In this document: one piece after another, positions 1 through 64,000 of the stretch | How positions within the stretch are numbered: the first letter of the stretch is position 1 | Layout of the letters: the number at the start of each line of letters is the position of its first letter | Virus record (IMG/VR): IMGVR_UViG_3300025767_001103 | Span: 21,751-85,750 of that record | Source of the DNA: a virus | Strand: one strand, 5' to 3' | Length of the DNA stretch: 64,000 bases | Notes under the pieces: generated by a model | Seen by the model: only the letters and a program-made list of their open reading frames with translations | Databases searched by the model: none | What the model was told of the DNA's origin: nothing | Made by a program: the position numbers and the translations under genes

Positions 1-3000
1 GATATTGTTAAATTTAGAGAAAGTTTATGGCAGGCTTTGAGAACTATTAATCCAGAAACTGGATCGAAAACATTTTCAACATTTGATAACTATCAAAATT
101 TAATATCGACTGAAGACGTAGATTCAACAGATACTACATTGTTAGTATCAGGAGATCCAGGATTAGAAAACAATTTTGTTGATCACATATTAGTACGTGC
201 TCCACAAGATATGTACCTAGGTACAAAGGGAAGAGACTTTACTCAAACTAGAGAAAGCGGCGAGTTTGCTGGAGATACAGTTAACTTATATTGGCAAGAA
301 CGTAGTTATGCTAACCCTACTCTAGACACATACCAACCCTTTGACAATGCCTACCCGCAAATTAATCAAGCATGGCTAAGTAGCTCACATGAAATTATAT
401 ATAAAGTTGATTATATTCTACAAGTGCAAACATTTATTTCGCTTCCTGAAGTTGGAGATTTTGTAACTACTACAACAGGTAGAGCCGAAGTAGTTTATGC
501 TGCAAGATCCGGCGATAGTGCAGTAATTTACGTTAAAGATACAAACGGTACAATAGCAATTACTGGTGAATTGTTTATTGACGACAAAGATTTTGTTGGT
601 TTATATACTTTAGAAAATACATATTCAACAAGTAACGCAGTAGGCGGATATTGGTTAATTAAGACATACAATACTACACAGGCACCATTATCTACATGGA
701 CGGCAGAAGAATCTGATGCAAATGGATTTGTTTACGATAATAAGACTACATGGTATGATGTTGGCCGCGGTCTTGTTTATGCAGATGTTAGATTAGCTGA
801 AAGTTCACGTGATCTCAATGTGTATTATAATGTTCAAGATACTGTTGCTGATATTGGTACATATGTATTAAACAAAAATAATACAAGTTTTATAACACAA
901 CTTTCGTATAGAGGTGATCCCGGAGATATCGAAGCATTCCAGCCATCTAACAAATGGCTTGCACGAGTTGGTAAAGAATTTTCAGATACATTAATCGGAA
1001 ATGAAACATTTAATTTCCGAGTATATGATACTACAAGATTTGTTGATTATAGTAATGCTTTCCTTGCAAGTGAATTAATTAATAAGTCTCAAACTATTAT
1101 TGATATGTGGGATGGTTATATTGATTTTAAATTTACTCGATTTGATGCATCAGGAAATGTATTTGAACCTGCAATAGGAGATGTATTAGTAGATGTGCAA
1201 ACACCTAGTGACGGCTCAGGCGGCCTTGCAGCCAGTAGTTTGGATGCTACTAGTGCAGCAGAAGTTGTGTTTTATCAGCGTAATTTTAACAGTGTTAGAG
1301 TTTACGTAAAGTTATTAACTTCTTATAATGGTGTTACATATAGCGGAAAATTTGAAGAAGCTAATAACATTGGTAGATATGAAATCAAACGTCTTGCTAA
1401 CGAAAGCGAAAGAGGCACAGGTGATGTTGATAGAATTATTGGACAGGTTGACGATTCTGATAATCAAATAGCAGTAGGTACTTCAAAAGTAGGAAAATTA
1501 TTAGTATTTGAAAACTCAGTTGATTTTCAAAACACTAACTTAACTTGGGACAACACTCCTGCGTTAATTGATGAAGAGTATTATTTCTTTAACGAAACTA
1601 TCGAAAGTGGAATAAAAAAGGAATCAAATCCTCCATATAGTTTAAATAAAGATTATCGACAGTTATATAATCTTCCAACAGATCCAACTGGCACAGCTAG
1701 TGGTAATTTAGACGAAGGCGCTATAGTAATATATAGAAGACAGACCGACAACACTTATGTATTACAAAAAACTCTTGCAAGTATTAATAGTACAGCTGAT
1801 AGAAAGTTTGGATCTAAGATAAGAATAGTGCAATCTAACAAATACTTTACTTTATTAGTTGGTACTAGAGGTGTTGATGCAGCAAGTGAAACAATTAATA
1901 CAGGGCGCAGAGAACATCCAGGCGAAATTGAAATTTTCCGTAACGGAGTTATTGATGCAGAAAATGTTAGTGGCTTCCAACTAAGGGCATATACTACTGA
2001 CGAAGTTGTTATTTACAAAGACGAATACTACAAAGCTATACGACCAGTAGTGTCAGGAGTATTCCCAACTGATCCAGTTTACTGGAATAATATAAGTTGG
2101 AGATATGGTAAAGATATTAATTATCTCGGAACCTGGGACAATACATATAGTTACGCAGAAGATAACATTGTATTAAAAGATGGATTGTTGTATAAAGCAA
2201 AAACTAATATTGCTGAAGATGCAGAATTTACTGTTACTGATTGGACCTTACTTGATTCTAAAGTAGATTATTTAGGTTATATTCCAAACCTTACAGTCCA
2301 AAAATTATATGATGAAGCAGTATTTGATCCTGGTAATATTGCAGACTTTAGTCAAACATTTGATATAAGTGCTGACGGACAAGTTATAATTGTAAAAGCA
2401 AATCTTATATCCACAGATAGTACTACACAAAAACGAATAGTAGTTTATAGAGAAGCAGATGACAAATATCAAGTATCGCAGATAATTGAATCGCCGAACG
2501 ATACTACTTCGTGGGGAGAAAATATAAGCCTAACACCAAAAGGCGATAAATTTGCTATCAGTGCATCACTTAATGACCAGAATGGTATTGATAGTGGCAT
2601 AGTTTATGTTTATAAACAAGTAAACGGTATATTTGTATTAGATCAAACTATAACTTCACCACAGAATGAAATTGCAGAACAATTTGGTTATGCATTAGAC
2701 TTTGGCGACAATAATCTAGTAATTTCAAGTTTAAATGGCGATCAAAAAATTCCAACAACTTTTGACAGCCAAGAAACAACGTTTGATAATAATTTTACTG
2801 AATTTAGAAATATCAAACTCGACAAAGGTGTTGTATATGTTTACGAAAATAGAGAAGCTGGCGCACTTTATAGCGAGCAAATAATTTATCCTTCAGTTCA
2901 AGCAACATTTGGTGAAAATTTGTATACTTTTGGCAATCACATTTATGTTGGTATACCGCAACAATCATCCGGAGTATGGGATTCAGATGGCGGATCTAAC

Positions 3001-6000
3001 AATGTTGGAGCATTAGACGGATACAGAGGTCAAGTAGTTGACTTTAGAAAAAATGTTGATACAGCTGGGTGGAAAGAAATTGATGCACAAGTATTGCCAG
3101 TTGATGTTGATAAGATTTCTGGAGTAACACTTTATAACAGTAGAACAAATGAATTTATTACACGTTTAGACTATATTGATCCATTGCAAGGAAAAATTGC
3201 TGGTGCAGCAGAACAAGAAATTGACTATAAAGCAGGTTTTGATCCAGCAGTTTATAATACTGGATTAGTAAATGACTTCCTTGTAGATCCTGATAGATAT
3301 TGGGGTAAAGAACATGTAGGCGAAATATGGTGGGCCACTGATTCTGCTAGATTTACATATCCTTATAGAGGTTCAACTAATGATCAAAAACGTGATTGGA
3401 ATAAACTAATCCGTGGATCGAGTATTGATATTTTTGAATGGGTAGAAAGTGATTACATTCCTCAAGTATGGGATGATCTTGCCGATACAGATAACGGGTT
3501 ACGTCTAGGAATAAGCGGCCAAAGTGTTTATGGTAATACACGTTATTCAACACAGTTAACATATGACAACATTGGACAAACGTTCCGTGCAAAATATTAT
3601 TTCTGGGTTTTAGGCAAGCGCACCAAACCAACTGATTACAAACCTAAAAGAAAACTTAATACTATTGACATTGCTAATCTAATTGAAGATCCTAGATTAC
3701 AAGGTTATAAATTTGTTAGTTTTATTAGTAAGAATAAATTTATTCTAAATAATTGTAACGACTTAATCCAAGGCGATGATGTTGTAATACAAATTAGATA
3801 TAAACAAGATCTTGAAAATAATATTAATAGACACAATGAATATCAAATAGTAAGCGAAGGTTTAGAAACTAGTACAATACACCCTGATATTGAACGCAAG
3901 TGGTATGATAGTTTAATTGGGTTTGATACTAATCTTAGACCTGTTCCTGACACAGCTATTCCATCAAATAAAAGGTATGGAGTTCAAAACAGACCAAGAC
4001 AGGGAATGTTTAAAAATCGCTTTGAAGCACTAAAACAGACTATTGAGCGTGTGAATATTAGATTAGCAAGTGAGTTGTTAATTGATAGCTACGATTTATC
4101 AGATTTGCTATCAAAAGAAGCTCCGCCTACAAGTGTATCTAGTCAGTACGATGTTGCAATAGCATCGTACGACGAATTGCGTTTTGTAAGTACAAATAAA
4201 ATAGTGCAAGCTGATATTGATTTAATTATTAGTAATGGTAGAATTATTAGTGCTAATATTATTAATCCGGGCAGGGGATATAAAGTTGCACCATCATATC
4301 AGCTTGAGGGAGAAGGAAGCGGCGCAATAATTAACTTTACTATTAATAATTTAGGACAAATTACTAGTGTTAATATTGATAATGCCGGTTCAGGATATTT
4401 AGACTCAACAAGATTAATTATAAGACCGTTTAGTGTTTTAGTTAATGCAGACTCTAATGTTTTTGGCAAATGGGCAGTATATAGCTGGAACGGAACTAAA
4501 TGGTTTATTAGTAGCATTCAAGATTATGATGTAACAAATTATTGGGAATACCAAGACTGGTATGCAGATGAATTTAACCAATTTACTACTATCAATTACA
4601 CAATAAAGGGAACATATTTACTTCCTTCACTTGATGCAAATGTAGGTGATATTATTAAGGTCGATTCTACTGGTTCCGGAGGCTGGATATTACTTCAACG
4701 TACATCTACAATTGTAGGCGATGATTACACTCAAAGTCATAAAGTAGTTGGCAGACAAAACGGTACAATACAGTTTAAAGAAAGTTTATATAACTACAGC
4801 ACAAATGCAGTAGGGTTTGATAATAGATCTTTTGATAGTTATTTTTATGATAATAATCCAGTTAGAGAACTAAGAATCATATTACAAACTCTTAGAGATA
4901 AGCTACTGATAGGTACGCTAAAATCAGAATATAATAATTTATTCTTTGTTGGCGTAAGATATGCAATGGCCGAACAGCCTGGCATTGACTGGATCTTTAA
5001 AACTAGTTTTGTTAAGGCAAAATATAATGTAAGCGAATTAAGAAATGACGTAACATTTAACAGTGATAATTTACAAAGTTTTGAAGATTACTTAAAAGAA
5101 GTAAAACCGTATAAAACTAAGATCAGAGAATATATTAATGTTTATAATAAAGTTGAACCTACAAATACAAGTGTAACTGATTTCGATTTACCGCCGTATT
5201 ACAGCATAAGTGATGGTGGTATTATTCCTAATCAGGCAGTGTTTAGTTCAGGCACTATTATTAATAGTACTAACGAATTTGAAACATATCCTAAAAAACA
5301 TTATATTGACAATGTTGGATACGAATTAACTGAAATTAAAATTAAAGACGGCGGCAGCGGCTATACGTTTGAACCTAAGATTACTATTGTAGGAAATGCA
5401 ACTAGACCTGCAACAGCTAAAGCCTACCTTGGTTATGGTAAAATTACTTCAATAAAAATTACCGATCCTGGAAAAGGTTATCTTACAACGCCTGCGGTTG
5501 TTATTGAAGGGTCTCAAAATGAAAATGCTACTCCTGCAAAGCTAAGTGCTATATTAGGAAATAGTCCAATTCGAACTGCACACATGCGTGTTAAGTTTGA
5601 TAGAATAAACAAGTCAGTGTTTATTGAAGAACTACTAGAAACGCAGACATTTAGTGGCACCGGTGCAAAATCAGTATTTAATTTAGAATGGCCAATGGAT
5701 TTAGACCGTAAAAAAGTTAAAATTACGATAGACGGTGTTGAAATGCTCCGTAGTACATATACCTATAAGAATATTGAAAATAATGATAAAACTTACTCGC
5801 GCCAGCAAGGACAAATTACATTTGTAGAATCTCCTAAACTAAATGCAGTAATTTCTGTGGAGTATTATAAGCCAATAGATATGTTAATGGCAACTGACAG
5901 AATTCATCATTTTTATGAACCAGTAACTGGAATGTTAGGTAAAGATTTTGCACAGCTAATGAAAGGCATTGACTATGGCGGAGTTGAAGTTAAATCAATT

Positions 6001-8508
6001 GATTTCTCAGGTCCATCAGGATGGGATACTGTTGGCTGGTACACCGATACATGGGATACATTTGATACTACATATGAAGACGAAGTATTCACAGCAGATG
6101 GAAGTACAATCTTTGTTGAGCTAAGTAAGCCTTTAGAAAATAACGTTACATATAATGTTTATTTAGGAACATCAGGTAGTGTTAATTTAACAAGAATTGA
6201 TGATGTTAATTATGGTACAGATCAACAAGTTAATCAAGATGCTATTATAAGCAGTATTATTGGCGATGGTGTAACTACTGTTATTGATTTAGATGATTTG
6301 GGCATTGCATTTGGAGACGGTGATACACTAATTATAAGAAAAACTACTAGTGATGGTAGTATTGTTCCAGATCCTACTAGTTATGATACACAATTAAGTG
6401 GCGGCGATTTACCATATACAACTGCTAAAGGGGTAAATGCCGAAGATATTATAGTTGACGGCGACGGATTTGTAAATCCAATTACACATGCAGGTCCAGA
6501 AGAACTAATTCCTGGATTAGTTACTGATGCACTTGACATTAAAGTCTATACAAGAGACTCGTCAGGCAATGGAGTAATATACAGCCAAAGTTATACAACA
6601 GATGGGATAGCCACTAAGTTCTCATTAGGTACAACACCTTCGACTAAAGATGCAGTTTTAGTTAAAGTAGATGACATATTAGTCGAAGATACTACATACA
6701 ATATTAATTGGAACACAAACGAATTAACATTCAATGTAGCACCTGCAGCCAATCAAGAACTAAACATTATTAGTCAATCTATTGGCACACAAAGTTTATT
6801 AGATTACGGAAAATATACTACAGACGGATCTACAACTGAAGTTATAACAACTGTTGATTGGATTAATGGTGCTAGTGTAAGTGCTAGTGTTGACGGCGAA
6901 GTATTAGATACGGTAGTATTTAATAGTAACGAAGAAGGATACGACTTACCAAATGCAAAAGTTGGTATTAGATTCCCTGAAACATTGTTAGAAGGCAGAG
7001 TAGTACATTATGCAGTATTCAGTGATGATACAGTTGTAAATTATAGTAGAATTATTACTAATAATTTTACTGGCAACGGCATCCAAACAGCATTTGTATT
7101 AGAGGATGTACCATTTACAGCAATTCCGTTAGAACATAAAATTATGGTAAAGGTTGGAAATAAGATTCTTAACCCTGGATATAATATTAAATTTACTATT
7201 CCAGAAAATAATCAAAGAACGTATAAGTTCGAAACGTTCCAGCAGTCAATTGGTAGCTTAGATGTTGAAGAATTAAAAGTATACTTAAACGGTGTTGAAA
7301 TCCAATCACCTGTTGAATGGCGTTATGATGTTGCTAATGCAACAATCTTATTAACTGATGATACTGGTGCTCCGGGAGACACTGTTGAAATATTTGCTAT
7401 TGCAGATGGTGAATATGCGTTTGGATATTTAAACAGCGAAGGTGTATGGATAGATACTCCGGGAACATTGTATTTTGATACTGCACCTGCACTAAATGAA
7501 AAAATAGAAATATTACAATTTAGTAATCATGACATTCTTGGTATTGAACGAATTAATTATGATGTAGTTAATAGAAGTTCAACAGATGTACCAAGTGAAC
7601 TTAAAACATATAGATTGTTAAAATCTGGAACTATTACATTACGTAATCCAGCAGTTGATGCGCAGTATGTTTGGGTAAGTAAGAATGGAGAATTGTTAAC
7701 ACCGAGTGTAGATTATTATGTAACAGATGATAGACAGCAAATTAAACTAACTGTTCGTCCTAGTGATAATGATGTAATAGATGTGTTACATTTTACAGCG
7801 CCAGTTGGTATTCCTAAATTTGCATACAGACAATTTAAAGATATGCTTAATAGAACACACTTCAAGCGTCTTGATAAAGCAGAAGTTAGATTACGCCAAG
7901 CACTTAACTATTATGATTTGCGTATTGAAGTTGATAATGGAGCACTTCTTGCAGAACCTAACAAAGGCCAAAATATGCCTGGTATAGTATTCATCAACGG
8001 TGAACGTATAGAGTATTTTGTTAAAGAAGAAAATACACTGCGTCAGTTACGTCGAGGAACACTTGGAACCGGAGTTAAAGATATACATGAAATAGGGTCA
8101 AAAGTTTATGATCAAAATATAAGCAAAACTGTTCCGTATCAAGATATTACAGTAAGTAAGTCGTTTGTTGCAGACGGCGTTGCTGTTGACTTCGAACCCG
8201 GCTTTACAATAGACAATATTAATGAAGTTGAAGTGTTCGTTGCTGGTACAAGAATGCGCAAAGCAGCAATTCAAGTATTTGATCCTACTCTAGCACTTGA
8301 CAGTACCGACGGAGATGTAACTTCTGATGCAGAATTTACAGTTGATAATAATATAGTAACATTAGCAACTGCACCTGCTGATAATGTACAAGTAATGATA
8401 GTAAAGAAAACAGGAGCACTTTGGAGCAACCTTGGAACCCAGTTAGCACAGACAGAAAATTCAATTGCAAGATTCTTACGTGCAGGCACAAGTGAGTTAC
8501 CAGAATAA
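1..8508 (+). CDS. Giant virion/tail structural protein, 5' end outside window
   Basis: The frame is open from base 1, with residues DIVKFRESLWQAL before the first in-frame TTG at 37, so the gene begins outside the window; 2,835 residues are visible. The protein is low in Cys and rich in Asn, Asp, Thr and Tyr, like phage fibre and baseplate proteins. Around nt 2340-2980 there are FG-GAP-like beta repeats (VYVY..., FGYALDFGDNNL). Around nt 4240-4430 and 5330-5570 there are repeated GxGYxxxP units. From about nt 6080 a series of beta modules follows, each with an F/Y-x-G-x-G-x-x-T-x-F start. The C-terminal 250 residues include NGERIEYF and LRRGTLGTG. The stop codon overlaps a late promoter box for the next gene. 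It is probably a tail-fibre or baseplate-associated virion protein; the exact role is not resolvable. Confidence 0.8.
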   Translation, partial: DIVKFRESLWQALRTINPETGSKTFSTFDNYQNLISTEDVDSTDTTLLVSGDPGLENNFVDHILVRAPQDMYLGTKGRDFTQTRESGEFAGDTVNLYWQERSYANPTLDTYQPFDNAYPQINQAWLSSSHEIIYKVDYILQVQTFISLPEVGDFVTTTTGRAEVVYAARSGDSAVIYVKDTNGTIAITGELFIDDKDFVGLYTLENTYSTSNAVGGYWLIKTYNTTQAPLSTWTAEESDANGFVYDNKTTWYDVGRGLVYADVRLAESSRDLNVYYNVQDTVADIGTYVLNKNNTSFITQLSYRGDPGDIEAFQPSNKWLARVGKEFSDTLIGNETFNFRVYDTTRFVDYSNAFLASELINKSQTIIDMWDGYIDFKFTRFDASGNVFEPAIGDVLVDVQTPSDGSGGLAASSLDATSAAEVVFYQRNFNSVRVYVKLLTSYNGVTYSGKFEEANNIGRYEIKRLANESERGTGDVDRIIGQVDDSDNQIAVGTSKVGKLLVFENSVDFQNTNLTWDNTPALIDEEYYFFNETIESGIKKESNPPYSLNKDYRQLYNLPTDPTGTASGNLDEGAIVIYRRQTDNTYVLQKTLASINSTADRKFGSKIRIVQSNKYFTLLVGTRGVDAASETINTGRREHPGEIEIFRNGVIDAENVSGFQLRAYTTDEVVIYKDEYYKAIRPVVSGVFPTDPVYWNNISWRYGKDINYLGTWDNTYSYAEDNIVLKDGLLYKAKTNIAEDAEFTVTDWTLLDSKVDYLGYIPNLTVQKLYDEAVFDPGNIADFSQTFDISADGQVIIVKANLISTDSTTQKRIVVYREADDKYQVSQIIESPNDTTSWGENISLTPKGDKFAISASLNDQNGIDSGIVYVYKQVNGIFVLDQTITSPQNEIAEQFGYALDFGDNNLVISSLNGDQKIPTTFDSQETTFDNNFTEFRNIKLDKGVVYVYENREAGALYSEQIIYPSVQATFGENLYTFGNHIYVGIPQQSSGVWDSDGGSNNVGALDGYRGQVVDFRKNVDTAGWKEIDAQVLPVDVDKISGVTLYNSRTNEFITRLDYIDPLQGKIAGAAEQEIDYKAGFDPAVYNTGLVNDFLVDPDRYWGKEHVGEIWWATDSARFTYPYRGSTNDQKRDWNKLIRGSSIDIFEWVESDYIPQVWDDLADTDNGLRLGISGQSVYGNTRYSTQLTYDNIGQTFRAKYYFWVLGKRTKPTDYKPKRKLNTIDIANLIEDPRLQGYKFVSFISKNKFILNNCNDLIQGDDVVIQIRYKQDLENNINRHNEYQIVSEGLETSTIHPDIERKWYDSLIGFDTNLRPVPDTAIPSNKRYGVQNRPRQGMFKNRFEALKQTIERVNIRLASELLIDSYDLSDLLSKEAPPTSVSSQYDVAIASYDELRFVSTNKIVQADIDLIISNGRIISANIINPGRGYKVAPSYQLEGEGSGAIINFTINNLGQITSVNIDNAGSGYLDSTRLIIRPFSVLVNADSNVFGKWAVYSWNGTKWFISSIQDYDVTNYWEYQDWYADEFNQFTTINYTIKGTYLLPSLDANVGDIIKVDSTGSGGWILLQRTSTIVGDDYTQSHKVVGRQNGTIQFKESLYNYSTNAVGFDNRSFDSYFYDNNPVRELRIILQTLRDKLLIGTLKSEYNNLFFVGVRYAMAEQPGIDWIFKTSFVKAKYNVSELRNDVTFNSDNLQSFEDYLKEVKPYKTKIREYINVYNKVEPTNTSVTDFDLPPYYSISDGGIIPNQAVFSSGTIINSTNEFETYPKKHYIDNVGYELTEIKIKDGGSGYTFEPKITIVGNATRPATAKAYLGYGKITSIKITDPGKGYLTTPAVVIEGSQNENATPAKLSAILGNSPIRTAHMRVKFDRINKSVFIEELLETQTFSGTGAKSVFNLEWPMDLDRKKVKITIDGVEMLRSTYTYKNIENNDKTYSRQQGQITFVESPKLNAVISVEYYKPIDMLMATDRIHHFYEPVTGMLGKDFAQLMKGIDYGGVEVKSIDFSGPSGWDTVGWYTDTWDTFDTTYEDEVFTADGSTIFVELSKPLENNVTYNVYLGTSGSVNLTRIDDVNYGTDQQVNQDAIISSIIGDGVTTVIDLDDLGIAFGDGDTLIIRKTTSDGSIVPDPTSYDTQLSGGDLPYTTAKGVNAEDIIVDGDGFVNPITHAGPEELIPGLVTDALDIKVYTRDSSGNGVIYSQSYTTDGIATKFSLGTTPSTKDAVLVKVDDILVEDTTYNINWNTNELTFNVAPAANQELNIISQSIGTQSLLDYGKYTTDGSTTEVITTVDWINGASVSASVDGEVLDTVVFNSNEEGYDLPNAKVGIRFPETLLEGRVVHYAVFSDDTVVNYSRIITNNFTGNGIQTAFVLEDVPFTAIPLEHKIMVKVGNKILNPGYNIKFTIPENNQRTYKFETFQQSIGSLDVEELKVYLNGVEIQSPVEWRYDVANATILLTDDTGAPGDTVEIFAIADGEYAFGYLNSEGVWIDTPGTLYFDTAPALNEKIEILQFSNHDILGIERINYDVVNRSSTDVPSELKTYRLLKSGTITLRNPAVDAQYVWVSKNGELLTPSVDYYVTDDRQQIKLTVRPSDNDVIDVLHFTAPVGIPKFAYRQFKDMLNRTHFKRLDKAEVRLRQALNYYDLRIEVDNGALLAEPNKGQNMPGIVFINGERIEYFVKEENTLRQLRRGTLGTGVKDIHEIGSKVYDQNISKTVPYQDITVSKSFVADGVAVDFEPGFTIDNINEVEVFVAGTRMRKAAIQVFDPTLALDSTDGDVTSDAEFTVDNNIVTLATAPADNVQVMIVKKTGALWSNLGTQLAQTENSIARFLRAGTSELPE

Positions 8509-8511
8509 ATA
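8505..8511 (+). promoter_or_regulatory. T4-type late promoter box ATAAATA
   Basis: ATAAATA lies about 20 bases before the ATG at 8528 and overlaps the TAA of the giant gene. It matches the T4-family late consensus TATAAATA except for the first base. The spacing leaves room for a short leader containing the AGGA ribosome site. Confidence 0.55.
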
Positions 8512-8527
8512 CAGTATAGGAAAAGTG

Positions 8528-9127
8528 ATGAGTAACATGCAAGATAACAATAATTTTTTAGTGCAAGGACATATTAAAATCTTTGACCCTGAAACTCAAG
8601 AAGTGCTAGTAAACAAGCGCAATGCAATACATTATGAAAATATGAGTATTGCAATGGCAGAAAGTTTAGGCAATGCGGGTCAGGGTTATATTACTAGTAT
8701 GAGCTTTGGCAACGGCGGCACAAGTGTTGACCCAACAGGTATTATTACATACCTAACACCAAACAGTACAGGTACAAATGCTAGTTTGTATAATCAAACT
8801 TATACAAAAATTGTTGATGACAGAAATGTTAACAACACAGACCCAGCACGTAATAAAATAGAAACACGGCATTTAAGCGGAACAAATTACACAGACATTG
8901 TTGTAAGTTGTTTATTAGATTATGGCGAGCCTAATGGTCAGCAAGCATTTGATACAGCAACCGATGCAAACAACGCATATGTGTTTGACGAGCTAGGATT
9001 ACGTAGTTATAGTGCAAGCGGAACAGGAAGATTGCTAACTCACGTTATTTTCCATCCTGTACAAAAGTCGCTTAATAGATTAATTCAAATTGACTACACT
9101 GTGCGTGTACAAAGTTTAACAGGTTAA
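8528..9127 (+). CDS. Conserved phage structural protein
   Basis: This is a 199-residue protein starting MSNMQDNNNF. The frame is open further upstream (an ATG at 8465), but ATG 8528 has AGGA at 8517-8520, lies downstream of a late promoter box and avoids overlapping the giant gene. The protein has no signal peptide or membrane segment. It begins with a short beta region (GHIKIFDPET) and contains a central Gly/Asn-rich segment (SFGNGGTSVDPTG). It lies between the giant virion gene and the tail-fibre genes on the same strand, in the late block, so a tail or fibre-associated role is inferred. I recognise it only as a type found beside fibre genes in T4-like marine phages. Confidence 0.65.
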   Translation: MSNMQDNNNFLVQGHIKIFDPETQEVLVNKRNAIHYENMSIAMAESLGNAGQGYITSMSFGNGGTSVDPTGIITYLTPNSTGTNASLYNQTYTKIVDDRNVNNTDPARNKIETRHLSGTNYTDIVVSCLLDYGEPNGQQAFDTATDANNAYVFDELGLRSYSASGTGRLLTHVIFHPVQKSLNRLIQIDYTVRVQSLTG

Positions 9128-9137
9128 GGAATACAAT

Positions 9138-11192
9138 ATGGCATACGAAATAAACTATACTGACTCTGTTAACAAAGGCACAATTGTTATCGAAGATGGT
9201 ACACTTAATCAAGAAACTAGTTTAAGGTTTCCGGGCAGGCAGCGTACCGATTATGGACAAGCAATTAGTGAAAACTTCCTACATTTATTAGAAAATTTTG
9301 CTAATTCGTCTGCACCTAACAGTCCAGTTGAAGGGCAGCTTTGGTATGATAATACAGACGGAGTTGATCAACTTAAAATATATGACGGAACTAATTGGGT
9401 AACGGCAGGCGGATTAAAAAAGGCTGCTACTGCTCCTGAAGTTGCAAATTCAAACCCAGGAGACTTATGGGCTAATACTGATACACAACAATTATATTTG
9501 TTTACTGGTTCAAATTGGATTTTAATCGGACCTGAATTTAGCGACGGATTGCTTACTGGTACATCAGCTGATAATATCTTAGGCGATGACGATAGAGCAT
9601 ATAATATATTAACAGTTAAAATTGAAGATTCTGTTGCTGCTATTTTTAGTGCGCAATCATTTATTCCTAAAACAACAATTCCGGGATTTAGAACAGGTAT
9701 TAATGCAGGTTTAAATTTAAGCACCGAGGCATTAGTTGGTACAGAAGTACTTAAATATTATGGAACTGCTGAAAAGGCCGAAAGCCTTATTGTTGCAGGA
9801 GAAACAATAGCTGCATCAAACTTTTTAAGAGGAAATGCAAGTTCAACAACAAACTTTGATCTTAAAGTTAAAAACAATGCAGGCATACAAGTAGGCTCCG
9901 GCGGACAATTAAGTGTGTTTATTAGTGGCGAAGCTGGTGTTATTCAACATAATACTTCTGGCGCAAATATTGATTTTCGTTTAAGAAACGGTGATCTAAT
10001 ACCTACAGTTATGCGATTAGATTCTGCAGGAAACGTTGGTATCAACACCGGAGCACCAGAAGAAAAATTAGAAGTTTCGGGCAATGTTAAAATTAATTCT
10101 GAATCTGGAGTACCTGACAGTGGTTACTTACAAATTGAAAGTACAGTCCAAGCATCAAATATAAGTACAGGTTCAATAAGAACCAAAGGCGGTATTGGTG
10201 TTGCAAGAGATGCATACATAGGTGGAAATCTTAATGTTCTTGGAGCAACAACAGTAGCAAATATTGCACCCGATGCAAATTCTTCTAGAAATATTGGTAC
10301 TGCAAATAATAAATTTGATCAAATGTATGCTAATACGTTTATTGGTAATGTTCAAGGTAATGTAAGTGGTACAGTTAGCGGCAGAGCAGGCAGTGCAGAT
10401 AAATTAGCAAGTGCAACAACATTTGCAGCATCAGGTGATGTAGAAAATGTAAGTTTTGAATTTGATGGACAAACAGGCGGCAGCACAAAAACATTTAATT
10501 TAAGAGTTGCCAACAGCTTTATCAGTAATAAAGAAGTTACATATAATGCAGGTAATGCTGACGAATTATTATTAAATGTAACTACCGGAACAACCGGCGT
10601 TTATAGAATTACAAAACGTAATTTCTTAAAAACTATTCCTTTAGTTCCGGCAGGAGCAATTATGCCATTTGGTGGTACAACTGCACCAGATGGCTGGTTA
10701 ATATGCGACGGCAGCGAAGTTAAGATTTCTGATTATACTGCATTGTATAACATAATTAAATATAATTTTAAAGATGCAAGTTTACTTTCGGATGAAGGAG
10801 TTAATACATTTGCACTTCCTGATATGCGCGGACGTTTTCCTTTGGGTCTTGACAACATGGGAGGCCCAAGTGCAAACAGAGTAACAGATATTGCAGCTGA
10901 TGCAATAGGTGGAAACGCAGGAACAGAAACAAAATCAATTGCACTTAATAATTTGCCAGAACACGAACACGATATGGAAGGTGATTCAGGTACACAGTAT
11001 TATGCAACAAGAGTTGGATCAGGCGCAGTACTAGATGAGGAAGCTGTTCCTTTAACTATTGAACCTGGTGCAGGCGGCACACAGGGTTTTGCGTCAAGTG
11101 GTGGCATCAAAACAACAGGCAGTCTTGGAGATGCATTAAACATTATGTCTCCTTACTTGTCATTAAATTATATTATCTATACTGGAGAGTGA
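9138..11192 (+). CDS. Tail fibre-like protein with phage tail collar domain
   Basis: A 684-residue fibre-like protein. Residues 1-135 form an N-terminal domain shared with the next two genes (hallmarks NFLHLLENF, GQLWYDN, IYDGTNW, GDLWAN, LIGP). The middle has chaperone-trimer-like fibre motifs (GNVGINTGAPEEKLEVSG) and low-complexity Gly/Thr/Ser beta repeats. From about residue 500 there is a tail collar domain: PAGAIMPFGG, PDGWLICDG, LPDMRGRFPLG, and the terminal SPYLSLNYII. Such domains cap short-tail-fibre or adhesin tips. AAGGA lies 11 bases before ATG 9138. It follows the structural gene by 10 bases and is probably transcribed from the 8505 late box. It is a likely receptor-binding component of the virion. 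Confidence 0.85.
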   Translation: MAYEINYTDSVNKGTIVIEDGTLNQETSLRFPGRQRTDYGQAISENFLHLLENFANSSAPNSPVEGQLWYDNTDGVDQLKIYDGTNWVTAGGLKKAATAPEVANSNPGDLWANTDTQQLYLFTGSNWILIGPEFSDGLLTGTSADNILGDDDRAYNILTVKIEDSVAAIFSAQSFIPKTTIPGFRTGINAGLNLSTEALVGTEVLKYYGTAEKAESLIVAGETIAASNFLRGNASSTTNFDLKVKNNAGIQVGSGGQLSVFISGEAGVIQHNTSGANIDFRLRNGDLIPTVMRLDSAGNVGINTGAPEEKLEVSGNVKINSESGVPDSGYLQIESTVQASNISTGSIRTKGGIGVARDAYIGGNLNVLGATTVANIAPDANSSRNIGTANNKFDQMYANTFIGNVQGNVSGTVSGRAGSADKLASATTFAASGDVENVSFEFDGQTGGSTKTFNLRVANSFISNKEVTYNAGNADELLLNVTTGTTGVYRITKRNFLKTIPLVPAGAIMPFGGTTAPDGWLICDGSEVKISDYTALYNIIKYNFKDASLLSDEGVNTFALPDMRGRFPLGLDNMGGPSANRVTDIAADAIGGNAGTETKSIALNNLPEHEHDMEGDSGTQYYATRVGSGAVLDEEAVPLTIEPGAGGTQGFASSGGIKTTGSLGDALNIMSPYLSLNYIIYTGE

Positions 11193-11193
11193 T

Positions 11194-13098
11194 GTGAGTT
11201 ATCAATTAAACAAAACAAACGGAGATTTATTAATAGATCTAGTAGACGGTCAAATTGATAACACATCAACTAATTTAGTACTAGTTGGTAGAAATTATAC
11301 CGGATATGGTGAGTATTTTAACGAAAACTTTATTAAATTATTAGAAAATTTTAGTAATACTGCTGCTCCAAGTAATCCATTAACTGGACAAACTTGGTGG
11401 GATAATTCAGATCAGCGTTTAAAAGTATACGATGGAACAGTTTGGAAAGCGTCTGGCGGTCCATTTGTACAAAACACAGTTCCTTCTATGGTAGCAGGAG
11501 ATTTATGGATTGATAATCTTAAAAATCAATTGTATGCATTTGATGGTACAGATTTATTTTTAGTTGGACCTCAATATACTACAGCACAGGGAAAAAGTGG
11601 ATTCGAAATTACTAGTATACTTGACGAACAAAGTAGATCGCGTACTGTTATAAATCTATATGTAGCTAATACACTTACTGCTGTGATCAGTTATTTAGAT
11701 TTTACTCCAATTTATGCACAACGAATTTTAGGTTTAGTTACTGCTGATAATCCAGACGGAAGAATATTTACTGGCTTTAACATTATTGACAAAGCCAACT
11801 TTAAATTTAGAGGTATTGCAGATTCTGCAAACGCTCTTGTTACTGGCACAGGCGTAGTTAGAACAGCTGACAGCTTTCTTCCATCAAATGCAAATGGTGA
11901 AACAGTTGGTACATTAAAGGTTCTTAATAATGGTGGTATAACAATTGGTGCATCGCAAGCGCATGTTCAAAAAGTTGTCGGCCCTAGAGTTTACTTTGAA
12001 AATCAGTTAAACGATAATGATATAAGTCTTAGAGTTTCAAGTTCGACATACGGTAGTATTACAGTTGATGCAATATATATTGATGCAAGCTCAGGTAAGG
12101 TTGGAATATTTACTACTGAAAGGTTACCTGAATATACGCTAGATGTTGAAGGCGATTTGCGTGTAACTGGAAATTTATTAGTAGAAGGTGAAACTACAAG
12201 TATTGATGTTGCTACGCTAAGAATTGAAGACAAAAATATCGAAATAGCAAAAGCAGCAGACGGTGCCACATTAACTGGTGTAGCAGCAGACGATGCAGGT
12301 TTAATATTAGATACAAGTGATGTAGGTTCTAAAACATGGACTTGGAAAACTGCACAAGATGCATGGACGTCTAATGTTAATGTAGATATAAGCTCAACAA
12401 CAAAAACTTATCAAATTGCTGGTGTAGATAAACTTACAAATACAAGTTTAACAAATATTACAAAAGCATTGGACTTAGATGAAATCGGAACGTTAATAGA
12501 TTTAAATGTAGATGATATTAATATTAACGGTAGCGTTATTACTTGTAACCCGGCAGCACTAGGTGCATTGACTATTACGTCATCAACTGGTATTAATATT
12601 ACTGCCGGCGGAAACATTGCAATTCAAGATAGTAGAAGAATAACCGGTTTAGGCAATCCTGCACAAAATCAAGACGCAGCAACAAAATATTATACAGACA
12701 ACCAAATTGCAACAGAAACTATTGTGTTTTCTTTAGATATTACAGGGTTTAACACACCAAATCCAATTGGAACAGGTGATGGTCCAATAACAAACGTTGC
12801 AGCAGTTTTACAGTCTTTATATCCGGCTGCGACAGAAAATAATGGTAAAATAGCAAAGATACATACAACATCATATGCTGGCGCAAGTGCTACACTTGCT
12901 GCGGCTGATATTAACGCTGCTATTAACTATTCAAGACTTGATGTTGATAGTAACGGTACACAAAATGAATCAGTTGTACAAGATTTTACATTTGATGATA
13001 TTGCAGGTGACGTTACACTTGCTCCATTACGATATACTATGACATTCCAATCAACTGGTACAACATGGTCGCATGTTACAACAGTAGCATATACGTGA
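11194..13098 (+). CDS. Tail fibre-like protein, paralogue of the preceding gene
   Basis: A 634-residue protein with a GTG start one base after the TGA of the upstream gene, so translational coupling is likely. Residues 1-130 repeat the shared fibre N-terminal domain (NFIKLLENF, GQTWWDN, VYDGTVW, GDLWIDN, LVGPQY). The middle contains a typical fibre shaft block (VEGDLRVTGNLLVEG, LRIEDKNIEIAK). The C-terminus (about residue 500 on) lacks a collar domain and ends in a unique beta-rich segment. The homologous head with a different tip implies the three proteins attach to the same virion site or to one another but contact different partners. Confidence 0.75.
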   Translation: MSYQLNKTNGDLLIDLVDGQIDNTSTNLVLVGRNYTGYGEYFNENFIKLLENFSNTAAPSNPLTGQTWWDNSDQRLKVYDGTVWKASGGPFVQNTVPSMVAGDLWIDNLKNQLYAFDGTDLFLVGPQYTTAQGKSGFEITSILDEQSRSRTVINLYVANTLTAVISYLDFTPIYAQRILGLVTADNPDGRIFTGFNIIDKANFKFRGIADSANALVTGTGVVRTADSFLPSNANGETVGTLKVLNNGGITIGASQAHVQKVVGPRVYFENQLNDNDISLRVSSSTYGSITVDAIYIDASSGKVGIFTTERLPEYTLDVEGDLRVTGNLLVEGETTSIDVATLRIEDKNIEIAKAADGATLTGVAADDAGLILDTSDVGSKTWTWKTAQDAWTSNVNVDISSTTKTYQIAGVDKLTNTSLTNITKALDLDEIGTLIDLNVDDININGSVITCNPAALGALTITSSTGINITAGGNIAIQDSRRITGLGNPAQNQDAATKYYTDNQIATETIVFSLDITGFNTPNPIGTGDGPITNVAAVLQSLYPAATENNGKIAKIHTTSYAGASATLAAADINAAINYSRLDVDSNGTQNESVVQDFTFDDIAGDVTLAPLRYTMTFQSTGTTWSHVTTVAYT

Positions 13099-13103
13099 TA
13101 AAG

Positions 13104-13110
13104 ATAAATA
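13104..13110 (+). promoter_or_regulatory. T4-type late promoter box ATAAATA
   Basis: ATAAATA sits 27 bases before ATG 13138 in a 39-base intergenic gap. A weak ribosome site (AGGGG) follows it. The position fits a late promoter for the third fibre gene. Confidence 0.55.
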
Positions 13111-13137
13111 ATACTAATAGCACTAGGGGTTACTTAA

Positions 13138-14631
13138 ATGGCATATCAAATTGATAGATATAATAATACACTGTTAACAACAGTTGAAGACGGCACAATT
13201 GATCAAACTACTGATCTTAAATTTATTGGCAAAAATTATGCAGGTTATGGCGAAATACAAAACGAAAACTTTTTATATTTGCTAGAAAACTTCAGCGGAG
13301 CAAATGAACCATCGAGACCAATAAGTGGCCAAGTATGGTTTGATAGTGCTAATAGTAAAATGAAATTTTATGACGGCACACAGTGGCGTACAGTAGGCGG
13401 AGCAGAAGTTGCAGCAAATGAACCTACAGGATTAGTAAGTGGTGATTTTTGGTGGGACACTAATAATGAACAATTATATGCTAAAGGTGCTACTGGATTT
13501 GTACTAATTGGCCCACAAAATGCCGGCGAAGGCGTAACCCAAATGCAAAGTGTCGAAGTGCTCGATACTACAAGTGCTACAAAAGTTATTATTGCAGCAT
13601 ATGTTGCTGATACAATTGTTTATATAATTAGCCCAGATCAATTTGAATTGAATTCAAGCGAAACGGCCATTAAAAGTCAAGGGTTTGATGTAATTAGAAA
13701 GGGTCTTACTCTAAAATGGACAAAAAATGCCGATAACGGAGTTACTAACAGTAGCCAAGTTGCAGGTAATGACTTCGAATATCACGGTACTGCTTCAAAT
13801 GCTTTAAAACTAGGCGGATTACCTGCTTCAAACTTTGTCCAAACAGGTGTAGGCAACACATCATTTACTAGTGCAGTTGAATTTCCTGACGCTGGATTGT
13901 TAATTGGCGATAGTCAAGATTTACAATTAAAAATTGAAAACGGTGATGAAGCAGTTATTCAAAACGTAACAGGCACAGATAGCATTATTAAATTTAAAGC
14001 TACAGACGGCGCCGGCACACTAACTAATATTGCAACTATCACTTCAGCCGGGCTACGTCCAGATGTAGATAACGCAAAGGATATTGGTACAAGCTCTTTA
14101 GCATTTAGAGATGTTTACGCATACAGTTTTGTAGGAGAAGCTACAAAATCTACAGCAATGCGTGTTGGCACAGATTTCCGTACAGCATCAGTAAGTGCTT
14201 CGAACAACACGGTTGCTGTTAGAGATGCAACAGGCAACATTGCTGCAAACCTATTTCAAGGTACTGCTACTCAAGCACGTTATGCTGACTTGGCAGAAAA
14301 ATATTCTACTGCTGAAGAATTGCCAGCAGGTACAGCAGTTGCAGTAGGCGGCGAAGCAGAAGTAACTCCAGCAAGTGCAAGTGATTTCTGTATTGGTGTT
14401 GTTTCGACAGATCCAGCATACATGATGAACAGTGAAGCAGAAGGTCAATACATTGGACTTAAAGGGCGCTTACCTGTAAGAGTTAAGGGTGCAGTTAGAA
14501 AAGGCGATGCTGTATATGCATTAGGAGATGGTGTTTGTACTACACTTGCAACAACAGCATTAGTAGGAATTGCGCTAGAAAGTAATAGCGATGAGGGTGA
14601 AAAATTAGTAGAGTGTGTACTCAAAGTATAA
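13138..14631 (+). CDS. Tail fibre-like protein with peptidase-G2-like C-terminal domain
   Basis: A 497-residue protein. Residues 1-130 are the third copy of the shared fibre head (NFLYLLENF, GQVWFDS, FYDGTQW, GDFWWD, LIGPQN). The shaft includes NAKDIGTSSLAFRDVYA. The last ~115 residues (YADLAEKYSTAEELPAG, then GVVSTDPAYMMN, GRLPVRVKGAVRKGD) resemble the C-terminal domain of phage fibres related to the autoproteolytic peptidase-G2 chaperone family. Cleavage itself is not demonstrated by the sequence. Its own late promoter box and the shared head place it among the adhesins. Confidence 0.75.
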   Translation: MAYQIDRYNNTLLTTVEDGTIDQTTDLKFIGKNYAGYGEIQNENFLYLLENFSGANEPSRPISGQVWFDSANSKMKFYDGTQWRTVGGAEVAANEPTGLVSGDFWWDTNNEQLYAKGATGFVLIGPQNAGEGVTQMQSVEVLDTTSATKVIIAAYVADTIVYIISPDQFELNSSETAIKSQGFDVIRKGLTLKWTKNADNGVTNSSQVAGNDFEYHGTASNALKLGGLPASNFVQTGVGNTSFTSAVEFPDAGLLIGDSQDLQLKIENGDEAVIQNVTGTDSIIKFKATDGAGTLTNIATITSAGLRPDVDNAKDIGTSSLAFRDVYAYSFVGEATKSTAMRVGTDFRTASVSASNNTVAVRDATGNIAANLFQGTATQARYADLAEKYSTAEELPAGTAVAVGGEAEVTPASASDFCIGVVSTDPAYMMNSEAEGQYIGLKGRLPVRVKGAVRKGDAVYALGDGVCTTLATTALVGIALESNSDEGEKLVECVLKV

Positions 14632-14643
14632 TAAGGAATCATC

Positions 14644-15567
14644 ATGGCAGATATTACAGCAGCAAGAATTAACAATTTGCAATCTAGCATTGCACTTATA
14701 TTAGGCAATGGCTCAGGACAAAACGGATACGGACAAACAGTTACTAGTACACCTGTTAACAACACAGGTGATGTAGTTGAGGCTATAGATATGAATGCAA
14801 TTTATGCAGACATTCTTAAAGCAAGAGTACACCAAGTAGGCGCCGGAGACATTAGTATTGCTCAAGTTGTTCAAAATCTTAATACTGTTGCAGAAGCTAC
14901 AAGTGCATTTGTCGATGACGATGGTGTAACGGCTACTGATCCCGAAGGAATTAAAAAGGGTATTTTAGACTTTGAAGCGTTAATGACTCAGGTGCAAGCC
15001 GATAAAGCAACTATGCACTCGTCGCAAGCTGCATTAGAACCAGGAATTTCTAGTGCTAGATCGAGCGGCTGGAATGGATTGCTTACTCACGAAATTACAG
15101 TTACTTTTAGTTCTGTAGATTCGCGCAGATTCTTTTTTAATACCGGCGGCGAAATTAGAATAAGTGCAAATAATACAAGTGCAACTACACCAAAAGGACT
15201 AGACTGGAATCAGTTGTGCTCGCAAGTTGGCACAATTAAATTTAATGCTGAAACAACTGTATCGACAACAGGCGGCGGAACATCTATCGGTAATTATGAT
15301 TTAACTAGTGCGTTCCAAGACATATACCAAAAGATAGGTAGCGGCACATATAGTGCAGTGTACGCAGGCAATATTTATACTGTTAAAGCACGTTCTGATA
15401 TTGATACACGTATTATTTTTAGAATTGAATTTAACGATGTAGTTTTTGACAACAATATTGATAATAACGTTGACGGTAGACTTGAAAGTATAATACAACA
15501 TTATCGTGCAACCGGCGATGTAACTGTGCCAGCCCCAACTTATTATAATACTTCAACATTGGCATAA
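14644..15567 (+). CDS. Phage structural protein, first of a tandem paralogous pair
   Basis: A 307-residue protein with AAGGA 10 bases before ATG 14644. It is a paralogue of the following gene: both have a YGYGQ/GYGQ segment, a helical patch with AR/RVHQVGA (residues 60-70) and a central HxFTVTF...RRFFFNxGGEIR stretch followed by SIGNYDLT. It carries no recognisable enzyme motif. Position after the fibre genes, beta-rich composition and strand indicate a virion protein, probably part of the fibre or its attachment. Confidence 0.65.
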   Translation: MADITAARINNLQSSIALILGNGSGQNGYGQTVTSTPVNNTGDVVEAIDMNAIYADILKARVHQVGAGDISIAQVVQNLNTVAEATSAFVDDDGVTATDPEGIKKGILDFEALMTQVQADKATMHSSQAALEPGISSARSSGWNGLLTHEITVTFSSVDSRRFFFNTGGEIRISANNTSATTPKGLDWNQLCSQVGTIKFNAETTVSTTGGGTSIGNYDLTSAFQDIYQKIGSGTYSAVYAGNIYTVKARSDIDTRIIFRIEFNDVVFDNNIDNNVDGRLESIIQHYRATGDVTVPAPTYYNTSTLA

Positions 15568-15597
15568 TCAGCATTTTAGTGTTCGAAATATTTTTAA

Positions 15598-15604
15598 ATA
15601 AATA
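15598..15604 (+). promoter_or_regulatory. T4-type late promoter box ATAAATA
   Basis: ATAAATA lies 24 bases before ATG 15629 within a 61-base gap. AAAGAG precedes the start. It is the last late-type box before the accessory cassette. Confidence 0.5.
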
Positions 15605-15628
15605 TACTTAACAATAAAGAGATGATAG

Positions 15629-16615
15629 ATGTCAGTAACTATATTAGCAAGCAGATATAACACACTTCGTAATAATGTAAATTTAGTACTTGGAACATCC
15701 GTGTCTGCGTCAGAGCAATATGGGTATGGACAAGGATTTAGTACAAATAGCGTAGTCGGCACACGTTCAGTTTCAAATCCAGTCGACGCTAACAAAGTTA
15801 CAGCGCAAGACTACGAAGATTTATATATTGATTTAATACGAGTACGGTCACATCAAGTCGGTGCCTCTGTTGCAATAAGTGAATTTGTAGTAGGTGATTA
15901 TGATACAAACACAGTAGATACTGATTTAATTGAAGAATCATATGTATTAAGTTTAGAATCATTAGCTTCTAATATTATCACTGACAAATTTGCAGTTGAT
16001 CCTAGCAATTTGATTGTAGCCAATTTACCAGCTGTAAATTCAACCCGTGCAGCAGCCACAGGCTCTTGGAATGGTACCATTAGTCATATTTTTACTGTAA
16101 CATTTAACACTGATACTGAACGTAGACATTTTTTCAATGCCGGCGGCGAAATTCGATTTAGTGCTAGTGTAGATTATACAGGAAGTCAGGCAAAAACAGT
16201 CGATTGGCAAACAATTTTAAATGCCATGACTACAATTAGTTTTAAAGCAACTGAAACTATTAATAATGCTGCCATCGGAACAAGCAGTAGTATAGGAAAT
16301 TATGATCTTACAACTAGCTATCAGCTAGTGTATTCGAGAGACGGTGGCGCAGTATATGCTAATAATGAATACAGAATTTTTGCAAGAGAAGTTGTAACAA
16401 TTGGTGATACATCTACTATACAATTCAAAGTAGAATTTGTAGATGGTACGCCTAACGATCCAACCTGGGGAATCGACGAGCCAGTTTCTGGCACATTTAA
16501 TAGTGTGGTACAAACAGCTACTCCTAGCAGTCAAATAACAATTAACGGCACTGTGCATGATGCAGTTATAATCGAAACTCCTCCAACTGGTACAAACATA
16601 AGAATCCTTAGTTAA
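15629..16615 (+). CDS. Phage structural protein, second of a tandem paralogous pair
   Basis: A 328-residue protein, paralogous to the preceding gene across most of its length (RVRSHQVGA, HIFTVTFNTDTERRHFFN, GGEIRFSAS, SIGNYDLTTSYQ). It has its own late promoter box. There is no signal peptide and no catalytic motif. Tandem duplication with divergence is typical of fibre-associated proteins. It ends the plus-strand structural block; the next gene is preceded by a different, sigma-70-like promoter. Confidence 0.65.
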   Translation: MSVTILASRYNTLRNNVNLVLGTSVSASEQYGYGQGFSTNSVVGTRSVSNPVDANKVTAQDYEDLYIDLIRVRSHQVGASVAISEFVVGDYDTNTVDTDLIEESYVLSLESLASNIITDKFAVDPSNLIVANLPAVNSTRAAATGSWNGTISHIFTVTFNTDTERRHFFNAGGEIRFSASVDYTGSQAKTVDWQTILNAMTTISFKATETINNAAIGTSSSIGNYDLTTSYQLVYSRDGGAVYANNEYRIFAREVVTIGDTSTIQFKVEFVDGTPNDPTWGIDEPVSGTFNSVVQTATPSSQITINGTVHDAVIIETPPTGTNIRILS

Positions 16616-16626
16616 CCAATCTCTGC

Positions 16627-16655
16627 TTGACAAATACTTAAATCTAATATATACT
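16627..16655 (+). promoter_or_regulatory. Consensus sigma-70 promoter heading the accessory cassette
   Basis: TTGACA at 16627-16632 and TATACT at 16650-16655 are separated by exactly 17 bases. Transcription would start about 16662, giving a ~20-base leader containing AGGAG before ATG 16682. The structural genes upstream use ATAAATA boxes, so this marks a change of promoter class at the cassette boundary. Confidence 0.75.
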
Positions 16656-16681
16656 AATAGTAATAAACTAGGAGTATAACT

Positions 16682-17032
16682 ATGGATGAGCGTTTAGAAA
16701 AAGCATTAGACTTTTCTAACTATATGCTAACACTAAGCAACCAAAAACGATTGTTAGCAGAAAAATACCAAGAAGAATTAATACATTTTTACAACGGCTC
16801 GCAGTTTACACTTACTCGTGAATTGATTACGTTTGTAAGTGCAATGGTATCAGCAGATCAAGACGAAGTTGTTATTACAGATGATAATAATATTCCTTGT
16901 ATGGTAGAAGACTTAGAAAGCTTTTATAGCGAAATTATAAACAAATATACTATTGCGTCCAATGATTACTTTACTGCTTATGCTGATCTTAAAAAGAATA
17001 GAAGTGTAGAGAAATTAGTAAACTATGAGTAA
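16682..17032 (+). CDS. Small helical hypothetical protein
   Basis: A 116-residue acidic protein, predicted to be mostly alpha-helical (SNYMLTLSNQKRLLAEKYQEEL at the start, and a C-terminal helix). AGGAG lies 10 bases before the ATG. It is the first gene behind a consensus sigma-70 promoter and overlaps the next gene by 8 nt. No enzyme motif, signal peptide or Cys cluster is visible. I do not recognise a function. Confidence 0.6.
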   Translation: MDERLEKALDFSNYMLTLSNQKRLLAEKYQEELIHFYNGSQFTLTRELITFVSAMVSADQDEVVITDDNNIPCMVEDLESFYSEIINKYTIASNDYFTAYADLKKNRSVEKLVNYE

Positions 17033-17876
17033 AGGCGCTTTTTTAATTGCACGTAATAACGGACACATCGATTATGTAAAACAAGCAGTGTTTCTTGCAA
17101 AGCGTATAAAGAAATATTTAAATATTCCTGTGTCAGTAGCAACTGACAGTATAGGCTATCTCGAGGACACGTTTGGTACAGATGACTTTGATAAGGTTAT
17201 TTGGCTAGATTATACTGCTGAAAGTAATAAGCGTTACTTCTTCGACGGCACGTTATCAAAGAAGTCGGCAAGTTTTAAAAATAATAATCGTGCAAGTGTG
17301 TATGATCTTACTCCCTACGACGAAACGCTATTAATGGACACTGACTATGTTATATCTAATGATCTGTTAAAAAGTTGTTTTAATTCTAATTCAGACTTTA
17401 TGATATACAAAAAGTCTGACGATATTGCAAAGGTTCGCAATGAGAGAGAATTTGATACTATAAGCAACACTAGTGTTGACTTTTATTGGGCAACTGTTGT
17501 CTATTTTAAAAAAACAGAAACTAATACTATCTTTTTTGATCTTGTTAAACATATCGAAGAAGAGTGGAATCACTACAGACGAGTTTACCAAATAACCTCT
17601 GGTTTATTTAGAAATGACTTTGCATTTAGTATGGCGATTCACATAATGAATGGATTTCAATCTGGAGATTTTGCACAACAACTTCCAGGTAGTATGCTTT
17701 ATACTACTGATAAGGATGTGTTATGGCAAATGCACGACGACGAAATGATGTTTTTAGTACAAAAGAAAGACTACTTAGGTGAATACACTGCATTAAAAAC
17801 TATAGGACAAACTATTCACGTAATGAATAAAAGTAGCCTTAATAGAATAATTGATCAGGAGTTTGCAAATGACTAA
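17025..17876 (+). CDS. GT-A type glycosyltransferase-like protein (GT8-like)
   Basis: A 283-residue protein. The N-terminus (GAFLIARNN, residues 4-12) and DETLLMDTDYV with D105-T106-D107 match the nucleotide-sugar-binding start and the metal-binding DxD motif of GT-A fold transferases. It is soluble, with no membrane segment. It is paralogous to the next gene, which has the same architecture. Start ATG 17025 overlaps the upstream stop by 8 nt. The acceptor is unknown; position directly after the fibre genes makes virion or host-surface glycosylation plausible. The acceptor assignment is inference. Confidence 0.65.
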   Translation: MSKGAFLIARNNGHIDYVKQAVFLAKRIKKYLNIPVSVATDSIGYLEDTFGTDDFDKVIWLDYTAESNKRYFFDGTLSKKSASFKNNNRASVYDLTPYDETLLMDTDYVISNDLLKSCFNSNSDFMIYKKSDDIAKVRNEREFDTISNTSVDFYWATVVYFKKTETNTIFFDLVKHIEEEWNHYRRVYQITSGLFRNDFAFSMAIHIMNGFQSGDFAQQLPGSMLYTTDKDVLWQMHDDEMMFLVQKKDYLGEYTALKTIGQTIHVMNKSSLNRIIDQEFAND

Positions 17877-18711
17877 GGGAGTGGTAGTTCTTGCACAAAA
17901 CAATACAACTGATAATTATGTAGAGCAAGCTGCACTACTGGCAATGAGCTTGCGTTATTATAACAATGTGCCTATTAGTTTAATTACAGACGATAAGGTG
18001 CCAGACGAATATGTAAGTCTTTTTGATAAGATTATTCCTATTCCGTTCGGAGACAGTGCAGACACAAGTGAGTGGAAAGTAGAAAATCGTTGGAAGATTT
18101 ATCATGCTAGTCCGTATGATGAAACTATTGTAATGGACACTGATATGCTAGTGTTGCAAAACATTGACACTTGGTGGGACGTTCTTTCTAACTACGAAGT
18201 ATTTTATACTAGTAACGTGTTAACATACAAGGGCAAAACTGCGAATACTAGTTACTATAGAAAAACGTTTATTGATAATAATTTACCTAATTTATTCTGC
18301 GGACTTCATTATTTTAAAAAGTGCGAGTTTGCACAAGAGTTTTATGCTTGGTTAGAATTAGTAGTTAATAACTGGGAAACATTTTATGAACAACAATTGT
18401 TAGCAGCGTCTCGTCCTAAGCATGTGAGTATGGATGTATGTACTGCTATTGTAACAAAAATATTAGATTGCGAATCTGATATAACAAACAAAGTTGCCAA
18501 ATTTCCTAGCTTTACCCATATGAAGCCATATTGCCAAGGATGGCACGAAGTTCAGACTAGCTGGCAAAGTCAAATAGGTGTTTACATATCCAAAGATGGA
18601 AATACAAAGCTTGGTAATTATGTTCAAACAGGAATACTACATTATACTGAAAAGGACTTTGTAGAAAAGTCCCCAGCACTAGAGCGTTATAGGAATTTAA
18701 CAAATGTCTGA
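17869..18711 (+). CDS. GT-A type glycosyltransferase-like protein, tandem paralogue
   Basis: A 280-residue protein from ATG 17869. An upstream in-frame start at 17851 would lie deep inside the previous gene, and the 8-nt overlap at 17869 matches the pattern of neighbouring genes. It has GVVVLAQNN at the N-terminus and DETIVMDTDML with D90-T91-D92 as the DxD motif, the same layout as the upstream gene. The C-terminal half (GLHYFKKCEFAQEF, LHYTEKDF) resembles the family's acceptor-side region. Tandem duplicated transferases usually add successive sugars, but no acceptor is visible. Confidence 0.65.
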   Translation: MTKGVVVLAQNNTTDNYVEQAALLAMSLRYYNNVPISLITDDKVPDEYVSLFDKIIPIPFGDSADTSEWKVENRWKIYHASPYDETIVMDTDMLVLQNIDTWWDVLSNYEVFYTSNVLTYKGKTANTSYYRKTFIDNNLPNLFCGLHYFKKCEFAQEFYAWLELVVNNWETFYEQQLLAASRPKHVSMDVCTAIVTKILDCESDITNKVAKFPSFTHMKPYCQGWHEVQTSWQSQIGVYISKDGNTKLGNYVQTGILHYTEKDFVEKSPALERYRNLTNV

Positions 18712-19648
18712 TTTACAAGATTTACTTAAAAAACTTACTACTAGCGCAGTTAGTACAATGTCTTATGTGTATTACGATAAAGAAACTGGTAAAATACATA
18801 AGATTAGTTCAAGAAACATTGCCGAAGAAGGATTCGAAGTTTTTGAAATTGAAAACGATGAAGTTAAGCCTATTCTTACAGGTGAACGTAGAACTGAAGA
18901 GTTTACTATAACGTATGATGTTAGTTTAAAGCAAATACGATTGAAAGAAGTTGCATACGACGATACGCATAAGACAGCTGCTACAATGTGTTATCAATTG
19001 CCTATGATTAAGCGTGTTGATAAATCAGCATATTTAGAAGATTATACAAAGGAAGTTGCGCCATTGCCACAGTATATTGGCATGTACATCGATGTATGGT
19101 ATGAAGAATTGCCACATCTTGCAGGGCAACATGTTTGGATAAATGACACTGTTTACAAATTATTAAAAGATCTGCCTGCAAATACTAAATTTACTACAGA
19201 CAATGCAGAACTTATTGTTGAAAATGTAAAGTTATATCGAGATAAAAATAAAGCATTAAAAATAAACGACACAGTAGACGTCGGAGACTTAATTTTAAAA
19301 CACAACAATATATTTGTATTTGATTTAGCAGATTGTAATATTAATTTAGAAAACGATATTGTTATACGACAAGATACTGATTTTAATATCTGGAATATTC
19401 GAATTAATCCGCACACTAAAAAATTCTTACGCATGAGCGGATACAATCCTAACGAAACACTTTATTTCAGTGTTACTGAAAAATACAATCCGAATATACT
19501 TTATAGAAGTCTAGAATTTAATGTGGGAGAATTGTTATCGGAGTCTGTATCAATAATTCCGTTCATATGTGATGCCGAACACGATCCTAATAATGTAAGT
19601 ATATACACAGCAAGATACTTTGACAAATACGTACACGAGATTATATAA
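18704..19648 (+). CDS. Beta-rich hypothetical protein
   Basis: A 314-residue protein overlapping the preceding transferase by 8 nt and the following gene by 1 nt (TAATG). The N-terminus contains YVYYDKETGKIHKISSRN, a short motif that looks like a beta-hairpin module. The rest is beta-rich without a Cys cluster or catalytic signature. It is wedged between glycosyltransferase-like genes in an operon, so it may be a structural or adaptor component rather than an enzyme. I do not recognise the family. Confidence 0.55.
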   Translation: MSDLQDLLKKLTTSAVSTMSYVYYDKETGKIHKISSRNIAEEGFEVFEIENDEVKPILTGERRTEEFTITYDVSLKQIRLKEVAYDDTHKTAATMCYQLPMIKRVDKSAYLEDYTKEVAPLPQYIGMYIDVWYEELPHLAGQHVWINDTVYKLLKDLPANTKFTTDNAELIVENVKLYRDKNKALKINDTVDVGDLILKHNNIFVFDLADCNINLENDIVIRQDTDFNIWNIRINPHTKKFLRMSGYNPNETLYFSVTEKYNPNILYRSLEFNVGELLSESVSIIPFICDAEHDPNNVSIYTARYFDKYVHEII

Positions 19649-20571
19649 TGGCAAAATTTAAACCAATTGACTACGATATCATTTATCTAAGTTACGACGA
19701 GCCTAATGCAGAAAAAAACTATGCAGATTTGTGTAAAATAGTACCATGGGCAAAGCGTGTACACGGTGTAGAGGGCAGTGATGCTGCACATAAAGCCTGT
19801 GCAAAATTAAGCGAAACAGATCGTTTTATTACTGTAGACGGTGATAATAGAATACGTGAAGATTTTTTAAATCAAGAAATTGACTTTGATGAGCATGCAG
19901 ATTTAAAGAATACTGTAATTAGTTGGTGCGGTCGTAACGAAATTAATGGACTTATGTACGGCAACGGCGGACTAAAATGTTGGCCTAAAGAATATGTGTT
20001 GAATATGAAAACACATGAAAACGCTGACCCTAACAACGCACATGCACAAGTTGACTTTTGTTGGGATGCAAAATATATACAAATGAATAGTTGTTACTCA
20101 GACGTATACAATAATGAAACAGCAGCACAAGCATGGCGAGCCGGATTTAGAGAAGGCGTAAAACTTGCAACTGATCGCGGTGTTAGAATTAGCAAAGAAG
20201 AGTTTAAAAACAATCACTGGCGCTGCTTACATTGGCTTTATATTTGGAGCATGGTAGGAGCAGATGTAGAAAACGGCCTATGGGCTATCTACGGCACTCG
20301 TGAAGGTCTATATAAAACGATGTGTACTGATTGGGATTATGTACAAGTAAGAGATTTTAAATATTTAAATAGTCTGTGGGACAGCGAATATAGTAAAATT
20401 ACAGAAGAAATGCTGCCTTATGAAATTATGGGGCTCGGCGAAACATTAATAGATGAACTCGATATACCTATCTCTGCAAATCCTTTAGATGCCCAACAAA
20501 GTAAGTTTTTTAAAGCAGTGTATCAACATCCGTCTAGAACAGATCATCAAAGGTTTATAGAAAAATTATGA
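19648..20571 (+). CDS. Glycosyltransferase-like protein (shared with 30466-31140)
   Basis: A 307-residue protein. The first ~120 residues (YDIIYLSYDEPNAEKNY, AKRVHGVEG, TVDGDNRI with D64-G65-D66, and NGLMYGNGGLK) align with the gene at 30466, which has VDADA at the equivalent place. The alternating hydrophobic strand, the DxD-like acidic pair and the YGxGGxK loop suggest a nucleotide-sugar transferase fold. Start and stop codons overlap its neighbours by 1 and 4 nt. It is followed at once by a twitch-type radical SAM gene; the same two families are found next to each other again near 30 kb. Confidence 0.5.
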   Translation: MAKFKPIDYDIIYLSYDEPNAEKNYADLCKIVPWAKRVHGVEGSDAAHKACAKLSETDRFITVDGDNRIREDFLNQEIDFDEHADLKNTVISWCGRNEINGLMYGNGGLKCWPKEYVLNMKTHENADPNNAHAQVDFCWDAKYIQMNSCYSDVYNNETAAQAWRAGFREGVKLATDRGVRISKEEFKNNHWRCLHWLYIWSMVGADVENGLWAIYGTREGLYKTMCTDWDYVQVRDFKYLNSLWDSEYSKITEEMLPYEIMGLGETLIDELDIPISANPLDAQQSKFFKAVYQHPSRTDHQRFIEKL

Positions 20572-21956
20572 GTAGTGAAACCGACAAGATAAAAAAAGTA
20601 AAAGAAATTGCAAATACAATAAGTCCTACGTTTTGTTTAGCTAAGTGGCACCACACAACAATTTACTTACACACTGGCAAAACACATAGTTGCTATCATC
20701 CTGCACCACACCATATACCTCTTGAAGAGATCGAAGCAAATCCAGCTGCACTACATAATACAATTCAAAAGAAAAAAGAACGTGCATTAATGTTAATAGG
20801 TGAAAAGCCTAAAGGGTGTCAATACTGCTGGAATGTAGAAGCACTTAGTGACACACATATTAGTGATAGACACGAACGTAATGCGGGCATTTATAATCGA
20901 CAGAGACTTGATGAAATTGTTAATAATTCTTGGGACGCTAATATTAATCCAGAATACATCGAATTAGCATTTAGTAACGAGTGCAATTTTAAGTGCGGGT
21001 ACTGTCATCCTTTGCATAGTTCTAGTTTTCGAAGTGAAATTAAAAAGTCTGGTCCTTACGAAAAAGTTAAAAATCATAGCTGTTCTATTGACTGGTTTGA
21101 AGTATTTGAAGAAGAAACTAATCCTTATGTTAAGGCATGGTGGGAATGGTGGCCTGAAGTTAGCAAAACACTAAACATTCTGCGCCTTACTGGAGGCGAA
21201 CCACTAATGCACCGAAGCACTTGGCGAATGTTTGATGAACTGCGAAACGAAGGTCGCCCAAACTTAGAACTTAATTGTAATAGTAATCTTGGTGTTAAAA
21301 CTGCACTAGTTGAGAAGCTAGCAGTAAATGTTAAAGAGTTAGTTAGTAATAAAAAGATTAAAAACTTTAAAATATTTACAAGTGTAGACACATGGGGTAA
21401 GAGAGCAGAATATATACGCACGGGTTTAGATATAAAATTGTGGGAAAAAAACTTAGAGACGTATATACATAATGCAAACGCACCAGTTAGTATTATGTGT
21501 ACATTCAATATTTTAAGTGTAACTTCGTTTACAGACTTCTTACAAAAAGTTTTAGATTGGCGAGCACAATATCAAAAAATATTAAATCCAGGCGGGTACG
21601 GCCGACGTATTAGATTCGATACTCCTTATCTAAAAGAACCGTTGCAATACGATATGATGATTTTGCCTAAAGAAGAATTCTTACCCTACTTTGATAAAAT
21701 ATTAGACTTTATTAACGACAACAAAGATGACACTGATGCTACTAAATTTACAGAGCTAGAGTATCAAAAGTTTCGACGTGTGCGCGATTATTTTGCTACA
21801 GTTAACTATGACGAAGATAAAGTTAAAGAAGGTCGCATAGATTTTTATAACTGGTTTACTGAATATGATAAAAGACGCAACGTTAATTTCTTAGAAACAT
21901 TTCCTGAAATGAACAATTTTTGGAATCACTGCAAACAGCTATCAATTCAACCATGA
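20568..21956 (+). CDS. Radical SAM protein with N-terminal twitch-type Cys domain
   Basis: A 462-residue protein. The radical SAM CxxxCxxC motif is C139-C143-C146 (CNFKCGYC), and GGEP is at 209-212. Before the radical SAM core is a Cys-containing domain (C23, C42, C84, C87, the last in GCQYCW) of the kind called N-terminal twitch, which probably holds an auxiliary iron-sulfur cluster or metal. Enzymes with SPASM or twitch domains usually modify peptides or proteins; the substrate is unknown. The Cys spacing is identical in the gene at 28918. It overlaps the glycosyltransferase-like gene upstream by 4 nt (ATGA). Confidence 0.8.
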   Translation: MSSETDKIKKVKEIANTISPTFCLAKWHHTTIYLHTGKTHSCYHPAPHHIPLEEIEANPAALHNTIQKKKERALMLIGEKPKGCQYCWNVEALSDTHISDRHERNAGIYNRQRLDEIVNNSWDANINPEYIELAFSNECNFKCGYCHPLHSSSFRSEIKKSGPYEKVKNHSCSIDWFEVFEEETNPYVKAWWEWWPEVSKTLNILRLTGGEPLMHRSTWRMFDELRNEGRPNLELNCNSNLGVKTALVEKLAVNVKELVSNKKIKNFKIFTSVDTWGKRAEYIRTGLDIKLWEKNLETYIHNANAPVSIMCTFNILSVTSFTDFLQKVLDWRAQYQKILNPGGYGRRIRFDTPYLKEPLQYDMMILPKEEFLPYFDKILDFINDNKDDTDATKFTELEYQKFRRVRDYFATVNYDEDKVKEGRIDFYNWFTEYDKRRNVNFLETFPEMNNFWNHCKQLSIQP

Positions 21957-22002
21957 TACTTTAATAGCAGATTCACTGTTACTAAATAGTATTATATGCT
22001 AG

Positions 22003-22008
22003 TATAAT
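22003..22008 (+). promoter_or_regulatory. Possible sigma-70 -10 element (TATAAT)
   Basis: A perfect TATAAT lies in the 71-base gap before the oxygenase gene; the -35 region (TTACTA, 18 bases upstream) is poor. A start about 22015 would keep the GGAAGG ribosome site that sits before TTG 22028. Confidence 0.4.
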
Positions 22009-22027
22009 GCTCCAGGAAGGAAATCTA

Positions 22028-22762
22028 TTGAAACATTTAACAGACGTGTTTAACACAGATATTTTTAAAGGAAGTCAGTCTTTTAATGATGCGACTCCAA
22101 TTCCAATGGGTGTGGTAGATAATTTTTTACCAGAAGATATTGCATTGGAAATGTATTCGGAAAGTCAATCCATAGATGATTCTCATTGGAAAACATTTAC
22201 ACGCAACGGTAGTCATATGATGGAGACTAACAAAATGGAGCTAGCTCCAGTTGCGTTTAACACACTCAATTATTTTCATAGCTCGTCTTTTTTAAAACTA
22301 TTATCAGCATATACTGGTATAGCAAGTTTAATACCAGACCCTCATTTAGTTGGCGCAGGTTATAGTAAAAGTTTTAATGGCGATATATTAAATGTACATA
22401 CAGACTTTAATTGGAATGAACAATTACAATTACACCGAGCGCTAACTCTTACTATGTACATAACACCAGGATGGCAACCTAATTGGGGCGGCGCATTAGA
22501 TTTTTATGATTCTAAAAAAGAGAATGTTATAACAACAGTAGATACATTATTCAATAGATGCCTTATTTGGAAATATAATAGATTTGGCTACCACGGATAT
22601 ACAACTCCAGTTCAGTGTCCTCAAGACAAAAATCGATCAACCTTTAGATTATTTTATTACACTAGTAATAGTACACACTTGCCAGAAGACCCTCCTCATA
22701 GAAGTCTATACTGGGTAGATGAAATAACAAATCTTCCTTATGATAAGAGAACACAAGAATGA
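22028..22762 (+). CDS. Fe(II)/2-oxoglutarate oxygenase-like protein (prolyl-hydroxylase type)
   Basis: A 244-residue protein when started at TTG 22028. This start has AGGAAGG 8-14 bases upstream; an ATG at 22007 overlaps the TATAAT element and lacks a ribosome site. The iron triad is visible as H124-x-D126 (NVHTDF) and H189 (GYHGYT), with R203 or R207 as the 2-oxoglutarate-binding Arg (RSTFRLFYYT). The double-stranded beta-helix layout is like prolyl 4-hydroxylase and Tpa1-type enzymes. It heads a run of surface-sugar-like genes and overlaps the next by 4 nt. Confidence 0.75.
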   Translation: MKHLTDVFNTDIFKGSQSFNDATPIPMGVVDNFLPEDIALEMYSESQSIDDSHWKTFTRNGSHMMETNKMELAPVAFNTLNYFHSSSFLKLLSAYTGIASLIPDPHLVGAGYSKSFNGDILNVHTDFNWNEQLQLHRALTLTMYITPGWQPNWGGALDFYDSKKENVITTVDTLFNRCLIWKYNRFGYHGYTTPVQCPQDKNRSTFRLFYYTSNSTHLPEDPPHRSLYWVDEITNLPYDKRTQE

Positions 22763-23937
22763 AAATTTACACTAAAACTGGAAATGTACACGGATATTTT
22801 GATTTTAAATTGTTTTCTAAAATATCTGAAAATCAAACATACGATTTAGGATCGATATTTTGGCACGATCAACATGATTTTACTAGAAGCGGAGTAGCTT
22901 TTAGTGATTGTCTTTATGACTCAGCTTGGAGCCATTTAAGTAATGACCGTACTTCTAAAATTTTATTATTTTATGGTGACGAATATTACAATCTGTTAGA
23001 TTTAAGACTTTGGGCAGAAACAATTAAAAACCGTAACATACATCCTGCCCAACTTTATATTGTATGTATTGACGAAAATTGGGCAGCATGGACAGCCACT
23101 GAATGTGCTAAATTAGGAATAGATGGAGTAAATGTTCAACACTTAAACTTATTAATGGAACGAGTTATAAATCAATCACCTAAGCCATTAACACATAAAT
23201 TTAGTGCATTTAGTAGGAATTATCTTGACTTTAGATTAAAGTTTTTTATTGAGCTGTTTAATAAAAATTTATTAAGAGAGTTTAATTATACCTTTAATAA
23301 TATTATGCCTTACGCCAATCCGCCAATCGTATATCCAACTAATACAATTAAACAGCATGCTGAAAAATTTGGTTATACAATCGATACTCGCTTAAAAAAG
23401 TGGATCGACAAAATACCTTATACACTAGAAGGTGATAACGTTAAAGATAAATTATCATTTGACATATATGATAAAATCTTGCAATCGGGTGTTAATGTTG
23501 TAATAGAATCTCATTTTGATCCTTTTTGGAATTTTAAAGGGCACAATCACGAAGATTTTAGACAATTTAGTCCTGCGTTTCCAACAGAAAAAACTTATAA
23601 AGCTATAGGATGCAGTAGACCGTTTATAGTAGTTTCTACTCCAGAGTTCTTAAAAGAATTTAGACAGATGGGATACAAAACATTTTCTCCTTACATTGAT
23701 GAAACTTATGATACTATCGTGAATGATAACGACCGTATGCATGCAATTGTTAACGAAGTTAATCGTATAGCAAAATTGCCACCTGATGAATATAATCTAT
23801 TAATAGCAGAATGTGAAAAAATTGCTAATTATAATCTTTTGGTTATGCAAAAAGCAAAAGATAATGTTGAACTTACTAACAATTTTGATTGGGTTAATCA
23901 GCTTGTTAATAAAAAGTTTCCGATGTATCAGAAATGA
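22759..23937 (+). CDS. GT-B glycosyltransferase-like protein
   Basis: A 392-residue protein. The C-terminal third carries TEKTYKAIGCSRPFIV and GYKTFSPYIDETYD, matching the gene at 25644 (SEKTFKPIACYHPFII, GYKTFSPYIDESYD). A conserved E-K-T/F followed by a hydrophobic strand is like the donor-binding domain of fucosyltransferase or exostosin-like GT-B proteins, but the match is to the pattern only. The N-terminal two thirds is not recognisable. It overlaps the upstream oxygenase and the downstream SGNH gene by 4 nt each. Confidence 0.45.
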   Translation: MKIYTKTGNVHGYFDFKLFSKISENQTYDLGSIFWHDQHDFTRSGVAFSDCLYDSAWSHLSNDRTSKILLFYGDEYYNLLDLRLWAETIKNRNIHPAQLYIVCIDENWAAWTATECAKLGIDGVNVQHLNLLMERVINQSPKPLTHKFSAFSRNYLDFRLKFFIELFNKNLLREFNYTFNNIMPYANPPIVYPTNTIKQHAEKFGYTIDTRLKKWIDKIPYTLEGDNVKDKLSFDIYDKILQSGVNVVIESHFDPFWNFKGHNHEDFRQFSPAFPTEKTYKAIGCSRPFIVVSTPEFLKEFRQMGYKTFSPYIDETYDTIVNDNDRMHAIVNEVNRIAKLPPDEYNLLIAECEKIANYNLLVMQKAKDNVELTNNFDWVNQLVNKKFPMYQK

Positions 23938-24623
23938 AAAAAAATAAATTTAAAAAAAAGTTAATTGTGCTAGGATGTAGTATTACTCATCACGCCCCCG
24001 GCTGGGCAGCCTGTCTTTCAAAAATTATAGATATGCCATTATTAAATCTTGCTGAAAGTTCTGGATCTAACGCTTTGCAACGATATCGCCTTCAAGAAAA
24101 TTTATTTAATAACAGAATTACCAGCGATGATATAATTATATGGCAAATAACTGGATTAACTAGACGTTATAAGAGAATGGAAGACAATGATAACTCTCGA
24201 GATATACTAATAAACGACAATTCATTAGAAACTCAATCAAGTATTATAACATCTAAAAATATTTTTGATAAACAACACCGCATAGATTTATTATCTCATT
24301 CACTCCATGTTCAAACCAATACAATGTTGGACATTGAACAAGAACTTGAAAATCTTTTATTTTATATTATTGCTGCTAAAAAAATAACACCTAACACGTT
24401 TGTGGTTTATGGATGGGACACTGTAATGCCTATACGTTATAAACAAATATTTTCTCAACAGTTAGCTAACCATGATATTAAAATATTTACACAATCCATC
24501 GTTAATTGGTGTAGTGAGAAAAAATTAGAGTTTCATCCAGATAATGTTCACCCAAAAAGCGAATCATATCAACAATATGTTAATGACTACATGCACCCTC
24601 AGCTAATGTCATTTTTAAAATAG
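23934..24623 (+). CDS. SGNH-type hydrolase-like protein
   Basis: A 229-residue protein. Block I is GCSITHH (Ser16 as the likely nucleophile), block II is NLAESSGSN, block III is DIIIWQITG in place of the usual GxND, and the end has HPDNVHPKS with the D-x-x-H pair. SGNH enzymes are esterases or acyltransferases, often acting on O-acetyl groups of sugars. It has no signal peptide, so it acts in the cytoplasm or is carried in the particle. It is the first of three such genes in 5 kb, each next to sugar-related genes. Confidence 0.65.
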   Translation: MKKNKFKKKLIVLGCSITHHAPGWAACLSKIIDMPLLNLAESSGSNALQRYRLQENLFNNRITSDDIIIWQITGLTRRYKRMEDNDNSRDILINDNSLETQSSIITSKNIFDKQHRIDLLSHSLHVQTNTMLDIEQELENLLFYIIAAKKITPNTFVVYGWDTVMPIRYKQIFSQQLANHDIKIFTQSIVNWCSEKKLEFHPDNVHPKSESYQQYVNDYMHPQLMSFLK

Positions 24624-24641
24624 AATAATTAAGGAAAGAAC

Positions 24642-25643
24642 ATGCGTATTTTTATAACAGGCATAGCAGGATTTTTAGGAAGTCATCTAGCTGATCGCAT
24701 GATTGAATTAGGTCATGAAGTTTCAGGCAATGATACTCTTATCGGCGGCTATGAAGATAATGTAAATCACAAAGCTACTTTATACAAAGTAGATTGTTGT
24801 GATAGAGAGCGTATGGCTGACATAATGAAAGGCGTTGATATTGTTGTACATACTGCTGCAACTGCTCACGAAGGACTAAGTGTAGTAAGTCCAGATTTTA
24901 TTACTAAAAATATATTTCAAGCAACTGTTGCTACTGTTAGTGCAGCACTAGAAAATAAAGTAAAACGATTTGTGTATTGCACTAGTATGGCACGATACGG
25001 CGGACAAACAATACCATTTCATGAAGAACAAACTCCTGCGCCAGTTGATCCTTACGGCATTGCAAAAGTAGCAGGCGAACAAGTATTAATAACACTTAGC
25101 GAAGTGCATGGAATGGAGTGGAATATTGCTGTACCTCATAATATAGTTGGACCAAGACAACGGTACGATGATCCGTTCCGTAATGTTATGAGTATAATGA
25201 TTAATAGAAATTTACAAGGTAAGCCTTCTATTATATACGGTGATGGACAACAAACAAGATGTTTTAGTTATGTAGACGACTGTATACAGTGTCTCGAAAA
25301 ACTTACTCTAGATGAAAACATTGTAAATCAAATTGTAAACATAGGCCCAGATGAAGGTACTATTACAATTAAAGATTTAGCATCGCTGGTGGCTAATAAA
25401 ACAGGCTGCAACTTAGATCCTATACACGTAGATGATAGGCCTCAAGAAGTTAAGCATGCAATGTGTAGTGCAAACAAAGCAAGAAAACTTTTAAATTATG
25501 AAACAACAACTGATTTAGAAACAGCAGTTGAGCACACAATTAATTACATTAAAGCTCGCGGCACAAAACCTTTTGATTATACTTTTCCATTAGAAATTGT
25601 AAATTCTAGGACACCAAAAACATGGAAGGATAGGTTAATTTAA
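24642..25643 (+). CDS. NAD-dependent sugar epimerase/dehydratase (extended SDR)
   Basis: A 333-residue protein, the normal length for extended short-chain dehydrogenases. The Rossmann motif GIAGFLG is at residues 7-13, a catalytic Ser lies in CTSMARYGG and Tyr/Lys in DPYGIAK. NIVGPRQRYDDPF and TRCFSYVDD are typical of nucleotide-sugar 4-epimerases and dehydratases. AAGGA precedes the ATG. It would supply a modified sugar nucleotide to the surrounding transferase-like proteins. The exact substrate cannot be told. Confidence 0.8.
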   Translation: MRIFITGIAGFLGSHLADRMIELGHEVSGNDTLIGGYEDNVNHKATLYKVDCCDRERMADIMKGVDIVVHTAATAHEGLSVVSPDFITKNIFQATVATVSAALENKVKRFVYCTSMARYGGQTIPFHEEQTPAPVDPYGIAKVAGEQVLITLSEVHGMEWNIAVPHNIVGPRQRYDDPFRNVMSIMINRNLQGKPSIIYGDGQQTRCFSYVDDCIQCLEKLTLDENIVNQIVNIGPDEGTITIKDLASLVANKTGCNLDPIHVDDRPQEVKHAMCSANKARKLLNYETTTDLETAVEHTINYIKARGTKPFDYTFPLEIVNSRTPKTWKDRLI

Positions 25644-26957
25644 ATGAGATTTGTATTTGAATCTATGAGACTTGGTGAATTTAAAAATTTAATTAAGTGT
25701 CCCGACAAAAACCCGTCAGGCATTCGACGATTTACTCCTAGTCCAGTAATTGCTGAATTAATGGTTGCCCAATCTTATGAACAAAATAGTAGACATATAC
25801 TTACTACTGAACGTGTTAAAGGGGAAATTTATATTATTGCAACTGGAGTTGCACATGCACCTTGGGACTGGTGCGGTCCTGACAGCACAGGACTAGGATT
25901 TAATGAAAGACATCCTAACAGACAAACGTTATTTGCTTATATAAATAAAAAATATTTAAAATCATTACGTAAAGGTATGGCTTATTTATTAATTGATCAG
26001 TCTCACGAAGGTTATCAAACTGATTGGCTATGGAGTTGGTTTCATAATAATTGTAAAACTTATGGTATTAATCCTAAACAAATTATATATGTTACTGGTA
26101 ATTTAGATTGTAAAGATCAATATGATGAATGGTCTAAGGAGTGTTTACCAGAAAATAAAATGTTAGTAGTACCATATCCTCATTTTGAATCTGTGATATC
26201 TAATATTTTAAACTCTGATCTTAAAAAGTATCCTAGTTTTGCCCAGCAAATAGAGTACAAGCAGTCCAACTTAGACTCTATAAAAACATATAGTGCCTTA
26301 CAAAAACGTGCTAGGCCTCATCGTGCTTGGTTTTTTAAACACTTATCGGATGCTAATTTATTAGAAGCTGGCATAAACAGTATGAATAAGTTTAAAATGG
26401 GCGAAGCTACTTATGAAGGTAAGATCATGTCAGACGAGGAATACAATAGCGTAATTCATAAGTTGCCAATGTTGCCGCCAGACACCGGAAAAAAAGGATT
26501 AAAGGGATTTGCAGATCAGGATTGCGGTCACTATCTAACAAAGTTTAATGATGAAATAATGTTAGATACATGGTTAACTGTTATTAGCGAAGCGTCATTT
26601 GGCGAAAGTGAACACGAATGTTTTCTTAGTGAAAAAACCTTTAAACCTATCGCATGTTACCATCCTTTTATAATAGCAGGAAATAGACTTTCACTCCATC
26701 GATTAAGAGAGTTAGGATATAAGACATTTAGTCCTTATATTGATGAAAGTTACGATATGCTAACCACATGGCCAAGAATGGCTGCAATTACTAAAGAAAT
26801 AGCTAGAATAAACAATATGTCGCCTGAGGATAAGTTAAACTGGTTTAACGGCGTGAAGCATATTTTAGATCATAATTACGAACTTCTAAAATCAAGATCA
26901 AGTAAAACTTCTTCGACATATTTAAAGGTTATAGAAGATCATATAACTAAGGAATAA
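25644..26957 (+). CDS. GT-B glycosyltransferase-like protein, paralogue of 22759
   Basis: A 437-residue protein that starts directly after the epimerase stop. Residues ~330-400 (SEKTFKPIACYHPF, LRELGYKTFSPYIDESYD) are clearly homologous to the gene at 22759. The N-terminal half has no recognisable signature. Both paralogues are adjacent to SGNH hydrolase genes, suggesting a duplicated two-gene unit that flanks the epimerase. A sugar-transfer role is inferred from context and a weak fold pattern. Confidence 0.45.
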   Translation: MRFVFESMRLGEFKNLIKCPDKNPSGIRRFTPSPVIAELMVAQSYEQNSRHILTTERVKGEIYIIATGVAHAPWDWCGPDSTGLGFNERHPNRQTLFAYINKKYLKSLRKGMAYLLIDQSHEGYQTDWLWSWFHNNCKTYGINPKQIIYVTGNLDCKDQYDEWSKECLPENKMLVVPYPHFESVISNILNSDLKKYPSFAQQIEYKQSNLDSIKTYSALQKRARPHRAWFFKHLSDANLLEAGINSMNKFKMGEATYEGKIMSDEEYNSVIHKLPMLPPDTGKKGLKGFADQDCGHYLTKFNDEIMLDTWLTVISEASFGESEHECFLSEKTFKPIACYHPFIIAGNRLSLHRLRELGYKTFSPYIDESYDMLTTWPRMAAITKEIARINNMSPEDKLNWFNGVKHILDHNYELLKSRSSKTSSTYLKVIEDHITKE

Positions 26958-26959
26958 AA

Positions 26960-27991
26960 ATGTATAAAGAGCAAGTAAGCAAAATAACAAAAGATTTAAA
27001 AAGAACTAAAAAAGCAATTATTGCAATTGGGTGTTCGTTTGTACAAGGTCAAGGAGCAGTCGATGACGAATTATATCAAGACTACACTTGGGAATATCAT
27101 GAAGGACGTCCGCTTACAATAGATCTTACTTACAAACAACGCAAACGACTGTTAAAAGGTTATTCTAATCTTAAATTAAATGGATTGACAGCAGCAGCTA
27201 GTAACATAGATTTTACTATGATGGAGTATGATAATGCATTTGTTAATGTATTGTGTAACAAATATTTTAATAAGTCGTACACTCCGATTAATTTAGGAAT
27301 CAGAGGTTGCGGCAATCGAGCTTCAATTAAAGAATTATATATGTACCCTGAAATTAGCTATGATGATTTACAAGAAATTATAGTTTTGTATGCTCCTAGT
27401 GGTCTTGAAAGATTTGATTTCATTAATGATCAAGCAGAAGACCATTTTAATTGGAAAGCGATGTGGCCACATTACGAACATATGGAAGAAGATAATTCTA
27501 GACTTCCTTTATGGAAAGGGTATGGTCAATTATTACATAGTGATAAATTTGAAGTATTAGAACAAATTGCACACGTACAAGAATTATTGACATGGTGCAA
27601 ATATAGGAACGCAAGATTAGTAATTACGCCAGGATTTGATAGAAGATACGACAAAGCATATTTTAACGAATGTTTGTCAACGCAAGTAGAACGAAAAAAC
27701 GAGATATTTGTAAAGTCTGATAAACCCATTTTTGGAAAAAGTAGAAGTGACAAATCTCATTTAATAGATTTGTTTCCGTGGTCCAGCATGTTTAAGCCTG
27801 CAGGATTTGATACGTTTGCAGACTTGGTAATTTCTAAAGAAGATAAATTAGAAGATAAACTAGATCATTATGGACAGTTTTTAGGCAAAGGATCGCCAGA
27901 CAAATGGATAACACCTTGTTCTCATCCTAGTCAGAAAGGACACGATTTATTTGCAAGTTGCTTATATACACATATAGCTGGAAAAACTTAA
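26960..27991 (+). CDS. SGNH-type hydrolase-like protein (second copy)
   Basis: A 343-residue protein. Block I is IAIGCSFVQG (Ser26), block II is NLGIRGCGN, block III is the APSGLER strand, and block V is PCSHPSQKGHD near the C-terminus, supplying the catalytic His. It is longer than the first copy because of an insertion between blocks I and II. It starts two bases after the upstream stop. The substrate is unknown. Confidence 0.6.
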   Translation: MYKEQVSKITKDLKRTKKAIIAIGCSFVQGQGAVDDELYQDYTWEYHEGRPLTIDLTYKQRKRLLKGYSNLKLNGLTAAASNIDFTMMEYDNAFVNVLCNKYFNKSYTPINLGIRGCGNRASIKELYMYPEISYDDLQEIIVLYAPSGLERFDFINDQAEDHFNWKAMWPHYEHMEEDNSRLPLWKGYGQLLHSDKFEVLEQIAHVQELLTWCKYRNARLVITPGFDRRYDKAYFNECLSTQVERKNEIFVKSDKPIFGKSRSDKSHLIDLFPWSSMFKPAGFDTFADLVISKEDKLEDKLDHYGQFLGKGSPDKWITPCSHPSQKGHDLFASCLYTHIAGKT

Positions 27992-27994
27992 AAA

Positions 27995-28921
27995 ATGAAA
28001 AAGAGAAAAAATAAAATGAAAAATGCAGGTTGGGGATCACCTGCCACTGATACTATTTCTATGGATGCTAGTCTAATTGAAAATGAATTACCAGTACGAA
28101 AATTTTCTGACGGTCAATTCAATGGGCCCGACGGCCCTGGAATTGTTCCTTTTCCTGGATATCTTAATAATCCTAAGTTTCCATTCGGATCAGTTTTTCC
28201 CAAAGTAGCCGGCGTATACAGTTGGATGCAAGGAGATAGCGAAGAAAATTTTGTAAAACATAAGCGTACACAGCCAGCTACGTGGAAATATTTAACTAAA
28301 CCGATTACTTACACAATTAACAGCCACGGATACAGAGCGCCTGAATGGAAAGACATTGATTGGAAAAACTCTGTGGTATTGTTTGGCGATTCTTGTACGT
28401 ACGGTATTGGAGTGTCCGATGAGGAAACTATTGGATTCCAGTTAGCGCAATTATTAGGTAGACCGGTGATTAATTTAGGAGTAGGTGGTGGCTCAAATAC
28501 TTTAATGATACACAACGCTACTCATTTGCTAGAATATTTTCCAACTCCGTACGCAGTAGCAAATATTTGGAGCACAACTAATAGATTTAGATTTTTTACA
28601 GAATTTCATACGTATGATGCAGGAGCATGGGACCGAAACGCTGTTAAAGTAAGTGAACACACAGATGTTAGTAAGTTATGGAAACTTACGTTTGCAGATC
28701 CTACGCACGAGTTAGGACTTGCGTTCTATGAAGGAAAAATAGCAAAAGCTATATGGCAAGATAGAACAAAATATGCTAGTTTATCATTTTTTGGAGACTC
28801 TGCACATTATACTAGATCTGATCAATATTTTGTAATAGATAACAAGGCCAGGGACTTAGTACATCCTGGAGAAGAAAGTTGTAGAAAAGTGGCACAATTT
28901 TTATATGGAAAATTTAAATGA
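27995..28921 (+). CDS. SGNH-type hydrolase-like protein (third copy)
   Basis: A 308-residue protein, the clearest of the three. It has FGDSCTYGIG (Ser133), NLGVGGGSN as block II and DLVHPGEES supplying the Asp-x-x-His pair. Before block I is NSHGYRAPEW, a segment often found ahead of SGNH domains that act on acylated polysaccharides. The first ~15 residues are Lys-rich and not a signal peptide. It overlaps the following radical SAM gene by 4 nt (ATGA). Confidence 0.7.
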   Translation: MKKRKNKMKNAGWGSPATDTISMDASLIENELPVRKFSDGQFNGPDGPGIVPFPGYLNNPKFPFGSVFPKVAGVYSWMQGDSEENFVKHKRTQPATWKYLTKPITYTINSHGYRAPEWKDIDWKNSVVLFGDSCTYGIGVSDEETIGFQLAQLLGRPVINLGVGGGSNTLMIHNATHLLEYFPTPYAVANIWSTTNRFRFFTEFHTYDAGAWDRNAVKVSEHTDVSKLWKLTFADPTHELGLAFYEGKIAKAIWQDRTKYASLSFFGDSAHYTRSDQYFVIDNKARDLVHPGEESCRKVAQFLYGKFK

Positions 28922-30435
28922 GTGATTATAATAAATCAGCAGATATAGCAGAAGCACAATTAAAGCGTATTTCGCCAAGCATGTGTTATGCTAAGTGGGC
29001 ACAAATGTCTATGCATTTAACCAACGGCACCACGCATAGTTGTTATCATCCCCCGCTACATAAAATTGATGTTACGGAAATATTAGACAATCCAAGTGCG
29101 TTACATAATACTAAGCAAAAAAAACAAGAACGCAAAGAAATGCTAGCAGGCAAGAGGCCCGATGGATGTTCATATTGCTGGAAGATTGAAGACCAAGGCG
29201 ACCGAAGTGACAGAATTTATCGTAGCGGCGAACAATGGGCTCAAAATGCTAAAACTGATATAATCGAATCATTAGATACCGGCGATGTTATACCGCGTTA
29301 TGTAGAAGTAAATTTTAATCAAGCATGTAATTTAAAATGTTCGTATTGCAGTCCGCACCTAAGTACTACATGGGAAGAAGAAGTAAACAAGTTTGGCCCG
29401 TACAATGTTGTAGATGATAAAGGTGAAGAAGTTGAACATAATAATATCGAGTATCTAACAACTGAAGGATTAATGCCGCTGAAAAGCAAGCAAGCAGATA
29501 ATCCGTATGTAACAGCATTTTGGAAATGGTGGCCAGACTTATACAAGAAGCTTGAAGTATTTCGTATTACAGGCGGCGAACCTCTAATGGATGTTAATAC
29601 TTTTAAAGTACTTGACTATATCTATGAAAATCCTAACGCATGGCTAGAAGTTAGTGTAACTAGTAATTTTTGTCCCCCTAAGCCCGAGCTAATGACTAAG
29701 TTTATCGACAAGTTAAAGAGATTAGAAGAAATACAAATTTGGAAGGACGACGATCGATTTAATCCTGGTTCAGGTAACAACTGGTATGTTAATATGGCAT
29801 TAAAGAATGTTGCTGTATTTGTTAGTGTTGATTCTGTAGACGAACAAGCCGAGTACATTAGAACAGGACTTGACTATAGTGTTATGAAAAAAAATGTAGA
29901 TACCTTTTTAACAGAAACTAATAACACAACAATGACGTTTATTAATACATTTAATGCTCTAAGTATTCCTAAGTTTAAAAACTTTTTAGAATACATACTT
30001 AAATTAAGAACACAGTACAGCAAAGATAATCAAGGAACAAAGTATATTCCCATACATGATCCTTATAGTACACACAACGATTATGAAATACATCCACGCC
30101 AGCGCATTTGGTTCGATATCCCAATACTGAGAAATCCTGCCTGGCAAGCAATACATATTTTGCCAAAAGAGTTTGATCATTATCTAGAAGAGGCAATTGC
30201 ATTTATGAAAGCAAATGCAAATACTGATAACTTTGTAGGATTTTATGACTTTGAAATTGAAAAAGCAGAACGTAATTTGGCAGCATTAAAAGCAAGAAAT
30301 TTAAGTAGTCCGGAAGCACTCGAAAGAAATCGTCGCAACTTAGTTAAGTATTTTGATCAACACGATGCTCGCCGAGGCACAAATTTTTGTAAAACCTTTC
30401 CTGAGTTTGCCGAACTGTATAATCAATACTCTTGA
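28918..30435 (+). CDS. Radical SAM protein with N-terminal twitch-type Cys domain (second copy)
   Basis: A 505-residue protein, paralogous to the gene at 20568. It has C137-C141-C144 (CNLKCSYC), GGEP at 219-222 and N-terminal Cys at positions 23, 42, 84 and 87, exactly the positions of the earlier copy. It differs by an insertion after the radical SAM motif and another around residue 260. The C-terminal segment (EYIRTGLDYSVMKKN) is shared. Next on the strand is a glycosyltransferase-like gene related to the one beside the first copy. Confidence 0.8.
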   Translation: MSDYNKSADIAEAQLKRISPSMCYAKWAQMSMHLTNGTTHSCYHPPLHKIDVTEILDNPSALHNTKQKKQERKEMLAGKRPDGCSYCWKIEDQGDRSDRIYRSGEQWAQNAKTDIIESLDTGDVIPRYVEVNFNQACNLKCSYCSPHLSTTWEEEVNKFGPYNVVDDKGEEVEHNNIEYLTTEGLMPLKSKQADNPYVTAFWKWWPDLYKKLEVFRITGGEPLMDVNTFKVLDYIYENPNAWLEVSVTSNFCPPKPELMTKFIDKLKRLEEIQIWKDDDRFNPGSGNNWYVNMALKNVAVFVSVDSVDEQAEYIRTGLDYSVMKKNVDTFLTETNNTTMTFINTFNALSIPKFKNFLEYILKLRTQYSKDNQGTKYIPIHDPYSTHNDYEIHPRQRIWFDIPILRNPAWQAIHILPKEFDHYLEEAIAFMKANANTDNFVGFYDFEIEKAERNLAALKARNLSSPEALERNRRNLVKYFDQHDARRGTNFCKTFPEFAELYNQYS

Positions 30436-30460
30436 CATATACAATAATGAATGTTATAAT
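30432..30460 (+). promoter_or_regulatory. Perfect sigma-70 promoter, TTGACA-17-TATAAT
   Basis: TTGACA at 30432-30437 and TATAAT at 30455-30460 are both exact consensus, with an optimal 17-base spacer. The expected transcription start (30466-30468) coincides with the ATG at 30466, so the transcript would be leaderless or serve mainly the downstream radical SAM genes. Confidence 0.8.
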
Positions 30461-30465
30461 AAACT

Positions 30466-31140
30466 ATGTATGATATTGTATTCATAAGTTATCAAGAACT
30501 CAGTGCAGACGAAAACTACGCAGCTCTGAAGGCTAGATTTCCTATGGCCAAACGAGTACATGGCATTAAAGGAATACATCAAGCACACATTAAAGCTGCA
30601 AAGAAATGCTTTACTAAAATGTGTTGGATTGTAGATGCCGATGCAATAATACTGAACGACTTTAACTTTGATTATGTTGTTCCTGAACATCAATTAGATC
30701 ATGTACACGTATGGCGTAGCCAAAATCCTATCAATGAGTTGGTGTACGGTTACGGAGGAGTAAAATTATTTCCTCGTAAACTAACAATAGACATGGATTT
30801 AACAAAACCAGACATGACTACAAGTATTAGTCCACATTTTATTGCGGTAGAACAAGTTGCAAACATCACAGCTTTTAATACTGATCCGTTTAACACTTGG
30901 AAAAGTGCATTTAGAGAATGTGCAAAGTTGAGTAGTAAAATAATCGATAGGCAAAATAATGAAGAAACAGAACAAAGACTTGATACTTGGTGTACAAAAG
31001 GCATTGAGAGACGCTATGGCGATTACGCTATTGCTGGCGCTAATGCTGGTAGGGAGTTTGGGATTTCTAATAGGAGCGATATTAGCCTTATAAACAATTT
31101 TGAGTGGTTACATGAACAATTTTCAAAACATACCGTTTGA
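30466..31140 (+). CDS. Glycosyltransferase-like protein (shared with 19648)
   Basis: A 224-residue protein. Residues 1-110 align with the gene at 19648 (YDIVFISYQE, AKRVHGIKG, WIVDADAII, NELVYGYGGVK). VDADA is a DxD-type acidic motif after a hydrophobic strand. It is shorter because the C-terminal region of the homologue is missing. Its ATG lies 6 bases after a perfect -10 box, so it may be translated from a leaderless mRNA. It overlaps the following radical SAM gene by 29 nt. Confidence 0.5.
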   Translation: MYDIVFISYQELSADENYAALKARFPMAKRVHGIKGIHQAHIKAAKKCFTKMCWIVDADAIILNDFNFDYVVPEHQLDHVHVWRSQNPINELVYGYGGVKLFPRKLTIDMDLTKPDMTTSISPHFIAVEQVANITAFNTDPFNTWKSAFRECAKLSSKIIDRQNNEETEQRLDTWCTKGIERRYGDYAIAGANAGREFGISNRSDISLINNFEWLHEQFSKHTV

Positions 31141-32116
31141 CGACATAACAAGTTTTGGTCAAAAGACTCTACTAAACACAAATTTGTTCACAGTTAGCTG
31201 GATCCTTGCAAGGTTTTGCAATTACAATTGCAGCTATTGCTGGCCCTATGCTCGAAGTAGCACGCCTGACCACCAAGACTTAGAAATATATACAAATTCC
31301 ATTGACGAAATAAAACGTCAAGCAAGAGAAAATGGGTTTACCGACTTTCACTTTAGCTTTAGTGGCGGCGAACCTACTGCATATAAATACTTTGGGAAGG
31401 TCATAGACCATTATTGCAGTGATGCAACTCCTGAGTACCAGAGTATCCACATGACGACCAATCTAAGCCCAGGAAGCAAATGGTGGAACAACTGGTTAGA
31501 AGCTACGAGCAGTCTGCAACGTAGGAGTATTACTGCAAGCTATCACGCAGAGTTTGCAAACGAACAAGAATTTGGAGATAAATGTCTCCAACTTATGAAA
31601 GCAGGTGTGTATGTTACAATCAACCAAGTTATGGTTCCTGAAATGTTTCAAGAGCTTTACGAACGCTTACAACGATTTGCCGCCCGAGGTATTAATGTTA
31701 CTGTCAAGCCACAGTCCGACCCTACAGCCTCTCATGTTGTATCCGGATATACAGATGTACAACTTAACAAACTGCAAACTGGATTCCCTCAAAGAATCCC
31801 AGACGAATTTAAAAAAATAATACCGTTGTTACAGGTAGAATTACAAGACAAAGACGGTAACATCTATTATATAGACCAAGCAGAACGCTTTAATTCCTTT
31901 GGATTTAACAAGTTCAAAGGATGGCATTGCAACGCAGGATACCAAGGATGCGTCATTAGAGAGAATGAAGTTAAGCGCAGCTACAGTTGCCATGATGAAC
32001 CCTTAGGCACGTTAGACGGCGGCTTTGAGCTGTTTAAAGCACCTTCTAAGTGTATTACACCTACTTGTGTAAGTAGCGCAGATAGTAAATTACCAAAGGT
32101 AAAGTATGAAAGTTGA
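31112..32116 (+). CDS. Radical SAM protein with C-terminal Cys cluster
   Basis: A 334-residue protein from ATG 31112 (GAGTGG just upstream; an in-frame TTG at 31100 is less likely). It has C36-C40-C43 (CNYNCSYC) and GGEP at 85-88. The C-terminus carries KGWHCNAG, YSCHDEPLGTL and CITPTC, a SPASM-like set of Cys that probably binds a second cluster. The same C-terminal layout occurs in the genes at 35168 and 36123, so the three form one subfamily. It overlaps the methyltransferase downstream by 11 nt. Confidence 0.8.
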   Translation: MNNFQNIPFDDITSFGQKTLLNTNLFTVSWILARFCNYNCSYCWPYARSSTPDHQDLEIYTNSIDEIKRQARENGFTDFHFSFSGGEPTAYKYFGKVIDHYCSDATPEYQSIHMTTNLSPGSKWWNNWLEATSSLQRRSITASYHAEFANEQEFGDKCLQLMKAGVYVTINQVMVPEMFQELYERLQRFAARGINVTVKPQSDPTASHVVSGYTDVQLNKLQTGFPQRIPDEFKKIIPLLQVELQDKDGNIYYIDQAERFNSFGFNKFKGWHCNAGYQGCVIRENEVKRSYSCHDEPLGTLDGGFELFKAPSKCITPTCVSSADSKLPKVKYES

Positions 32117-32726
32117 TATACAAGACGTTCTATTTTGGATGGATGCAATCCGTAATAGTGAGGATCGCTATCGTACATTAGAAAGCTTTTGGAAAGGACA
32201 AGTTAATAGTAAAGTATGGCTTGCAGAATCTCTAGAGCAGTTTATGCTATACGATAAACAACGAATTGCTATCTATGGAGGCTGGAATGGCGTACTTGCT
32301 AGTATTCTTTTTAATAGCAAATTAAACATAGAATATATTACAAGTGTAGATATTGATCCCGTATGTGAGGAAATTGCAAATACTGTAAATAAAAAATACG
32401 AGATGGAAAAAAGATTTCGAGCATTAACAGCAGATATGTGCGATGACAGGATTTCTTTTATGTTAAAATTTTCTAACATAATTATTAACACAAGTTGTGA
32501 ACATATTACACAAGATCAATATGATAAGTGGTTAGATAATCAGCCAAATGATGCATTGTTTGTAATACAAAGCAATAACTATTTTGATCATGAAGAACAT
32601 ATACGATGTTCTACTGACTTAGGTGATTTTGTACGCATGAGCAAAATTAAACCGTTGTGGCAAGGCGAGCTCGAAACACCAAAATATGCACGTTATATGA
32701 TTATAGGCAGAAAGAAAAATGTTTAA
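32106..32726 (+). CDS. Class I SAM-dependent methyltransferase-like protein
   Basis: A 206-residue protein. IAIYGGWNGVLASIL is the glycine-rich SAM-binding strand-loop and ITSVDIDPVCEEIA is motif II with the acidic residue that binds the ribose. NTSCEHIT is a plausible motif IV position. There is no recognition domain for DNA bases, so a protein, peptide or small molecule acceptor is more likely than DNA. It lies between two radical SAM genes and overlaps both by 8-11 nt. Confidence 0.65.
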   Translation: MKVDIQDVLFWMDAIRNSEDRYRTLESFWKGQVNSKVWLAESLEQFMLYDKQRIAIYGGWNGVLASILFNSKLNIEYITSVDIDPVCEEIANTVNKKYEMEKRFRALTADMCDDRISFMLKFSNIIINTSCEHITQDQYDKWLDNQPNDALFVIQSNNYFDHEEHIRCSTDLGDFVRMSKIKPLWQGELETPKYARYMIIGRKKNV

Positions 32727-33786
32727 ATTTGATCAATTAGAAAATATACATTTAGAAATTACAAATCGTTGCCAAGCAAGCTGTCCGATGTGTAGTAGAA
32801 ACTATCACGGCGGTTTAGAAAATCCATTAATTAAAAATCAAGATTGGACAATTGACAATTTTAAACACATTTTGAATAGCGAAGTACTAAACCAAATAAA
32901 CGGTTTTTACTTTTGTGGAAACTTTGGCGATCCTATTATTAATAACGATTTAGCAGAAATGTGTAGTTATGCAACTGATGTTAATCCTAGTTTAGAGATT
33001 AGAATACACACAAACGGCGGAGCAAGAAGTAAAGATTGGTGGAAGAAACTTGCAAAAGTATTGCCTAATAAACATTGTGTTATTTTTGCAATTGACGGCT
33101 TAGCAGATACACATAGTTTATATCGTATTGGTACTGACTTTGACAACGTATTAAAAAATGCAAAAGCATTTATTCAAGCAGGCGGAACAGCAGAATGGGC
33201 GTTTATTAAATTTAAACACAACGAGCATCAACAACTTGCTTGTGAAGCATTAGCAAAAGAACACGGCTTTGCTAAATTTACATGCAAAGACAGTGCAAGA
33301 TTTGTTGCTACTGATAAGTTTGAAGTTTTAGATAAAAAAGGTCAGCTCGAATATTACCTAGAGCCTCCTACAGGAAGTAACATAACTCTTATAACTCAAG
33401 ATGTAATTGACAATTATAAAGATGTGGTAGACGCCAGTGAAATAGACTGTTTTGTTTTAAAACAGAAAGAAATTTATATAACTGCACAAAGAAACATTAT
33501 GCCTTGCTGTTTTTTAGCAAGTGCTCCGTATAATTATATACACCCTAATGATTTAGCTAAAGATATTAGACAAAAGATAAAATCACAGCACTCTAGTCTT
33601 ATTGCAGATTTAGGAAATACTAATGCTCTTAATCATTCTATAAAAGATGTAATAGATTCTAATGCTTGGCAAACAGTATGGGACAAGTACTGGCATGCAG
33701 AAAAACTAATTACATGTGCTAGAACATGTGGTGTAAATAAACTTAGTAAACCCAAAGATCAGTTTATAGACAAGGTAGAGATATAA
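32719..33786 (+). CDS. Radical SAM/SPASM protein
   Basis: A 355-residue protein. C18-C22-C25 (CQASCPMC) is near the N-terminus, as in enzymes without an N-terminal extension. The strand usually carrying GGEP reads CGNFGDP. The C-terminus has DCFVLKQKEI...MPCCFLA followed by CARTCG, a SPASM-type Cys set. This subtype is distinct from its neighbours. SPASM enzymes normally act on peptides or proteins. It overlaps the next gene by 1 nt. Confidence 0.75.
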   Translation: MFKFDQLENIHLEITNRCQASCPMCSRNYHGGLENPLIKNQDWTIDNFKHILNSEVLNQINGFYFCGNFGDPIINNDLAEMCSYATDVNPSLEIRIHTNGGARSKDWWKKLAKVLPNKHCVIFAIDGLADTHSLYRIGTDFDNVLKNAKAFIQAGGTAEWAFIKFKHNEHQQLACEALAKEHGFAKFTCKDSARFVATDKFEVLDKKGQLEYYLEPPTGSNITLITQDVIDNYKDVVDASEIDCFVLKQKEIYITAQRNIMPCCFLASAPYNYIHPNDLAKDIRQKIKSQHSSLIADLGNTNALNHSIKDVIDSNAWQTVWDKYWHAEKLITCARTCGVNKLSKPKDQFIDKVEI

Positions 33787-35171
33787 TGTCAGATTTAGAA
33801 AAGTATCAAGCTGAAATTGCAGAAGTAAGCGGCACAGAAACATTTTGTGTGTTACCTTGGATACATATGGCAACTAGACCAAATGGCGATATGCGATTAT
33901 GTTGTACATCTAATGCAAGTGGCGCAGGTGATAATCATGAAGTAGGTCTTGTAAAAATGGAAGATGGCAAACCTGCAAACTTTGGTAAAAATACACCTTT
34001 GGAGGCATGGAATAACGATTACATGAAAAGTGTACGTACAACTATGCTTAATGGTGAAATCCCTGCAAGTTGTACAGGTTGTTTTAAAGAAGAAAGACAA
34101 GGTATTGTAAGTAAGCGTATCTGGGAAACAGGCACTTGGCATCGAGACGACAACGGTGTAGATATTCCTGAACTTATTCGTCAAACAAAAGAAGACGGTT
34201 CTGTGCCAGAAAATTTAAAATATTTGGATCTAAGATTAGGACATACGTGCAACATTAAGTGTGTAATGTGTAGCCCGCATGATTCAAGTAAGTGGGTTGC
34301 GGACCATAAAAAACTTATTACAGTATTACAAGATCCTGAAGTTAAACGACAAATGCAATGGGATCGCAAATTGTTTAATAACAAGTGGCACGAGAAAGAT
34401 TCATTCTGGAAAGAAATTAATGCACAAATTCCTAACCTAAGACAAGTGTACTTTGCTGGAGGCGAGCCTCTAATGATTAAAGAACACAAAATGTTTATTA
34501 AAGAAATTATTCGTCAAGGCTATCAAGATAAAATACTATTACGTTATAACTCAAACGGATTGCTTGTAGATGAAGAATTAATTGAGCTATGGTCAAAGTT
34601 TCATAAAGTTAAATTTGCTGTTAGTGTCGATGCAAGTTTTGAACGTGATGATTATATTCGCTTCCCTACAAAATTTGCTGATGTAGAACGCACACTGCAT
34701 ATGCTAGATAACACACCTGACAACATACATATTAGTATGGCAACAGCCGTGCAAATATTCAATATTAAACACATGCCTGATTTTATAAAGTGGAAAATAA
34801 ACAGTAATTTTAAAAAGATGAATATTGGTTTAGTAGGCGGAGTAAAAATGGGAGGCGGATTGGTTAACATGCATCTAGTACATATACCAACGTTTCTTAA
34901 TATTACAATACTACCAGAACAAGACAAACAAGAAGTGCGTGAACGTTTTGCAGAACTTAAAACATGGCTATGGGAAAATTACACACAAGACGATGATTTT
35001 TGGATACATAATCCATCTGGCTGGTCCAAGTGGGAAGGGTTGTTAACACACATGGATTCGGCAGATAACAGTCATTTACTTTCTGGATTTAAAGAGTATG
35101 TAAACAAGCTCGATGCTATCCGTGGTTTAAACGCAGCAGCTATATTTCCTGAACTAGCACACTTGCTATGA
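33786..35171 (+). CDS. Radical SAM protein with N-terminal twitch-type Cys domain (third copy)
   Basis: A 461-residue protein. It has N-terminal Cys at 21, 39, 40, 96 and 99 (CVLPWIHMA, LCC, CTGCF), then C155-C159-C162 (CNIKCVMC) and a GGEP loop (AGGEPLM). It is homologous to the minus-strand gene at 37021 and more distantly to those at 20568 and 28918. It overlaps the next radical SAM gene by 4 nt. Together with 35168 it forms one half of a mirror-image arrangement. Confidence 0.8.
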   Translation: MSDLEKYQAEIAEVSGTETFCVLPWIHMATRPNGDMRLCCTSNASGAGDNHEVGLVKMEDGKPANFGKNTPLEAWNNDYMKSVRTTMLNGEIPASCTGCFKEERQGIVSKRIWETGTWHRDDNGVDIPELIRQTKEDGSVPENLKYLDLRLGHTCNIKCVMCSPHDSSKWVADHKKLITVLQDPEVKRQMQWDRKLFNNKWHEKDSFWKEINAQIPNLRQVYFAGGEPLMIKEHKMFIKEIIRQGYQDKILLRYNSNGLLVDEELIELWSKFHKVKFAVSVDASFERDDYIRFPTKFADVERTLHMLDNTPDNIHISMATAVQIFNIKHMPDFIKWKINSNFKKMNIGLVGGVKMGGGLVNMHLVHIPTFLNITILPEQDKQEVRERFAELKTWLWENYTQDDDFWIHNPSGWSKWEGLLTHMDSADNSHLLSGFKEYVNKLDAIRGLNAAAIFPELAHLL

Positions 35172-36139
35172 AAGAGCTAATTAAAATAGAAACAATGGAG
35201 TCTAAAAATAGACTCCGTATAGAGTATATGGTGGGAAACTATTGTAACTATAAATGTTTGTATTGCGGCGATTATGCTAACGGTGGAGATACTAGATGGC
35301 CAAACGACTACGAGTCATTGATAAAACATTTTACTCATCTATTAGATTTTTATATAGCAAACGGTAGAGATAGATTTGAAGTAAATCTGTTAGGTGGTGA
35401 ACCTACACTTTGGCCAAACGTTGCTAAATTTGCTAGAGACTTAAAAGCAATGTATAACGTAAAAGTTACAATGACTACAAATGGTAGTAGAACTATTCGA
35501 TGGTGGGAGAAAAATGCTAAAGCGTTTGATAAAATATTATTCAGCTATCACCACAAAGAAGCTGACTTGCCGCATTTTATAAATGTATTAGACACTGTTT
35601 ACGATCAAGGAATTCCAATGAACACGTTAGTAATGATGGATCCTACTGTTTGGGACGAGTGTATAGATGCAATAGAACAAATGAAACAAAGTAAAAGACG
35701 TTGGTTTATTAGTGCAATGGAAGTTCATCCTCCTCAGTATACCACAGAGCAGCGTGAGGTATTTAAAAAACATGCTAAGAGAAGGCCGCCCATCTTAAAG
35801 GTTTTAAAAGACGAATGGGAAAATGTTATTAAGGGAAGAACTAAACTAATATATAGCGACGGATCTAAAAAGCGTGTAGAACGTAACTATCTTTCAACAA
35901 ACAATCTAAATAATTTTAAAGGATGGATGTGTAATATAGGATTAGAAAATATTAATATACAAAAAGATGGAAGAATTACAGGCGTATGCGGAAATTTTGT
36001 ATATGGCGAACAACAACACTATAATCTATATGATCCTGACTTTGTTACTAAATTTAATCCTAAATTAGTTCCTAGCGTATGTACAAAATGTGTGTGCTGG
36101 TGTCAACCTGAACAACTAATGACTAAGTGGAAACCTTAG
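35168..36139 (+). CDS. Radical SAM protein with C-terminal Cys cluster
   Basis: A 323-residue protein. C26-C30-C33 (CNYKCLYC) and GGEP at 76-79 are canonical. The C-terminus has FKGWMCNIGLENINI, GVCGNF and VCTKCVCWC, the auxiliary cluster layout shared with 31112 and 36123. Its 3' end overlaps the convergent gene at 36123 by 17 nt; that convergent gene is its own homologue. Confidence 0.8.
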   Translation: MKELIKIETMESKNRLRIEYMVGNYCNYKCLYCGDYANGGDTRWPNDYESLIKHFTHLLDFYIANGRDRFEVNLLGGEPTLWPNVAKFARDLKAMYNVKVTMTTNGSRTIRWWEKNAKAFDKILFSYHHKEADLPHFINVLDTVYDQGIPMNTLVMMDPTVWDECIDAIEQMKQSKRRWFISAMEVHPPQYTTEQREVFKKHAKRRPPILKVLKDEWENVIKGRTKLIYSDGSKKRVERNYLSTNNLNNFKGWMCNIGLENINIQKDGRITGVCGNFVYGEQQHYNLYDPDFVTKFNPKLVPSVCTKCVCWCQPEQLMTKWKP

Positions 36140-37028
36140 TCAACGGAATATCAGCAGCACATGTACACCATGTACGTGTACACGTAATAGGAGCAACAGG
36201 CGATTCAAATGTTCCGTTATAGATGTTACCTAAACTTCCTCCTACTCTACAAGTAGCACGATGTACTTCTCCATCCCAGTTAATCATTAAGCTTTCTAAT
36301 CCAGCATTGCAAATCCATCCTTCGAACTGATTTAATTTATTCTTAATGACATCGTTAGCATGTATCATATCCTTTTCGTCTATAATACAGTTAGCTTTCA
36401 CAGTAGAAGTTTTGCTTAGAATCCATTCTAAATCTTTTTCTTTGTAGCGCATATCATCAAACCATTCACGGTCATCTGCTTCGGTCCATCGTATGCGTCT
36501 ACAAACATAGGGAACGTTATGTCCTTCTAGTAAGATAGCTGCTGCTCGTACGGCATCCATGTGTTCGTGATGTGCCATAAGATTAACTTGAAACAGTGTA
36601 GCCATACCCTCCATATCCAGTAATTGCGAATATCTAACAATGTTTTCAGCAGCTCGTTGACAGTGTTCGTTATCAAAATGCAAACTAAACACCCACTGAT
36701 TTACTGGTTGCTTGATATACCATTCTGCACTACGTAACCCGTTAGTTGTAACACTAAGCCATTGCAATCTTGCTCTAGCACATTCTAATATGTCATTAAT
36801 TTTAGGATGCACAGTGGGTTCACCGCCGGTTAAACTAAGACGTATTGCCTTGCCAATCTTTTCTAATTCGTAGATTGTATTAACCATAACGTCTAAGTCA
36901 GTGTGTGGACTAAAGTTATCGTGTATTTCCGCAGGACAATACCCGCAATCTAAGTTACAGCGTTTTCCTATGTTCCATTCAACATGAATACTAGTATGAT
37001 GTCCCCAGCGACTTTCTACTTTATACAT
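36123..37028 (-). CDS. Radical SAM protein with C-terminal Cys cluster (minus strand)
   Basis: A 301-residue protein. It has C24-C28-C31 (CNLDCGYC), GGEP at 68-71, and a C-terminus with EGWICNAGLESLMI, RATC, GNIYNG and TCTRTWCTC. It is homologous to 35168, which it meets tail to tail with a 17-nt overlap. It is translated third in a minus-strand operon after the PP-loop gene and a twitch radical SAM gene, overlapping the latter by 8 nt. Confidence 0.8.
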   Translation of the reverse strand: MYKVESRWGHHTSIHVEWNIGKRCNLDCGYCPAEIHDNFSPHTDLDVMVNTIYELEKIGKAIRLSLTGGEPTVHPKINDILECARARLQWLSVTTNGLRSAEWYIKQPVNQWVFSLHFDNEHCQRAAENIVRYSQLLDMEGMATLFQVNLMAHHEHMDAVRAAAILLEGHNVPYVCRRIRWTEADDREWFDDMRYKEKDLEWILSKTSTVKANCIIDEKDMIHANDVIKNKLNQFEGWICNAGLESLMINWDGEVHRATCRVGGSLGNIYNGTFESPVAPITCTRTWCTCAADIPLTKVST

Positions 37029-38286
37029 AAGGCTCGAACTCTGGATTGGTAGTAAGAAAGTCTTGGCTGCGAGTTTTATCTAATGCACGATTAAAGTTTA
37101 TACAATCTTGCCAATGTGTGTCGTACATGCACTTTGATTCTAAGAAATTAATATTATCTTGTATCTGTTGTAGTGTCACAGTTTCTAATAGTTTGTGTTG
37201 CTGTACCAAAGGATATTTTAATACTTCTGTTTTCATTTGTTCTAATCGATTAACAACTTTTACTTTTAGTTCAGGAGGGAGTACTTGCGCACTTAAACTC
37301 ATAGGATAAGTTACACGATGCGAATAAAATACAATGCCTAATTTATTAATAAAGTAATCGATTACTTTGTCAATCTGCATAATATTGTTTGCTTGTACAG
37401 TAAATGCACCGACTACTCTAGTTACATTAGGAAAACTCTTAAACACTTCGATGTTTTCTTCTATTTCGCTAAACTTGCCGTTGCCTCTAATGTACTCGTA
37501 AACGTCATGTATACCGTCTATGCTTACGTTTACAGCAACACTTTTAAACTTAGGCCAATAGTCGTGAATTGTTCTTCCACCTTTAATGCCCAGCGTAGTA
37601 CCGTTTGTAGCGTACTTAATTTCAATGTTATCACCATACTCTGCAAGTTTGTCTAGTATCTTGTAGTGATATGGATCCATTAGAGGCTCGCCGCCTGCAA
37701 ACTCCACACGTCTAAAGAACGGTAGTAGTTTTTCAAAACTTGACCACCAATTGTCTGAGTTATCAAACGGTCCAATATATTTGCCAGGTTTGTCTACTAA
37801 TGATTCTACAATAGGAATTAATAGATTATTTTCTTTTTTATAAAATTCTGTAACTTGATCCCAGTCTTTCCAACTAGTACTGTCTAACGGGTTACACATA
37901 CGACATTTTAAGTTACACAAGTTATTAAGTTTAATTTCCATTGTAGGAAGTTCAAACGGCATTGTATAATCTTCGTTTAATGCGGCTAATGCATTAGGAT
38001 ATAAGTTGACCCTAGCTTCAGGTATTACTCCTGCTGTATGACGCTGTCGTAAGCTCTGCACACCCTGATCTTCTAGGTCAAAGCACGGTTTACATACCTC
38101 TGGACGCTCGTCATTAAGTACTTGTCTACGCACTTCACGCATAGCATCGCCATTCCAAACTTCTTCTAATGTTTCATCTTGTATGTAACCGATAGGCGCA
38201 CTTCGGCAGCATACTTTAATAGCACCATCTTCCCTAGTAGCTAATCCTGTAAAAGGATGCATACAGAATGTACAACTTTTAGACAT
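37021..38286 (-). CDS. Radical SAM protein with N-terminal twitch-type Cys domain (minus strand)
   Basis: A 421-residue protein. It has N-terminal Cys at 5, 8, 26, 27, 65 and 68 (CTFCMHPF, VCC, CKPCF), then C124-C128-C131 (CNLKCRMC) and AGGEPLM. It is homologous to the plus-strand gene at 33786. It overlaps both neighbours in the operon by 8 nt. The pairing with a PP-loop ATPase upstream is unusual and may reflect a shared pathway. Confidence 0.8.
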   Translation of the reverse strand: MSKSCTFCMHPFTGLATREDGAIKVCCRSAPIGYIQDETLEEVWNGDAMREVRRQVLNDERPEVCKPCFDLEDQGVQSLRQRHTAGVIPEARVNLYPNALAALNEDYTMPFELPTMEIKLNNLCNLKCRMCNPLDSTSWKDWDQVTEFYKKENNLLIPIVESLVDKPGKYIGPFDNSDNWWSSFEKLLPFFRRVEFAGGEPLMDPYHYKILDKLAEYGDNIEIKYATNGTTLGIKGGRTIHDYWPKFKSVAVNVSIDGIHDVYEYIRGNGKFSEIEENIEVFKSFPNVTRVVGAFTVQANNIMQIDKVIDYFINKLGIVFYSHRVTYPMSLSAQVLPPELKVKVVNRLEQMKTEVLKYPLVQQHKLLETVTLQQIQDNINFLESKCMYDTHWQDCINFNRALDKTRSQDFLTTNPEFEPYV

Positions 38287-38959
38287 TATCTATTCCCCAT
38301 TGACGTTCCTTGCACCAAAAACATTCTCCACATTCTGGCACATGTTGTCCTGGTATATATGTAGTATAATCCAAACCTTCAAACTCTCCTTCGCAACTAC
38401 GAGTAAGATTTAATAAGTCTACGATATCGTTTTCGTAGTACTGCCGTATGATCCAATCCTTTTTAGTATACACGAAAGGATGACAAATGTCAATCCCGTT
38501 ATGTACAAAATGAGGGGCCAACACACCTTCGTTACGTTCTTCCATTTCTCCAGGTATAGATATATCAGGATTCATATTTACACCACCGTATAATGCATCT
38601 AAGTTATATTGATGTGCAATATATTCATTATGTGAACGTAATATAATCCTATTACCTGATTTCATTTTACCATACTCGTCTTTAATAAGGTAATCAGTAG
38701 GCTCTTCTAATTCTGGCGGGACTAAATTTTTATGTACTGTAAAATTATTGTCAAACTTATTCTCAAGCCAGTCAATTACTCCATCAACAACAGGACCTTG
38801 CCATGGTCTTGTTTTCCACATACGTATTTGATTAGTAATATGTATATCTGTAGTTGTACTTACGTTTTTACATATCAAATAAGCAAGTAACGCACTATCG
38901 GCTCCGCCACTAAGACTAATGCCTATGCGTTTCCAAGTTTGGTCCAAATAAAGATTCAT
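38279..38959 (-). CDS. PP-loop ATPase, QueC/ExsB-like
   Basis: A 226-residue protein. The pyrophosphatase loop SGGADS is at residues 17-22. C189, C210, C213 and C216 (SC...ECGECFWC) near the end match the four-Cys zinc site of QueC, 7-cyano-7-deazaguanine synthase, in number and order, although the interval between the first and second Cys is longer. Length fits QueC (about 220-230). QueD, QueE and GCH-type partners are not visible in the window, so it could instead be an adenylating enzyme for the neighbouring radical SAM proteins. It heads the minus-strand operon, with no clear ribosome site. Confidence 0.6.
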   Translation of the reverse strand: MNLYLDQTWKRIGISLSGGADSALLAYLICKNVSTTTDIHITNQIRMWKTRPWQGPVVDGVIDWLENKFDNNFTVHKNLVPPELEEPTDYLIKDEYGKMKSGNRIILRSHNEYIAHQYNLDALYGGVNMNPDISIPGEMEERNEGVLAPHFVHNGIDICHPFVYTKKDWIIRQYYENDIVDLLNLTRSCEGEFEGLDYTTYIPGQHVPECGECFWCKERQWGIDNV

Positions 38960-38984
38960 GCAAATACTTATATACTAAATATCT

Positions 38985-38990
38985 TATAAT
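38985..38990 (+). promoter_or_regulatory. -10 element TATAAT inside a 14-bp palindrome in a divergent gap
   Basis: TATAAT lies in the 54-base gap between the PP-loop gene (minus) and the AspH-like gene (plus). It overlaps the perfect palindrome ATAATACGTATTAT at 38986-38999. No good -35 is visible. The palindrome may be an operator or simply AT-rich sequence. Confidence 0.4.
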
Positions 38991-39013
38991 ACGTATTATT
39001 GGCAGGATTTACT

Positions 39014-39673
39014 ATGCTTCAAACATTACCTTATACAGTTGATTCAACACTTCTTAATAAAGCACAGTGTTCTATTCCGTCTGTAGATTCTAAACTAACA
39101 ATCAACCAACCAACGGGTAATTTTTTTTACAACCCGTGGAAGATTAAAGAAGAATTTAAAGGCACTGTTTGGGAAACTCTTTTAAATACGTTGCCCTTGG
39201 ATATAGGCGAAGCAAGAATCATTGTACTCGGTCACGGAACAACTTATATGTCGCATACTGATATTGATGACAGATATCATCTAAGTATTAAAGGACAATA
39301 TTCTTTTTTAATTAATGTAGACGATGAAAAAATGTACCCTACAGTAGCAGACGGCCAGTGGTATGAAATGAATACCGGACTACGCCATGTAGCAGCAAAT
39401 TTTGGATCTTACGATCGTGCTCAGCTTGTTATAAGAAAACTTTTGAATAATGCTAATTTAAAAAATTATACAAATATAACAATTAAACCAGTATGTGAAA
39501 ATCCTAGATTTGAATTTGATGACTTAATTAGTCCTTGGTTAAATAAAATAAACAAACAGCACTTAATTAATAATTTTAGTATTTTGCAAGACGGCGTTAC
39601 ATTTAATTTAGACACTAATGCCATACATGAATTAGATAATATTGATATTGATAAATTTAAGGTAATAAAATAA
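39014..39673 (+). CDS. Aspartyl/asparaginyl-hydroxylase-like oxygenase
   Basis: A 219-residue protein from ATG 39014, preceded by AGGAT; a TTG at 38999 has no ribosome site. H81-x-D83 (SHTDIDDRYHL), H125 (RHVAANFG) and R136 (DRAQLVI) follow the Fe(II)/2-oxoglutarate cupin order of the AspH family, with the typical DRYH...I...G core. The C-terminal ~70 residues are an extra segment without motifs. Its stop overlaps the ATG of the B12-type radical SAM gene (TAATG), so the two are probably a functional pair. Confidence 0.7.
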   Translation: MLQTLPYTVDSTLLNKAQCSIPSVDSKLTINQPTGNFFYNPWKIKEEFKGTVWETLLNTLPLDIGEARIIVLGHGTTYMSHTDIDDRYHLSIKGQYSFLINVDDEKMYPTVADGQWYEMNTGLRHVAANFGSYDRAQLVIRKLLNNANLKNYTNITIKPVCENPRFEFDDLISPWLNKINKQHLINNFSILQDGVTFNLDTNAIHELDNIDIDKFKVIK

Positions 39674-41220
39674 TGCACCATGTACTTTTCTTTTCGTTAA
39701 CAGGAAAAAGATGGGAACGAGCACTTTGGCCACACCGTGTAGCTACATTTTTAAGAATGAATGAATGGGATGCCGAGGTAGTAGACTTTACAGCATTTTG
39801 GGAATTAGAAGAACTACAAGAGTTTGTGCGCAGTAGAACTACAAGTAAGACTGTTATGTTTTGTTTCGGCACTGCTTTCTTAAATCCTTGGAGCCCTTAC
39901 TTAAATGATTTTATTGCTTGGTTAAAAAATGAATATCCTGATATTCCAGTAGTAGTTGGTGGCAACAATGCTTTAACCACTCCTGCTGATAATGTAGATT
40001 ATTGGGTAGACAGTTACGGAGAAAATGCCATCCTTGCATTGTGTAAACATTTAATAGGCACATTAGGATCTCCTCTAAGAACCGATCCTACTTTTATGGG
40101 AAGCAAAAATGTTCTCAGAGGATTGCACCATTATCCATCGACACCACTAGACAATTATCTTGTAGACTATGAAACACGAGACTTTATAATGCCGTATGAA
40201 TGCCCTCAAATTGAAACTGCTCGTGGATGTATGTTTGAATGTAGCTACTGTAATTTTCCTCTGTTAGGACAATCTAAAGATGTCAGTGTAAGTAAAGAAG
40301 AATTCAAACGACAGATGCAGACTGGGTACGAGAAGTGGGGCATTAAGAATTGGCGTGTAATGGACGAAACTTTTAATGATCGTCCTTCAAAATTACAAAA
40401 GTATGCTGACGCAGTAGACGAACTAGGATACAATCCTTGGATCTGCGGCTTTGCCCGCGGGGACTTAGTTGTTAAACATAAAGAGCACTGGGACACTTAT
40501 ATTAGATTAGGGTTCCTAGGACATAGTATGGGACTCGAAACTTTTAACAGAGAAGCAGGCAAACTTGTGCGTAAAGGTATGGATCCGACACAAATACAAG
40601 AAGGATTATTAGAGTTTCAAGAATATACAGATATTCATGCTCCTAAGAGATATAGAGCAAACATACAATTAATATGCGGTATACCAGGAGAAACACACGA
40701 GTCTTGGCATAGTTCATTAAATTGGTTAAACACTAAATGGAATAGACAAAGTGCTAGCGCCCACATTTTAGAAATTGGCGATTATGATGAAAGCCTTACA
40801 AACCAAAGCCGATTTACTAAACAACTTAAAGACAACGGCTTGTTGAAAATTGAGGCTAAACAAAATCCAGGGTATGACGTCTATAAAGATGCTAACGGAA
40901 ATGTTGTCTTTAAGTCTACTACTCCACGAGGCGGTGGGGTAGGCAGCACTCGCAATGACATTGTTATATGGAAACATAATACTATGGATTGGTACCAAGC
41001 GCAGAATTTAGTAAAAGAATTTTATTCAGATGATGGATTTATTGGACTTCGAGGGTGCAATCCGTTTTTATCAGATAGATTATTTGTGCTAACAGAAGCA
41101 GAACGATATGAAGATATTTACGATATAAACATGTCACAGACAGATACTAACGATCCTAAGTTTAAAACTTTTGTGAAAAATTACATCGATAAAAAATTAA
41201 ATCATACACTTAGTAATTAA
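39673..41220 (+). CDS. Radical SAM protein with N-terminal B12-binding-like domain
   Basis: A 515-residue protein. Residues 1-135 form a Rossmann-like domain (VLFFSLTG, AEVVDFTAF, IPVVVGGNNAL, YGENAILAL) like cobalamin-binding domains, but the DxHxxG motif for base-off cobalamin is not seen. The radical SAM motif is C186-C190-C193 (CMFECSYC) after ETARGC. LICGIPGETHESW is the typical downstream loop of this family. Such enzymes methylate unactivated carbons or perform ring rearrangements. The last ~130 residues are unique. It ends in a 4-nt stop overlap with the opposing gene. Confidence 0.75.
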   Translation: MHHVLFFSLTGKRWERALWPHRVATFLRMNEWDAEVVDFTAFWELEELQEFVRSRTTSKTVMFCFGTAFLNPWSPYLNDFIAWLKNEYPDIPVVVGGNNALTTPADNVDYWVDSYGENAILALCKHLIGTLGSPLRTDPTFMGSKNVLRGLHHYPSTPLDNYLVDYETRDFIMPYECPQIETARGCMFECSYCNFPLLGQSKDVSVSKEEFKRQMQTGYEKWGIKNWRVMDETFNDRPSKLQKYADAVDELGYNPWICGFARGDLVVKHKEHWDTYIRLGFLGHSMGLETFNREAGKLVRKGMDPTQIQEGLLEFQEYTDIHAPKRYRANIQLICGIPGETHESWHSSLNWLNTKWNRQSASAHILEIGDYDESLTNQSRFTKQLKDNGLLKIEAKQNPGYDVYKDANGNVVFKSTTPRGGGVGSTRNDIVIWKHNTMDWYQAQNLVKEFYSDDGFIGLRGCNPFLSDRLFVLTEAERYEDIYDINMSQTDTNDPKFKTFVKNYIDKKLNHTLSN

Positions 41221-41804
41221 TATCCAATTATGTGAAACATAAACTTTGGAGTCATACCTGCATTAATACCACTGTGCCACTCGTTATGATTATTCCAACG
41301 AAATATTGATCCTTGAATACAGTTATACAAATAATCTTCCCCTAGCATAAAAATATGTCCGGGAGTTTTATCTCCCATCATAATACTGTAGCGTTTGATT
41401 TCACCATGCTTTAAATATTCTTGTTCATTATCATCAACATCCCAATGCCAAGGAGCATAGTATCCAGGATCAACTCTGCTAATCCAAGCGCGGTGAACAC
41501 CTTTTAATCGTAAATAAAATGCAACATCATCGACAAACTCCTGTGAGAACTCTTTTCCAGGATAGTAGTTTGTCCACTTCATGGCAGAAGAATTAAAATT
41601 AGCTTCCTTCCAAATAGAATGAATTTTTCCATAATTGCTATTATCTAAGTTCCAGCGACTAGGGTCAGTAGTAACATCTGAGCCTTGTTTGTCTGTTAAT
41701 GATTCGATTAATTCTTTTAAATTCATGCGTCTATATGCATTTAGAAACGCACAACTTTTTAAAGTTAGTAATCTTCTGTCGTAGGCTGCACCAGGATTGT
41801 GCAT
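41217..41804 (-). CDS. Small cupin/2-oxoglutarate oxygenase-like protein
   Basis: A 195-residue protein. H120-x-D122 (PWHWDVDD) and H177 (EWHSGINAG) form the metal triad; K187 sits where the Arg usually is (TPKFMFHI). The segment KRYSIMMGDKTPGHIFML is shared with 43117 and 43638 (RY.M.L.D..PGH.F), so these three form one family. It starts at an ATG overlapping the upstream stop by 1 nt. The substrate is unknown. Confidence 0.6.
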   Translation of the reverse strand: MHNPGAAYDRRLLTLKSCAFLNAYRRMNLKELIESLTDKQGSDVTTDPSRWNLDNSNYGKIHSIWKEANFNSSAMKWTNYYPGKEFSQEFVDDVAFYLRLKGVHRAWISRVDPGYYAPWHWDVDDNEQEYLKHGEIKRYSIMMGDKTPGHIFMLGEDYLYNCIQGSIFRWNNHNEWHSGINAGMTPKFMFHIIGY

Positions 41805-42403
41805 TATATGATTCCTATCATGTCTAATACTTCTTGCTTATATTCTGTTAGAACACTAATAATTATTATAGTTATTTCTTCTTGACTATTGTTTTGAAAT
41901 TCAGCAGGATATTTTGTTGTATCTAATAAGTATACGTTGCCTTCTTCTAGTACAACGGTTTGAATTTTTTCTTGATGACTAATTAGACAAACATCTTGAT
42001 TAACTATAATAGGAATTATAATGCTAACATGCGCCGGGGTAAAAGCTTGCCACTTTCCTAATTTTTGATTAGGCGGATAATTAAATAAAAATGACCGAAA
42101 CGGCTGTTTTAATAAATCCTTTAATCTCTTAAAGAATCCAAATACCATTGGAGTATCTTTAAAATATTCGGGGCCTTCGTCGTGCGGGTCTAAATCAGGG
42201 TGATACGGAAATGTAGGATCGTTGTATATTGTTTGTAGTCCCCAGCCATTAACACTATGGATTGTATTTTTAGCATCAATAAATGTCGGGTGATTATGAT
42301 GTTTCAAATAATCCCAGTGCAAATAATTAAAGTCTGTTTTTAATATATTAAAATATTCAACAGCGTCATCTATATTATATTTCAAATTTAACTTATGTAT
42401 CAT
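41804..42403 (-). CDS. Degenerate AspH-like cupin protein
   Basis: A 199-residue protein if started at ATG 42403. Two further in-frame ATGs lie upstream at 42409 and 42424, but a TATAAT on the minus strand at 42433-42428 would place the transcript start around 42421, favouring the later starts. The motif order GKWQAFTPAHVSIIIPI, NQDVCLISHQ and LEEGNVYLLDT is that of AspH-type cupins, but the distal His is missing (AEFQNNS where HxxxNxS is usual). It may be inactive or bind a ligand only. Confidence 0.5.
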   Translation of the reverse strand: MIHKLNLKYNIDDAVEYFNILKTDFNYLHWDYLKHHNHPTFIDAKNTIHSVNGWGLQTIYNDPTFPYHPDLDPHDEGPEYFKDTPMVFGFFKRLKDLLKQPFRSFLFNYPPNQKLGKWQAFTPAHVSIIIPIIVNQDVCLISHQEKIQTVVLEEGNVYLLDTTKYPAEFQNNSQEEITIIIISVLTEYKQEVLDMIGII

Positions 42404-42442
42404 AAACATACTTATCGACAGCATAAAATTATAAGTATAGTA

Positions 42443-43120
42443 ATGAACACAACTAATTGGAATTATTATTACAAAAGAACAGCTGATGATGTAACAGCAT
42501 CATCTAATATGTTATACACAGCCTTAATGAATCCTACTAAAGATATTTTATGTAAGCATTATTGTATTAATGAGGATTATCAAGGCGTGCAACCTGGCAT
42601 GACGCAAGAGATAATTGACTTCTTTTTTGAAAGAGAAGTAAGGTTTTTACAAGAGCTACAACATTTAGATTGTACTCCTAAACTCTTAGAAGTAGATCGT
42701 GCTAATAATAAAGTTTTTATAGAATGGAACACAGAAACACTAGCGCAGATAGTATTTGACCCAAACAGATCAATAGATGATGAATTTCCTAATTGGAAAG
42801 ATCGATTGTATAGTGTTGTAAAAGAATTTAAAGATAATGGTTATTATAAACTAGCACTCTATCCGCATTGTTTTTTTATAAACAAATCCGGCGCTTTAAA
42901 AATTATTGACTATTACTCAGTTGTGCCACATGACGATTATTTTATTGAAAGAAAATTAATTGCAGGCATGATTGGAGACCAAGGGTCTTATAGATTTGAT
43001 CAGTCAGAAACTGACGGTGTAATTGATCTTAAAAACTTCTTTAATCTTACAATGAACATACACTTGCCAAAGTGTTGGCCCGACTGTCCATTCCCAGAGT
43101 TTTTTAATAAATTATATTAA
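42443..43120 (+). CDS. Kinase-like protein
   Basis: A 225-residue protein from ATG 42443; the frame is open further upstream (from 42395) but the 47703 homologue begins with the same short N-terminus (MxxxxxxYYWN / YYYK). A conserved Lys in LCKHYC, a Glu in EREVRFLQEL, hinge-like KVFIEWN, and YPHCFFINKSGALKIIDYYS resemble the N-lobe and catalytic loop of aminoglycoside or lipopolysaccharide kinases, but the HxDxxxxN motif is not intact. It may be a pseudokinase. It is paralogous to the gene at 47703. Confidence 0.5.
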   Translation: MNTTNWNYYYKRTADDVTASSNMLYTALMNPTKDILCKHYCINEDYQGVQPGMTQEIIDFFFEREVRFLQELQHLDCTPKLLEVDRANNKVFIEWNTETLAQIVFDPNRSIDDEFPNWKDRLYSVVKEFKDNGYYKLALYPHCFFINKSGALKIIDYYSVVPHDDYFIERKLIAGMIGDQGSYRFDQSETDGVIDLKNFFNLTMNIHLPKCWPDCPFPEFFNKLY

Positions 43121-43641
43121 TCGTGTAATGTAATTTGTAACGTAAGCCTAGGAGTGTATCCAATGTTAGTAGGCCCGTGTATACATTCAGGATCACTCCA
43201 TTCGTATAAATCACCTGCTTTATAGTTAGATAACATTTTATCATCATATGCAAATATGTGTCCAGGCTCCCAGTCTTGTAAGAACATAGTGTATCTTACA
43301 AAATTAGTAAGTTCAGTTAAATGCGGATCGACATGCATTGCTTGAAATTCCCCAGGGTATAGTTTTACAAACCACCAAAACTGATATTTTCTAGTATCTG
43401 GTAAATCAGGATACACAAAGTTGTATCCTTCCATTTCTGGTGATCCTGCGTTAAGCTGATGGAAGAAAAACTTATTATTTGAGTATCCTGGTCTTGCCAT
43501 TTCTCTAAACTTTTCTAACGTTTCATTGCCTGTCCAGCGATCAGGTTGCCATACTGGAGTCTTCTCGCCTTGTTTACTGTTTAACATTTCTATAATGTTA
43601 TTTTCAATAATCCAATCTGCGTAATTACCTATATAATTCAT
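43117..43641 (-). CDS. Small cupin/2-oxoglutarate oxygenase-like protein
   Basis: A 174-residue protein. H103-x-D105 (AMHVDPH), H155 (CIHGPTN) and R165 (TPRLTL) form the complete Fe(II)/2-oxoglutarate set. It shares the N-terminus MxYxGNYADWI and the core RY.M.LQDWEPGH.F with the adjacent gene, a tandem duplication. It is last in a minus-strand operon and meets the kinase-like gene tail to tail with a 4-nt TTAA overlap. Confidence 0.7.
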   Translation of the reverse strand: MNYIGNYADWIIENNIIEMLNSKQGEKTPVWQPDRWTGNETLEKFREMARPGYSNNKFFFHQLNAGSPEMEGYNFVYPDLPDTRKYQFWWFVKLYPGEFQAMHVDPHLTELTNFVRYTMFLQDWEPGHIFAYDDKMLSNYKAGDLYEWSDPECIHGPTNIGYTPRLTLQITLHD

Positions 43642-44135
43642 TGTAGATCATAAGAGCTAAAACATGCAATCATTCTTGTGCTCCATCCTATATTACATGC
43701 ACCGTGTAGTGCCTTACTATCGTCGTAAACAAACAAATCACCTTTTTTGTATCCAGTTGCGAGCTGATCCTCATAGATAAACACATGACCTGGCTCGTAA
43801 TCTTGCAAAGCCATCCAATATCGTTTACTATTTTTTTCTATAAGAGCATGCGGATCTTTATGCATAGGCATTTTGTCGCCCGGATTCATTTTTATAAACC
43901 ACCACAAAAACTCACCATTCAACGGAATAGGCGATTTAACATCAAACGGAAACGTATCGGGCTCGTAAATGTACCAATATGTTTGTGTTAAATCGTATCC
44001 GTGTTCTGCTGCTTTTCTAAATTCTTCACTGTCAGGATTTCTGCCACCTCCAGGTCGACGTGTGCCATCGTTATCTTTTATAAAGTCGATCCACTCTGGT
44101 TGTATCCAGTCTGCGTAATTGCCTAAATATTTCAT
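43638..44135 (-). CDS. Small cupin/2-oxoglutarate oxygenase-like protein, tandem paralogue
   Basis: A 165-residue protein. H92-x-D94 (MPMHKDPH), H144 (ALHGACN) and R154 (STRMIA) are present. The N-terminus KYLGNYADWI and the core RYWMALQDYEPGHVFI mirror the gene at 43117. It overlaps neighbours by 4 nt on each side. The two copies may act on different residues of the same substrate, or one may be a remnant. Confidence 0.7.
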   Translation of the reverse strand: MKYLGNYADWIQPEWIDFIKDNDGTRRPGGGRNPDSEEFRKAAEHGYDLTQTYWYIYEPDTFPFDVKSPIPLNGEFLWWFIKMNPGDKMPMHKDPHALIEKNSKRYWMALQDYEPGHVFIYEDQLATGYKKGDLFVYDDSKALHGACNIGWSTRMIACFSSYDLQ

Positions 44136-44740
44136 ATTAAATCTCGAAATTCCATAAGATCTTCAAAACTAACATTTTTATCCATCATTGTATCTCCACA
44201 CCTAATCACTATTACTATTCTATTCTCGTTCATACTATTTTCAACACCATGATACCAGTCAGCTCTCATTAAAGTAACTTTGTCGACGGTAGTACTTGCA
44301 ATAGGCTGTAATACAATTTCTTCCTTAATAAAATTAATTGTGTATCCATTATAAGGCGGCTTGTCATTCGCACAAAATTTAGACCAAATATATTCTTCTT
44401 TAATATCCTTATGATCATACCAATGCGTTACAGACTCTTCATAATTTTTTATCGGTATAGTAATAACAACTTTTTGATGTAACTCGTTGTTTCCGTCTAA
44501 ATGAATGTTAAAGTTACTCACAGGCGGAACAATTAAAATATTAATATATTGTAAAGGCAGTTTTAATCTCGGAAGTAAAAATCCGCTAAGAATTGGAAAG
44601 TCTTTTATACCTACTGAGTGACAATATTCTGATGTCGCAGACTCGTCAATAACATCATCAGGATATCTGTTAATATATTCTAATAACTCTTTTTGAATTA
44701 ATGGTAGTTCTGGAACATTTAATTTTTGATACATTTTCAT
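44132..44740 (-). CDS. AspH-like Fe(II)/2-oxoglutarate oxygenase
   Basis: A 202-residue protein. H80-x-D82 (NIHLDGNN), H164 (YHGVENS) and R174 (RIVIVIR) follow AspH order, with the typical VVITIPI strand between them. It starts one base after the stop of the gene upstream in the operon. It is soluble, with no signal peptide. Confidence 0.65.
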   Translation of the reverse strand: MKMYQKLNVPELPLIQKELLEYINRYPDDVIDESATSEYCHSVGIKDFPILSGFLLPRLKLPLQYINILIVPPVSNFNIHLDGNNELHQKVVITIPIKNYEESVTHWYDHKDIKEEYIWSKFCANDKPPYNGYTINFIKEEIVLQPIASTTVDKVTLMRADWYHGVENSMNENRIVIVIRCGDTMMDKNVSFEDLMEFRDLI

Positions 44741-44741
44741 A

Positions 44742-45551
44742 TTAATAACTCTCTATATTGTTAATGCCAAGCGTTTTACGAAATTCTTCTGTAAACTTAC
44801 CGTCGATGCGTAATGCATAACTTTGTTCCATAATGCGCTCTCCCCCATGCCAGTCTTGATCATTCCACCAAGCAGCACGAGTATTAAGATATGTTTTGTT
44901 TTTAGTTTCAGGATCCCACAAATAAAATGCTTTCTTAGTATTAGGACGAATATGTATAAATTCGTTTTTGTGCGGAAACGTTTGATTCATTCCGTTTTTA
45001 GCATCAAGGTCCCTGTGTTCAAAAGGAACTCCGTCTGCTTCGCAATGAAAGAATATAACACGCCCGATGTGTTCGAATATGTTATCTTTGATTAACTGTT
45101 CTGTCCACTTTACTATTCCGGGAAAATGTTCTGCTTCTTCTGTTAGTTTACGTTCTGCTGTTCTGTCATTCCATGACCCTTCTTCCCAAAGGAAATAATA
45201 AATGTAAGGATCGTACGCACCTAGTGCCATTTTTAAATAACGTGTAAATTTATTACGCTGTTTATAATCACCAAAGTCTGAAGGCATAAGTTTCATACCT
45301 TCGACTTTAATAGGATTATCATCTGCTAGTGATTGAAATTCTTCTAATGCTTGATAGATAGGTTTCCAATTTAATGTATAACTCATGTCTTCAAAAGTAA
45401 AACCAGGCGCCATCCATGTACCTTCTTTAGCAAACTCTCTTGCCGCCGCAAAGCCATGTATTATTTCTGGTTGTAATTTCTCAAAAGTTTCCATATCTAG
45501 ATACTTTTCCATATCAAAATATGGTTGACTATTAATTCCTTTAATTGCCAT
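44742..45551 (-). CDS. Fe(II)/2-oxoglutarate oxygenase-like protein
   Basis: A 269-residue protein. H179-x-D181 (EHRDLD), H235 (DWHGGE) and R248 (YALRID) form the triad plus Arg. The N-terminal ~160 residues are a helical region without clear relatives. KAFYLWDPETKNK is the beta strand between. It overlaps the radical SAM gene upstream in the operon by 11 nt, strongly suggesting coupled translation with it. Confidence 0.65.
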   Translation of the reverse strand: MAIKGINSQPYFDMEKYLDMETFEKLQPEIIHGFAAAREFAKEGTWMAPGFTFEDMSYTLNWKPIYQALEEFQSLADDNPIKVEGMKLMPSDFGDYKQRNKFTRYLKMALGAYDPYIYYFLWEEGSWNDRTAERKLTEEAEHFPGIVKWTEQLIKDNIFEHIGRVIFFHCEADGVPFEHRDLDAKNGMNQTFPHKNEFIHIRPNTKKAFYLWDPETKNKTYLNTRAAWWNDQDWHGGERIMEQSYALRIDGKFTEEFRKTLGINNIESY

Positions 45552-46596
45552 AATTCTTTATCCATTCTTCAGGTATAGTATCGGGCAGCATTTTTCTTTT
45601 GTTTACTGCATAGTCTCTTAGTATAACTTGATGCACTAACGGACTCGGAGGCTTCCCTGGAAGTATATCAGCAATTGCTTCAGTTTGTACTTCAGATAAG
45701 TCTAATGTTTTAGCATCTGGCCATTGTATAATTTTAACTACAATGTTATTAATAATTAGCGGATAATGAGCTCGGTTGCCGTCGTTATGATCCATTCCGA
45801 GACTCCAGTTATTTTTAGTAGCTATTGCCTTTGTTTCTCTTACTAATTCAGACATATAAATTTGTGGGCCGCCGGGGAATCGTCCGATGTCAGCGCCACA
45901 GCGTACTCTATATTGCTTGCATACATCTAATCCAAATTCTTGTATTTCTTCTAAACAATATTCTAACTGTGTCATGTCTTCTAATGTATAACTGATATTT
46001 TTAATTACTAGTCCTAACTCGGTACAATTTTTAATACCTTCCATCTGCTTTTTGCGCACAGTATGACCTTGATAGTCAGGATGGTTGAGACCAAATGTCC
46101 AGGCAACATTCTTAAAGTCTTTAAACTTTGCAGCATATTTACGATTTGCCATATTAACGCCATTGGTCAAAATCATAATACCACGAGGCTTTCCAGGAAG
46201 TGATTGTATAGCTGTTATTAACTCGGGCAAATCTTTTCTTGTAGTAGGCTCTGCTCCTACTAATGCAACAGGGTATCCGTCATCGGGCCAAGATTTAATT
46301 TTTGCTAATATCGATAAAATTGCTGGATCTATAGACTTGTTATCAGGTTCTTGATAACAATGCGGGCATGCTAGATTGCATTTATTAGTTGTCTCTAGAA
46401 AGTAGCTTCCTAATGCATGTCTTGGATAGTTGTAGTTTAAATAAAACTCTGCATCAGGCTCTACAAGATGTTCAACGTATCCGTGCTCTGGGCATGTCTT
46501 ACTTAACCATATTTGATTATCTTTTTCAAATCTAGTTGCTGGCACATGTTGATAACATTGTTCGCAAATTGATAATGTATCTTTTAGTTTATTCAT
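45541..46596 (-). CDS. Radical SAM protein of the MJ0619/tetraether-synthase-like type (second copy)
   Basis: A 351-residue protein. An N-terminal zinc-like domain (C11, C14, C35: CEQC, VPA, SKTCPEHG) precedes C73-C77-C80 (CNLACPHC). This N-terminal CxxC...KxCPEHG layout is known from the archaeal pterin methylase MJ0619 and tetraether lipid synthase families. The GGEP position reads VGAEPT. It lacks the usual C-terminal extension of those families. It is 4-nt overlapped with its paralogue (46593) and 11 nt with the oxygenase downstream. Substrate unknown. Confidence 0.75.
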   Translation of the reverse strand: MNKLKDTLSICEQCYQHVPATRFEKDNQIWLSKTCPEHGYVEHLVEPDAEFYLNYNYPRHALGSYFLETTNKCNLACPHCYQEPDNKSIDPAILSILAKIKSWPDDGYPVALVGAEPTTRKDLPELITAIQSLPGKPRGIMILTNGVNMANRKYAAKFKDFKNVAWTFGLNHPDYQGHTVRKKQMEGIKNCTELGLVIKNISYTLEDMTQLEYCLEEIQEFGLDVCKQYRVRCGADIGRFPGGPQIYMSELVRETKAIATKNNWSLGMDHNDGNRAHYPLIINNIVVKIIQWPDAKTLDLSEVQTEAIADILPGKPPSPLVHQVILRDYAVNKRKMLPDTIPEEWIKNYGN

Positions 46597-47639
46597 CGAT
46601 ATTTCTCTGGCAATGTATCAAACAACGATTTTCTTTCATTGACTGCTCTATCTCTTAATATAACTTGATGCAATAGTGGACTTTTTGGTTTTCCTGGAAC
46701 TACAGTTGCCCAAGACTCGGAATAGATTTCTTCAAAGTCTATTGTTTTAACATCTACCCATTTAATAAATCTATGTGTAATTCCGTTTATTCTTACCAAA
46801 TAATGTGTACGATTTCCGTTTTTTTCATCTACTTCCCACGACCAACCTTTTTCATTACATACACGTTCTGCTGTTTTGACTAGCTCTGATAAGTAATGTT
46901 CTGGTTCATCTTCGTCTGGAGTGCGTCCAATTTCAACGCCTAGCTGTATTCTTGCATCGCTGCATACTCCCTTATGATGCCATTCTTGAATTTCTTCTAG
47001 AACATCATCTAGCTGATCCATAGTACCTAATGTGTAAGTAAAATTCTTAATAGTAAGCCCTAGCTCAATACAGTTGTCTATGCCTATTTGCTGTTTTTTT
47101 CTAATAACACCACCGTTATAATCTGGATGGTTAAGACCAATGGTCCATGTTAACCCTTCTATGCCTACAAATTTTTCTGCATATGCACGTTTGCCTAAAT
47201 TTATTCCGTTAGTAACAACCATTAGCCATCGTGGAACTTCAGTTAACGATTGTATTTCTTTTACTATGTCTGATAAGTCTTTTCGTGTAGTTGGTTCTGC
47301 TCCTACTAATGCTAATGCCATATCATCAGGTAACTCTTTAGTTTGTTTAATAATGGACGAAACTGTAGGATCTATTGACAAATTGTCTGGCATTTGATAA
47401 CAATGGGGACAATCTAAGTTACATCGATTAGTTATCTCAAACCAGAAAGTATTAGGTAATCTACGTTCATATTTGAAATTAAGATAAAACTCTGCGTCTA
47501 CTTCTACCAAACACTCGTGATAGCCGTGCTCAGGACATGTTTTACTTAACCATATCTGGTTGTCTCTTTCAAATCGTACTGCCGGTACATGTCGATAACA
47601 GTGTTCACACATTGATAATGTATCTTGTAGTTTTTTCAT
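46593..47639 (-). CDS. Radical SAM protein of the MJ0619/tetraether-synthase-like type (first copy)
   Basis: A 348-residue protein, paralogous to 45541 along its length: C11, C14, C35 (CEHC, VPAVRFERD, SKTCPEHG) and C73-C77-C80 (CNLDCPHC), followed by ALVGAEPTTRKDL. The two have diverged in the C-terminal third. It is first in the minus-strand operon, with a TATAAT on the minus strand at 47662-47657. Tandem copies suggest two steps or two positions on one substrate. Confidence 0.75.
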   Translation of the reverse strand: MKKLQDTLSMCEHCYRHVPAVRFERDNQIWLSKTCPEHGYHECLVEVDAEFYLNFKYERRLPNTFWFEITNRCNLDCPHCYQMPDNLSIDPTVSSIIKQTKELPDDMALALVGAEPTTRKDLSDIVKEIQSLTEVPRWLMVVTNGINLGKRAYAEKFVGIEGLTWTIGLNHPDYNGGVIRKKQQIGIDNCIELGLTIKNFTYTLGTMDQLDDVLEEIQEWHHKGVCSDARIQLGVEIGRTPDEDEPEHYLSELVKTAERVCNEKGWSWEVDEKNGNRTHYLVRINGITHRFIKWVDVKTIDFEEIYSESWATVVPGKPKSPLLHQVILRDRAVNERKSLFDTLPEKYR

Positions 47640-47676
47640 TGAGCACTCACATTTTAATTATATACTCATATTTACC

Positions 47677-47684
47677 TATAAATA
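47677..47684 (+). promoter_or_regulatory. T4 late promoter box, exact TATAAATA
   Basis: TATAAATA is the exact T4 late consensus. It lies 19 bases before ATG 47703 in a divergent 63-base gap, with GAGG between. It is the clearest late-type promoter inside the accessory cassette. Confidence 0.6.
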
Positions 47685-47702
47685 ATATTGAGGAACAACG
47701 TT

Positions 47703-48389
47703 ATGGACTATGAATATTATTGGAACAATGTGCCAGGATCTGGGTTGTGTAGAAATAACTTAATCTACACTAGTTTAGTAAATGCACAACAAACTGAATT
47801 TGTACAATGGTATTATAATGATCAAGGATATCACAAAGGACAAAATCAAGTAGTCGATCCTGCACTAATGGAATCAAAATGGCTGCGCGAAGTTAAGTAT
47901 ATTACACAAATGAGCGAACAATATCCTGAATTAGTTCCTATAATAAAAACTATTAACCACACTGAAAGAAAATTACATTTAGAAATAGAAGGTCCTGATT
48001 TTTGGGAACTTGCAAAATGCGACCAAGCAAACTACGATAGTGTATTACCTAACTGGCAAGAACAGATGCTAGACATAATTCAAGCGCACAAGAGTCTAGG
48101 CATTTACAAATACAGTATGCATCCTAGCAGTTATTTTGTAGTAAATGGAAAGCTTAAAAGCATTAACTATTTTTTTGCGTATAATGAAGAAGAAGGTCCT
48201 ATTAGCATAGCAGACCATTCTAGTCATATATACAGCACACGGCAAGAAGAAATGCGTAAACACATTGAATCGTTAGGCATTGACTGGCATGCACCGCAGC
48301 CTTTAAATTTATTAGAACAATTATGTTGGGAGAGTTTTAGAAAGAACTTTCCTAATGATTTTATAGAGAAAGCTAAATGTATAAAATAA
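47703..48389 (+). CDS. Kinase-like protein, paralogue of 42443
   Basis: A 228-residue protein from ATG 47703 (GAGGA 10-14 bases upstream; the in-frame ATG at 47688 overlaps that site). MDYEYYWNNVPGSG aligns with the N-terminus of 42443, and KWLREVKYITQ, LHLEIEGPDFW and YKYSMHPSSYFVVNGKLKSINYF match its N-lobe Glu and catalytic-loop region. The HxD/DFG residues of active kinases are not intact. Likely a pseudokinase or divergent small-molecule kinase. Confidence 0.5.
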   Translation: MDYEYYWNNVPGSGLCRNNLIYTSLVNAQQTEFVQWYYNDQGYHKGQNQVVDPALMESKWLREVKYITQMSEQYPELVPIIKTINHTERKLHLEIEGPDFWELAKCDQANYDSVLPNWQEQMLDIIQAHKSLGIYKYSMHPSSYFVVNGKLKSINYFFAYNEEEGPISIADHSSHIYSTRQEEMRKHIESLGIDWHAPQPLNLLEQLCWESFRKNFPNDFIEKAKCIK

Positions 48390-48931
48390 TTCCTTGGAGT
48401 GAAGACTTAGAATTATCTGAATTTTATGAAGGTGCTGCTGCCCGTGGGTTTGAAAATAATGCATCGCAGCATATGCTTGTAGATTGTTTTCGTAAAGAAG
48501 CTAACTGGCAAACTTGGATATTATACTATAATAATGAAGCTGTAGGCAGTGTAGCAGCACATACATTTGACGATGTAATGGGCCCTAATACATTTAGAGT
48601 TGCTGCTAGAACATGTGTGTTTACAGACAAGTTACCTTTAGTTAGTTTAAGGACACGCAATCAGATTGTTACACATCAACATGCAACTGGACAATTTTTA
48701 ATTCCTGCTTGTTTAGAATGGCTTCCCAAAGGAGCTAGAGCATTTATAACTTCTAACGAAAATGAAGCAGGTACCCAAAAAATAGTACACAGAGTATTTG
48801 CTCCTGCTATGGAAAAGACAGGGCAAATGAAACATATAAAAGATGTGTTTTATAGAGGCACTAATCAAACAGTGTGGGAAATTTTTCCAGACAAGTTTTT
48901 TGAAGAATTAAATAAACATCCTAGATGGTAA
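48377..48931 (+). CDS. GNAT-like acetyltransferase-like protein
   Basis: A 184-residue protein. The order helix-strand (IIPWSEDLELSEFYEGAA), then a beta hairpin (WILYYNNEAVGSVAAHTFDD) and a later VFTDKL strand fits an N-acetyltransferase fold, but the R/Q-x-x-G-x-G/A loop is not clear. It ends in PDKFFEELNKHPRW, which is nearly the same as the end of the next, unrelated protein. It overlaps the kinase-like gene by 13 nt. Confidence 0.45.
   Translation: MYKIIPWSEDLELSEFYEGAAARGFENNASQHMLVDCFRKEANWQTWILYYNNEAVGSVAAHTFDDVMGPNTFRVAARTCVFTDKLPLVSLRTRNQIVTHQHATGQFLIPACLEWLPKGARAFITSNENEAGTQKIVHRVFAPAMEKTGQMKHIKDVFYRGTNQTVWEIFPDKFFEELNKHPRW
48887..48931 (+). repeat. 45-bp direct repeat, copy A (3' end of 48377 gene)
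   Basis: It matches copy B at 49674-49718 at 39 of 45 positions, in the same reading frame and ending at the stop codon. All six differences are transitions. The repeat encodes PDKFFEEL-x-K-x-x-R. Confidence 0.85.
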
Positions 48932-48944
48932 AGTGAGGTAAGTT

Positions 48945-49715
48945 GTGCAAGAAAGTGCAGAAGAATTTTTAAAACATTTAAAGAAAGATTTACATCAGCA
49001 TATAGATGCTTTTAAAGAAAAAACTCGATCTTTTAAAATAGGTCATATAGAGGATATTGATAAGTTTTTTGACGAATACTTAGGTAAACTATTTGACAGT
49101 AAAACTGATCAAAGAATTTTTGATTCTATTAAAACTTTACGGTTTCTTGAACCGCATCATGTAGATGGCTGCAAAGCAATTCTTGACCGTATGAGTTTAC
49201 TAGAACAAATGCCAAAAAATGCTGTAGTAGCAGAGATAGGTGTTGATAGAGGTCGGTTTGCAGAACGTATATACGAGGTTACACAGCCACAAAAGTTACA
49301 TCTCATTGATATTTTTCAATACGATTATCAACTAAAATCAGTAGACAGCATATTTGATCAAAAAGAAAACATAGAAATACATCAAGTAGACTCCGCAGAA
49401 GCAGGAAATTTGTTTAATGACGAGTATTTTGATTGGGTGTATATAGATACTACTCACACATATGAAAGAACCAAAGCAGAACTAAATTCATTTGCAGATA
49501 AAATAAAACCAGGCGGATTCATCTCAGGTCATGACTACTTTCAGGTTGGCGTATCAAATGGGTTTTCATACGGTGTAATGAGTGCAGTACACGAATTTGT
49601 AGTGATCAATAACTGGAAACTATATGCTGTTACGCTGGAACCTTTAGAAAACCAAAGTTTTGTTATACAAAAACCAGATAAGTTTTTTGAAGAATTAAGT
49701 AAATATTCTAGGTAG
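48945..49715 (+). CDS. Class I SAM methyltransferase (Methyltransf_24-like)
   Basis: A 256-residue protein with a GTG start and AGTGAGG upstream. Motif I is VVAEIGVDRGRFAERI, and DWVYIDTTHTYERTKAEL...IKPGGFISGHDY is the signature of class I methyltransferases related to Methyltransf_24, often found in polysaccharide or antibiotic pathways. The first ~70 residues are helical and precede the core. It ends in PDKFFEELSKYSR, the same tail as the preceding gene. Confidence 0.75.
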   Translation: MQESAEEFLKHLKKDLHQHIDAFKEKTRSFKIGHIEDIDKFFDEYLGKLFDSKTDQRIFDSIKTLRFLEPHHVDGCKAILDRMSLLEQMPKNAVVAEIGVDRGRFAERIYEVTQPQKLHLIDIFQYDYQLKSVDSIFDQKENIEIHQVDSAEAGNLFNDEYFDWVYIDTTHTYERTKAELNSFADKIKPGGFISGHDYFQVGVSNGFSYGVMSAVHEFVVINNWKLYAVTLEPLENQSFVIQKPDKFFEELSKYSR

Positions 49716-49718
49716 TAA
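49674..49718 (+). repeat. 45-bp direct repeat, copy B (3' end of 48945 gene)
   Basis: Copy B of the repeat described for 48887-48931. The 787-bp interval between repeat starts contains exactly the methyltransferase gene. Confidence 0.85.
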
Positions 49719-49722
49719 TAAT

Positions 49723-51147
49723 ATGGTGATTAAGTATAACAATATAGAAAACCGTAAGATTGTTTTTTGTATATTAGATAATTTAAACGAATGTGACAAT
49801 TTAATAGCTAAAGATATGTCTATTAATACAATGGATTTTTTAATCCGGACAATGGTAACACAGAAATATGATATATTAATAAGTTCTAACGAATCTGATT
49901 TGTTAACAGAAGCAGTTAAAATAAATAATTACACACATGCTGTTGTTGTAGCAACTGGCACTTATTCCCCTTTTGGTAATAGATTCTTTGATGAAATTGA
50001 AACCTTGTGTAATCAAGATTTTTTTATTGCGGGACATATACTAGATAGACAAGATTCTTATTTAGAACTACACAAACAGTTTTATATAATAAATTTAGAT
50101 GATTATAAAAACTTAAATTGTCCTATTATAGAAGAAGGTAACTGGTTTTTAGAAGATTTGCACGAAGAATTCTGCCCTATTGTATCTAAGTACGGCGACG
50201 ACATTAATAAAATTATTCAGAGTGTAACTATCGGTACTAAAAAGAAAACATATAAATCTAAACTACACGGTTATAATATTCTTAAATTAGCATTAGAGAA
50301 TAATAAAAAACTTATTGATGTTGGTCAAGGACTACGCTCTTCTAAACATTATTTGTATCATGAGTACGATCATGTCTTTATTAATGCATATCCTAAAATT
50401 TTTCATCAACAATTATTTGCTAGAAATGTAGTTGCACCTTGGAATACAGATACCGTTTACGACAAAATCGAATTCAGCGGTCCTGTTGAACAATATGTTA
50501 CAATAGGTACTGGATTAAATTGGATTAGAAACCTAACACTTATTGGTTACACGTCTAATACTGAAGTTGTTTTTACTGATATTAATCATAACTGTTTAAG
50601 ATTTATGAAAGAATTGGTTGAAAACTGGGATGGTATCGACTACGATAAATTTTATCATTCATTTGAATACTTTTATCCTAGTGGAGTACCTGAACACGTT
50701 TTCAAAAATTTATCAGCTAAATGTGAATTTGATGAATTTAAGAATTTTTTTGATAATTGGAACGATACATGGAATACAATTAAAAAATTAAAATTTAGTT
50801 ATCGTCTAATAGACTACACTTCTGAATACGATTTGTCGTGGATTGACCCAACTAAGAGTACATTAATGAACTTTAGTGATTTATTTAATTACGCAGCATT
50901 AACTCCCTTACAAAGTGTTAAATTTAAGATAGGTGCTGAAAATAGACTAATTCACAATCTATCTAAAATTAATCCGGATATTACAGTAATAATTACGTCT
51001 AGGGCTGCCGAAGGATTTAAAGAGTTTAATAGCAATACAATAAGCAAAGTTAAAGATTTAGAATTAACAACTCTTGAAGAATTGAAGAAATTGCCGTGGC
51101 ACGAACACGATTGGAATAAGGTAGGAAGAAGTCACCTTGGACTCTAA
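49723..51147 (+). CDS. Two-domain protein, methyltransferase-like C-terminal half
   Basis: A 474-residue protein. The first ~130 residues (SINTMDFLIRTM, HAVVVATGTYSPFGN, DFFIAGHILDR) look like a Rossmann-type sugar-transferase-like fold. The second half has YVTIGTGLNWIRNL, EVVFTDINHNCLRFM and NFSDLFNYAALTPLQ, resembling a class I methyltransferase core (glycine strand, acidic strand end, N-F/D-x-F loop). No known family is certain. It ends with a CTAA stop overlap against the opposite gene. Confidence 0.45.
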   Translation: MVIKYNNIENRKIVFCILDNLNECDNLIAKDMSINTMDFLIRTMVTQKYDILISSNESDLLTEAVKINNYTHAVVVATGTYSPFGNRFFDEIETLCNQDFFIAGHILDRQDSYLELHKQFYIINLDDYKNLNCPIIEEGNWFLEDLHEEFCPIVSKYGDDINKIIQSVTIGTKKKTYKSKLHGYNILKLALENNKKLIDVGQGLRSSKHYLYHEYDHVFINAYPKIFHQQLFARNVVAPWNTDTVYDKIEFSGPVEQYVTIGTGLNWIRNLTLIGYTSNTEVVFTDINHNCLRFMKELVENWDGIDYDKFYHSFEYFYPSGVPEHVFKNLSAKCEFDEFKNFFDNWNDTWNTIKKLKFSYRLIDYTSEYDLSWIDPTKSTLMNFSDLFNYAALTPLQSVKFKIGAENRLIHNLSKINPDITVIITSRAAEGFKEFNSNTISKVKDLELTTLEELKKLPWHEHDWNKVGRSHLGL

Positions 51148-51788
51148 GGCATAGCATCTATTTTTATAAATTTGCCATCGACATTTTGTTTTTTGGCTGC
51201 GTCTAATATTAATTCTTTCCATCCAGGTAATGAATCGTTTCTTGATGCAATAATAAAATACCTATCTTCGTTGCTATTATTCCATAAACCGTGATAATAA
51301 TGAATATTCATAGCATATGCATGCCCTGGCATCATATCTAAGTTAGGGCTACCATCTTGCCATCGCCATTCAAACCCTTCTGGACTATTTAATACAAATG
51401 AAGTATTATCAATAATAGGACCTTTACTGTCATTATGAAAATTAATATATCCCCCTGCTTCTAGTAACATAAATCGAACTCTACTATATTGTTCGCACGG
51501 AAAAGTGTTTATAAAATAATCCTTAGTAACAGGTGCCGAATTTGAAGCATCAGTCCAACTCATTATTTTGTATGCTTCTTTATGATCAGTAATTCCGTAT
51601 TGATCCCACGATCCGGTTTTATTTTCGTCTAATCCGTGTAGCACTAATCCGTACCAGCCTTCACTGTCACCGTCTCGATGTTTAGTAAATTTATGTCTAA
51701 GATTCTTTGCTTCTTCTAACATTTCGTTGTACGGAAACACCACATCTAAATCTAAGTATTTGGCTTCGGATATAAAATATTCTCTCAT
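51144..51788 (-). CDS. AspH-like Fe(II)/2-oxoglutarate oxygenase
   Basis: A 214-residue protein. H118-x-D120 (NFHNDS), H166 (YYHGLWNNS) and R176 (DRYFIIASR) follow AspH/cupin order, with NTSFVLN between. It overlaps the upstream TauD-like gene by 4 nt. It is last of a three-gene minus-strand operon. Confidence 0.65.
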   Translation of the reverse strand: MREYFISEAKYLDLDVVFPYNEMLEEAKNLRHKFTKHRDGDSEGWYGLVLHGLDENKTGSWDQYGITDHKEAYKIMSWTDASNSAPVTKDYFINTFPCEQYSRVRFMLLEAGGYINFHNDSKGPIIDNTSFVLNSPEGFEWRWQDGSPNLDMMPGHAYAMNIHYYHGLWNNSNEDRYFIIASRNDSLPGWKELILDAAKKQNVDGKFIKIDAMP

Positions 51789-52576
51789 TTATCTCTCTCA
51801 TAATCAAACGTAGCACGATGCACACGGCGAGTATTCATTGATTCGAAATGTAATCTTTTGTGTACACCCAACCATTGGTCACTTAATGAAACATCACCAG
51901 TTTTCCATTCAAGTATGTGGCAATACTTATCTTGTGTAACAAAGTCAAACAATGGTTCAGCAATTTCTAAACTCTGATTTCTAGTCATACCTTCAAATCT
52001 TTCAAATTGATGCAAGCTTAAAAATAATCCTGTTTCACCTATGTGATTAGTGTACACAAGTGGAAATGGTACATCATCGTATATTGTTCTATTTTTAAAA
52101 TTTTCTTGTGTACGTTCTACGCTATGATTAACATTACCAAATGTAATAACTTTTAAGTCTTTGATACGATCTTTTGTATCGCTGTCTAAGTCCTTGTATG
52201 CTTCTATAGTATTATTCCAAACAGTTGTACTACCTTCAACTCCTTGTTCTCCATATAACCAAGCAACTCCTGAGCCCGGCCTTGCATGTGGACTTTCGTT
52301 ATGCCATAGCATTTCTTCTTTGTGTCCTGCTATACTATTTTCTGTTACAAGACCTATGTAACCTTCTTTGTCTAATGCACTACGGTCAAATCCTGGAGTG
52401 TTAGGTTTGAATAACACGTATGGATTAGGAAACATTTTTACAATTTCTGCTTCTCTTTCTACAGATAGGTTCTGATTTCTTATAGTAATAGCAGTATGTT
52501 TTGCACATAACCTAATGAGATTTTTAATTTCTTGTGCAGTAGTAATATTTAAATCGATATCTTCAATTATTAGCAT
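51785..52576 (-). CDS. TauD/TfdA-like dioxygenase
   Basis: A 263-residue protein. It begins with the typical HTAITIRNQNLSVE region. The metal site is H92-x-E94 (LWHNESPH) rather than H-x-D, as in clavaminate synthase-type enzymes. The distal His is H239 (GVHKRLHF) and the Arg is R250 or R251 (NTRRVHR). Length is near the family norm (about 270-300). It overlaps the acyltransferase gene upstream by 14 nt. Substrate unknown. Confidence 0.7.
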   Translation of the reverse strand: MLIIEDIDLNITTAQEIKNLIRLCAKHTAITIRNQNLSVEREAEIVKMFPNPYVLFKPNTPGFDRSALDKEGYIGLVTENSIAGHKEEMLWHNESPHARPGSGVAWLYGEQGVEGSTTVWNNTIEAYKDLDSDTKDRIKDLKVITFGNVNHSVERTQENFKNRTIYDDVPFPLVYTNHIGETGLFLSLHQFERFEGMTRNQSLEIAEPLFDFVTQDKYCHILEWKTGDVSLSDQWLGVHKRLHFESMNTRRVHRATFDYERDK

Positions 52577-53327
52577 TACTATATCCTAATGTTTGTATAT
52601 TGTCCCACTTACTGTCGTCTAAGTTATTAAACTCGTCAGCGAATCTAAAAACATTATCAACAGGAAGTGTTTTTAATATATCTAATCGAGCGTTCCACCA
52701 TTTTGTTTTTAACAGCATTTCTTTTACATTGTCAGGAAATCTATCTCTAATAACTTTATTCACGCCGCCTACAATAGTATAAGGTTCTACGTCTTTGGTA
52801 ATAATAGCATTAGCGGCAACGACAGAACCATTGCCTATTGTTACGCCAGGCATAACAATAATGCCATCACCTAGATATACATCATTGCCTATTACAACAG
52901 GACGAGAATTCATTTCTTTTACATCTGTTTGATCTCTACTAATATTTAACATGACAAGCTCTTCGTCTGTATAGTCACCTTGTTTGGCCATTATAGTGTC
53001 TGGGTTAATGCTAACTCCTGAAAAATTGTGCATGCCAGCAGCAATAGTACAGCGGTATCCTACACCACTATGTCTGCCCATAAACACATTGCATCTCATA
53101 TATCCATTTGCACGTATACTAGAATATGCTCCTAGAAAAATCTTATTAGGCGCATCTTGAAAACTAGGAATATTATTCATTATTCCTTTTTCAAAAAGTA
53201 TGCCTTTGAGATATTCTGTATCTGTGTATCTTATGTTATGCTCATTTAAGTGCATATGGCTGCTTAATAAGGTATCTGCAGAAAGTGTACCGGTTAAAAA
53301 ATATTCTAACTTTGTTTCGATATTCAT
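52563..53327 (-). CDS. Hexapeptide-repeat acyltransferase (CatB/XAT-like)
   Basis: A 254-residue protein. Left-handed beta-helix hexapeptides run from about residue 70 to 195: CNVFMGRHSGVGYRCTI, VVIGNDVYLGDGIIV, VTIGNGSVVAANAI. A catalytic His is seen in AAGMHNFSG. The C-terminal PYTIVGGVNKVIRDRF and KTKWWN are the standard CatB-like ending. Substrates in this family are often sugars or antibiotics. A TATAAATA-like box (53333-53340) lies only 5 bases before the ATG. Confidence 0.75.
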   Translation of the reverse strand: MNIETKLEYFLTGTLSADTLLSSHMHLNEHNIRYTDTEYLKGILFEKGIMNNIPSFQDAPNKIFLGAYSSIRANGYMRCNVFMGRHSGVGYRCTIAAGMHNFSGVSINPDTIMAKQGDYTDEELVMLNISRDQTDVKEMNSRPVVIGNDVYLGDGIIVMPGVTIGNGSVVAANAIITKDVEPYTIVGGVNKVIRDRFPDNVKEMLLKTKWWNARLDILKTLPVDNVFRFADEFNNLDDSKWDNIQTLGYSNANN

Positions 53328-53366
53328 AAAGATATTTATAGAAAATATTACTTGATAAATATTAAT

Positions 53367-53930
53367 ATGGATTTCTCAAACGCAAAAGCAATAGCAGTAA
53401 ACATTGATGTTGACGAAGATAGACTTACACAAGAACTGGAGTCTATACCAGAAACACTTTGGGATAGTGGTGTAGATAATAAAACAAAAACCTATTGGAA
53501 CACTATATGGCTAACAAAAAATGATGTAGACGAGTTTGCTGATTTTAAAACTGCAAAATCTATTAAACATGATGCATGGTATTGGAATGAAGATTTAGAA
53601 ATACCTTATATAAAATCTTTAGTAGAATCTTTGCCTATTAGAACTATAGGAATGATCCGTGCATTTATTTTAACAGGGCCATTGCCTATTCATACTGATA
53701 GTAATGAGTTAACACCTAAAGCACTTGACTATAATTTAGCATTGACTATAGCATCTAAATTAGAAGTACCTATGACAATGACAGATGGTACAAAGGTTAA
53801 AGAAAAAACTATATTTTTTAATGATAGTATTCCTCATGGATTTCCAGACGCAGTAGGCACACAAATGAGCATACGAATTTTTGGCGATTTTGAGTACGAT
53901 AAATTTGAATTGGACACAGTGTATGAATAA
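53367..53930 (+). CDS. Small Fe(II)/2-oxoglutarate oxygenase-like protein
   Basis: A 187-residue protein from ATG 53367; a TTG at 53352 is possible but overlaps an ATAAATA box (53355-53361). H109-x-D111 (PIHTDS), H157 (IPHGFP) and R170 (MSIRIFG) form the triad plus Arg. It precedes a second small oxygenase (8-nt overlap) and then the halogenase, so it may prepare or modify the halogenase substrate. Confidence 0.6.
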   Translation: MDFSNAKAIAVNIDVDEDRLTQELESIPETLWDSGVDNKTKTYWNTIWLTKNDVDEFADFKTAKSIKHDAWYWNEDLEIPYIKSLVESLPIRTIGMIRAFILTGPLPIHTDSNELTPKALDYNLALTIASKLEVPMTMTDGTKVKEKTIFFNDSIPHGFPDAVGTQMSIRIFGDFEYDKFELDTVYE

Positions 53931-54387
53931 CCTAGAATATTTAGATCATCTTCCTACTATGCCTGTCGAGTTAGTAGACGATATTCTAACCACAGTAGAA
54001 ATTGGCGAACGTTACAGTTCAAAAGGCAATACAGAAGCATCTAGCTATAAACATTTTGCTAGTATTGATGCTAGTGATAAACTAAAAGAATTTACAAATA
54101 GTCTGTTTAATTTTAAACACGATGCACACATTTTTGTTTTATCTGATCACATTCCGCCACACATAGATAATCTCGAAGTAAGAGATGTTGCGTTTAACTA
54201 CGTTATTAAATCAGGCAATGGCGTGACTAGATTTCATACAGATAAAACAGATGATAGTATTTACGAAGAACATACTATCGATGTAGGACGTTGGCATCGA
54301 CTAAATGTAGCTAACCTCCATAGTGTTACTATTCCAAATCCGCCTAGAGTAGTATTAACTATGTCAACACTTAAAGGACGCTTGTGA
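53923..54387 (+). CDS. Small Fe(II)/2-oxoglutarate oxygenase-like protein
   Basis: A 154-residue protein from ATG 53923; an in-frame ATG at 53881 would give a larger overlap. H80-x-D82 (PPHIDN), H133 (NLHSVT) and R142 (PPRVVL) follow the usual order in a minimal cupin barrel. It overlaps both neighbours (8 and 4 nt) and is thus coupled to the halogenase. Confidence 0.6.
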   Translation: MNNLEYLDHLPTMPVELVDDILTTVEIGERYSSKGNTEASSYKHFASIDASDKLKEFTNSLFNFKHDAHIFVLSDHIPPHIDNLEVRDVAFNYVIKSGNGVTRFHTDKTDDSIYEEHTIDVGRWHRLNVANLHSVTIPNPPRVVLTMSTLKGRL

Positions 54388-55898
54388 AAAAAGTAACGAT
54401 TGTAGGGGGCGGTACCGCTGGATGGTTTGCTGCTGCATGGCTAGCAAAGTATCATCCTAATTTAATAATTACATTGATTGAATCTCCAAACATACCTAAG
54501 ATAGGAGTCGGAGAAACTGTTACACCTCATGTAGCACAGTTTTTTAAACAGCTGGGCATTAACGATAAAGTTTGGATGAAAGAAACAGGAGCAATCTACA
54601 AATTCGGCAACAAGTTTGTAGATTGGAATTCAAAAGAGAATAAGATTGAATATTCTAGTTTTAACTATCCAAGAGATATTACTAGATTAAATACAGCCGA
54701 GTCAGATGTATCTGAATTGTTTTTAGAGAAAGATAAGATCAGCACATCTGATGTTCTTATGCATCTTCTATCTAACAAGAAACTAGATAAGTTTGACAAG
54801 TATTTTAATACACAATGTCATTATATGGACAACAATGTTATGCCGTATAAAACCGGCGAATATACACTAAGTCCATTATATAGTTGGAGCCAGCATATAA
54901 ACGCAGAAAAAGCAGCAAGCTTTATCAAAGACAACCATGCAATACCAAACGGTGTAATACATGTGTTAGGCGAAGTTAAAGATGTTATAGCAGAAGGCGA
55001 TAATATTAAATCGCTAATACTAACAGATGATACTACACAGTCTGCCGACTTCTTTATTGATGCTACAGGATTTAGGCGTGTGCTTGCAACAAAATTAGGT
55101 TGGAAGTATAAAGAATATGCAAACTATCCTATAAGGAAAACTTGGGTATGCCAGCGTTCCTATAGTGATCCTACTACTGAACTTGTTAACCATACTCAAA
55201 GTATTGCTGAGCCGTTTGGCTGGCGATTTAAAGTATGCTTGTATCACAGGATGGGAACTGGTTATAGTTTTAGTCCGTCGCATGTATCTGATGAAACAGT
55301 ATTAGATTATTTTAAAGAACGCACCGATAACAGATTAATGGAACCTAGATTAATTTCATGGACCCCGGGTAGAATTGAAACTCCTGCTAAAGGTAATGTT
55401 GCATTAATCGGACTAAGTATTGGATTTGTTGAAGCATTAGAAGCCACATCATTATTAGTAATCACAGAATCAATTAAAACTATAAGTGATGTGCTTGCAG
55501 GAGAAAGGTCACTATCGAGTTATAATGATAAAATCACAGGTCTATTAGATAACATCTATGATTTTATTATTGTTCACTATACCCTTAGCAATAGAGATGA
55601 TACTGATTTTTGGAAAGATATGCAAGAGCTAGGACGCAAAGACAACCATTTAGAAATGATTAAGGATAAATTTAAAAAACTTAAATTCGGACAGTCCTTG
55701 GGCTTTCCTGACTTCTTGTGGGGACAAGTTGCTAAAGCATGGGGTGTAGATTTGTCTACATGGAACAGAACTGATATTAATGCCGATAACGTTAACCGTA
55801 CATATGATTATTTTATAAGTGAATTTAACAAACATCAGCAGATAAGTGCAGATTGCGAGAATACGTATCAGTGGTTAAAGAAGAATATATATAATTAA
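54384..55898 (+). CDS. Flavin-dependent (tryptophan-type) halogenase
   Basis: A 504-residue protein, the family's usual length. The FAD motif GGGTAGW is at residues 8-14, GVGETVTPHV at 41-50, and K73 in AIYKFGNKF is at the catalytic Lys position. The segment GWRFKVCLYHRMGTGYSFS corresponds to the second signature, but the W-x-W-x-I-P core is replaced. Trp-type halogenases are known in marine T4-like phages (for example VirX1 of a cyanophage). It oxidises halide with FADH2 and oxygen; a flavin reductase is not seen in the window. The altered W-x-W-x-I-P motif leaves substrate class open. Confidence 0.85.
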   Translation: MKKVTIVGGGTAGWFAAAWLAKYHPNLIITLIESPNIPKIGVGETVTPHVAQFFKQLGINDKVWMKETGAIYKFGNKFVDWNSKENKIEYSSFNYPRDITRLNTAESDVSELFLEKDKISTSDVLMHLLSNKKLDKFDKYFNTQCHYMDNNVMPYKTGEYTLSPLYSWSQHINAEKAASFIKDNHAIPNGVIHVLGEVKDVIAEGDNIKSLILTDDTTQSADFFIDATGFRRVLATKLGWKYKEYANYPIRKTWVCQRSYSDPTTELVNHTQSIAEPFGWRFKVCLYHRMGTGYSFSPSHVSDETVLDYFKERTDNRLMEPRLISWTPGRIETPAKGNVALIGLSIGFVEALEATSLLVITESIKTISDVLAGERSLSSYNDKITGLLDNIYDFIIVHYTLSNRDDTDFWKDMQELGRKDNHLEMIKDKFKKLKFGQSLGFPDFLWGQVAKAWGVDLSTWNRTDINADNVNRTYDYFISEFNKHQQISADCENTYQWLKKNIYN

Positions 55899-56542
55899 AT
55901 ATTCTTCCATGTACTATTAATAGAATTACTAACTTTTCTTCTTAAAAATTTAGAAGACACCGTATCAAAAATATCACCTGTAGCAAACCCATTAATAATA
56001 CATTCGCCGTCGTTTGCAAATTCTACATTATATTCATTTTTAGGAATAACATCAAAACTTTCTGAGTTATAACCAATAAGAACTGGCGGCGGCATCTCAG
56101 TCATACCGTACCAGTTAGCAACAGTTTGTACGCCTTTGTTATTAAAGTCGTCAATCATTTCTTGAGAAACAGGCCCGCTTCCGGTAACCATGTAACGAAC
56201 ACTAGACATGTCAAGATTGTTCCATTCGTCTACTTCTTTAAGTAATTCCCAGTGTCTAGGAATAAGTGCAATGTATGTTGGATTTATTTGTTTAAATTTT
56301 TCTATATAACTAGCAGCCTCAAACTTAGCTGATACTAATCGAGCACCTGCCTTATACGCTGGCATTGCTGTTATAGTATAGTGAGCTATTGTATTTGCCG
56401 GAAACACGTCTAATACAATGTCGTTGCTAGTAAGCCCAATTTCTTTTATAGATTTTTGTATGCATGACTCGATGTATTCCCAAGAGTGAATTACTGTCTT
56501 AGGTGCTTTTGTTGTTCCGGAAGTTAATAAAGTTAATGACAT
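55895..56542 (-). CDS. Stripped adenylate-forming (ANL) ligase core
   Basis: A 215-residue protein. TSGTTKAPK (residues 7-15) is the phosphate-binding motif, YGMTEMPPP is the A5 motif, and GFATGDIFD the A7 motif, then FLRRKVSNS at the A8 position. Full ANL enzymes are 500-600 residues; here the N-terminal ~170 residues and the C-terminal swinging domain with the catalytic Lys are missing. It could be a split enzyme or an inactive ligand binder, or a degraded gene kept in frame. It meets the halogenase gene tail to tail (4-nt TTAA overlap). No ribosome site is clear. Confidence 0.7.
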   Translation of the reverse strand: MSLTLLTSGTTKAPKTVIHSWEYIESCIQKSIKEIGLTSNDIVLDVFPANTIAHYTITAMPAYKAGARLVSAKFEAASYIEKFKQINPTYIALIPRHWELLKEVDEWNNLDMSSVRYMVTGSGPVSQEMIDDFNNKGVQTVANWYGMTEMPPPVLIGYNSESFDVIPKNEYNVEFANDGECIINGFATGDIFDTVSSKFLRRKVSNSINSTWKNI

Positions 56543-56560
56543 AATAATATATACCTAGCC

Positions 56561-56589
56561 AAAAAAATACCAGCTTTAAAACTGGTATT
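56561..56589 (-). terminator. Rho-independent terminator of the Mtd-type fibre gene
   Basis: Stem AATACCAG/CTGGTATT (8 bp, loop of 8) followed on the minus strand by TTTTTTT. It lies 22 bases after the stop at 56611 and before the ligase start at 56542, separating the two. Confidence 0.8.
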
Positions 56590-56610
56590 CTATTTTAATA
56601 TTTTAAGCTA

Positions 56611-57864
56611 TTAGTTTAAGTCTACCCAAGCACTACCTGTGTAACCTTGGAACTTAGTACCTGTTGTATTAAACACCATCATACCTGCTGTCGGGGTTGG
56701 AATAGCTGCATCACGTGCTGCATCGTCTGCATACACTCCAGGAGTAATAGCACCCGGTGCTTTAAACTCACCATTGCCATAAAAGTCGAAACTGGAAGTG
56801 CTAGTGCCGCCGGCGCTTACAAGAAGAGATGTAAGAGAATTAGGAGATGTGTCAGTTATTACAGCATCAGACATCAAGCGAGAAGCCATTATAGTTGTTG
56901 CTTTACCAAAGCCAGCTGCATTGTCCCAAGCAGATATTTTCCAACCGCCTATTATGTCATTAGCTGCTACTGATAGCGGAGTATCAATTGTTCCTTTAAC
57001 AGATAGAAATTCTGTATAAGGAAACCCACCGGGTGAACCGTTAGTAACAGTTGTAATCTGAACTGGTGTTCTGTTCTGGCTATTTAAAATAATAGTTTCA
57101 CCACTATTATTTGAGTTAATTACGCTTGTATTAACAACTTCTGTTGTTACTGTATTACTAATTGCGTCAACTATTAGTGTACTATCATCGCCGAACACAC
57201 TACCTTTTAGATCACCGATTACAGCACCTTCTACTGTGCCAGTTAAATCACCAACAAAACCAAAATTTGCTGTAATCTCGTTACCGACAATATTGTTATT
57301 GTCAGTATTAATCATTATAGTACTGTCATCGCCTACAATATTAATTTTATAATTTTGTTGTTCGTTGAACAAATCTACAGTTGCTACAGCAACAAAATGG
57401 TTACCATTAAACTGTAATATATCACCGGCTTCAGCAGGGTTACTCGTTAAAAACACATCAGTTAAATCATCTAATGAAAGAGCACTAAGTCCTGGAACTG
57501 CTACTGATTCCCATTTGCTAGTAACATTATTAAACGATAGCACCTCGCCGCCAGCTGCTCCTGTTAAATCAGTATCAGTAAGTGCATCTAATGTAGATCC
57601 ACCAGCAATTGATGGTTCCCATTTGTTAGTGCCTGCGTTAAATTTTAGTACATCGTTATTAGTTGCACCTGTTAAATCAGTGTCAGTAAGTGCATCTAAC
57701 GTAGATGAACCGGATCCTGCGCCCCCGGTAACTAATGTTCCACCAGCAGTTGTACCGTCACCTATGTAGAGTAACTTGGTATCAGTGGTGTAGATTAGTT
57801 CACCACTTACGGGTGTTATTAGCAAGCGCTCTGCATCTGTGCCGCGTCTTAGACGTAATGCCAT
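56611..57864 (-). CDS. Tail fibre-like protein with Mtd-type N-terminal domain
   Basis: A 417-residue protein. It starts LRLRRGTDAERLLITP and contains GELIYTTDTKLLYIGDG, the small N-terminal domain of Mtd-like adhesins. Residues 54-125 are two 36-residue repeats (STLDALTDTDLTGA...KWE), with a third, diverged unit after. The rest is beta-rich and ends PTAGMMVFNTTGTKFQGYTG, a common tip. It has a late promoter and an AGGAG site. Its position at the far end of the cassette parallels the fibre genes at the near end. Confidence 0.8.
   Translation of the reverse strand: MALRLRRGTDAERLLITPVSGELIYTTDTKLLYIGDGTTAGGTLVTGGAGSGSSTLDALTDTDLTGATNNDVLKFNAGTNKWEPSIAGGSTLDALTDTDLTGAAGGEVLSFNNVTSKWESVAVPGLSALSLDDLTDVFLTSNPAEAGDILQFNGNHFVAVATVDLFNEQQNYKINIVGDDSTIMINTDNNNIVGNEITANFGFVGDLTGTVEGAVIGDLKGSVFGDDSTLIVDAISNTVTTEVVNTSVINSNNSGETIILNSQNRTPVQITTVTNGSPGGFPYTEFLSVKGTIDTPLSVAANDIIGGWKISAWDNAAGFGKATTIMASRLMSDAVITDTSPNSLTSLLVSAGGTSTSSFDFYGNGEFKAPGAITPGVYADDAARDAAIPTPTAGMMVFNTTGTKFQGYTGSAWVDLN
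57490..57705 (-). repeat. Two 108-bp tandem repeats in the fibre gene
   Basis: The repeats encode 36-residue units beginning STLDALTDTDLTG. The 39-bp stretches at 57560-57598 and 57668-57706 are nearly identical and exactly 108 bp apart. Confidence 0.85.
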
Positions 57865-57893
57865 GTATATACTCCTAGAATATCTATTATTAG

Positions 57894-57901
57894 TATTTAT
57901 A
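57894..57901 (-). promoter_or_regulatory. T4 late promoter box, exact TATAAATA (minus strand)
   Basis: The minus strand reads TATAAATA about 30 bases before ATG 57864, with AGGAGT in between. It is the promoter expected for a late virion protein. Confidence 0.65.
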
Positions 57902-57924
57902 CATTTTTAAAGATTACCTGGAAT

Positions 57925-58242
57925 CTATTTGCGCTTTTTCATAAAACTTTTGGTTCTATTTTTAACATCAGCGACAACTTTGGATGTATTTAATCGAAAA
58001 TCGACGTGTGATATTTCGTCGTTGTATTGCTCTAAAAATGTCTCTAAACTTTCTTCGACTTTTGAAACATCGCCGCCATCTTGTCGTGTCTGTTTGTCCA
58101 TATCAATTTGCCAAACCTTCCCATCTTTAAAATATACATGTATATTATGTATATACTCGATGGGAACGGCTTTAATTTCAACGTCTTTAAATACTTCAGG
58201 CCAATGTTTAATCACCTCAGGGGGGAGTTTATTTTTAGGCAC
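57925..58242 (-). CDS. Conserved small phage protein
   Basis: A 105-residue protein starting with GTG 58242 (8-nt overlap with the gene upstream). It is acidic with a basic C-terminus (RTKSFMKKRK). The N-terminus PKNKLPPEVIKHWPEVFKD and the VYFKDGKVWQIDM strand are of a type I recognise among T4-like marine phages, function not known. It is cotranscribed with the virion-associated protein upstream. Confidence 0.6.
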   Translation of the reverse strand: MPKNKLPPEVIKHWPEVFKDVEIKAVPIEYIHNIHVYFKDGKVWQIDMDKQTRQDGGDVSKVEESLETFLEQYNDEISHVDFRLNTSKVVADVKNRTKSFMKKRK

Positions 58243-58870
58243 TTGCAGCAGTCTTTTTAATAACAGCTTTCTTTTTAGTTGGAACTAATTCTTCGGCTTG
58301 TCTACGTAATTCAGCTGCTTCTTTACTCAAGCGATCTGCATCACTGCGGAATTTTTTAGCAAGTGCTTCGTCAGTGATTACGCCATCGTCTGCGACAGGG
58401 GCTACACTAGGAGCAGCCGCAGCCATTTCACTAGCAGTCATTTTTGGATCATTAGATCCTATTGGTGCCTTAGTTTGTCCACTAGCACTTTTAACAGCTA
58501 AATCATTAACTGTAACTCCGCGCTGTTGTGCAATAGCTTCGTTAAGATCACTCAACCTGATACTAGTATTCTGATTAGGAATCATTTCAATTTCTGCGGT
58601 TTTAACTTTAACCATCTTGCCTGTTGTGTGGAAACGTGCAAGCATGTTACTACCGTCTGATAGTTGTGTACGCATCATAACAGTTGCTAGGTCATCTGCT
58701 TCTTGTCCTGCCGCAGATTCGACTAACTTGATTAGTGAATCGTGATCACCGGCTTCTAAGTTTTCAGTTGTTACTACAACACAATGATCTGGATCACCGG
58801 GTAATACTTTATACGCAACAATTACTCTACGCTTGTTGTTAGCCATACGGCCTACATGTTTAAGTGCCAT
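58235..58870 (-). CDS. Virion-associated protein
   Basis: A 211-residue protein from ATG 58870 (AAGGAG upstream); the in-frame ATG at 58903 lies inside the previous gene and lacks a site. The N-terminus MALKHVGRMANNKRRVIVAYKV and the LIKLVESAAGQEA core look like conserved structural proteins of T4-like marine phages, but I can only recall this and cannot verify it. The C-terminal third is a Lys/Ala-rich helix. Expression from the late box at 59149 fits a late role. Confidence 0.6.
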   Translation of the reverse strand: MALKHVGRMANNKRRVIVAYKVLPGDPDHCVVVTTENLEAGDHDSLIKLVESAAGQEADDLATVMMRTQLSDGSNMLARFHTTGKMVKVKTAEIEMIPNQNTSIRLSDLNEAIAQQRGVTVNDLAVKSASGQTKAPIGSNDPKMTASEMAAAAPSVAPVADDGVITDEALAKKFRSDADRLSKEAAELRRQAEELVPTKKKAVIKKTAASA

Positions 58871-58871
58871 T

Positions 58872-59114
58872 TTATGCTCCTTGTGCAGGTTGCTGTTGTG
58901 CAACGGCTGCTAAAAATGTTTCTAGTTTGTTGTAAGTTTGTCCTACAGTCATCATCTCGTTAGGCTTAAAAGCGCCACGTTGACTTGCAACATCGATAAT
59001 GCTCTTTAGTGCTTGTAAGTCCTGTACTGTTAGATCAGGTCCTTGTGCTTCACTAGGGCCAGGTGTCGCCGCTGCTTCCGTTACAGTTGCTTCGACAGTT
59101 TTATCTTCGCTCAT
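58872..59114 (-). CDS. Small Ala-rich phage protein
   Basis: An 80-residue protein. An N-terminal acidic, disordered segment (DKTVEATVTEAAATPGPSE) is followed by a helical pair (LQALKSIIDVAS, TYNKLETFLAAVAQQQ). AAGGAG lies before the ATG and a late box 35 bases upstream. Function unknown; it is cotranscribed with the virion-associated protein. Confidence 0.6.
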   Translation of the reverse strand: MSEDKTVEATVTEAAATPGPSEAQGPDLTVQDLQALKSIIDVASQRGAFKPNEMMTVGQTYNKLETFLAAVAQQQPAQGA

Positions 59115-59148
59115 AATTTTCTCCTTGTTATAGTATATATGCGTACTT

Positions 59149-59155
59149 TATTTAT
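59149..59155 (-). promoter_or_regulatory. T4-type late promoter box ATAAATA (minus strand)
   Basis: The minus strand reads ATAAATA about 35 bases before ATG 59114. It overlaps the stop codon of the gene at 59152. Confidence 0.55.
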
Positions 59156-59433
59156 TTGTACTTTAAATGTGGACATGCTAACATGAAATAACTCATATCT
59201 TTTGTCTCTTCAAACCCAACAGTTAATACTTGTACTAACTTATTTTCGCTGTCTAGGCTTACGTTCTTACCAGCATAAAATCTATGCTTTAGATGTTGTC
59301 TAATCCACTTAACTAAACTTTCTTCTAAATTGTAAGTCATAGGTAAGTTAACGTACTCGAAGTGAGGCGGCGCTGATTTAACTTGCCTCACTTCAAATAC
59401 ATTTAATGGATTAGGTGTTCTATTTTTTATCAT
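59152..59433 (-). CDS. Hypothetical protein after the VWA gene
   Basis: A 93-residue protein overlapping the VWA gene by 4 nt (ATGA), so it is translationally coupled to it. It is basic, with helical KWIRQHLKHRFYAGK. No recognised motif. It may be an accessory factor of the MoxR/VWA system. Confidence 0.55.
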   Translation of the reverse strand: MIKNRTPNPLNVFEVRQVKSAPPHFEYVNLPMTYNLEESLVKWIRQHLKHRFYAGKNVSLDSENKLVQVLTVGFEETKDMSYFMLACPHLKYK

Positions 59434-60740
59434 GCAGCCGCATCGTAGTGTACTGAGGTACCAAACGGTCCTTCCAAGTTTTTATCTCTATTCGAGTGGA
59501 TAACAAACACTGTGTCGCAATAGTCTGGATCACCCCAGCTATCCCAAGCATAGCCATCTGTAAACATAATGAGCTTCTTAGGAACATAGTCTTGTTCTTT
59601 CATGTATGTCCAGTTAGCCATAAAGTCAGTACCGCCGCCGCCCATCAGTTGATAGTCCAGCAAGTCCTTGCCATCGTTTGCAGCAAAATCTTCTTCATTG
59701 TATACGTCTGTGTCAAAGCACCATACTTTAATATTATAATCTGGAAACTCTTCCATGATGCCTTTGACTTCGCCTAGAAAGTCTTTGCCTTGTACTTCGC
59801 CAATTGATCCACTCATGTCTATGCAAACTGCAACATCGATAGTATCTTGGAAGTCCATGCTAGGTAAAACTGCGCCGCTCATTTGTCCTTTTCGTGAAGG
59901 ACGACTAAAGGTATAATCACTTCTAATTGAACTTTGTACTGACTGACGAATAATTTCTCGCCAGTTCATCTTAGGCTCAGTAAGTTCTTTGATCATACGT
60001 GCAACAGCACCAGGAACATTACCTGCCCCTGCGCTCTGTGCCGCCGAAATCATGTTTTCTTTGATCTCGTCTTTGATCTGCTTCATATCTTCTTTAGAAT
60101 ATTTAGGCTTGCGTTTACTTGTAGCGTTGCCGTTGCCATCTTCGCCATCTTCGCTGTCACTGCTGCCTTCGTTGTCACTGTCCATGTCTAGGTGCTCGTC
60201 TAGCATTTCGCCAAGTTGCTTTAAGTACTCTTCACCGTTCTTTTTAGCTTCTTCGTAGACGTCGTCGTATACTTCTTCGCTTGTCCATCCTTCGTATTTA
60301 AAGTCTTGATAGCAGTCTACAATGCTTGGAATTTGTCCAATACGGTCACGTACTAGTGTATTGTTTACAATATAGTCTGCGCTAATGTTATAAATCATAG
60401 GATTACGATCTTCTCTGCGTCCTAGATGATCAAATACCATATGCAAAATTTCGTGTGCAACAACGAACTCAATTTCTTTATTGTTCATTGCATTAAAAAA
60501 TTGTGTGTTGTAGTACAAGCTACGACCATCCACTGCGGCAGTACCTAGCCAATCATCGGCAGCAACAATCTTTAAACGTGTAGCCATGTTGCCAAAGAAA
60601 GGATGACGCAATAGCAACCCAATACGTGCCGTAATAATACGGTCCATAACTTCTACACGCATCTCTTCTAATGCTTCAGGTGTAATATCTGGGTCCGGAG
60701 TAAAGTTTTTTAGTTTACTTTGTGTATCTTTAGTAGCCAT
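59430..60740 (-). CDS. VWA-domain metallopeptidase-like protein (DUF2201-type)
   Basis: A 436-residue protein. Residues 96-100 are HEILH, a zincin-type HExxH. An acidic, low-complexity linker spans 180-210 (SDNEGSSDSEDGEDG). A VWA domain starts about residue 300, with D308-M-S310-G-S312 as the MIDAS metal site. Partner of the MoxR ATPase upstream, as in chelatase-like systems that remodel protein complexes. It has its own sigma-70 promoter. Confidence 0.8.
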   Translation of the reverse strand: MATKDTQSKLKNFTPDPDITPEALEEMRVEVMDRIITARIGLLLRHPFFGNMATRLKIVAADDWLGTAAVDGRSLYYNTQFFNAMNNKEIEFVVAHEILHMVFDHLGRREDRNPMIYNISADYIVNNTLVRDRIGQIPSIVDCYQDFKYEGWTSEEVYDDVYEEAKKNGEEYLKQLGEMLDEHLDMDSDNEGSSDSEDGEDGNGNATSKRKPKYSKEDMKQIKDEIKENMISAAQSAGAGNVPGAVARMIKELTEPKMNWREIIRQSVQSSIRSDYTFSRPSRKGQMSGAVLPSMDFQDTIDVAVCIDMSGSIGEVQGKDFLGEVKGIMEEFPDYNIKVWCFDTDVYNEEDFAANDGKDLLDYQLMGGGGTDFMANWTYMKEQDYVPKKLIMFTDGYAWDSWGDPDYCDTVFVIHSNRDKNLEGPFGTSVHYDAAA

Positions 60741-60768
60741 CGCATTACCCTTTTGTTAACTTATACAT

Positions 60769-60796
60769 ACAGTATAGCACCGAAATGCTATACTGT
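60769..60796 (-). repeat. 11-bp perfect inverted repeat with UUCG loop
   Basis: Arms ACAGTATAGCA and TGCTATACTGT (60769-60779, 60786-60796) with a 6-base loop. The minus-strand RNA would form an 11-bp stem plus a U-G pair closing a UUCG loop. It overlaps the promoter at 60771-60799. Confidence 0.85.
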
Positions 60797-60799
60797 CAA
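60771..60799 (-). promoter_or_regulatory. Consensus sigma-70 promoter overlapped by a palindrome
   Basis: On the minus strand TTGACA (60799-60794) and TATACT (60776-60771) are separated by 17 bases. The 11-bp inverted repeat spans both elements, as an operator would. The start would be ~60764, with AAAGGG before ATG 60740. Confidence 0.75.
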
Positions 60800-60810
60800 C
60801 CATTATTATA

Positions 60811-61896
60811 TTAAACTCCTTGAGCAGCCTTAATATACTTGCCATAACGCTCGTGGAATTCATCAAAACATTCAACTTCGTCTGGATCAATTGGAAGACC
60901 GTATTGTGTAAGTGCAAGTTTAATGCCCATAACAACAAGTTCAGTATCAAAATTGTCCATTGAAAAGCGCAAGAAGTTGTTCACTTTGTCATCGAACTTC
61001 TTATCGCCATTGTCGCATGCTTCTTTAAGCTCGTAGCACAACGACACAGTCAAAGAGTACATAGCACTAATCTCTTTAGACTTCATTTCTTTTACTTTGC
61101 CTGCAAGAATGTCAGTTGGGTTAGGCATGCTAGACGCAACTTTGCGGTGTGCCATAAACTTAACAGCAAGACCTTCGCCTACTGCACCTGCTACAAGATC
61201 TGTAGTAGTATTGTCGTCTAGATCATCTTCTAGCAATTCGCTAACAAAACTCCAGCTACGTGGAGTAGCAAACGAGCGGCTTGGACTTTTGGGATCAAAG
61301 TCATACAAGTCTTTTTTGCTAAATGTCAGGTACCCAACTACATCTGTGTGTATTTTATTAGTTACACTCCATTGGAACCAGTCATCAAAGTTAACAGCAA
61401 GTTCTAAGTGGATAAAGCGGTTAGCCAACGGAGCAGGCATACGATATGTAACGCCCTTGTCTGCTTCACGGTTACCTGCCGCAACAATCATAACATTGTC
61501 TGGCAATTTGTACTGTCCTACACGGCGGTTAAGAATAAGCTGATATGCTGCCGCTTGCACACTAGGCGCCGCCGAGTTCATTTCGTCTAAGAAAAGTACA
61601 ATGTTGTCATACTGTGCCGCAAACTCTTCGCTCGGAAGTTCACTAGGTGCGCCCCACACCATTGTACCTGAGTTGCTGTCGAAGTAGGGAATACCTTTAA
61701 TATCTGTAGGTTCCCAAAGCGACAAACGAATGTCGATTAAGTGTGAATTGGAAAAGCCGTCAGTAATCTGACGTACAATGTCTGATTTACCAATACCTGG
61801 AGGACCCCATAGGAAGATTGGTCGCTTCTTTTTAAGAGCATGTTTGATGCTTGCTTTTGCGCTATTTGGACTAACTGTGCGAGTTGACGTATCCAT
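60811..61896 (-). CDS. MoxR-type AAA ATPase
   Basis: A 361-residue protein. Walker A is GPPGIGKS (31-38) and Walker B is IVLFLDEMNS (99-108), followed by the sensor region MIVAAGNRE. MoxR AAA proteins act as chaperones with VWA partners, here the gene just downstream. AGAGGGA precedes the ATG, and it has its own sigma-70 promoter. Confidence 0.85.
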   Translation of the reverse strand: MDTSTRTVSPNSAKASIKHALKKKRPIFLWGPPGIGKSDIVRQITDGFSNSHLIDIRLSLWEPTDIKGIPYFDSNSGTMVWGAPSELPSEEFAAQYDNIVLFLDEMNSAAPSVQAAAYQLILNRRVGQYKLPDNVMIVAAGNREADKGVTYRMPAPLANRFIHLELAVNFDDWFQWSVTNKIHTDVVGYLTFSKKDLYDFDPKSPSRSFATPRSWSFVSELLEDDLDDNTTTDLVAGAVGEGLAVKFMAHRKVASSMPNPTDILAGKVKEMKSKEISAMYSLTVSLCYELKEACDNGDKKFDDKVNNFLRFSMDNFDTELVVMGIKLALTQYGLPIDPDEVECFDEFHERYGKYIKAAQGV

Positions 61897-61942
61897 AATG
61901 TATTCCCTCTTTGTTTCAGTGCATTATTTAAACTATACATAT

Positions 61943-61970
61943 ATAATAACACATTTACAGTATTTGTCAA
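61943..61970 (-). promoter_or_regulatory. Sigma-70 promoter of the MoxR gene
   Basis: On the minus strand TTGACA (61970-61965) and TATTAT (61948-61943) are separated by 16 bases. The start is near 61936, giving a ~40-base leader with AGAGGGA before ATG 61896. Confidence 0.65.
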
Positions 61971-62008
61971 CTATTTTTTAAAAAAAGAACCTGTTTAAAA
62001 ACAATAAC

Positions 62009-62392
62009 TTAGGATTTTTTTTGCCTAGTAACTGCTTTTGTTAACCCATATTTGCGCAAATCGCCACTAAAAAGAGTGAGTTCAACTGCTTTCTTTTCGT
62101 TTGTTACAACAATACTTCTATTAGTTAGATAGTATGGACAGTCAATAAACTTGTCAAGATGAATGATTACTTGAGTAGATAATGGCACATCTCTCGGATA
62201 TGGTATGTCATATGTTGTCAAGTCTATTAGAGTTAGTACATCGAATCCTGCTTCTGTTAAACGCAATCCGCCTTCGCCCTTTTCTCTATTGTTTTTCCAC
62301 CATAGAGGCATATATTCTGCAACAGTAATATCGTTAGTGCTTTTACCGAGTTCTTTTAAAAAGAGCTTAGTATAAGTCTCTTTCCAGTTCAT
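62009..62392 (-). CDS. Conserved small phage protein
   Basis: A 127-residue protein overlapping the upstream gene by 4 nt (ATGA). It has a helical N-terminus (LFLKELGKSTNDITVAEYMPLWW) and a beta C-terminal half. Of a type I recognise from T4-like marine phages, function not known. Confidence 0.55.
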   Translation of the reverse strand: MNWKETYTKLFLKELGKSTNDITVAEYMPLWWKNNREKGEGGLRLTEAGFDVLTLIDLTTYDIPYPRDVPLSTQVIIHLDKFIDCPYYLTNRSIVVTNEKKAVELTLFSGDLRKYGLTKAVTRQKKS

Positions 62393-62679
62393 TCTTCTAT
62401 AACCAATTCACCATCAGTAAGTTTATATACTGTAAAGTCTTGGCACTTAAACATTTCGTTTAATTTTTTAGCAAGATTGTGTGCATGCCCTGGATTAGAG
62501 AAACTAACTTTCTTATATTTAGGACCGGGATAATTTGTAAGTGCATTTGCACTTTTAAGGTTAAACGGTTTCTCTTTATAAAACACAGCCCAAATAGCAT
62601 CTGCTTCTAATACTTGTTCGCTTTTATAGGTCTTACTATTAATGTTTTCTAAAATAACTGTTGGCTTTGGTCTGCTCAT
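62389..62679 (-). CDS. Small hypothetical phage protein
   Basis: A 96-residue protein with an AAAGGA site and a late box 31 bases upstream. Basic, beta-rich (VYKLTDGELVIEE at the end). No recognised motif. Confidence 0.55.
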   Translation of the reverse strand: MSRPKPTVILENINSKTYKSEQVLEADAIWAVFYKEKPFNLKSANALTNYPGPKYKKVSFSNPGHAHNLAKKLNEMFKCQDFTVYKLTDGELVIEE

Positions 62680-62709
62680 ATGCGTAATCCTTTTAATTAA
62701 CTACGCATA

Positions 62710-62716
62710 TATTTAT
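62710..62716 (-). promoter_or_regulatory. T4-type late promoter box ATAAATA (minus strand)
   Basis: The minus strand reads ATAAATA 31 bases before ATG 62679, in the 60-base gap after the gene ending at 62740. Confidence 0.55.
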
Positions 62717-62739
62717 CTTTTTAAAAGTTATCTACGCAC

Positions 62740-62997
62740 TTAAAATTTAGAACCGCCATCTAAATTAATTTGAATAACTTCATCGTCATTGGTCTTAGAC
62801 TGTGCAACTAATAGTTCAAGATCACCGTGTAAGCGACTCATAACACTACCCAGTGTAAATGCTAGAGTCTTTGCAGTAGTAATGTCTAGCTTAACTTCTC
62901 TCGCACGACTTTGTTCAGCAGCCTTTACAGCATTAAAAAACTGCTGTAAAGGGATAGTGTTTAATGGTTCAAGATTTGACACGTCGAAGCTCCTCAC
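62740..62997 (-). CDS. Conserved small phage protein
   Basis: An 85-residue protein overlapping the upstream gene by 29 nt. Helical (LQQFFNAVKAAEQSRAREV, SVMSRLHGDLELLV). Function not known. Confidence 0.5.
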   Translation of the reverse strand: MRSFDVSNLEPLNTIPLQQFFNAVKAAEQSRAREVKLDITTAKTLAFTLGSVMSRLHGDLELLVAQSKTNDDEVIQINLDGGSKF

Positions 62998-63445
62998 GCA
63001 TTTCTAGTTCTGTTTTAAAAGGACCTTTACTTTTATTTCGTTCAATTGTAATTAATTTAGGACAAAAACTCTTAACCCAACCTTTTTCAAATTCGATAAC
63101 ATAATATCCTGCACAGTATGCACTTTTAGACTTGTTACTTTTAGTAAATAACGGCAGTTTACGTTTTACATCGTACATTGTGTTGTGTGGTTCGACACTA
63201 GTTGGAAATCCGTGTACAACAAAATTTTTATTATTTGATTTTGTTAATTCAGGTGTTACATCTGTCCATACAATGTCCGCGCCGAACTTTTTCTTCATCT
63301 GTCTTTTATTGTCAAAGAAACAAGTTTCAATACGACTACTAAACATATAACGATCATCACTATAAGACATAGTGCCGATACGTTCTTCGTTATTTTCTAC
63401 AATCCAAAATTTATCTTTAACTACAGATTTTGCTTTTAATGTCAT
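62969..63445 (-). CDS. Hypothetical phage protein
   Basis: A 158-residue protein from ATG 63445, whose ATGA overlaps the stop of the nuclease gene. An upstream in-frame ATG (63514) lies inside that gene, and the coupled start is preferred. Basic, with several beta strands (FWIVENNEERIGTM, AYCAGYYVIEFEKGW). No recognised family. Confidence 0.55.
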   Translation of the reverse strand: MTLKAKSVVKDKFWIVENNEERIGTMSYSDDRYMFSSRIETCFFDNKRQMKKKFGADIVWTDVTPELTKSNNKNFVVHGFPTSVEPHNTMYDVKRKLPLFTKSNKSKSAYCAGYYVIEFEKGWVKSFCPKLITIERNKSKGPFKTELEMREELRRVKS

Positions 63446-64000
63446 ACAGGATACCTCGCTTGTAATGGTGCAGCATATGTCTGTGCCTGGTCTGCAATAC
63501 GTTGCATATCCCACTTAGCACAGAACTTCATAAGACGCATGCCTACTTGACTAATGTCTTTAGGCTTTGCGTGTTCTGCAATAGTGTTATTAATTATCTC
63601 TCTAATGTCTGCAGGTTGTGCAGTCAAATCACACAGTACAACATTGCGGTTATAATCATCTAGTACACGGTGTTCTACACCTTCGTGATCAGTCCAGCGT
63701 TGTAGCATCATGTTATTCCAGTTGTAGCCTTTAGTGCCTTTGTCTTCGTATGCTTCAATAAGACCAACTTTGTTCTTAGTGCCTTTCTTACGTACACCAG
63801 GATAAGCACTAAACACATTATCACTAGTATCGCCACGCATACACTTTTCAAACAACATAAAGTCAGGCTGCGGCGCAGGCTTAATCTCTTGTGTCTTCTT
63901 TTCAATAACAGGCGATCCATCGTCGTTAAAGTAGCCTTTGTCTGTAATAGTTACATTAGCAACACCATTGTATTGTTTTACGTTAGGTGCAACTAGTTGA
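63442..64000 (-). CDS. Flap-endonuclease/RNase H-like protein, 5' end outside window
   Basis: 185 residues are visible; the frame is open to the window edge, so the gene starts beyond 64000. CMRGDTSDNVFSAYPGVRKKG matches the metal-binding Asp pair and helix-turn-helix region of the 5'-3' exonuclease/RNase H (FEN) family, as in T4 RNase H. RNA-primer removal at replication forks is the known role of that family. A ~20-residue Pro/Lys-rich stretch (VIEKKTQEIKPAPQPD) precedes the motif. Confidence 0.75.
   Translation of the reverse strand, partial: QLVAPNVKQYNGVANVTITDKGYFNDDGSPVIEKKTQEIKPAPQPDFMLFEKCMRGDTSDNVFSAYPGVRKKGTKNKVGLIEAYEDKGTKGYNWNNMMLQRWTDHEGVEHRVLDDYNRNVVLCDLTAQPADIREIINNTIAEHAKPKDISQVGMRLMKFCAKWDMQRIADQAQTYAAPLQARYPV

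Follow-up and report, generated by a model that had tools for sequence, protein, structure and literature searches.

In the genome of a large, uncultured T4-like phage, six tightly packed genes code for a pair of radical-SAM enzymes and four proteins with the iron ligands of oxygenases. The radical-SAM enzymes belong to a new family that is known to date only from uncultured viruses and is obligately paired with oxygenases. Our preferred reading, to which we assign a probability of roughly 0.45, is that the radical-SAM enzymes and oxygenases of this module form the core of a pathway for C-H tailoring in several steps, which would most likely act on a component of the host surface. The genes were analyzed in a window of 64,000 nucleotides (positions 21,751 to 85,750 of IMG/VR record IMGVR_UViG_3300025767_001103), to which all coordinates refer (Table 1).

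Table 1. Features of the radical-SAM/oxygenase module, the surrounding enzyme island and its flanks
Feature	Position	Strand	Properties
Radical-SAM enzyme A	46593..47639	-	348 aa; PF23545 E 1.6e-15, PF04055 E 1.3e-9
Radical-SAM enzyme B	45541..46596	-	351 aa; PF23545 E 7.2e-16, PF04055 E 1.7e-11; paralogue of A (57% identical)
Core 2OG-Fe(II)-type oxygenase	44742..45551	-	269 aa; H179xD181, H235, R248
Accessory oxygenase	44132..44740	-	202 aa; H80xD82, H164, R174
Oxygenase, weakly Asp/Asn-hydroxylase/LpxO-like	43638..44135	-	165 aa; H92xD94, H144, R154
Oxygenase tracking radical-SAM genes	43117..43641	-	174 aa; H103xD105, H155, R165
Predicted pseudokinase-like protein, divergent neighbour	47688..48389	+	profile vs. 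protein kinases E 3e-6; catalytic-loop Asp and Asn replaced
Second kinase-fold protein, convergent with last oxygenase	42395..43120	+	aligns with 47688-48389
Enzyme island	20568..56542	.	11 radical-SAM proteins, 11 2OG-type oxygenases, flavin halogenase, methyltransferases, acyltransferases, AMP-ligase fragment, epimerase
GDP-mannose dehydratase/epimerase	24642..25643		island
QueC-like PP-loop protein	38279..38959		island
Cobalamin-type radical-SAM protein, PhpK/HpnR-like	39673..41220	+	island; TIGR04479 E 8.6e-15 (under cut-off), PF04055 E 5e-13
Flavin-dependent tryptophan-halogenase family protein	54384..55898	+	PF04820 E 4e-83; 28-32% identical to cyanophage halogenases
AMP ligase fragment	55895..56542		island; 215 aa
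Virion structural and tail-fibre genes	37..16615	+	one side of island; PHROG head/tail/tail-fibre matches
Tail-fibre-like protein	56611..57864	-	other side of island; weak PHROG matches; family common at these loci

Gene layout and linkage in related viruses

The six minus-strand genes recognized in the first-pass annotation all proved to be real; they are closely packed and evolve under purifying selection, with pairwise dN/dS values of 0.02 to 0.28 against relatives. Their description as nearly all overlapping was correct because, from the first to the last gene, the junctions are overlaps of 4 and 11 nt, a single 1-nt gap (position 44741) and two further overlaps of 4 nt each. A small gene for a precursor peptide was not seen among them, and a RiPP with a neighbouring small precursor was rejected because there is almost no intergenic space between the genes.

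Of 59 distinct viral loci located by a search with the radical-SAM profile, 58 had a homologue of the core oxygenase gene beside the radical-SAM gene, the remaining one being cut by the contig end. Conversely, 61 core oxygenase loci were compared, 35 of which contained a near radical-SAM gene while it was missing in 26. Only the core oxygenase gene is thus common without the others, whereas the radical-SAM genes are not. A homologue of the tracking oxygenase was present in 35/35 loci with a radical-SAM gene vs. 4/26 without (p = 4e-11 to 6e-4 after dereplication, the latter value applying to strict dereplication). The obligate linkage and the tracking oxygenase provide strong evidence that the radical-SAM enzymes and oxygenases work together. 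In contrast, the idea of a fixed six-gene operon had to be abandoned: the accessory oxygenase occurs in only 5/35 radical-SAM loci, and the exact order of the six genes recurred in only two other contigs. The gene order is variable among the relatives. Homologues of the divergent pseudokinase-like protein lay at most 9 kb from the core oxygenase in 61/61 loci, often adjacent to it, and those of the convergent kinase-fold protein occurred in 34/35 radical-SAM loci vs. 11/26 without. Both kinase-fold neighbours are predicted to be catalytically dead. For another neighbour (49723-51147), a search of solved structures returned no match.

Radical-SAM pair and oxygenases

Enzymes A and B each contain an N-terminal PF23545 (Zn_ribbon_HMPTM) and a PF04055 (Radical_SAM) domain, both exceeding the curated cut-offs. 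Across 38 aligned homologues, the rubredoxin-like iron motif C-X2-C-X20-C-X2-H (C11, C14, C35, H38) and a single radical-SAM motif CX3CX2C (C73/C77/C80) were invariant, and no second conserved CX3CX2C was found. Outside these motifs, the positions without variation are occupied by strongly polar or charged residues (N171, H172, Q184, R230, H277, E302, H322, Q323, R327, D328 and N332). When the AlphaFold model of enzyme B (pLDDT 93) was analyzed by Foldseek, GDGT-MAS (7tol) ranked first (E 1e-18, TMq 0.64), which is also the best match of the pair in sequence comparison; the peptide maturases SkfB, SuiB and EpeE were among the further structural neighbours. These data bear out the initial assignment of an MJ0619/Tes-type N-terminal domain to the first two genes, but the name "pterin methylase" given to MJ0619 is obsolete because this protein is now recognized as GDGT-MAS, and the radical-SAM methylases once grouped as class D "no longer exist" (PMC9433317, PMC9692996).

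GDGT-MAS/Tes (MJ0619; 7TOL, 7TOM) has an identical ligand pattern, with rubredoxin-like ligands at C9/C12/C33/H36, and the same CX3CX2C core (PMC9433317). However, it additionally contains an N-terminal auxiliary [4Fe-4S] cluster (CX3CX2C, C73/C77/C80, and a His), situated between its rubredoxin-like and radical-SAM domains, and a C-terminal one, both of which are absent from A and B. Neither phage protein has a Cys between C35 (C43 in one of them) and C73, and after C80 no Cys is conserved in at least 90% of the sequences, the last Cys being at position 233 or 261 of about 350. The phage proteins are also about 150 residues shorter (351 vs. ~500) and have an obligate oxygenase partner. In GDGT-MAS, a bond between a substrate carbon and a sulfur of an Fe-S cluster belongs to the coupling mechanism, and one Tes auxiliary cluster participates in C-C coupling (PMC9433317). 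Because both defining auxiliary [4Fe-4S] sites are absent, coupling by this mechanism is unsupported and Tes-type C-C coupling was rejected. A methylase function was likewise rejected, since the parent family has been withdrawn and none of the Pfam and NCBIfam profiles for cobalamin-binding domains matched the pair. The first-pass annotation had proposed carbon methylation or coupling plus hydroxylation; cooperation with the oxygenases is strongly supported, but the elements required for methylation or for Tes-type C-C coupling are missing, which makes both reactions unlikely.

The NCBIfam model for GDGT-MAS/Tes (NF045702) scored 75 bits at a cut-off of 450, and the top NCBIfam scores of A and B, 77-79 bits at a cut-off of 490, were obtained with the TrsS radical SAM (seleno)protein family (NF045646), only parts of whose profile were matched. 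Enzymes A and B had zero matches in 50,697 phage records, and the core oxygenase likewise had none there. No match to a rubredoxin-type radical SAM of the A/B kind was found in any cultured phage. Vibrio phage K566 was rejected as a cultured homologue, as its radical SAMs are of the SPASM type and related to other island members; the core oxygenase has no match in this phage. Among 84,980 prokaryotic species, no close relative of the pair was detected, and a contig scan of prokaryote genomes yielded 23-40% identity only over parts of the radical-SAM core. These matches are partial, and the rubredoxin motif is missing from the best of them that were inspected; the idea that the pair was acquired from a sequenced species of bacteria or archaea was therefore rejected.

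The HxD...H...R sets noted initially in the other four proteins are conserved in alignments of 10 to 81 sequences each and do not occur by chance: H179/D181/H235/R248 of the core oxygenase in 100% of 81 sequences (likewise invariant in a 45-sequence alignment), H80/D82/H164/R174 of the accessory oxygenase in 10/10, H92/D94/H144 of the LpxO-like oxygenase in 100% and R154 in 92% (n = 39), and H103/D105/H155/R165 of the tracking oxygenase in 58/58. At the level of sequence, a failure to bind iron because of missing ligands is thereby excluded. For the core oxygenase, the one of the four that was modelled, AlphaFold (pLDDT 92) predicted a double-stranded beta-helix (DSBH) fold, and its Foldseek matches were nearly all 2OG oxygenases (E ~1e-4), including the protein-hydroxylase folds of PHD2 and P4H with EF-Tu. 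The DSBH fold and HxD...H...R set are shared with L-proline cis-4-hydroxylase, PHD2 and AlkB, but the TM values to known 2OG-Fe(II) oxygenases are only ~0.3-0.37, three of the four proteins have no Pfam family, and the module oxygenases represent separate virus-borne families. The LpxO-like oxygenase matched PF05118 (E 0.0047) and an LpxO model (E 8e-4, far under the model cut-off); it aligns as a paralogue of the tracking oxygenase. Compared with solved structures, this pair gave only a marginal match to a nucleoside-antibiotic beta-hydroxylase (E 0.8).

The enzyme island and its phage context

The first-pass annotation missed that the module makes up only a small portion of an island of 36 kb (from ~20.5 to ~56.5 kb in the window), whose radical SAMs include SPASM and N_Twi types and which also contains Asp/Asn hydroxylase-like proteins. 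Sugar- and envelope-related enzymes in the island and its relatives comprise a glycosyltransferase, FkbM methyltransferase, carbamoyltransferase, DegT aminotransferase and fatty-acid desaturase; an amidinotransferase like StrB/HsvA/SxtG and a class III aminotransferase were found in the relatives' loci. For the protein L108:12015-12872 of one relative, the label "PLP decarboxylase" was unsupported and rejected. The island adjoins tail-fibre genes. The left flank contains a late sigma factor and baseplate genes, and the baseplate wedge resembles that of T4-like jumbo phages. A 2823-aa structural protein (37-8508) flanks the island, and 14644-16615 had no match. Four relatives contain a gp23 capsid gene, and the initial recognition of the DNA as phage-derived was borne out.

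A large variable island with tail fibres in the structural region of a T4-like genome, as found here, characterizes the host recognition cluster of pelagimyophages and cyanomyophages, which according to the available part of its description is bounded by VrlC and gp14 and proposed to modify the O-chain (PMC7029224). In our case, the flanking 2823-aa protein had no VrlC match by name, and gp14 was not found up to the contig end. The same part of the source does not describe a radical-SAM/oxygenase module like this one, and its freshwater members lack radical-SAM genes (PMC7029224). In the T4-like Campylobacter phages CP220/CPt10, five of the 11-12 radical-SAM genes lie in an exchangeable module of 10-12 genes together with a glycine amidinotransferase; amidinotransferases are shared with the relatives of our island, but oxygenase pairing is not reported in the available part of that source (PMC2853527). 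T4-like cyanophages contain a halogenase and several 2OG oxygenases, in a cluster with a carbamoyltransferase (PMC7824862) or as 2OG oxygenases and prnA (PMC3037559), for which capsule decoration or a metabolite was proposed, but as described these gene sets are not centred on radical-SAM enzymes. Radical-SAM or oxygenase islands are thus already known from pelagimyophages, cyanophages and Campylobacter phages. The first-pass statement that such a pathway had not been described in a phage holds for the A/B family, but not for T4-like islands rich in radical SAMs and 2OG oxygenases and bearing halogenases, as far as the available text of these sources goes (PMC7029224, PMC7824862, PMC3037559, PMC2853527).

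Proposed pathway and its possible substrates

In the proposed pathway, SAM cleavage at the one [4Fe-4S] cluster of the paralogous enzymes A and B would allow them to remove a hydrogen from a polar substrate, yielding a dehydrogenated, epimerised or rearranged product, while the rubredoxin-like iron site would donate or accept one electron. The core, tracking and LpxO-like oxygenases would then hydroxylate the same substrate using O2 and 2-oxoglutarate, the accessory oxygenase would provide an optional additional step, and the adjacent kinase-fold proteins may act as scaffolds. The substrate would most likely be a surface component that is synthesized or modified in the course of infection, such as the O-antigen, capsule or another envelope molecule, and the change may alter receptor recognition and exclude competing phages. 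Radical-SAM enzymes are oxygen-sensitive and the oxygenases require O2, which speaks against a joint pathway.

The surface reading is supported by the position of the island between tail-fibre-type genes, a setting akin to the host recognition cluster as far as its available description extends (PMC7029224). Further support comes from the sugar- and envelope-related enzymes of the island and its relatives, among them the GDP-mannose dehydratase/epimerase, and from the lack of a visible precursor-peptide gene in the module. Against it, the window contains few glycosyltransferases, and no polymerase or flippase was identified there. To our knowledge, no radical SAM has been shown biochemically to act on O-antigen. 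Moreover, the location suits equally well an alternative that we regard as doubtful but worth considering, namely post-translational modification of the phage's own tail fibres or virion proteins by a RiPP-like line on a large adhesin, where epimerised, dehydrogenated, hydroxylated or halogenated side chains would diversify or stabilise the receptor-binding tip. Hardly any enzymes building small-molecule backbones were seen in the window, and peptide-modifying relatives are many, from the SPASM and N_Twi radical SAMs and Asp/Asn hydroxylase-like proteins to the maturases and protein hydroxylases among the fold neighbours. However, these neighbours are generic, the tailoring families are more varied than one fibre type predicts, and no leader-binding (RRE-like) domain or substrate repeat was identified.

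It is unlikely that the island makes a diffusible antibiotic-, toxin-like or signalling metabolite derived from an amino acid, nucleoside or guanidine. Such a product would account for the halogenase, the AMP-ligase fragment and the relatives' amidinotransferase, class III aminotransferase and carbamoyltransferase, and there is precedent in the halogenated amino-acid or sugar metabolite proposed by Iyer et al. for the cyanophage cluster (PMC7824862) and in the available account of the Campylobacter phage module (PMC2853527). But PKS, NRPS and exporter genes were not identified, the AMP ligase is only a fragment, and the halogenase is unlinked to the module in relatives (0/35 loci with a radical SAM vs. 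6/26 without).

We consider it very improbable that lipid chains are what the radical-SAM pair modifies or couples and that, with LpxO-like hydroxylation added, the module remodels host lipid A or membrane lipids. The similarity to GDGT-MAS, the weak LpxO match, the desaturases in relatives and a PagP adjoining radical SAMs in Vibrio phage K566 would agree with this, but both auxiliary clusters are missing and the coupling mechanism includes carbon-sulfur bonding of the substrate to an Fe-S cluster (PMC9433317), most of the C-terminal region completing the lipid pocket is absent, and the invariant residues outside the motifs are polar or charged. Least probable is a modification of nucleic acids or nucleotides (tRNA wobble or DNA hypermodification): wybutosine synthesis uses a radical SAM and a 2OG hydroxylase, and the island contains a QueC-like protein, but the window has no tRNA gene and no evident Que or tRNA-guanine transglycosylase set, many different oxygenases would be unusual, and the location is among fibre rather than replication genes.

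More broadly, and only tentatively, the module may represent a virus-restricted class of rubredoxin-coupled single-cluster radical SAMs in obligate series with 2OG oxygenases, placing a new decoration on the phage's own adhesins or the host surface as a natural-product-style C-H functionalisation line by which T4-like phages vary recognition. Radical-SAM-rich T4-like islands have been noted since 2010 with no defined reaction or substrate. The module described here is a compact, obligately linked unit, in which between one and three radical-SAM paralogues are joined by an oxygenase of high conservation and by a second one that tracks them. Because this unit is expressible and its radical SAM is a simplified relative of a solved enzyme, the use of radical-SAM enzymes by phages becomes directly testable. 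If the substrate is a tail fibre or a host surface glycan, the module would add a chemical layer to phage-host recognition that is invisible to sequence comparison.

Metal sites and ancestry of the radical-SAM pair

The record derives from an uncultured virus and comprises 85,750 bases, the window being its final 64,000 bases. All six open reading frames of the first-pass annotation were found in place, with overlaps of 4, 11, 4 and 4 nt at four of the five junctions and a gap of 1 nt at the other, and the genes are under purifying selection (pairwise dN/dS of 0.02–0.28). The N-terminal domain of the MJ0619/Tes type, which had been proposed for the first two gene products, is borne out by matches to PF23545, the HMPTM N-terminal zinc ribbon, and by a reproduced C-X2-C-X20-C-X2-H pattern. 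An alignment of 38 homologues (A1) showed that C11, C14, C35, H38 and the single CX3CX2C motif are kept without exception. The best solved relative in a profile search was the mj0619 product GDGT-MAS (E 1e-32), in which the rubredoxin-like iron is bound by the same pattern, C9-X2-C12-X20-C33-X2-H36 (PMC9433317). The naming of MJ0619 as a pterin methylase was not reproducible, and this class has since been dropped. The AlphaFold model of radical SAM B (pLDDT 93) predicted a fold for which Foldseek retrieved GDGT-MAS first (E 1e-18, TMq 0.64) and SkfB second (4e-8).

Beyond the rubredoxin-like and radical-SAM sites, GDGT-MAS contains two more [4Fe-4S] clusters (PMC9433317). In the aligned phage proteins, the stretch from the rubredoxin domain to the radical-SAM motif lacks the Cys set for the N-terminal auxiliary cluster, and the C-terminal part has no conserved Cys for the C-terminal one; the pair scored only 75 bits with the Tes model against a cut-off of 450 bits. 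The phage enzymes are therefore related to Tes by descent and have two of its four metal sites, but are not Tes enzymes themselves. Apart from the motifs, most of the invariant residues are polar or charged, which disfavours a lipid tunnel.

Oxygenases and their linkage to the radical-SAM pair

None of the four downstream proteins gave a Pfam match above cut-off. Their previously noted HxD...H...R sets proved to be invariant or almost so in all four, as compared over 10 to 81 relatives. The core oxygenase (269 aa) is the best conserved member, with 67–81% identity over most of its family, and its AlphaFold model (pLDDT 92) matched 2OG oxygenases almost exclusively; because the TM values were only 0.3–0.37 (Foldseek), it represents a distant family. 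The tracking oxygenase and its neighbour at 43638–44135 form one family (alignment A6) with a weak Asp/Asn-hydroxylase/LpxO signal, and the protein at 44132–44740 is accessory to the module. Another protein (41804–42424) sits where an oxygenase is expected, without the conserved HxD and with only a Trp and an Asn conserved, and is possibly a degenerate or repurposed oxygenase relative.

Searching IMG/VR with the radical-SAM profile yielded 59 loci after removal of duplicates, and the core oxygenase was located nearby in 58 of them, while the remaining contig ends inside the radical-SAM pair. Of the 81 non-redundant contexts retrieved with the core oxygenase instead, 31 have a radical SAM of this family directly upstream in the same orientation. 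Co-occurrence was counted in 61 loci with enough flank, 35 with and 26 without the radical SAM. The tracking oxygenase was present in 35/35 vs. 4/26 of these, a TauD-type oxygenase in 24/35 vs. 2/26, and the second kinase-like protein (42395–43120) in 34/35 vs. 11/26, and the first kinase-like neighbour occurred in all 61. Both kinase-fold proteins are predicted pseudokinases, because the catalytic-loop Asp and Asn are replaced. Since the loci are related to one another, the test was repeated with thinned loci and a stricter identity threshold for relatives, under which two to six radical-SAM loci lacked the tracking oxygenase; the association of the two persisted, with p between 4e-11 (65 loci, clustered at 97%) and 6e-4 (24 loci, at 80%).

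The six genes had been regarded as an operon, but their exact order recurred in only two other contigs. Together with the linkage counts and frequent tandem copies of radical SAMs as well as oxygenases, this shows the arrangement to be one version of a module whose core is obligate and whose other steps are optional. The related viral contig L012 (3441–7000) carries four consecutive TauD-type oxygenases, each just 34–42% identical to the window's copy, reflecting repeated tandem duplication in such islands.

An enzyme island between tail-fibre genes

The left flank of the record codes for a T4-type late sigma factor, a baseplate hub/lysozyme and baseplate wedge proteins, the wedge protein being nearest to T4-like jumbo phages (e.g. 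Agrobacterium phage Atu_ph07, 36% identity). Among 15 long relatives, four contain a gp23 capsid gene and every one has 8–15 radical-SAM matches. The window's enzymes are flanked on both sides by tail-fibre-type genes, and the island (about 20.5–56.5 kb) codes for 11 radical-SAM proteins, 11 2OG-type oxygenases, a halogenase, methyltransferases, acyltransferases and an epimerase. The halogenase is 28–32% identical to cyanophage halogenases and is not linked to the module among relatives. NF033640 is a family of no known function, and the QueC-like protein has a Cys-rich C-terminal motif and is conserved at related loci. The relatives' islands also hold aminotransferases, a carbamoyltransferase, a glycosyltransferase, a desaturase and an amidinotransferase; in Campylobacter phages, too, radical SAMs are accompanied by a glycine amidinotransferase.

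Features of the module, its island and a related contig (L052)
Feature	Coordinates	Strand	Evidence
Radical SAM A; B	46593-47639; 45541-46596	-	PF23545 and PF04055, both above cut-off
Core oxygenase	44742-45551	-	
Tracking oxygenase	43117-43641	-	
Further oxygenases	43638-44135; 44132-44740	-	
Kinase-fold paralogues	47688-48389; 42395-43120	+	Altered catalytic loop, e.g. YKYSMHPSSYF
Tryptophan-halogenase family protein	54384-55898	+	PF04820, E 4e-83
Twitch-domain radical SAMs	20568-21956; 28918-30435		NF033640, E about 1e-92, well above cut-off
Cobalamin-type radical-SAM protein	39673-41220	+	PhpK/HpnR-like scores, in a phage
QueC-like PP-loop ATPase	38279-38959		E 4.5e-4, just below cut-off
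StrB/HsvA/SxtG-like amidinotransferase	L052:14299-15369		Related viral island

Possible chemistry, substrates and distribution

The radical SAMs may dehydrogenate, epimerise or rearrange their substrate by single-cluster radical chemistry, in which the rubredoxin-like iron would relay one electron, and hydroxylations upon one polar substrate would follow. A tension remains in that radical-SAM enzymes are oxygen-sensitive and the oxygenases O2-dependent. As candidate substrates, we tentatively rank host envelope molecules before virion fibres and these before a diffusible product; the ranking is mainly based on the position of the island among fibre genes, on the islands' sugar and acyl enzymes and on precedents for islands of this kind (PMC7029224, PMC7824862).

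Loci of this kind, with radical-SAM, oxygenase and halogenase genes in the variable island of a T4-like phage, are already known. In the literature and databases searched, no description was found of this radical-SAM family, of its minimal architecture or of its obligate coupling to two oxygenases. Neither radical SAM, nor the core or tracking oxygenase, had a match in 50,697 GenBank phage records, which contained no close cultured relative, and a pattern-based scan of 84,980 prokaryote species gave at best 23–40% identity to parts of the radical-SAM core. The family is therefore known only from uncultured viruses; any cellular source could, given the pattern-based scan, be unsequenced or very divergent. 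Campylobacter phages CP220/CPt10 and Vibrio phage K566 are cultured, but carry other radical-SAM sets. The K566 locus (L284, 145587–178756; in GenBank) contains several SPASM-type radical-SAM genes near PagP (lipid A acylation), and this phage may serve as a laboratory model.

Follow-up and report, generated by a model that had tools for sequence, protein, structure and literature searches.

The last 45 bp of two unrelated, adjacent genes are shared in the 64,000-nt viral stretch analysed here (the window), and rather than a protein tag this repeat is very probably a scar left when phage recombination inserted a gene. The first gene codes for a GNAT-like protein, to which the encoded C-terminal tail is native, and the second for a methyltransferase, to which it is foreign. 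The features concerned are the following.

48377..48931, + strand: GNAT-like (putative acyltransferase) gene, 184 aa; assigned from the ORF, AlphaFold, Foldseek and 64 IMG/VR relatives
48620..49706, + strand: recently exchanged cassette, common to loci L065–L068 at 99.5% identity
48887..48931, + strand: repeat copy 1; native GNAT-like 3′ end, encoding the C-terminal helix PDKFFEELNKHPRW and stop
48932..48944, + strand: spacer between the GNAT-like and methyltransferase genes, with a GAGG ribosome-site-like motif
48945..49715, + strand: gene for a 256-aa class I methyltransferase (Methyltransf_24 type), starting with GTG; the probable inserted gene
49674..49718, + strand: repeat copy 2; probable former GNAT-like 3′ end, now methyltransferase C-terminus PDKFFEELSKYSR plus TAA
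49674..49681, + strand: probable microhomology CCAGATAA, suggested by sequence comparison of the L069 methyltransferase (CCGGATAA) and GNAT (CCAGACAA)
49723..51147, + strand: 474-aa gene; no family match; directly behind the GNAT-like gene in 14 distinct relatives

A 45-bp repeat at two gene ends

Positions 48887–48931 (CCAGACAAGTTTTTTGAAGAATTAAATAAACATCCTAGATGGTAA) and 49674–49718 (CCAGATAAGTTTTTTGAAGAATTAAGTAAATATTCTAGGTAGTAA) align without gaps at an offset of 787 bp and are identical at 39 of 45 bases; all six mismatches are transitions, and the similarity breaks off sharply at either edge. Both copies are in frame, form the 3′ ends of ORFs and close on the same TAA, with the GNAT-like ORF (48377–48931) ending in PDKFFEELNKHPRW and the methyltransferase ORF (48945–49715) in PDKFFEELSKYSR. 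The methyltransferase stops one codon before the shared TAA, at a TAG where the GNAT copy has TGG (Trp). Alignment and the chance estimate below thus confirm the direct repeat as the preliminary description gave it, and its statement that the 787-bp interval holds the methyltransferase gene exactly is essentially right, the inter-repeat interval being the 13-bp spacer plus that gene. The spacer is identical in two other lineages with the methyltransferase behind the GNAT-like gene.

The AT-richness of the window (35% GC) and the simplicity of the motif, an amphipathic helix, both favour a chance or convergent likeness of two unrelated C-termini, but the probability of this is vanishingly small. 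At window base composition a match of at least 39/45 is expected with p 1.2e-16 per position pair, ~5e-7 over all position pairs on both strands of the window, and 2e-13 over pairs of ORF ends; the common stop and the abrupt edges speak against it as well, and we rejected chance similarity of the tails on these probabilities.

A third copy was found neither in the window nor in the 85.75-kb parent record, and the window has no further gene-end scars of at least 36 bp with similar identity. Its remaining strong repeats are two tandem, minus-strand radical-SAM-like paralogues (45541–47639; 77% and 71% identical stretches) and, inside a fibre-like gene, two tandem 99-bp repeats with a 108-bp period and 76% identity (57505–57711).

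The tail is native to the GNAT-like protein and foreign to the methyltransferase

The product of 48377–48931 has a predicted GNAT fold. Its AlphaFold model (pLDDT 92.4, pTM 0.89) matches GNAT acetyltransferases by Foldseek with a best E of 5e-6 and a TM of ~0.5, and the best 50 of 108 PDB matches (E up to 0.001) are mostly GNAT acetyltransferases. The best Pfam hit, FeeM, is sub-threshold (E 0.043, 14 bits against a cut-off of 27); no curated family profile scored above cut-off in Pfam and none was found in PHROGs or NCBIfam, and we therefore restrict the name to GNAT-like. The model closes with a strand (residues 162–169) and a helix (171–180), and the tail is this helix together with the closing residues. 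Among the 64 relatives found in IMG/VR, most of those having the 3′ end present carry a recognisable tail (e.g. PDKFYEELNKYPRW), and the ends of the most distant ones (L039–L041, L044, L050 and similar) have diverged; no relatives were found in the annotated phages of INPHARED. Because the tail is the C-terminal helix of the model and is kept by most relatives, it is part of the GNAT-like protein.

The methyltransferase matches PF13578 (Methyltransf_24; E 8e-14, 52.8 bits against a gathering cut-off of 26.3) and phrog_2675 (E 5e-14), and its IMG/VR relatives are loci L065–L071. The tail is present in L065–L068, in full as PDKFFEELSKYPKW and shortened in the window by the change of TGG to TAG. 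These four loci represent one virus (0–10 differences in 7 kb), such that the tailed methyltransferase is known from two independent lineages only. The methyltransferases of L070 and L071 (70% identical) end in KPY and a stop, have no tail, and adjoin a tRNA-like sequence with no GNAT-like gene alongside, and most of the distant methyltransferases (27–40%, found with L070) that align to residues 242–244 end 0–2 residues later. The enzyme thus naturally ends just past its last beta strand (..SFVIQKP), and the tail-less relatives identify the tail as an addition after that strand.

The L069 methyltransferase, 89% identical and part of the same gene pair as in the window, ends in KPDNQK and a stop, also without a tail. 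That end is a junction with the 3′ end of a TauD-like gene, the 474-aa gene being missing. The case for a foreign tail leans mainly on L070, L071 and the distant relatives; L069 is weaker, as it may have lost the tail. At L069 positions 6700–6760 the methyltransferase end overlaps the 3′ end of the TauD-like gene, which is convergent; compared with the window, L069 lacks one 2OG oxygenase in addition to the 474-aa gene, so that a second junction occurs at this same point of the methyltransferase. INPHARED holds methyltransferase relatives of at most 47% identity, over part of the length, and none were found in bacterial genomes with the two patterns used. A structure model of the methyltransferase (4 sequences, pLDDT 48) was too poor to use. 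If the added helix affects the enzyme at all, the effect is probably incidental.

A selected tag, in which the tail is a docking, assembly or degradation signal bringing both enzymes together, was the other reading put forward in the preliminary description. The tail is in frame and C-terminal on both proteins and is intact (PDKFFEELSKYPKW) in L065–L068, as a tag would be; however, the AlphaFold model of the GNAT-like protein has it as an integral helix at the C-terminus, L069 has the same gene pair without it, and the window methyltransferase copy is shortened. A strict C-terminal tail pattern across IMG/VR recovered only the GNAT-like family and this one methyltransferase, and a tail profile run over six-frame ORFs of ~70 loci found nothing beyond them. 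The scan for PDKFFEEL-type C-termini on other proteins of related viruses thus came back empty by both approaches, and we rejected a tag borne by several unrelated proteins of the virus group. A tag lacks support beyond the sharing itself, and we consider it most improbable. The preliminary description had also named, as evidence against its proposal, a tail on homologues of both proteins at unlinked loci; GNAT-like homologues do generally carry it, whereas unlinked methyltransferase homologues do not.

Empty sites and an exchanged cassette

Of the 48 distinct GNAT loci, 14 have a homologue of the 474-aa gene right behind the GNAT-like gene, with no intervening methyltransferase, and the GNAT stop and the 474-aa-gene start are near each other, abutting or overlapping. 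Such genomes, without the methyltransferase and with one repeat, were those to which the preliminary description had pointed. The order further along is partly as in the window in L013, L017 and L037 (2OG-oxygenase-like and hexapeptide-like genes, and others). Repeat copy 2 thus occupies the place that the GNAT 3′ end has at the empty sites. Upstream, a kinase-like gene is the constant neighbour (40 of the 48 loci), and downstream the neighbours are of many kinds, which makes the GNAT 3′ end a general mosaic boundary in these viruses. In the window the kinase-like gene (47688–48389; no Pfam or PHROG match, named by eye) overlaps the GNAT-like gene. The surroundings (41217–54387) are a dense cluster of small 2OG-Fe(II)-oxygenase-like, radical-SAM-like and TauD-like genes, with tryptophan-halogenase-like and hexapeptide-transferase-like genes nearby, all assigned by eye.

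The closest empty-site relatives have a GNAT-like protein only ~66% identical to that of the window, and the 474-aa gene has one close relative (L096, 63%). We found no relative with a single, exactly recombinant repeat copy, and no close relative of the exact recipient (a GNAT with a SKYPKW or SKYSR tail and no methyltransferase). In L063 the GNAT-like gene is followed by ATGAGTGTAATACAAAAACCAAAAACTAATTGA and then by a fibre-like gene; positions 209–252 of this locus include a ten-codon ORF (MSVIQKPKTN and a stop) resembling the native methyltransferase 3′ end at 14 of 15 bases, a match equalled by 1 of 5000 shuffles. This ORF is probably what is left of a deleted methyltransferase that had its own end, and if so the methyltransferase has been both gained and lost at this site.

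The window and L065 have in common a near-identical cassette, which extends into the tail and ends there. Over the first 243 bp of the GNAT-like gene the two differ by ~11%, and there are then 5 differences in the 1067 bp up to 49706. The final 12 bp of the tail contain 4 differences and the 33 bp before them none, and past the tail the two are unrelated, with the 474-aa gene in the window and a fibre-like gene in L065. At the cassette's rate, 4 differences in 12 bp have a p of ~5e-7. The right crossover therefore most likely fell inside repeat copy 2, and the left crossover in the GNAT-like gene, between 48619 and 48817; relaxed drift in the last 12 bp could in principle account for the 4 differences in place of a breakpoint. 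The arginine codon at the window tail end is AGG, as in all three loci with the closest 474-aa genes (L013, L017, L037) and in 4 of 45 loci overall (hypergeometric 3e-4, post hoc), which fits an origin of the window tail end from a GNAT–474 parent.

These data also bear on intragenomic copying, in which template switching or gene conversion put a copy of the GNAT tail on the methyltransferase inside a single genome, without a second parent genome. The copies are only 787 bp apart at 39/45 identity, and in L065 copy 2 matches copy 1 at 41/45, equal to the best other GNAT tail; no GNAT tail in the set does better against L065 copy 2, and the exact parent was not found. However, copy 2 leads into the 474-aa gene (the fibre-like gene in L065), as do the GNAT tails at empty sites, which copying alone does not predict, and copy 1 is the same in the window and L065 while the end of copy 2 differs along with the downstream gene. 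We regard such copying as improbable, and favour insertion by recombination between phages.

Origin of the second copy and related junctions

We infer the following order of events. The ancestral arrangement would have been the kinase-like gene, the GNAT-like gene and the next gene (here the 474-aa gene). The methyltransferase gene presumably entered behind the GNAT-like gene, with the left side joined by homology within that gene and the methyltransferase 3′ end fused in frame to the 3′ end of a GNAT-like gene already resident there, the short homology CCAGAYAA being the probable joining point. This would leave the GNAT C-terminal helix on the methyltransferase and a GNAT 3′ end on both flanks, so that copy 2 could then serve as a right-hand homology arm. 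At least two virus lineages, which differ in their downstream genes, have since exchanged the segment from within the GNAT-like gene to inside the tail, presumably through ordinary homologous recombination in the tail. Insertion by recombination, as first proposed, is well supported by the empty sites, the tail-less methyltransferases and the breakpoint in the repeat, but the wording that this copied the tail needs adjusting, as copy 2 more probably represents a 3′ end kept from the GNAT-like gene that formerly preceded the next gene.

The methyltransferase junction clearly belongs to a kind of gene-mosaic junction that has been described in phages before. Genes 67 and 68 of mycobacteriophage Island3 have their last 18 codons in common within a 60-bp common sequence at their 3′ ends, and Brujita, without gene 68, has one copy that is a recombinant, the explanation given being recombination at the common sequence (Pope et al. 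2011, PMC3029335, Fig. 5C). As there, unrelated neighbours have a common 3′ end at the DNA level (here 39/45 bp, to the same TAA), and relatives without the inserted gene have one 3′ end before the same downstream gene (here 14 loci). The phages and genes are different, the origin of the tail can be assigned here (native to the first gene and foreign to the second), and a second lineage has an exchange breakpoint inside the repeat; a counterpart to Brujita, with one copy that is exactly recombinant, was not found among the relatives.

Homology-facilitated illegitimate recombination, a model for displaced T6SS effector genes (PMC5361080) that is also reported in E. coli conjugation (PMC3240628), similarly has one side anchored by homology and the other closed by short or no homology, with part of the displaced locus remaining downstream. 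Those cases concern bacterial chromosomes (transformation, conjugation), whereas ours concerns viruses and is read from sequence only. The boundary-sequence model of phage morons and mosaic gene boundaries (summarised in PMC3029335) likewise involves a single gene in one genome that is missing from relatives, with junctions near the gene ends, but the junction here is an in-frame fusion adding about a dozen residues.

A further, rather doubtful extension is that capture of the GNAT 3′ end made the methyltransferase gene part of a portable cassette flanked by GNAT homology, the tail persisting as a homology arm and not for the protein. If this were true, the cassette could enter any virus of the group having the GNAT-like gene and would need neither endonuclease nor integrase to do so.

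The locus is an unusually clean example of the entry of a single gene into phage genomes, with the donor end, the recipient end, empty sites and a later breakpoint all visible. When neighbouring proteins have a C-terminal motif in common, the motif can be the scar of recombination rather than a functional tag, a caution that matters for the annotation of metagenomic viruses.

Follow-up and report, generated by a model that had tools for sequence, protein, structure and literature searches.

A half-size relative of ANL adenylating enzymes at the edge of an exchangeable tailoring-enzyme slot in a large phage

Introduction

Enzymes of the ANL superfamily (acyl-CoA ligases, NRPS A domains and luciferase) are two-domain proteins whose C-terminal domain, roughly 100 residues long, is thought essential for adenylation, through its A10 lysine, and for domain alternation. 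Their half-reactions normally need this lysine together with an N-terminal subdomain that helps to form the acyl pocket. The 64,000-nucleotide stretch analysed here (the window), taken from the IMG/VR virus record IMGVR_UViG_3300025767_001103, encodes a 215-residue protein with neither part, packed against a halogenase and two putative oxygenases. Could so reduced a protein still activate an acid, and does it act with the enzymes beside it? A preliminary description of the locus had answered the latter with a carrier-free halogenation module.

Results

The four genes overlap throughout. The claim that oxy1, oxy2 and the halogenase overlap by 8 nt (oxy1/oxy2) and 4 nt (oxy2/halogenase) is borne out by the coordinates; the stop codons of the halogenase and the ligase, which we call mini-ANL, share a further 4 nt. 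These last two genes are convergent and thus not co-transcribed. A terminator-like hairpin lies between the ligase and a tail-fibre-like gene, with T tracts on both sides; it was detected on the + strand, the − strand also has a T run after it, and the number of such hairpins in the scan was not above chance. Matches in a sigma-70 promoter scan fell below chance level and were uninformative. The features are:

48377..48931, + strand: distant relative of the GNAT-fold acyltransferase encoded directly after the ligase in other phages (hhalign probability 98.4 against the family of that neighbour)
51144-51788, − strand: Asp/Asn hydroxylase-like oxygenase (PF05118, 5e-7; synteny)
51785-52576, − strand: TauD family oxygenase (PF02668, 6e-25; synteny)
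52563..53327, − strand: hexapeptide-repeat transferase, conserved neighbour of oxy1 (PF00132, 3e-8; synteny)
53367..53930, + strand: oxy1, putative 2OG-Fe(II)-type oxygenase, 187 aa (ATG start, with a TTG 15 nt upstream as a possible alternative)
53923..54387, + strand: oxy2, putative 2OG-Fe(II)-type oxygenase, 154 aa (ATG at 53923)
54384..55898, + strand: predicted flavin-dependent halogenase of a phage clade, 504 aa, GTG at 54384 (PF04820, phrog_2928, VirX1/PyrH alignments, clade motifs, slot comparison)
54600..54602, + strand: codon of halogenase Lys73, the catalytic-lysine equivalent in alignments with PyrH/VirX1
55218..55238, + strand: G-W-R-F-K-V-C, in place of G-W-x-W-x-I-P
55895..56542, − strand: mini-ANL ligase, 215 aa, half-size adenylate-forming core from A3 to A8 with a C-terminal T-W-K
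55904..55912, − strand: T-W-K tail, residues 211-213, which may substitute for the absent A10 lysine (invariant in 56 sequences)
56096..56122, − strand: A5 motif VANWYGMTE, residues 141-149
56498..56524, − strand: A3/P-loop motif TSGTTKAPK, residues 7-15
56566..56589, no strand assigned: terminator-like hairpin
56611..57864, − strand: tail-fibre/receptor-binding-like protein, Mtd_N (PF18454, 5.9e-9)

Sequence and profile both agree with the earlier view of the ligase as a 215-residue ANL core with TSGTTxAPK and YGxTE and without a catalytic-lysine domain. Its Pfam AMP-binding match covers profile positions 169-330 of 384 only, and the protein ends about 13 residues past A8. Across 13 records, PF00501 is covered at profile positions 157-332 only, positions before 157 being absent in all, and AMP-binding_C (PF13193) was found in none. 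Forty-four columns are invariant among 56 distinct sequences, including T7, S8, G9, T11, P14 and K15 of A3, A142, N143, W144, Y145, G146, T148 and E149 of A5, T188, D190 and R202 of A7/A8, and T211, W212 and K213 of the tail. In ANL enzymes, the A5 Y-G-x-T-E, the A7 T-G-D and the A8 Arg are adenine, Mg and ribose contacts. As no C-terminal domain with an A10 lysine is present, the protein is, from its sequence, best classed as a truncated relative of the ANL superfamily and not as a canonical ANL enzyme.

The truncation is a property of the family. Mini-ANL occurs in at least 96 confirmed IMG/VR contigs, from uncultured phages, and among the matches listed almost every one spans the whole protein; the relatives have the same length of 210–225 aa, and dN/dS is about 0.1–0.3 (0.12–0.28), indicating purifying selection. 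Equal length and low dN/dS together mark the gene as complete and not cut off. That the ORF is what decay or faulty assembly has left of a full-length ANL gene, to which the match to less than half of PF00501 might point, has a negligible chance of being correct and is refuted by the uniform length and start in around 100 contigs, the purifying selection and the invariant motifs; the 13 records hold no remnant of the missing parts. A split ANL with those parts encoded elsewhere was likewise rejected, the PF00501 and PF13193 searches of the 13 records returning mini-ANL itself only. Mini-ANL is therefore a real, conserved protein under purifying selection, with no detectable split partner and with its ATP- and Mg-binding residues kept.

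An AlphaFold model of mini-ANL (pLDDT 82.5) places residues 1-206 on residues ~185-440 of full ANLs, as in the superposition on PchD (7tz4, residues 193-442; Z 17.2, rmsd 2.9, 204 aligned), with similar results for BasE and 4CL. The tail bearing T-W-K is modelled with low confidence (pLDDT ~50-59). By sequence the nearest enzymes are FadD, 4CL and feruloyl-CoA synthetase, and by fold MenE and aryl-acid adenylases. Mini-ANL thus shares with the superfamily the A3, A4, A5, A7 and A8 motifs and, in fold, the latter half of the N-domain, but it lacks the first part of that domain (A1-A2) as well as the C-terminal domain, ends in T-W-K, and has 215 residues against ~400-550. Precedents are the compact PaaK-type enzymes NatL2, ClxA and AjiA1, which make their bond directly from the adenylate and whose active site is completed by the other subunit, through an extension at its C-terminus (PMC7204872, PMC12519233). 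In NatL2, an ester-forming ligase, Lys418 comes from the C-terminal extension of the other monomer (PMC7204872), an arrangement also found in ClxA (PMC12519233), which aligns with mini-ANL from its residue 66. Those enzymes are, however, ~400-436 aa long and keep a C-terminal domain (in NatL2, residues 326-404 plus the extension 405-436), whereas mini-ANL has no such domain.

Outside these phages, a first pattern scan covered 84,980 species genomes without a mini-ANL match, and a second pattern set found one homologue, in a Dehalococcoidia MAG (L303; 48%, 213 aa), such pattern-based scans being able to miss relatives. This homologue ends in GKTWKDVS, keeping T-W-K, and its gene adjoins a CoA-transferase gene; the idea of a phage-exclusive family was dropped on its account. 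The 293 other Dehalococcoidia genomes gave no match at E 1e-30, and GenBank phages gave no good match, with two weak ones at 23% covering ~70%. We found no paper on a truncated phage adenylation family in the open-access literature.

The halogenase matches PF04820 (E 4e-83) and phrog_2928 (7e-95), carries GxGxxG as GGGTAGW, and has K73 and E353 aligned with the catalytic lysine and active-site glutamate of PyrH, VirX1 and others. Alignments confirm the earlier observation that it keeps the lysine and lacks W-x-W-x-I-P, that position reading W-R-F-K-V-C; the Fx.Px.Sx.G position reads F-V-E-A-L-E-A-T-S. A scan with the single sequence found no relatives, and only an alignment query recovered its clade (L195-L206, 45-48% identity), whose signature pairs an altered W-x-F-K-[IV] with E-[PA]-x-E-A-x-[AS], seen in those relatives as GWxFKIG and EPxEANA. 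With VirX1 of cyanophage Syn10 (6QGM; 27% identity) and other phage tryptophan-halogenase homologues it shares PF04820, GxGxxG, the catalytic Lys, the active-site Glu and its encoding by a phage; unlike the VirX1 type, the clade has GWxFK[IV] for GWxWxIP and departs from Fx.Px.Sx.G. For VirX1, a characterised phage halogenase, a review gives test substrates only and no natural one (PMC8407142). One could read the protein as a flavin monooxygenase that has lost halogenation, since both altered motifs are said to separate substrate from flavin. We consider this unlikely: the catalytic Lys and active-site Glu are retained, the alterations are a clade signature and not decay, and W-x-W-x-I-P is also missing in some flavin-dependent halogenases, such as Bmp5 (PMC8407142). 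Because of such known exceptions, membership of PF04820 stands at the profile level; canonical behaviour is not assured by it.

For the two small genes upstream, the label 'cupin oxygenase' holds as far as their invariant residues go: the H-x-D...H of a 2OG-Fe(II) facial triad and a downstream Arg are present in both families, as H109/D111/H157/R170 in oxy1 (7 sequences) and H96/D98/H145/R154 in oxy2 (10 sequences; both numbered from the first alignment row). For both, Pfam and NCBIfam gave no match and the PDB no convincing one. A kinship with Asp/Asn hydroxylases was dropped, as profile comparison (hhalign) with a set of these was not significant. Two cultured phages, cyanophage Sf-CH11 and pelagiphage HTVC008M, likewise have oxygenases (annotated 2OG/phytanoyl) directly upstream of a halogenase.

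Comparison of loci separates the stable from the exchangeable genes. In 11 relatives with oxy1, the stable unit is oxy1-oxy2-ligase, and between oxy2 and the ligase these phages have either no gene or radical-SAM/methyltransferase genes, none of the 11 having a halogenase in this slot. The closest relative has a window-type halogenase 13 kb from its ligase, and none of the 12 loci of the halogenase clade has the ligase within the examined flank. The halogenase here is an exchangeable insert in the oxy2-ligase slot and not part of the conserved unit, whereas the earlier description had placed it in a halogenase module; the ligase does belong to a conserved module, one not defined by this halogenase. 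Given this exchangeability, a pathway shared with the ligase is possible, not established. The combination of two oxygenases, halogenase and ligase was found in the window's record only.

More distant phages present another arrangement. A convergent halogenase, different from that of the window, is present in 21 of 39 non-redundant ligase loci, so the ligase-halogenase neighbourhood does recur. Several distinct subfamilies are represented among these ligase-linked halogenases; the tree does not support a single origin for them (at least three changes; 0% of bootstraps), a result limited by sampling and the long window branch. Twelve large ligase-bearing records with a halogenase span 53-187 kb, and 11 of them have a single halogenase ~0.5-0.7 kb from a single ligase. 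A GNAT-fold gene is present in 21 of the 39 loci, and in all but one of the 21 (20 cases) it shares 11-53 nt with the end of the ligase gene; an AlphaFold model of the protein (pLDDT 89.7) superposes on PA3270 (8gxj; Z 12.7, rmsd 3.4, 158 aligned). The commonest upstream neighbour of the ligase is the Mtd_N tail-fibre family (26 of 56 loci); this or the c6 family takes that place in 43 of 56. The window's 85.75-kb record, a fragment, gave no PP-binding match and hence no sign of a carrier protein, and one of 13 records has PP-binding above cut-off, ~37 kb from its ligase.

We take the locus to be one border of a hypervariable island of tailoring enzymes, carried by a large, uncultured myovirus-like phage, with mini-ANL as the fixed element at this border. 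The host-recognition island of T4-like pelagi- and cyanomyophages likewise covers tens of kb near tail genes and combines tail fibres, radical SAM cassettes and gene exchange (PMC7029224); the present island differs in carrying a halogenase, many oxygenases and mini-ANL, and the phage's ATPase and structural genes are nearer to jumbo myoviruses (PA5oct, 121Q) than to T4-like phages.

Discussion

On balance, we lean towards mini-ANL being a minimal, carrier-free protein that forms acyl-adenylates and borders an exchangeable tailoring-enzyme slot. It would bind ATP and a carboxylic acid and make or hold the acyl-adenylate independently of CoA or a carrier protein; the lysine in the tail may take over from that of A10, acting in cis or supplied by a second subunit; the acyl group could then pass to a neighbouring transferase, the GNAT-fold protein whose gene overlaps the ligase in many relatives, and the halogenase and the two oxygenases may tailor the acid or the product. 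Against this, both elements that ANLs normally require are missing, the reach of the poorly modelled tail to the active site is only putative, and the GNAT-like gene of the window lies 7 kb from the ligase on the other strand. A bolder version would make mini-ANL a catalytically complete adenylating enzyme, smaller than any other of its kind, in which ~215 residues suffice for acyl-AMP formation and a tail with the invariant T-W-K lysine replaces the C-terminal domain, possibly acting across a dimer; it would directly feed a GNAT acyltransferase in a phage pathway, with exchangeable enzymes halogenating and hydroxylating what the pathway makes. We hold this to be rather improbable. A pseudo-enzyme that still binds ATP/AMP or an acyl-adenylate and, instead of catalysing, serves a partner such as the GNAT-fold protein as its regulator, chaperone or specificity subunit is just as doubtful in our estimate. 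The absence of both the A10 domain and the initial part of the N-terminal domain, the tight coupling to the GNAT-fold gene and a 468-aa ANL encoded two genes upstream of mini-ANL in one phage (L051) fit that role, but pseudo-enzymes usually relax some catalytic positions, and here the ATP/Mg-site residues, including A5 Glu149 and A8 Arg202, are invariant in 56 sequences, as is a lysine at the C-terminus.

The recurrence beside halogenases, too, could be positional: related phages share ancestry, and the ligase may simply mark the boundary of a cargo hotspot by a tail-fibre gene, the enzymes not cooperating. We take this seriously without thinking it probable. The upstream Mtd_N or c6 genes, a slot that accepts a halogenase, radical SAM, a methyltransferase or nothing, and the comparable pelagimyophage island with its radical SAM cassettes (PMC7029224) all speak for it; yet several distinct halogenase subfamilies occur beside the ligase, and 11 of the 12 large records place their single halogenase there and not elsewhere. 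The opposite extreme, one dedicated carrier-free halogenation pathway of oxy1, oxy2, halogenase and mini-ANL, as the preliminary description proposed, seems quite unlikely. The tight gene packing, the recurring ligase-halogenase neighbourhoods and the record free of PP-binding matches keep its carrier-free aspect and its pairing of ligase and halogenase in play, but no relative found keeps the four-gene unit, halogenases of the window clade sit elsewhere, ligase-linked halogenases do not form one clade in the tree, and the two genes here lie on opposite strands.

A strongly conserved, widespread family that does without the C-terminal domain and the beginning of the N-domain raises the question of what a minimal adenylation catalyst is, and mini-ANL may offer a compact scaffold for activating acyl groups without a carrier. 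The neighbouring slot, with its swappable genes, provides natural experiments on the targets of phage halogenases, radical SAM enzymes and 2OG oxygenases.

A conserved half-size ANL family

The 215-amino-acid ligase encoded at 55895–56542 (−), an ANL core, belongs to a family and is not a fragment. Its PF00501 match spans profile positions 169–330 only; a single protein query returned 24 relatives at 58–85% identity, and an alignment query confirmed the ligase on at least 96 contigs, 80 of which were kept. Family members measure 210–225 amino acids, and 44 columns are invariant across 56 distinct sequences, among them the A3 loop, A5, the A7 aspartate, the A8 arginine, pocket-like residues including N50, I52, A53, P88, P95, H97, W144, P152 and P153, and the C-terminal T211-W212-K213. 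The dN/dS against relatives was 0.12–0.28 where computable, and each of 20 large records carries exactly one copy. The GenBank phages searched held no good match, while two scans by sequence pattern, covering 84,980 prokaryote species genomes, yielded a single homologue, in a Dehalococcoidia MAG, which was also the sole match among 294 Dehalococcoidia genomes:

JAPYRK010000027.1 (locus L303), 2998–3639 (+), stand-alone bacterial mini-ANL, 213 amino acids

This homologue ends in GKTWKDVS, that is, T-W-K plus a few residues, and follows a class III CoA-transferase (CoA_transf_3) gene, with FMN_bind_2, HAD, ABM and Thy1 genes nearby.

ANL structures match the entire folded length of the AlphaFold model (pLDDT 82.5, pTM 0.82; Foldseek against MenE 3ipl, E 3.9e-11; VIA against PchD 193–442, Z 17.2, rmsd 2.9, 204 residues), and the part modelled is the P-loop-to-hinge half of the ANL N-terminal domain. 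The T-W-K tail is modelled at low confidence (pLDDT ~50–59). Across 13 mini-ANL records, searches found no PF00501 match besides the mini-ANL itself and no AMP-binding_C. The ligase is an intact ANL core of half size; it is conserved, has the ATP-site residues and shows no detectable split partner. Separately, one phage encodes a longer ANL whose Y-G-x-[TS]-E-x-P-P-P-V motif is similar and whose C terminus has no obvious A10 G-K motif:

L051, 3657–5063 (+), 468-amino-acid ANL, two genes upstream of the mini-ANL

Genetic linkage in related phages

After clustering at 90% identity, we counted 39 ligase loci with at least 3 kb downstream. A GNAT-fold gene (model pLDDT 89.7, VIA Z 12.7) lies close downstream in 21/39, a minimum, as the ORF picker discards overlapping frames; 20 of the 21 overlap the ligase end by 11–53 nt and 19 share its strand. 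A convergent halogenase is near the ligase in 21/39 loci, mostly 470–560 nt away. Of the 20 large records, 12 contain a halogenase (one each), and 11 of these have it at ~0.5–0.7 kb from the ligase. In relatives the ligase is genetically linked to a GNAT-fold gene and often also to a halogenase; common descent of the loci means that these counts are not independent events. The linked halogenases form several lineages and no single clade; some, of only 366–415 amino acids, fall ~100 residues short of VirX1-type enzymes. Arrays of Asp/Asn-hydroxylase-like genes come after many of the linked halogenases (cluster c0: 299 members at ~100 loci, with redundancy).

Window, 48377–48931, distant GNAT-family member (hhalign 98.4%)
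L095, 7137–8243 (−), L071, 7140–8246 (−), and relatives, compact halogenases of 366–415 amino acids with GWMWNIY or GWQFxI motifs
L072, 8398–12103 (−), and many related loci, Asp/Asn-hydroxylase-like (PF05118) arrays by compact halogenases

The halogenase as local cargo

The preliminary description placed two oxygenases (oxy1 and oxy2), a halogenase and the ligase in one carrier-free halogenation path. Its coordinates and overlaps proved correct on re-examination, and its interpretation is partly supported: ligase and halogenase are often linked in relatives, but none of the 11 oxy1-bearing IMG/VR contigs, all with the ligase, has a halogenase in the slot between oxy2 and ligase, as the window does. 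In these contigs the hexapeptide transferase gene is followed by oxy1, oxy2, the slot and the ligase, and in most cases a tail-fibre gene comes next. L279–L282, L285, L288 and L289 have nothing in the slot, their oxy2 and ligase genes overlapping by 4 or 23 nt; L284 has a radical SAM gene there, L287 a methyltransferase plus a 245–250-aa gene, and L283 and L286 all three. The closest relative, 3300048011_000498, carries a 48%-identical halogenase at 17964–19490, 13 kb from its ligase at 32709–33353. These varying contents and the distant halogenase indicate that the window halogenase is cargo here.

Neither putative oxygenase matches Pfam; each family has the invariant H-x-D...H...R typical of 2OG-Fe(II) oxygenases. 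At profile level the halogenase assignment is unambiguous (PF04820, E 4e-83; phrog_2928, 7e-95), with PDB matches including VirX1, PrnA and PyrH. It clusters at 45–48% identity with loci L195–L206, a clade in which GWxFKIG replaces GWxWxIP and FVEPxEANA replaces FxEPLESTG, the catalytic Lys and Glu being retained; none of these 12 loci has a ligase in its flanks. W-x-W-x-I-P is reported to prevent monooxygenation, yet is missing from some FDHs (PMC8407142). In cultured Sf-CH11 and HTVC008M the halogenase is immediately preceded by annotated dioxygenases, so oxygenase–halogenase pairing is not new. The arrangement of this part of the window is ordinary for a phage; its halogenase clade is non-canonical.

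Genomic setting

The window (21751–85750 of an 85.75-kb IMG/VR virus record, whose tested genes are nearest to jumbo myoviruses) contains a ~40-kb stretch (~16.7 to 56.5 kb) flanked by tail-fibre-like genes. This stretch carries ~ten radical SAM genes together with several oxygenases, an epimerase and further island genes, and is similar to the hypervariable host-recognition cluster of pelagimyophages, in which radical SAM cassettes are gained and lost (PMC7029224). The ~ten radical SAM genes lie at 20568–47639; two of them, in tandem, bear an HMPTM N-terminal zinc ribbon (45541–46596, 46593–47639). A 474-aa protein at 49723–51147 (+), without Pfam or PHROG match, belongs to family c4, whose members occur throughout the islands of related phages. 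The protein at 59430–60740 (−) matches phrog_1314, named 'HNH endonuclease', a name that seems doubtful; by eye it resembles a vWA/metallopeptidase-type partner of the adjoining AAA ATPase.

Proposed mechanism and alternatives

We propose that the mini-ANL forms or holds an acyl-adenylate, that its tail lysine may stand in for A10, and that the acyl group would pass to a transferase. An unusual source of the lysine has a precedent in NatL2, where the active-site lysine (Lys418) is part of the C-terminal extension of the other monomer (PMC7204872); ClxA and AjiA1 also have an extension of this type (PMC12519233). The carrier-free element of the earlier reading agrees with the window record, where no carrier protein was found. 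One mini-ANL phage has a PP-binding carrier-protein-like gene (G012:C1:67041–67235, locus L277; 79-aa frame) ~37 kb from the ligase.

The main alternative is that the mini-ANL, which has no A10 domain, is a pseudo-enzyme; the invariant ATP-site residues and T-W-K tail count against this. A second is that the ligase–halogenase association is purely positional; the shared descent of the loci speaks for it, and the recurrence of the pair across several halogenase lineages against it. The two partly overlap, so confidence in one is not exclusive of the other. It is the half-ANL family, rather than the halogenase–oxygenase part, that is the object of interest.
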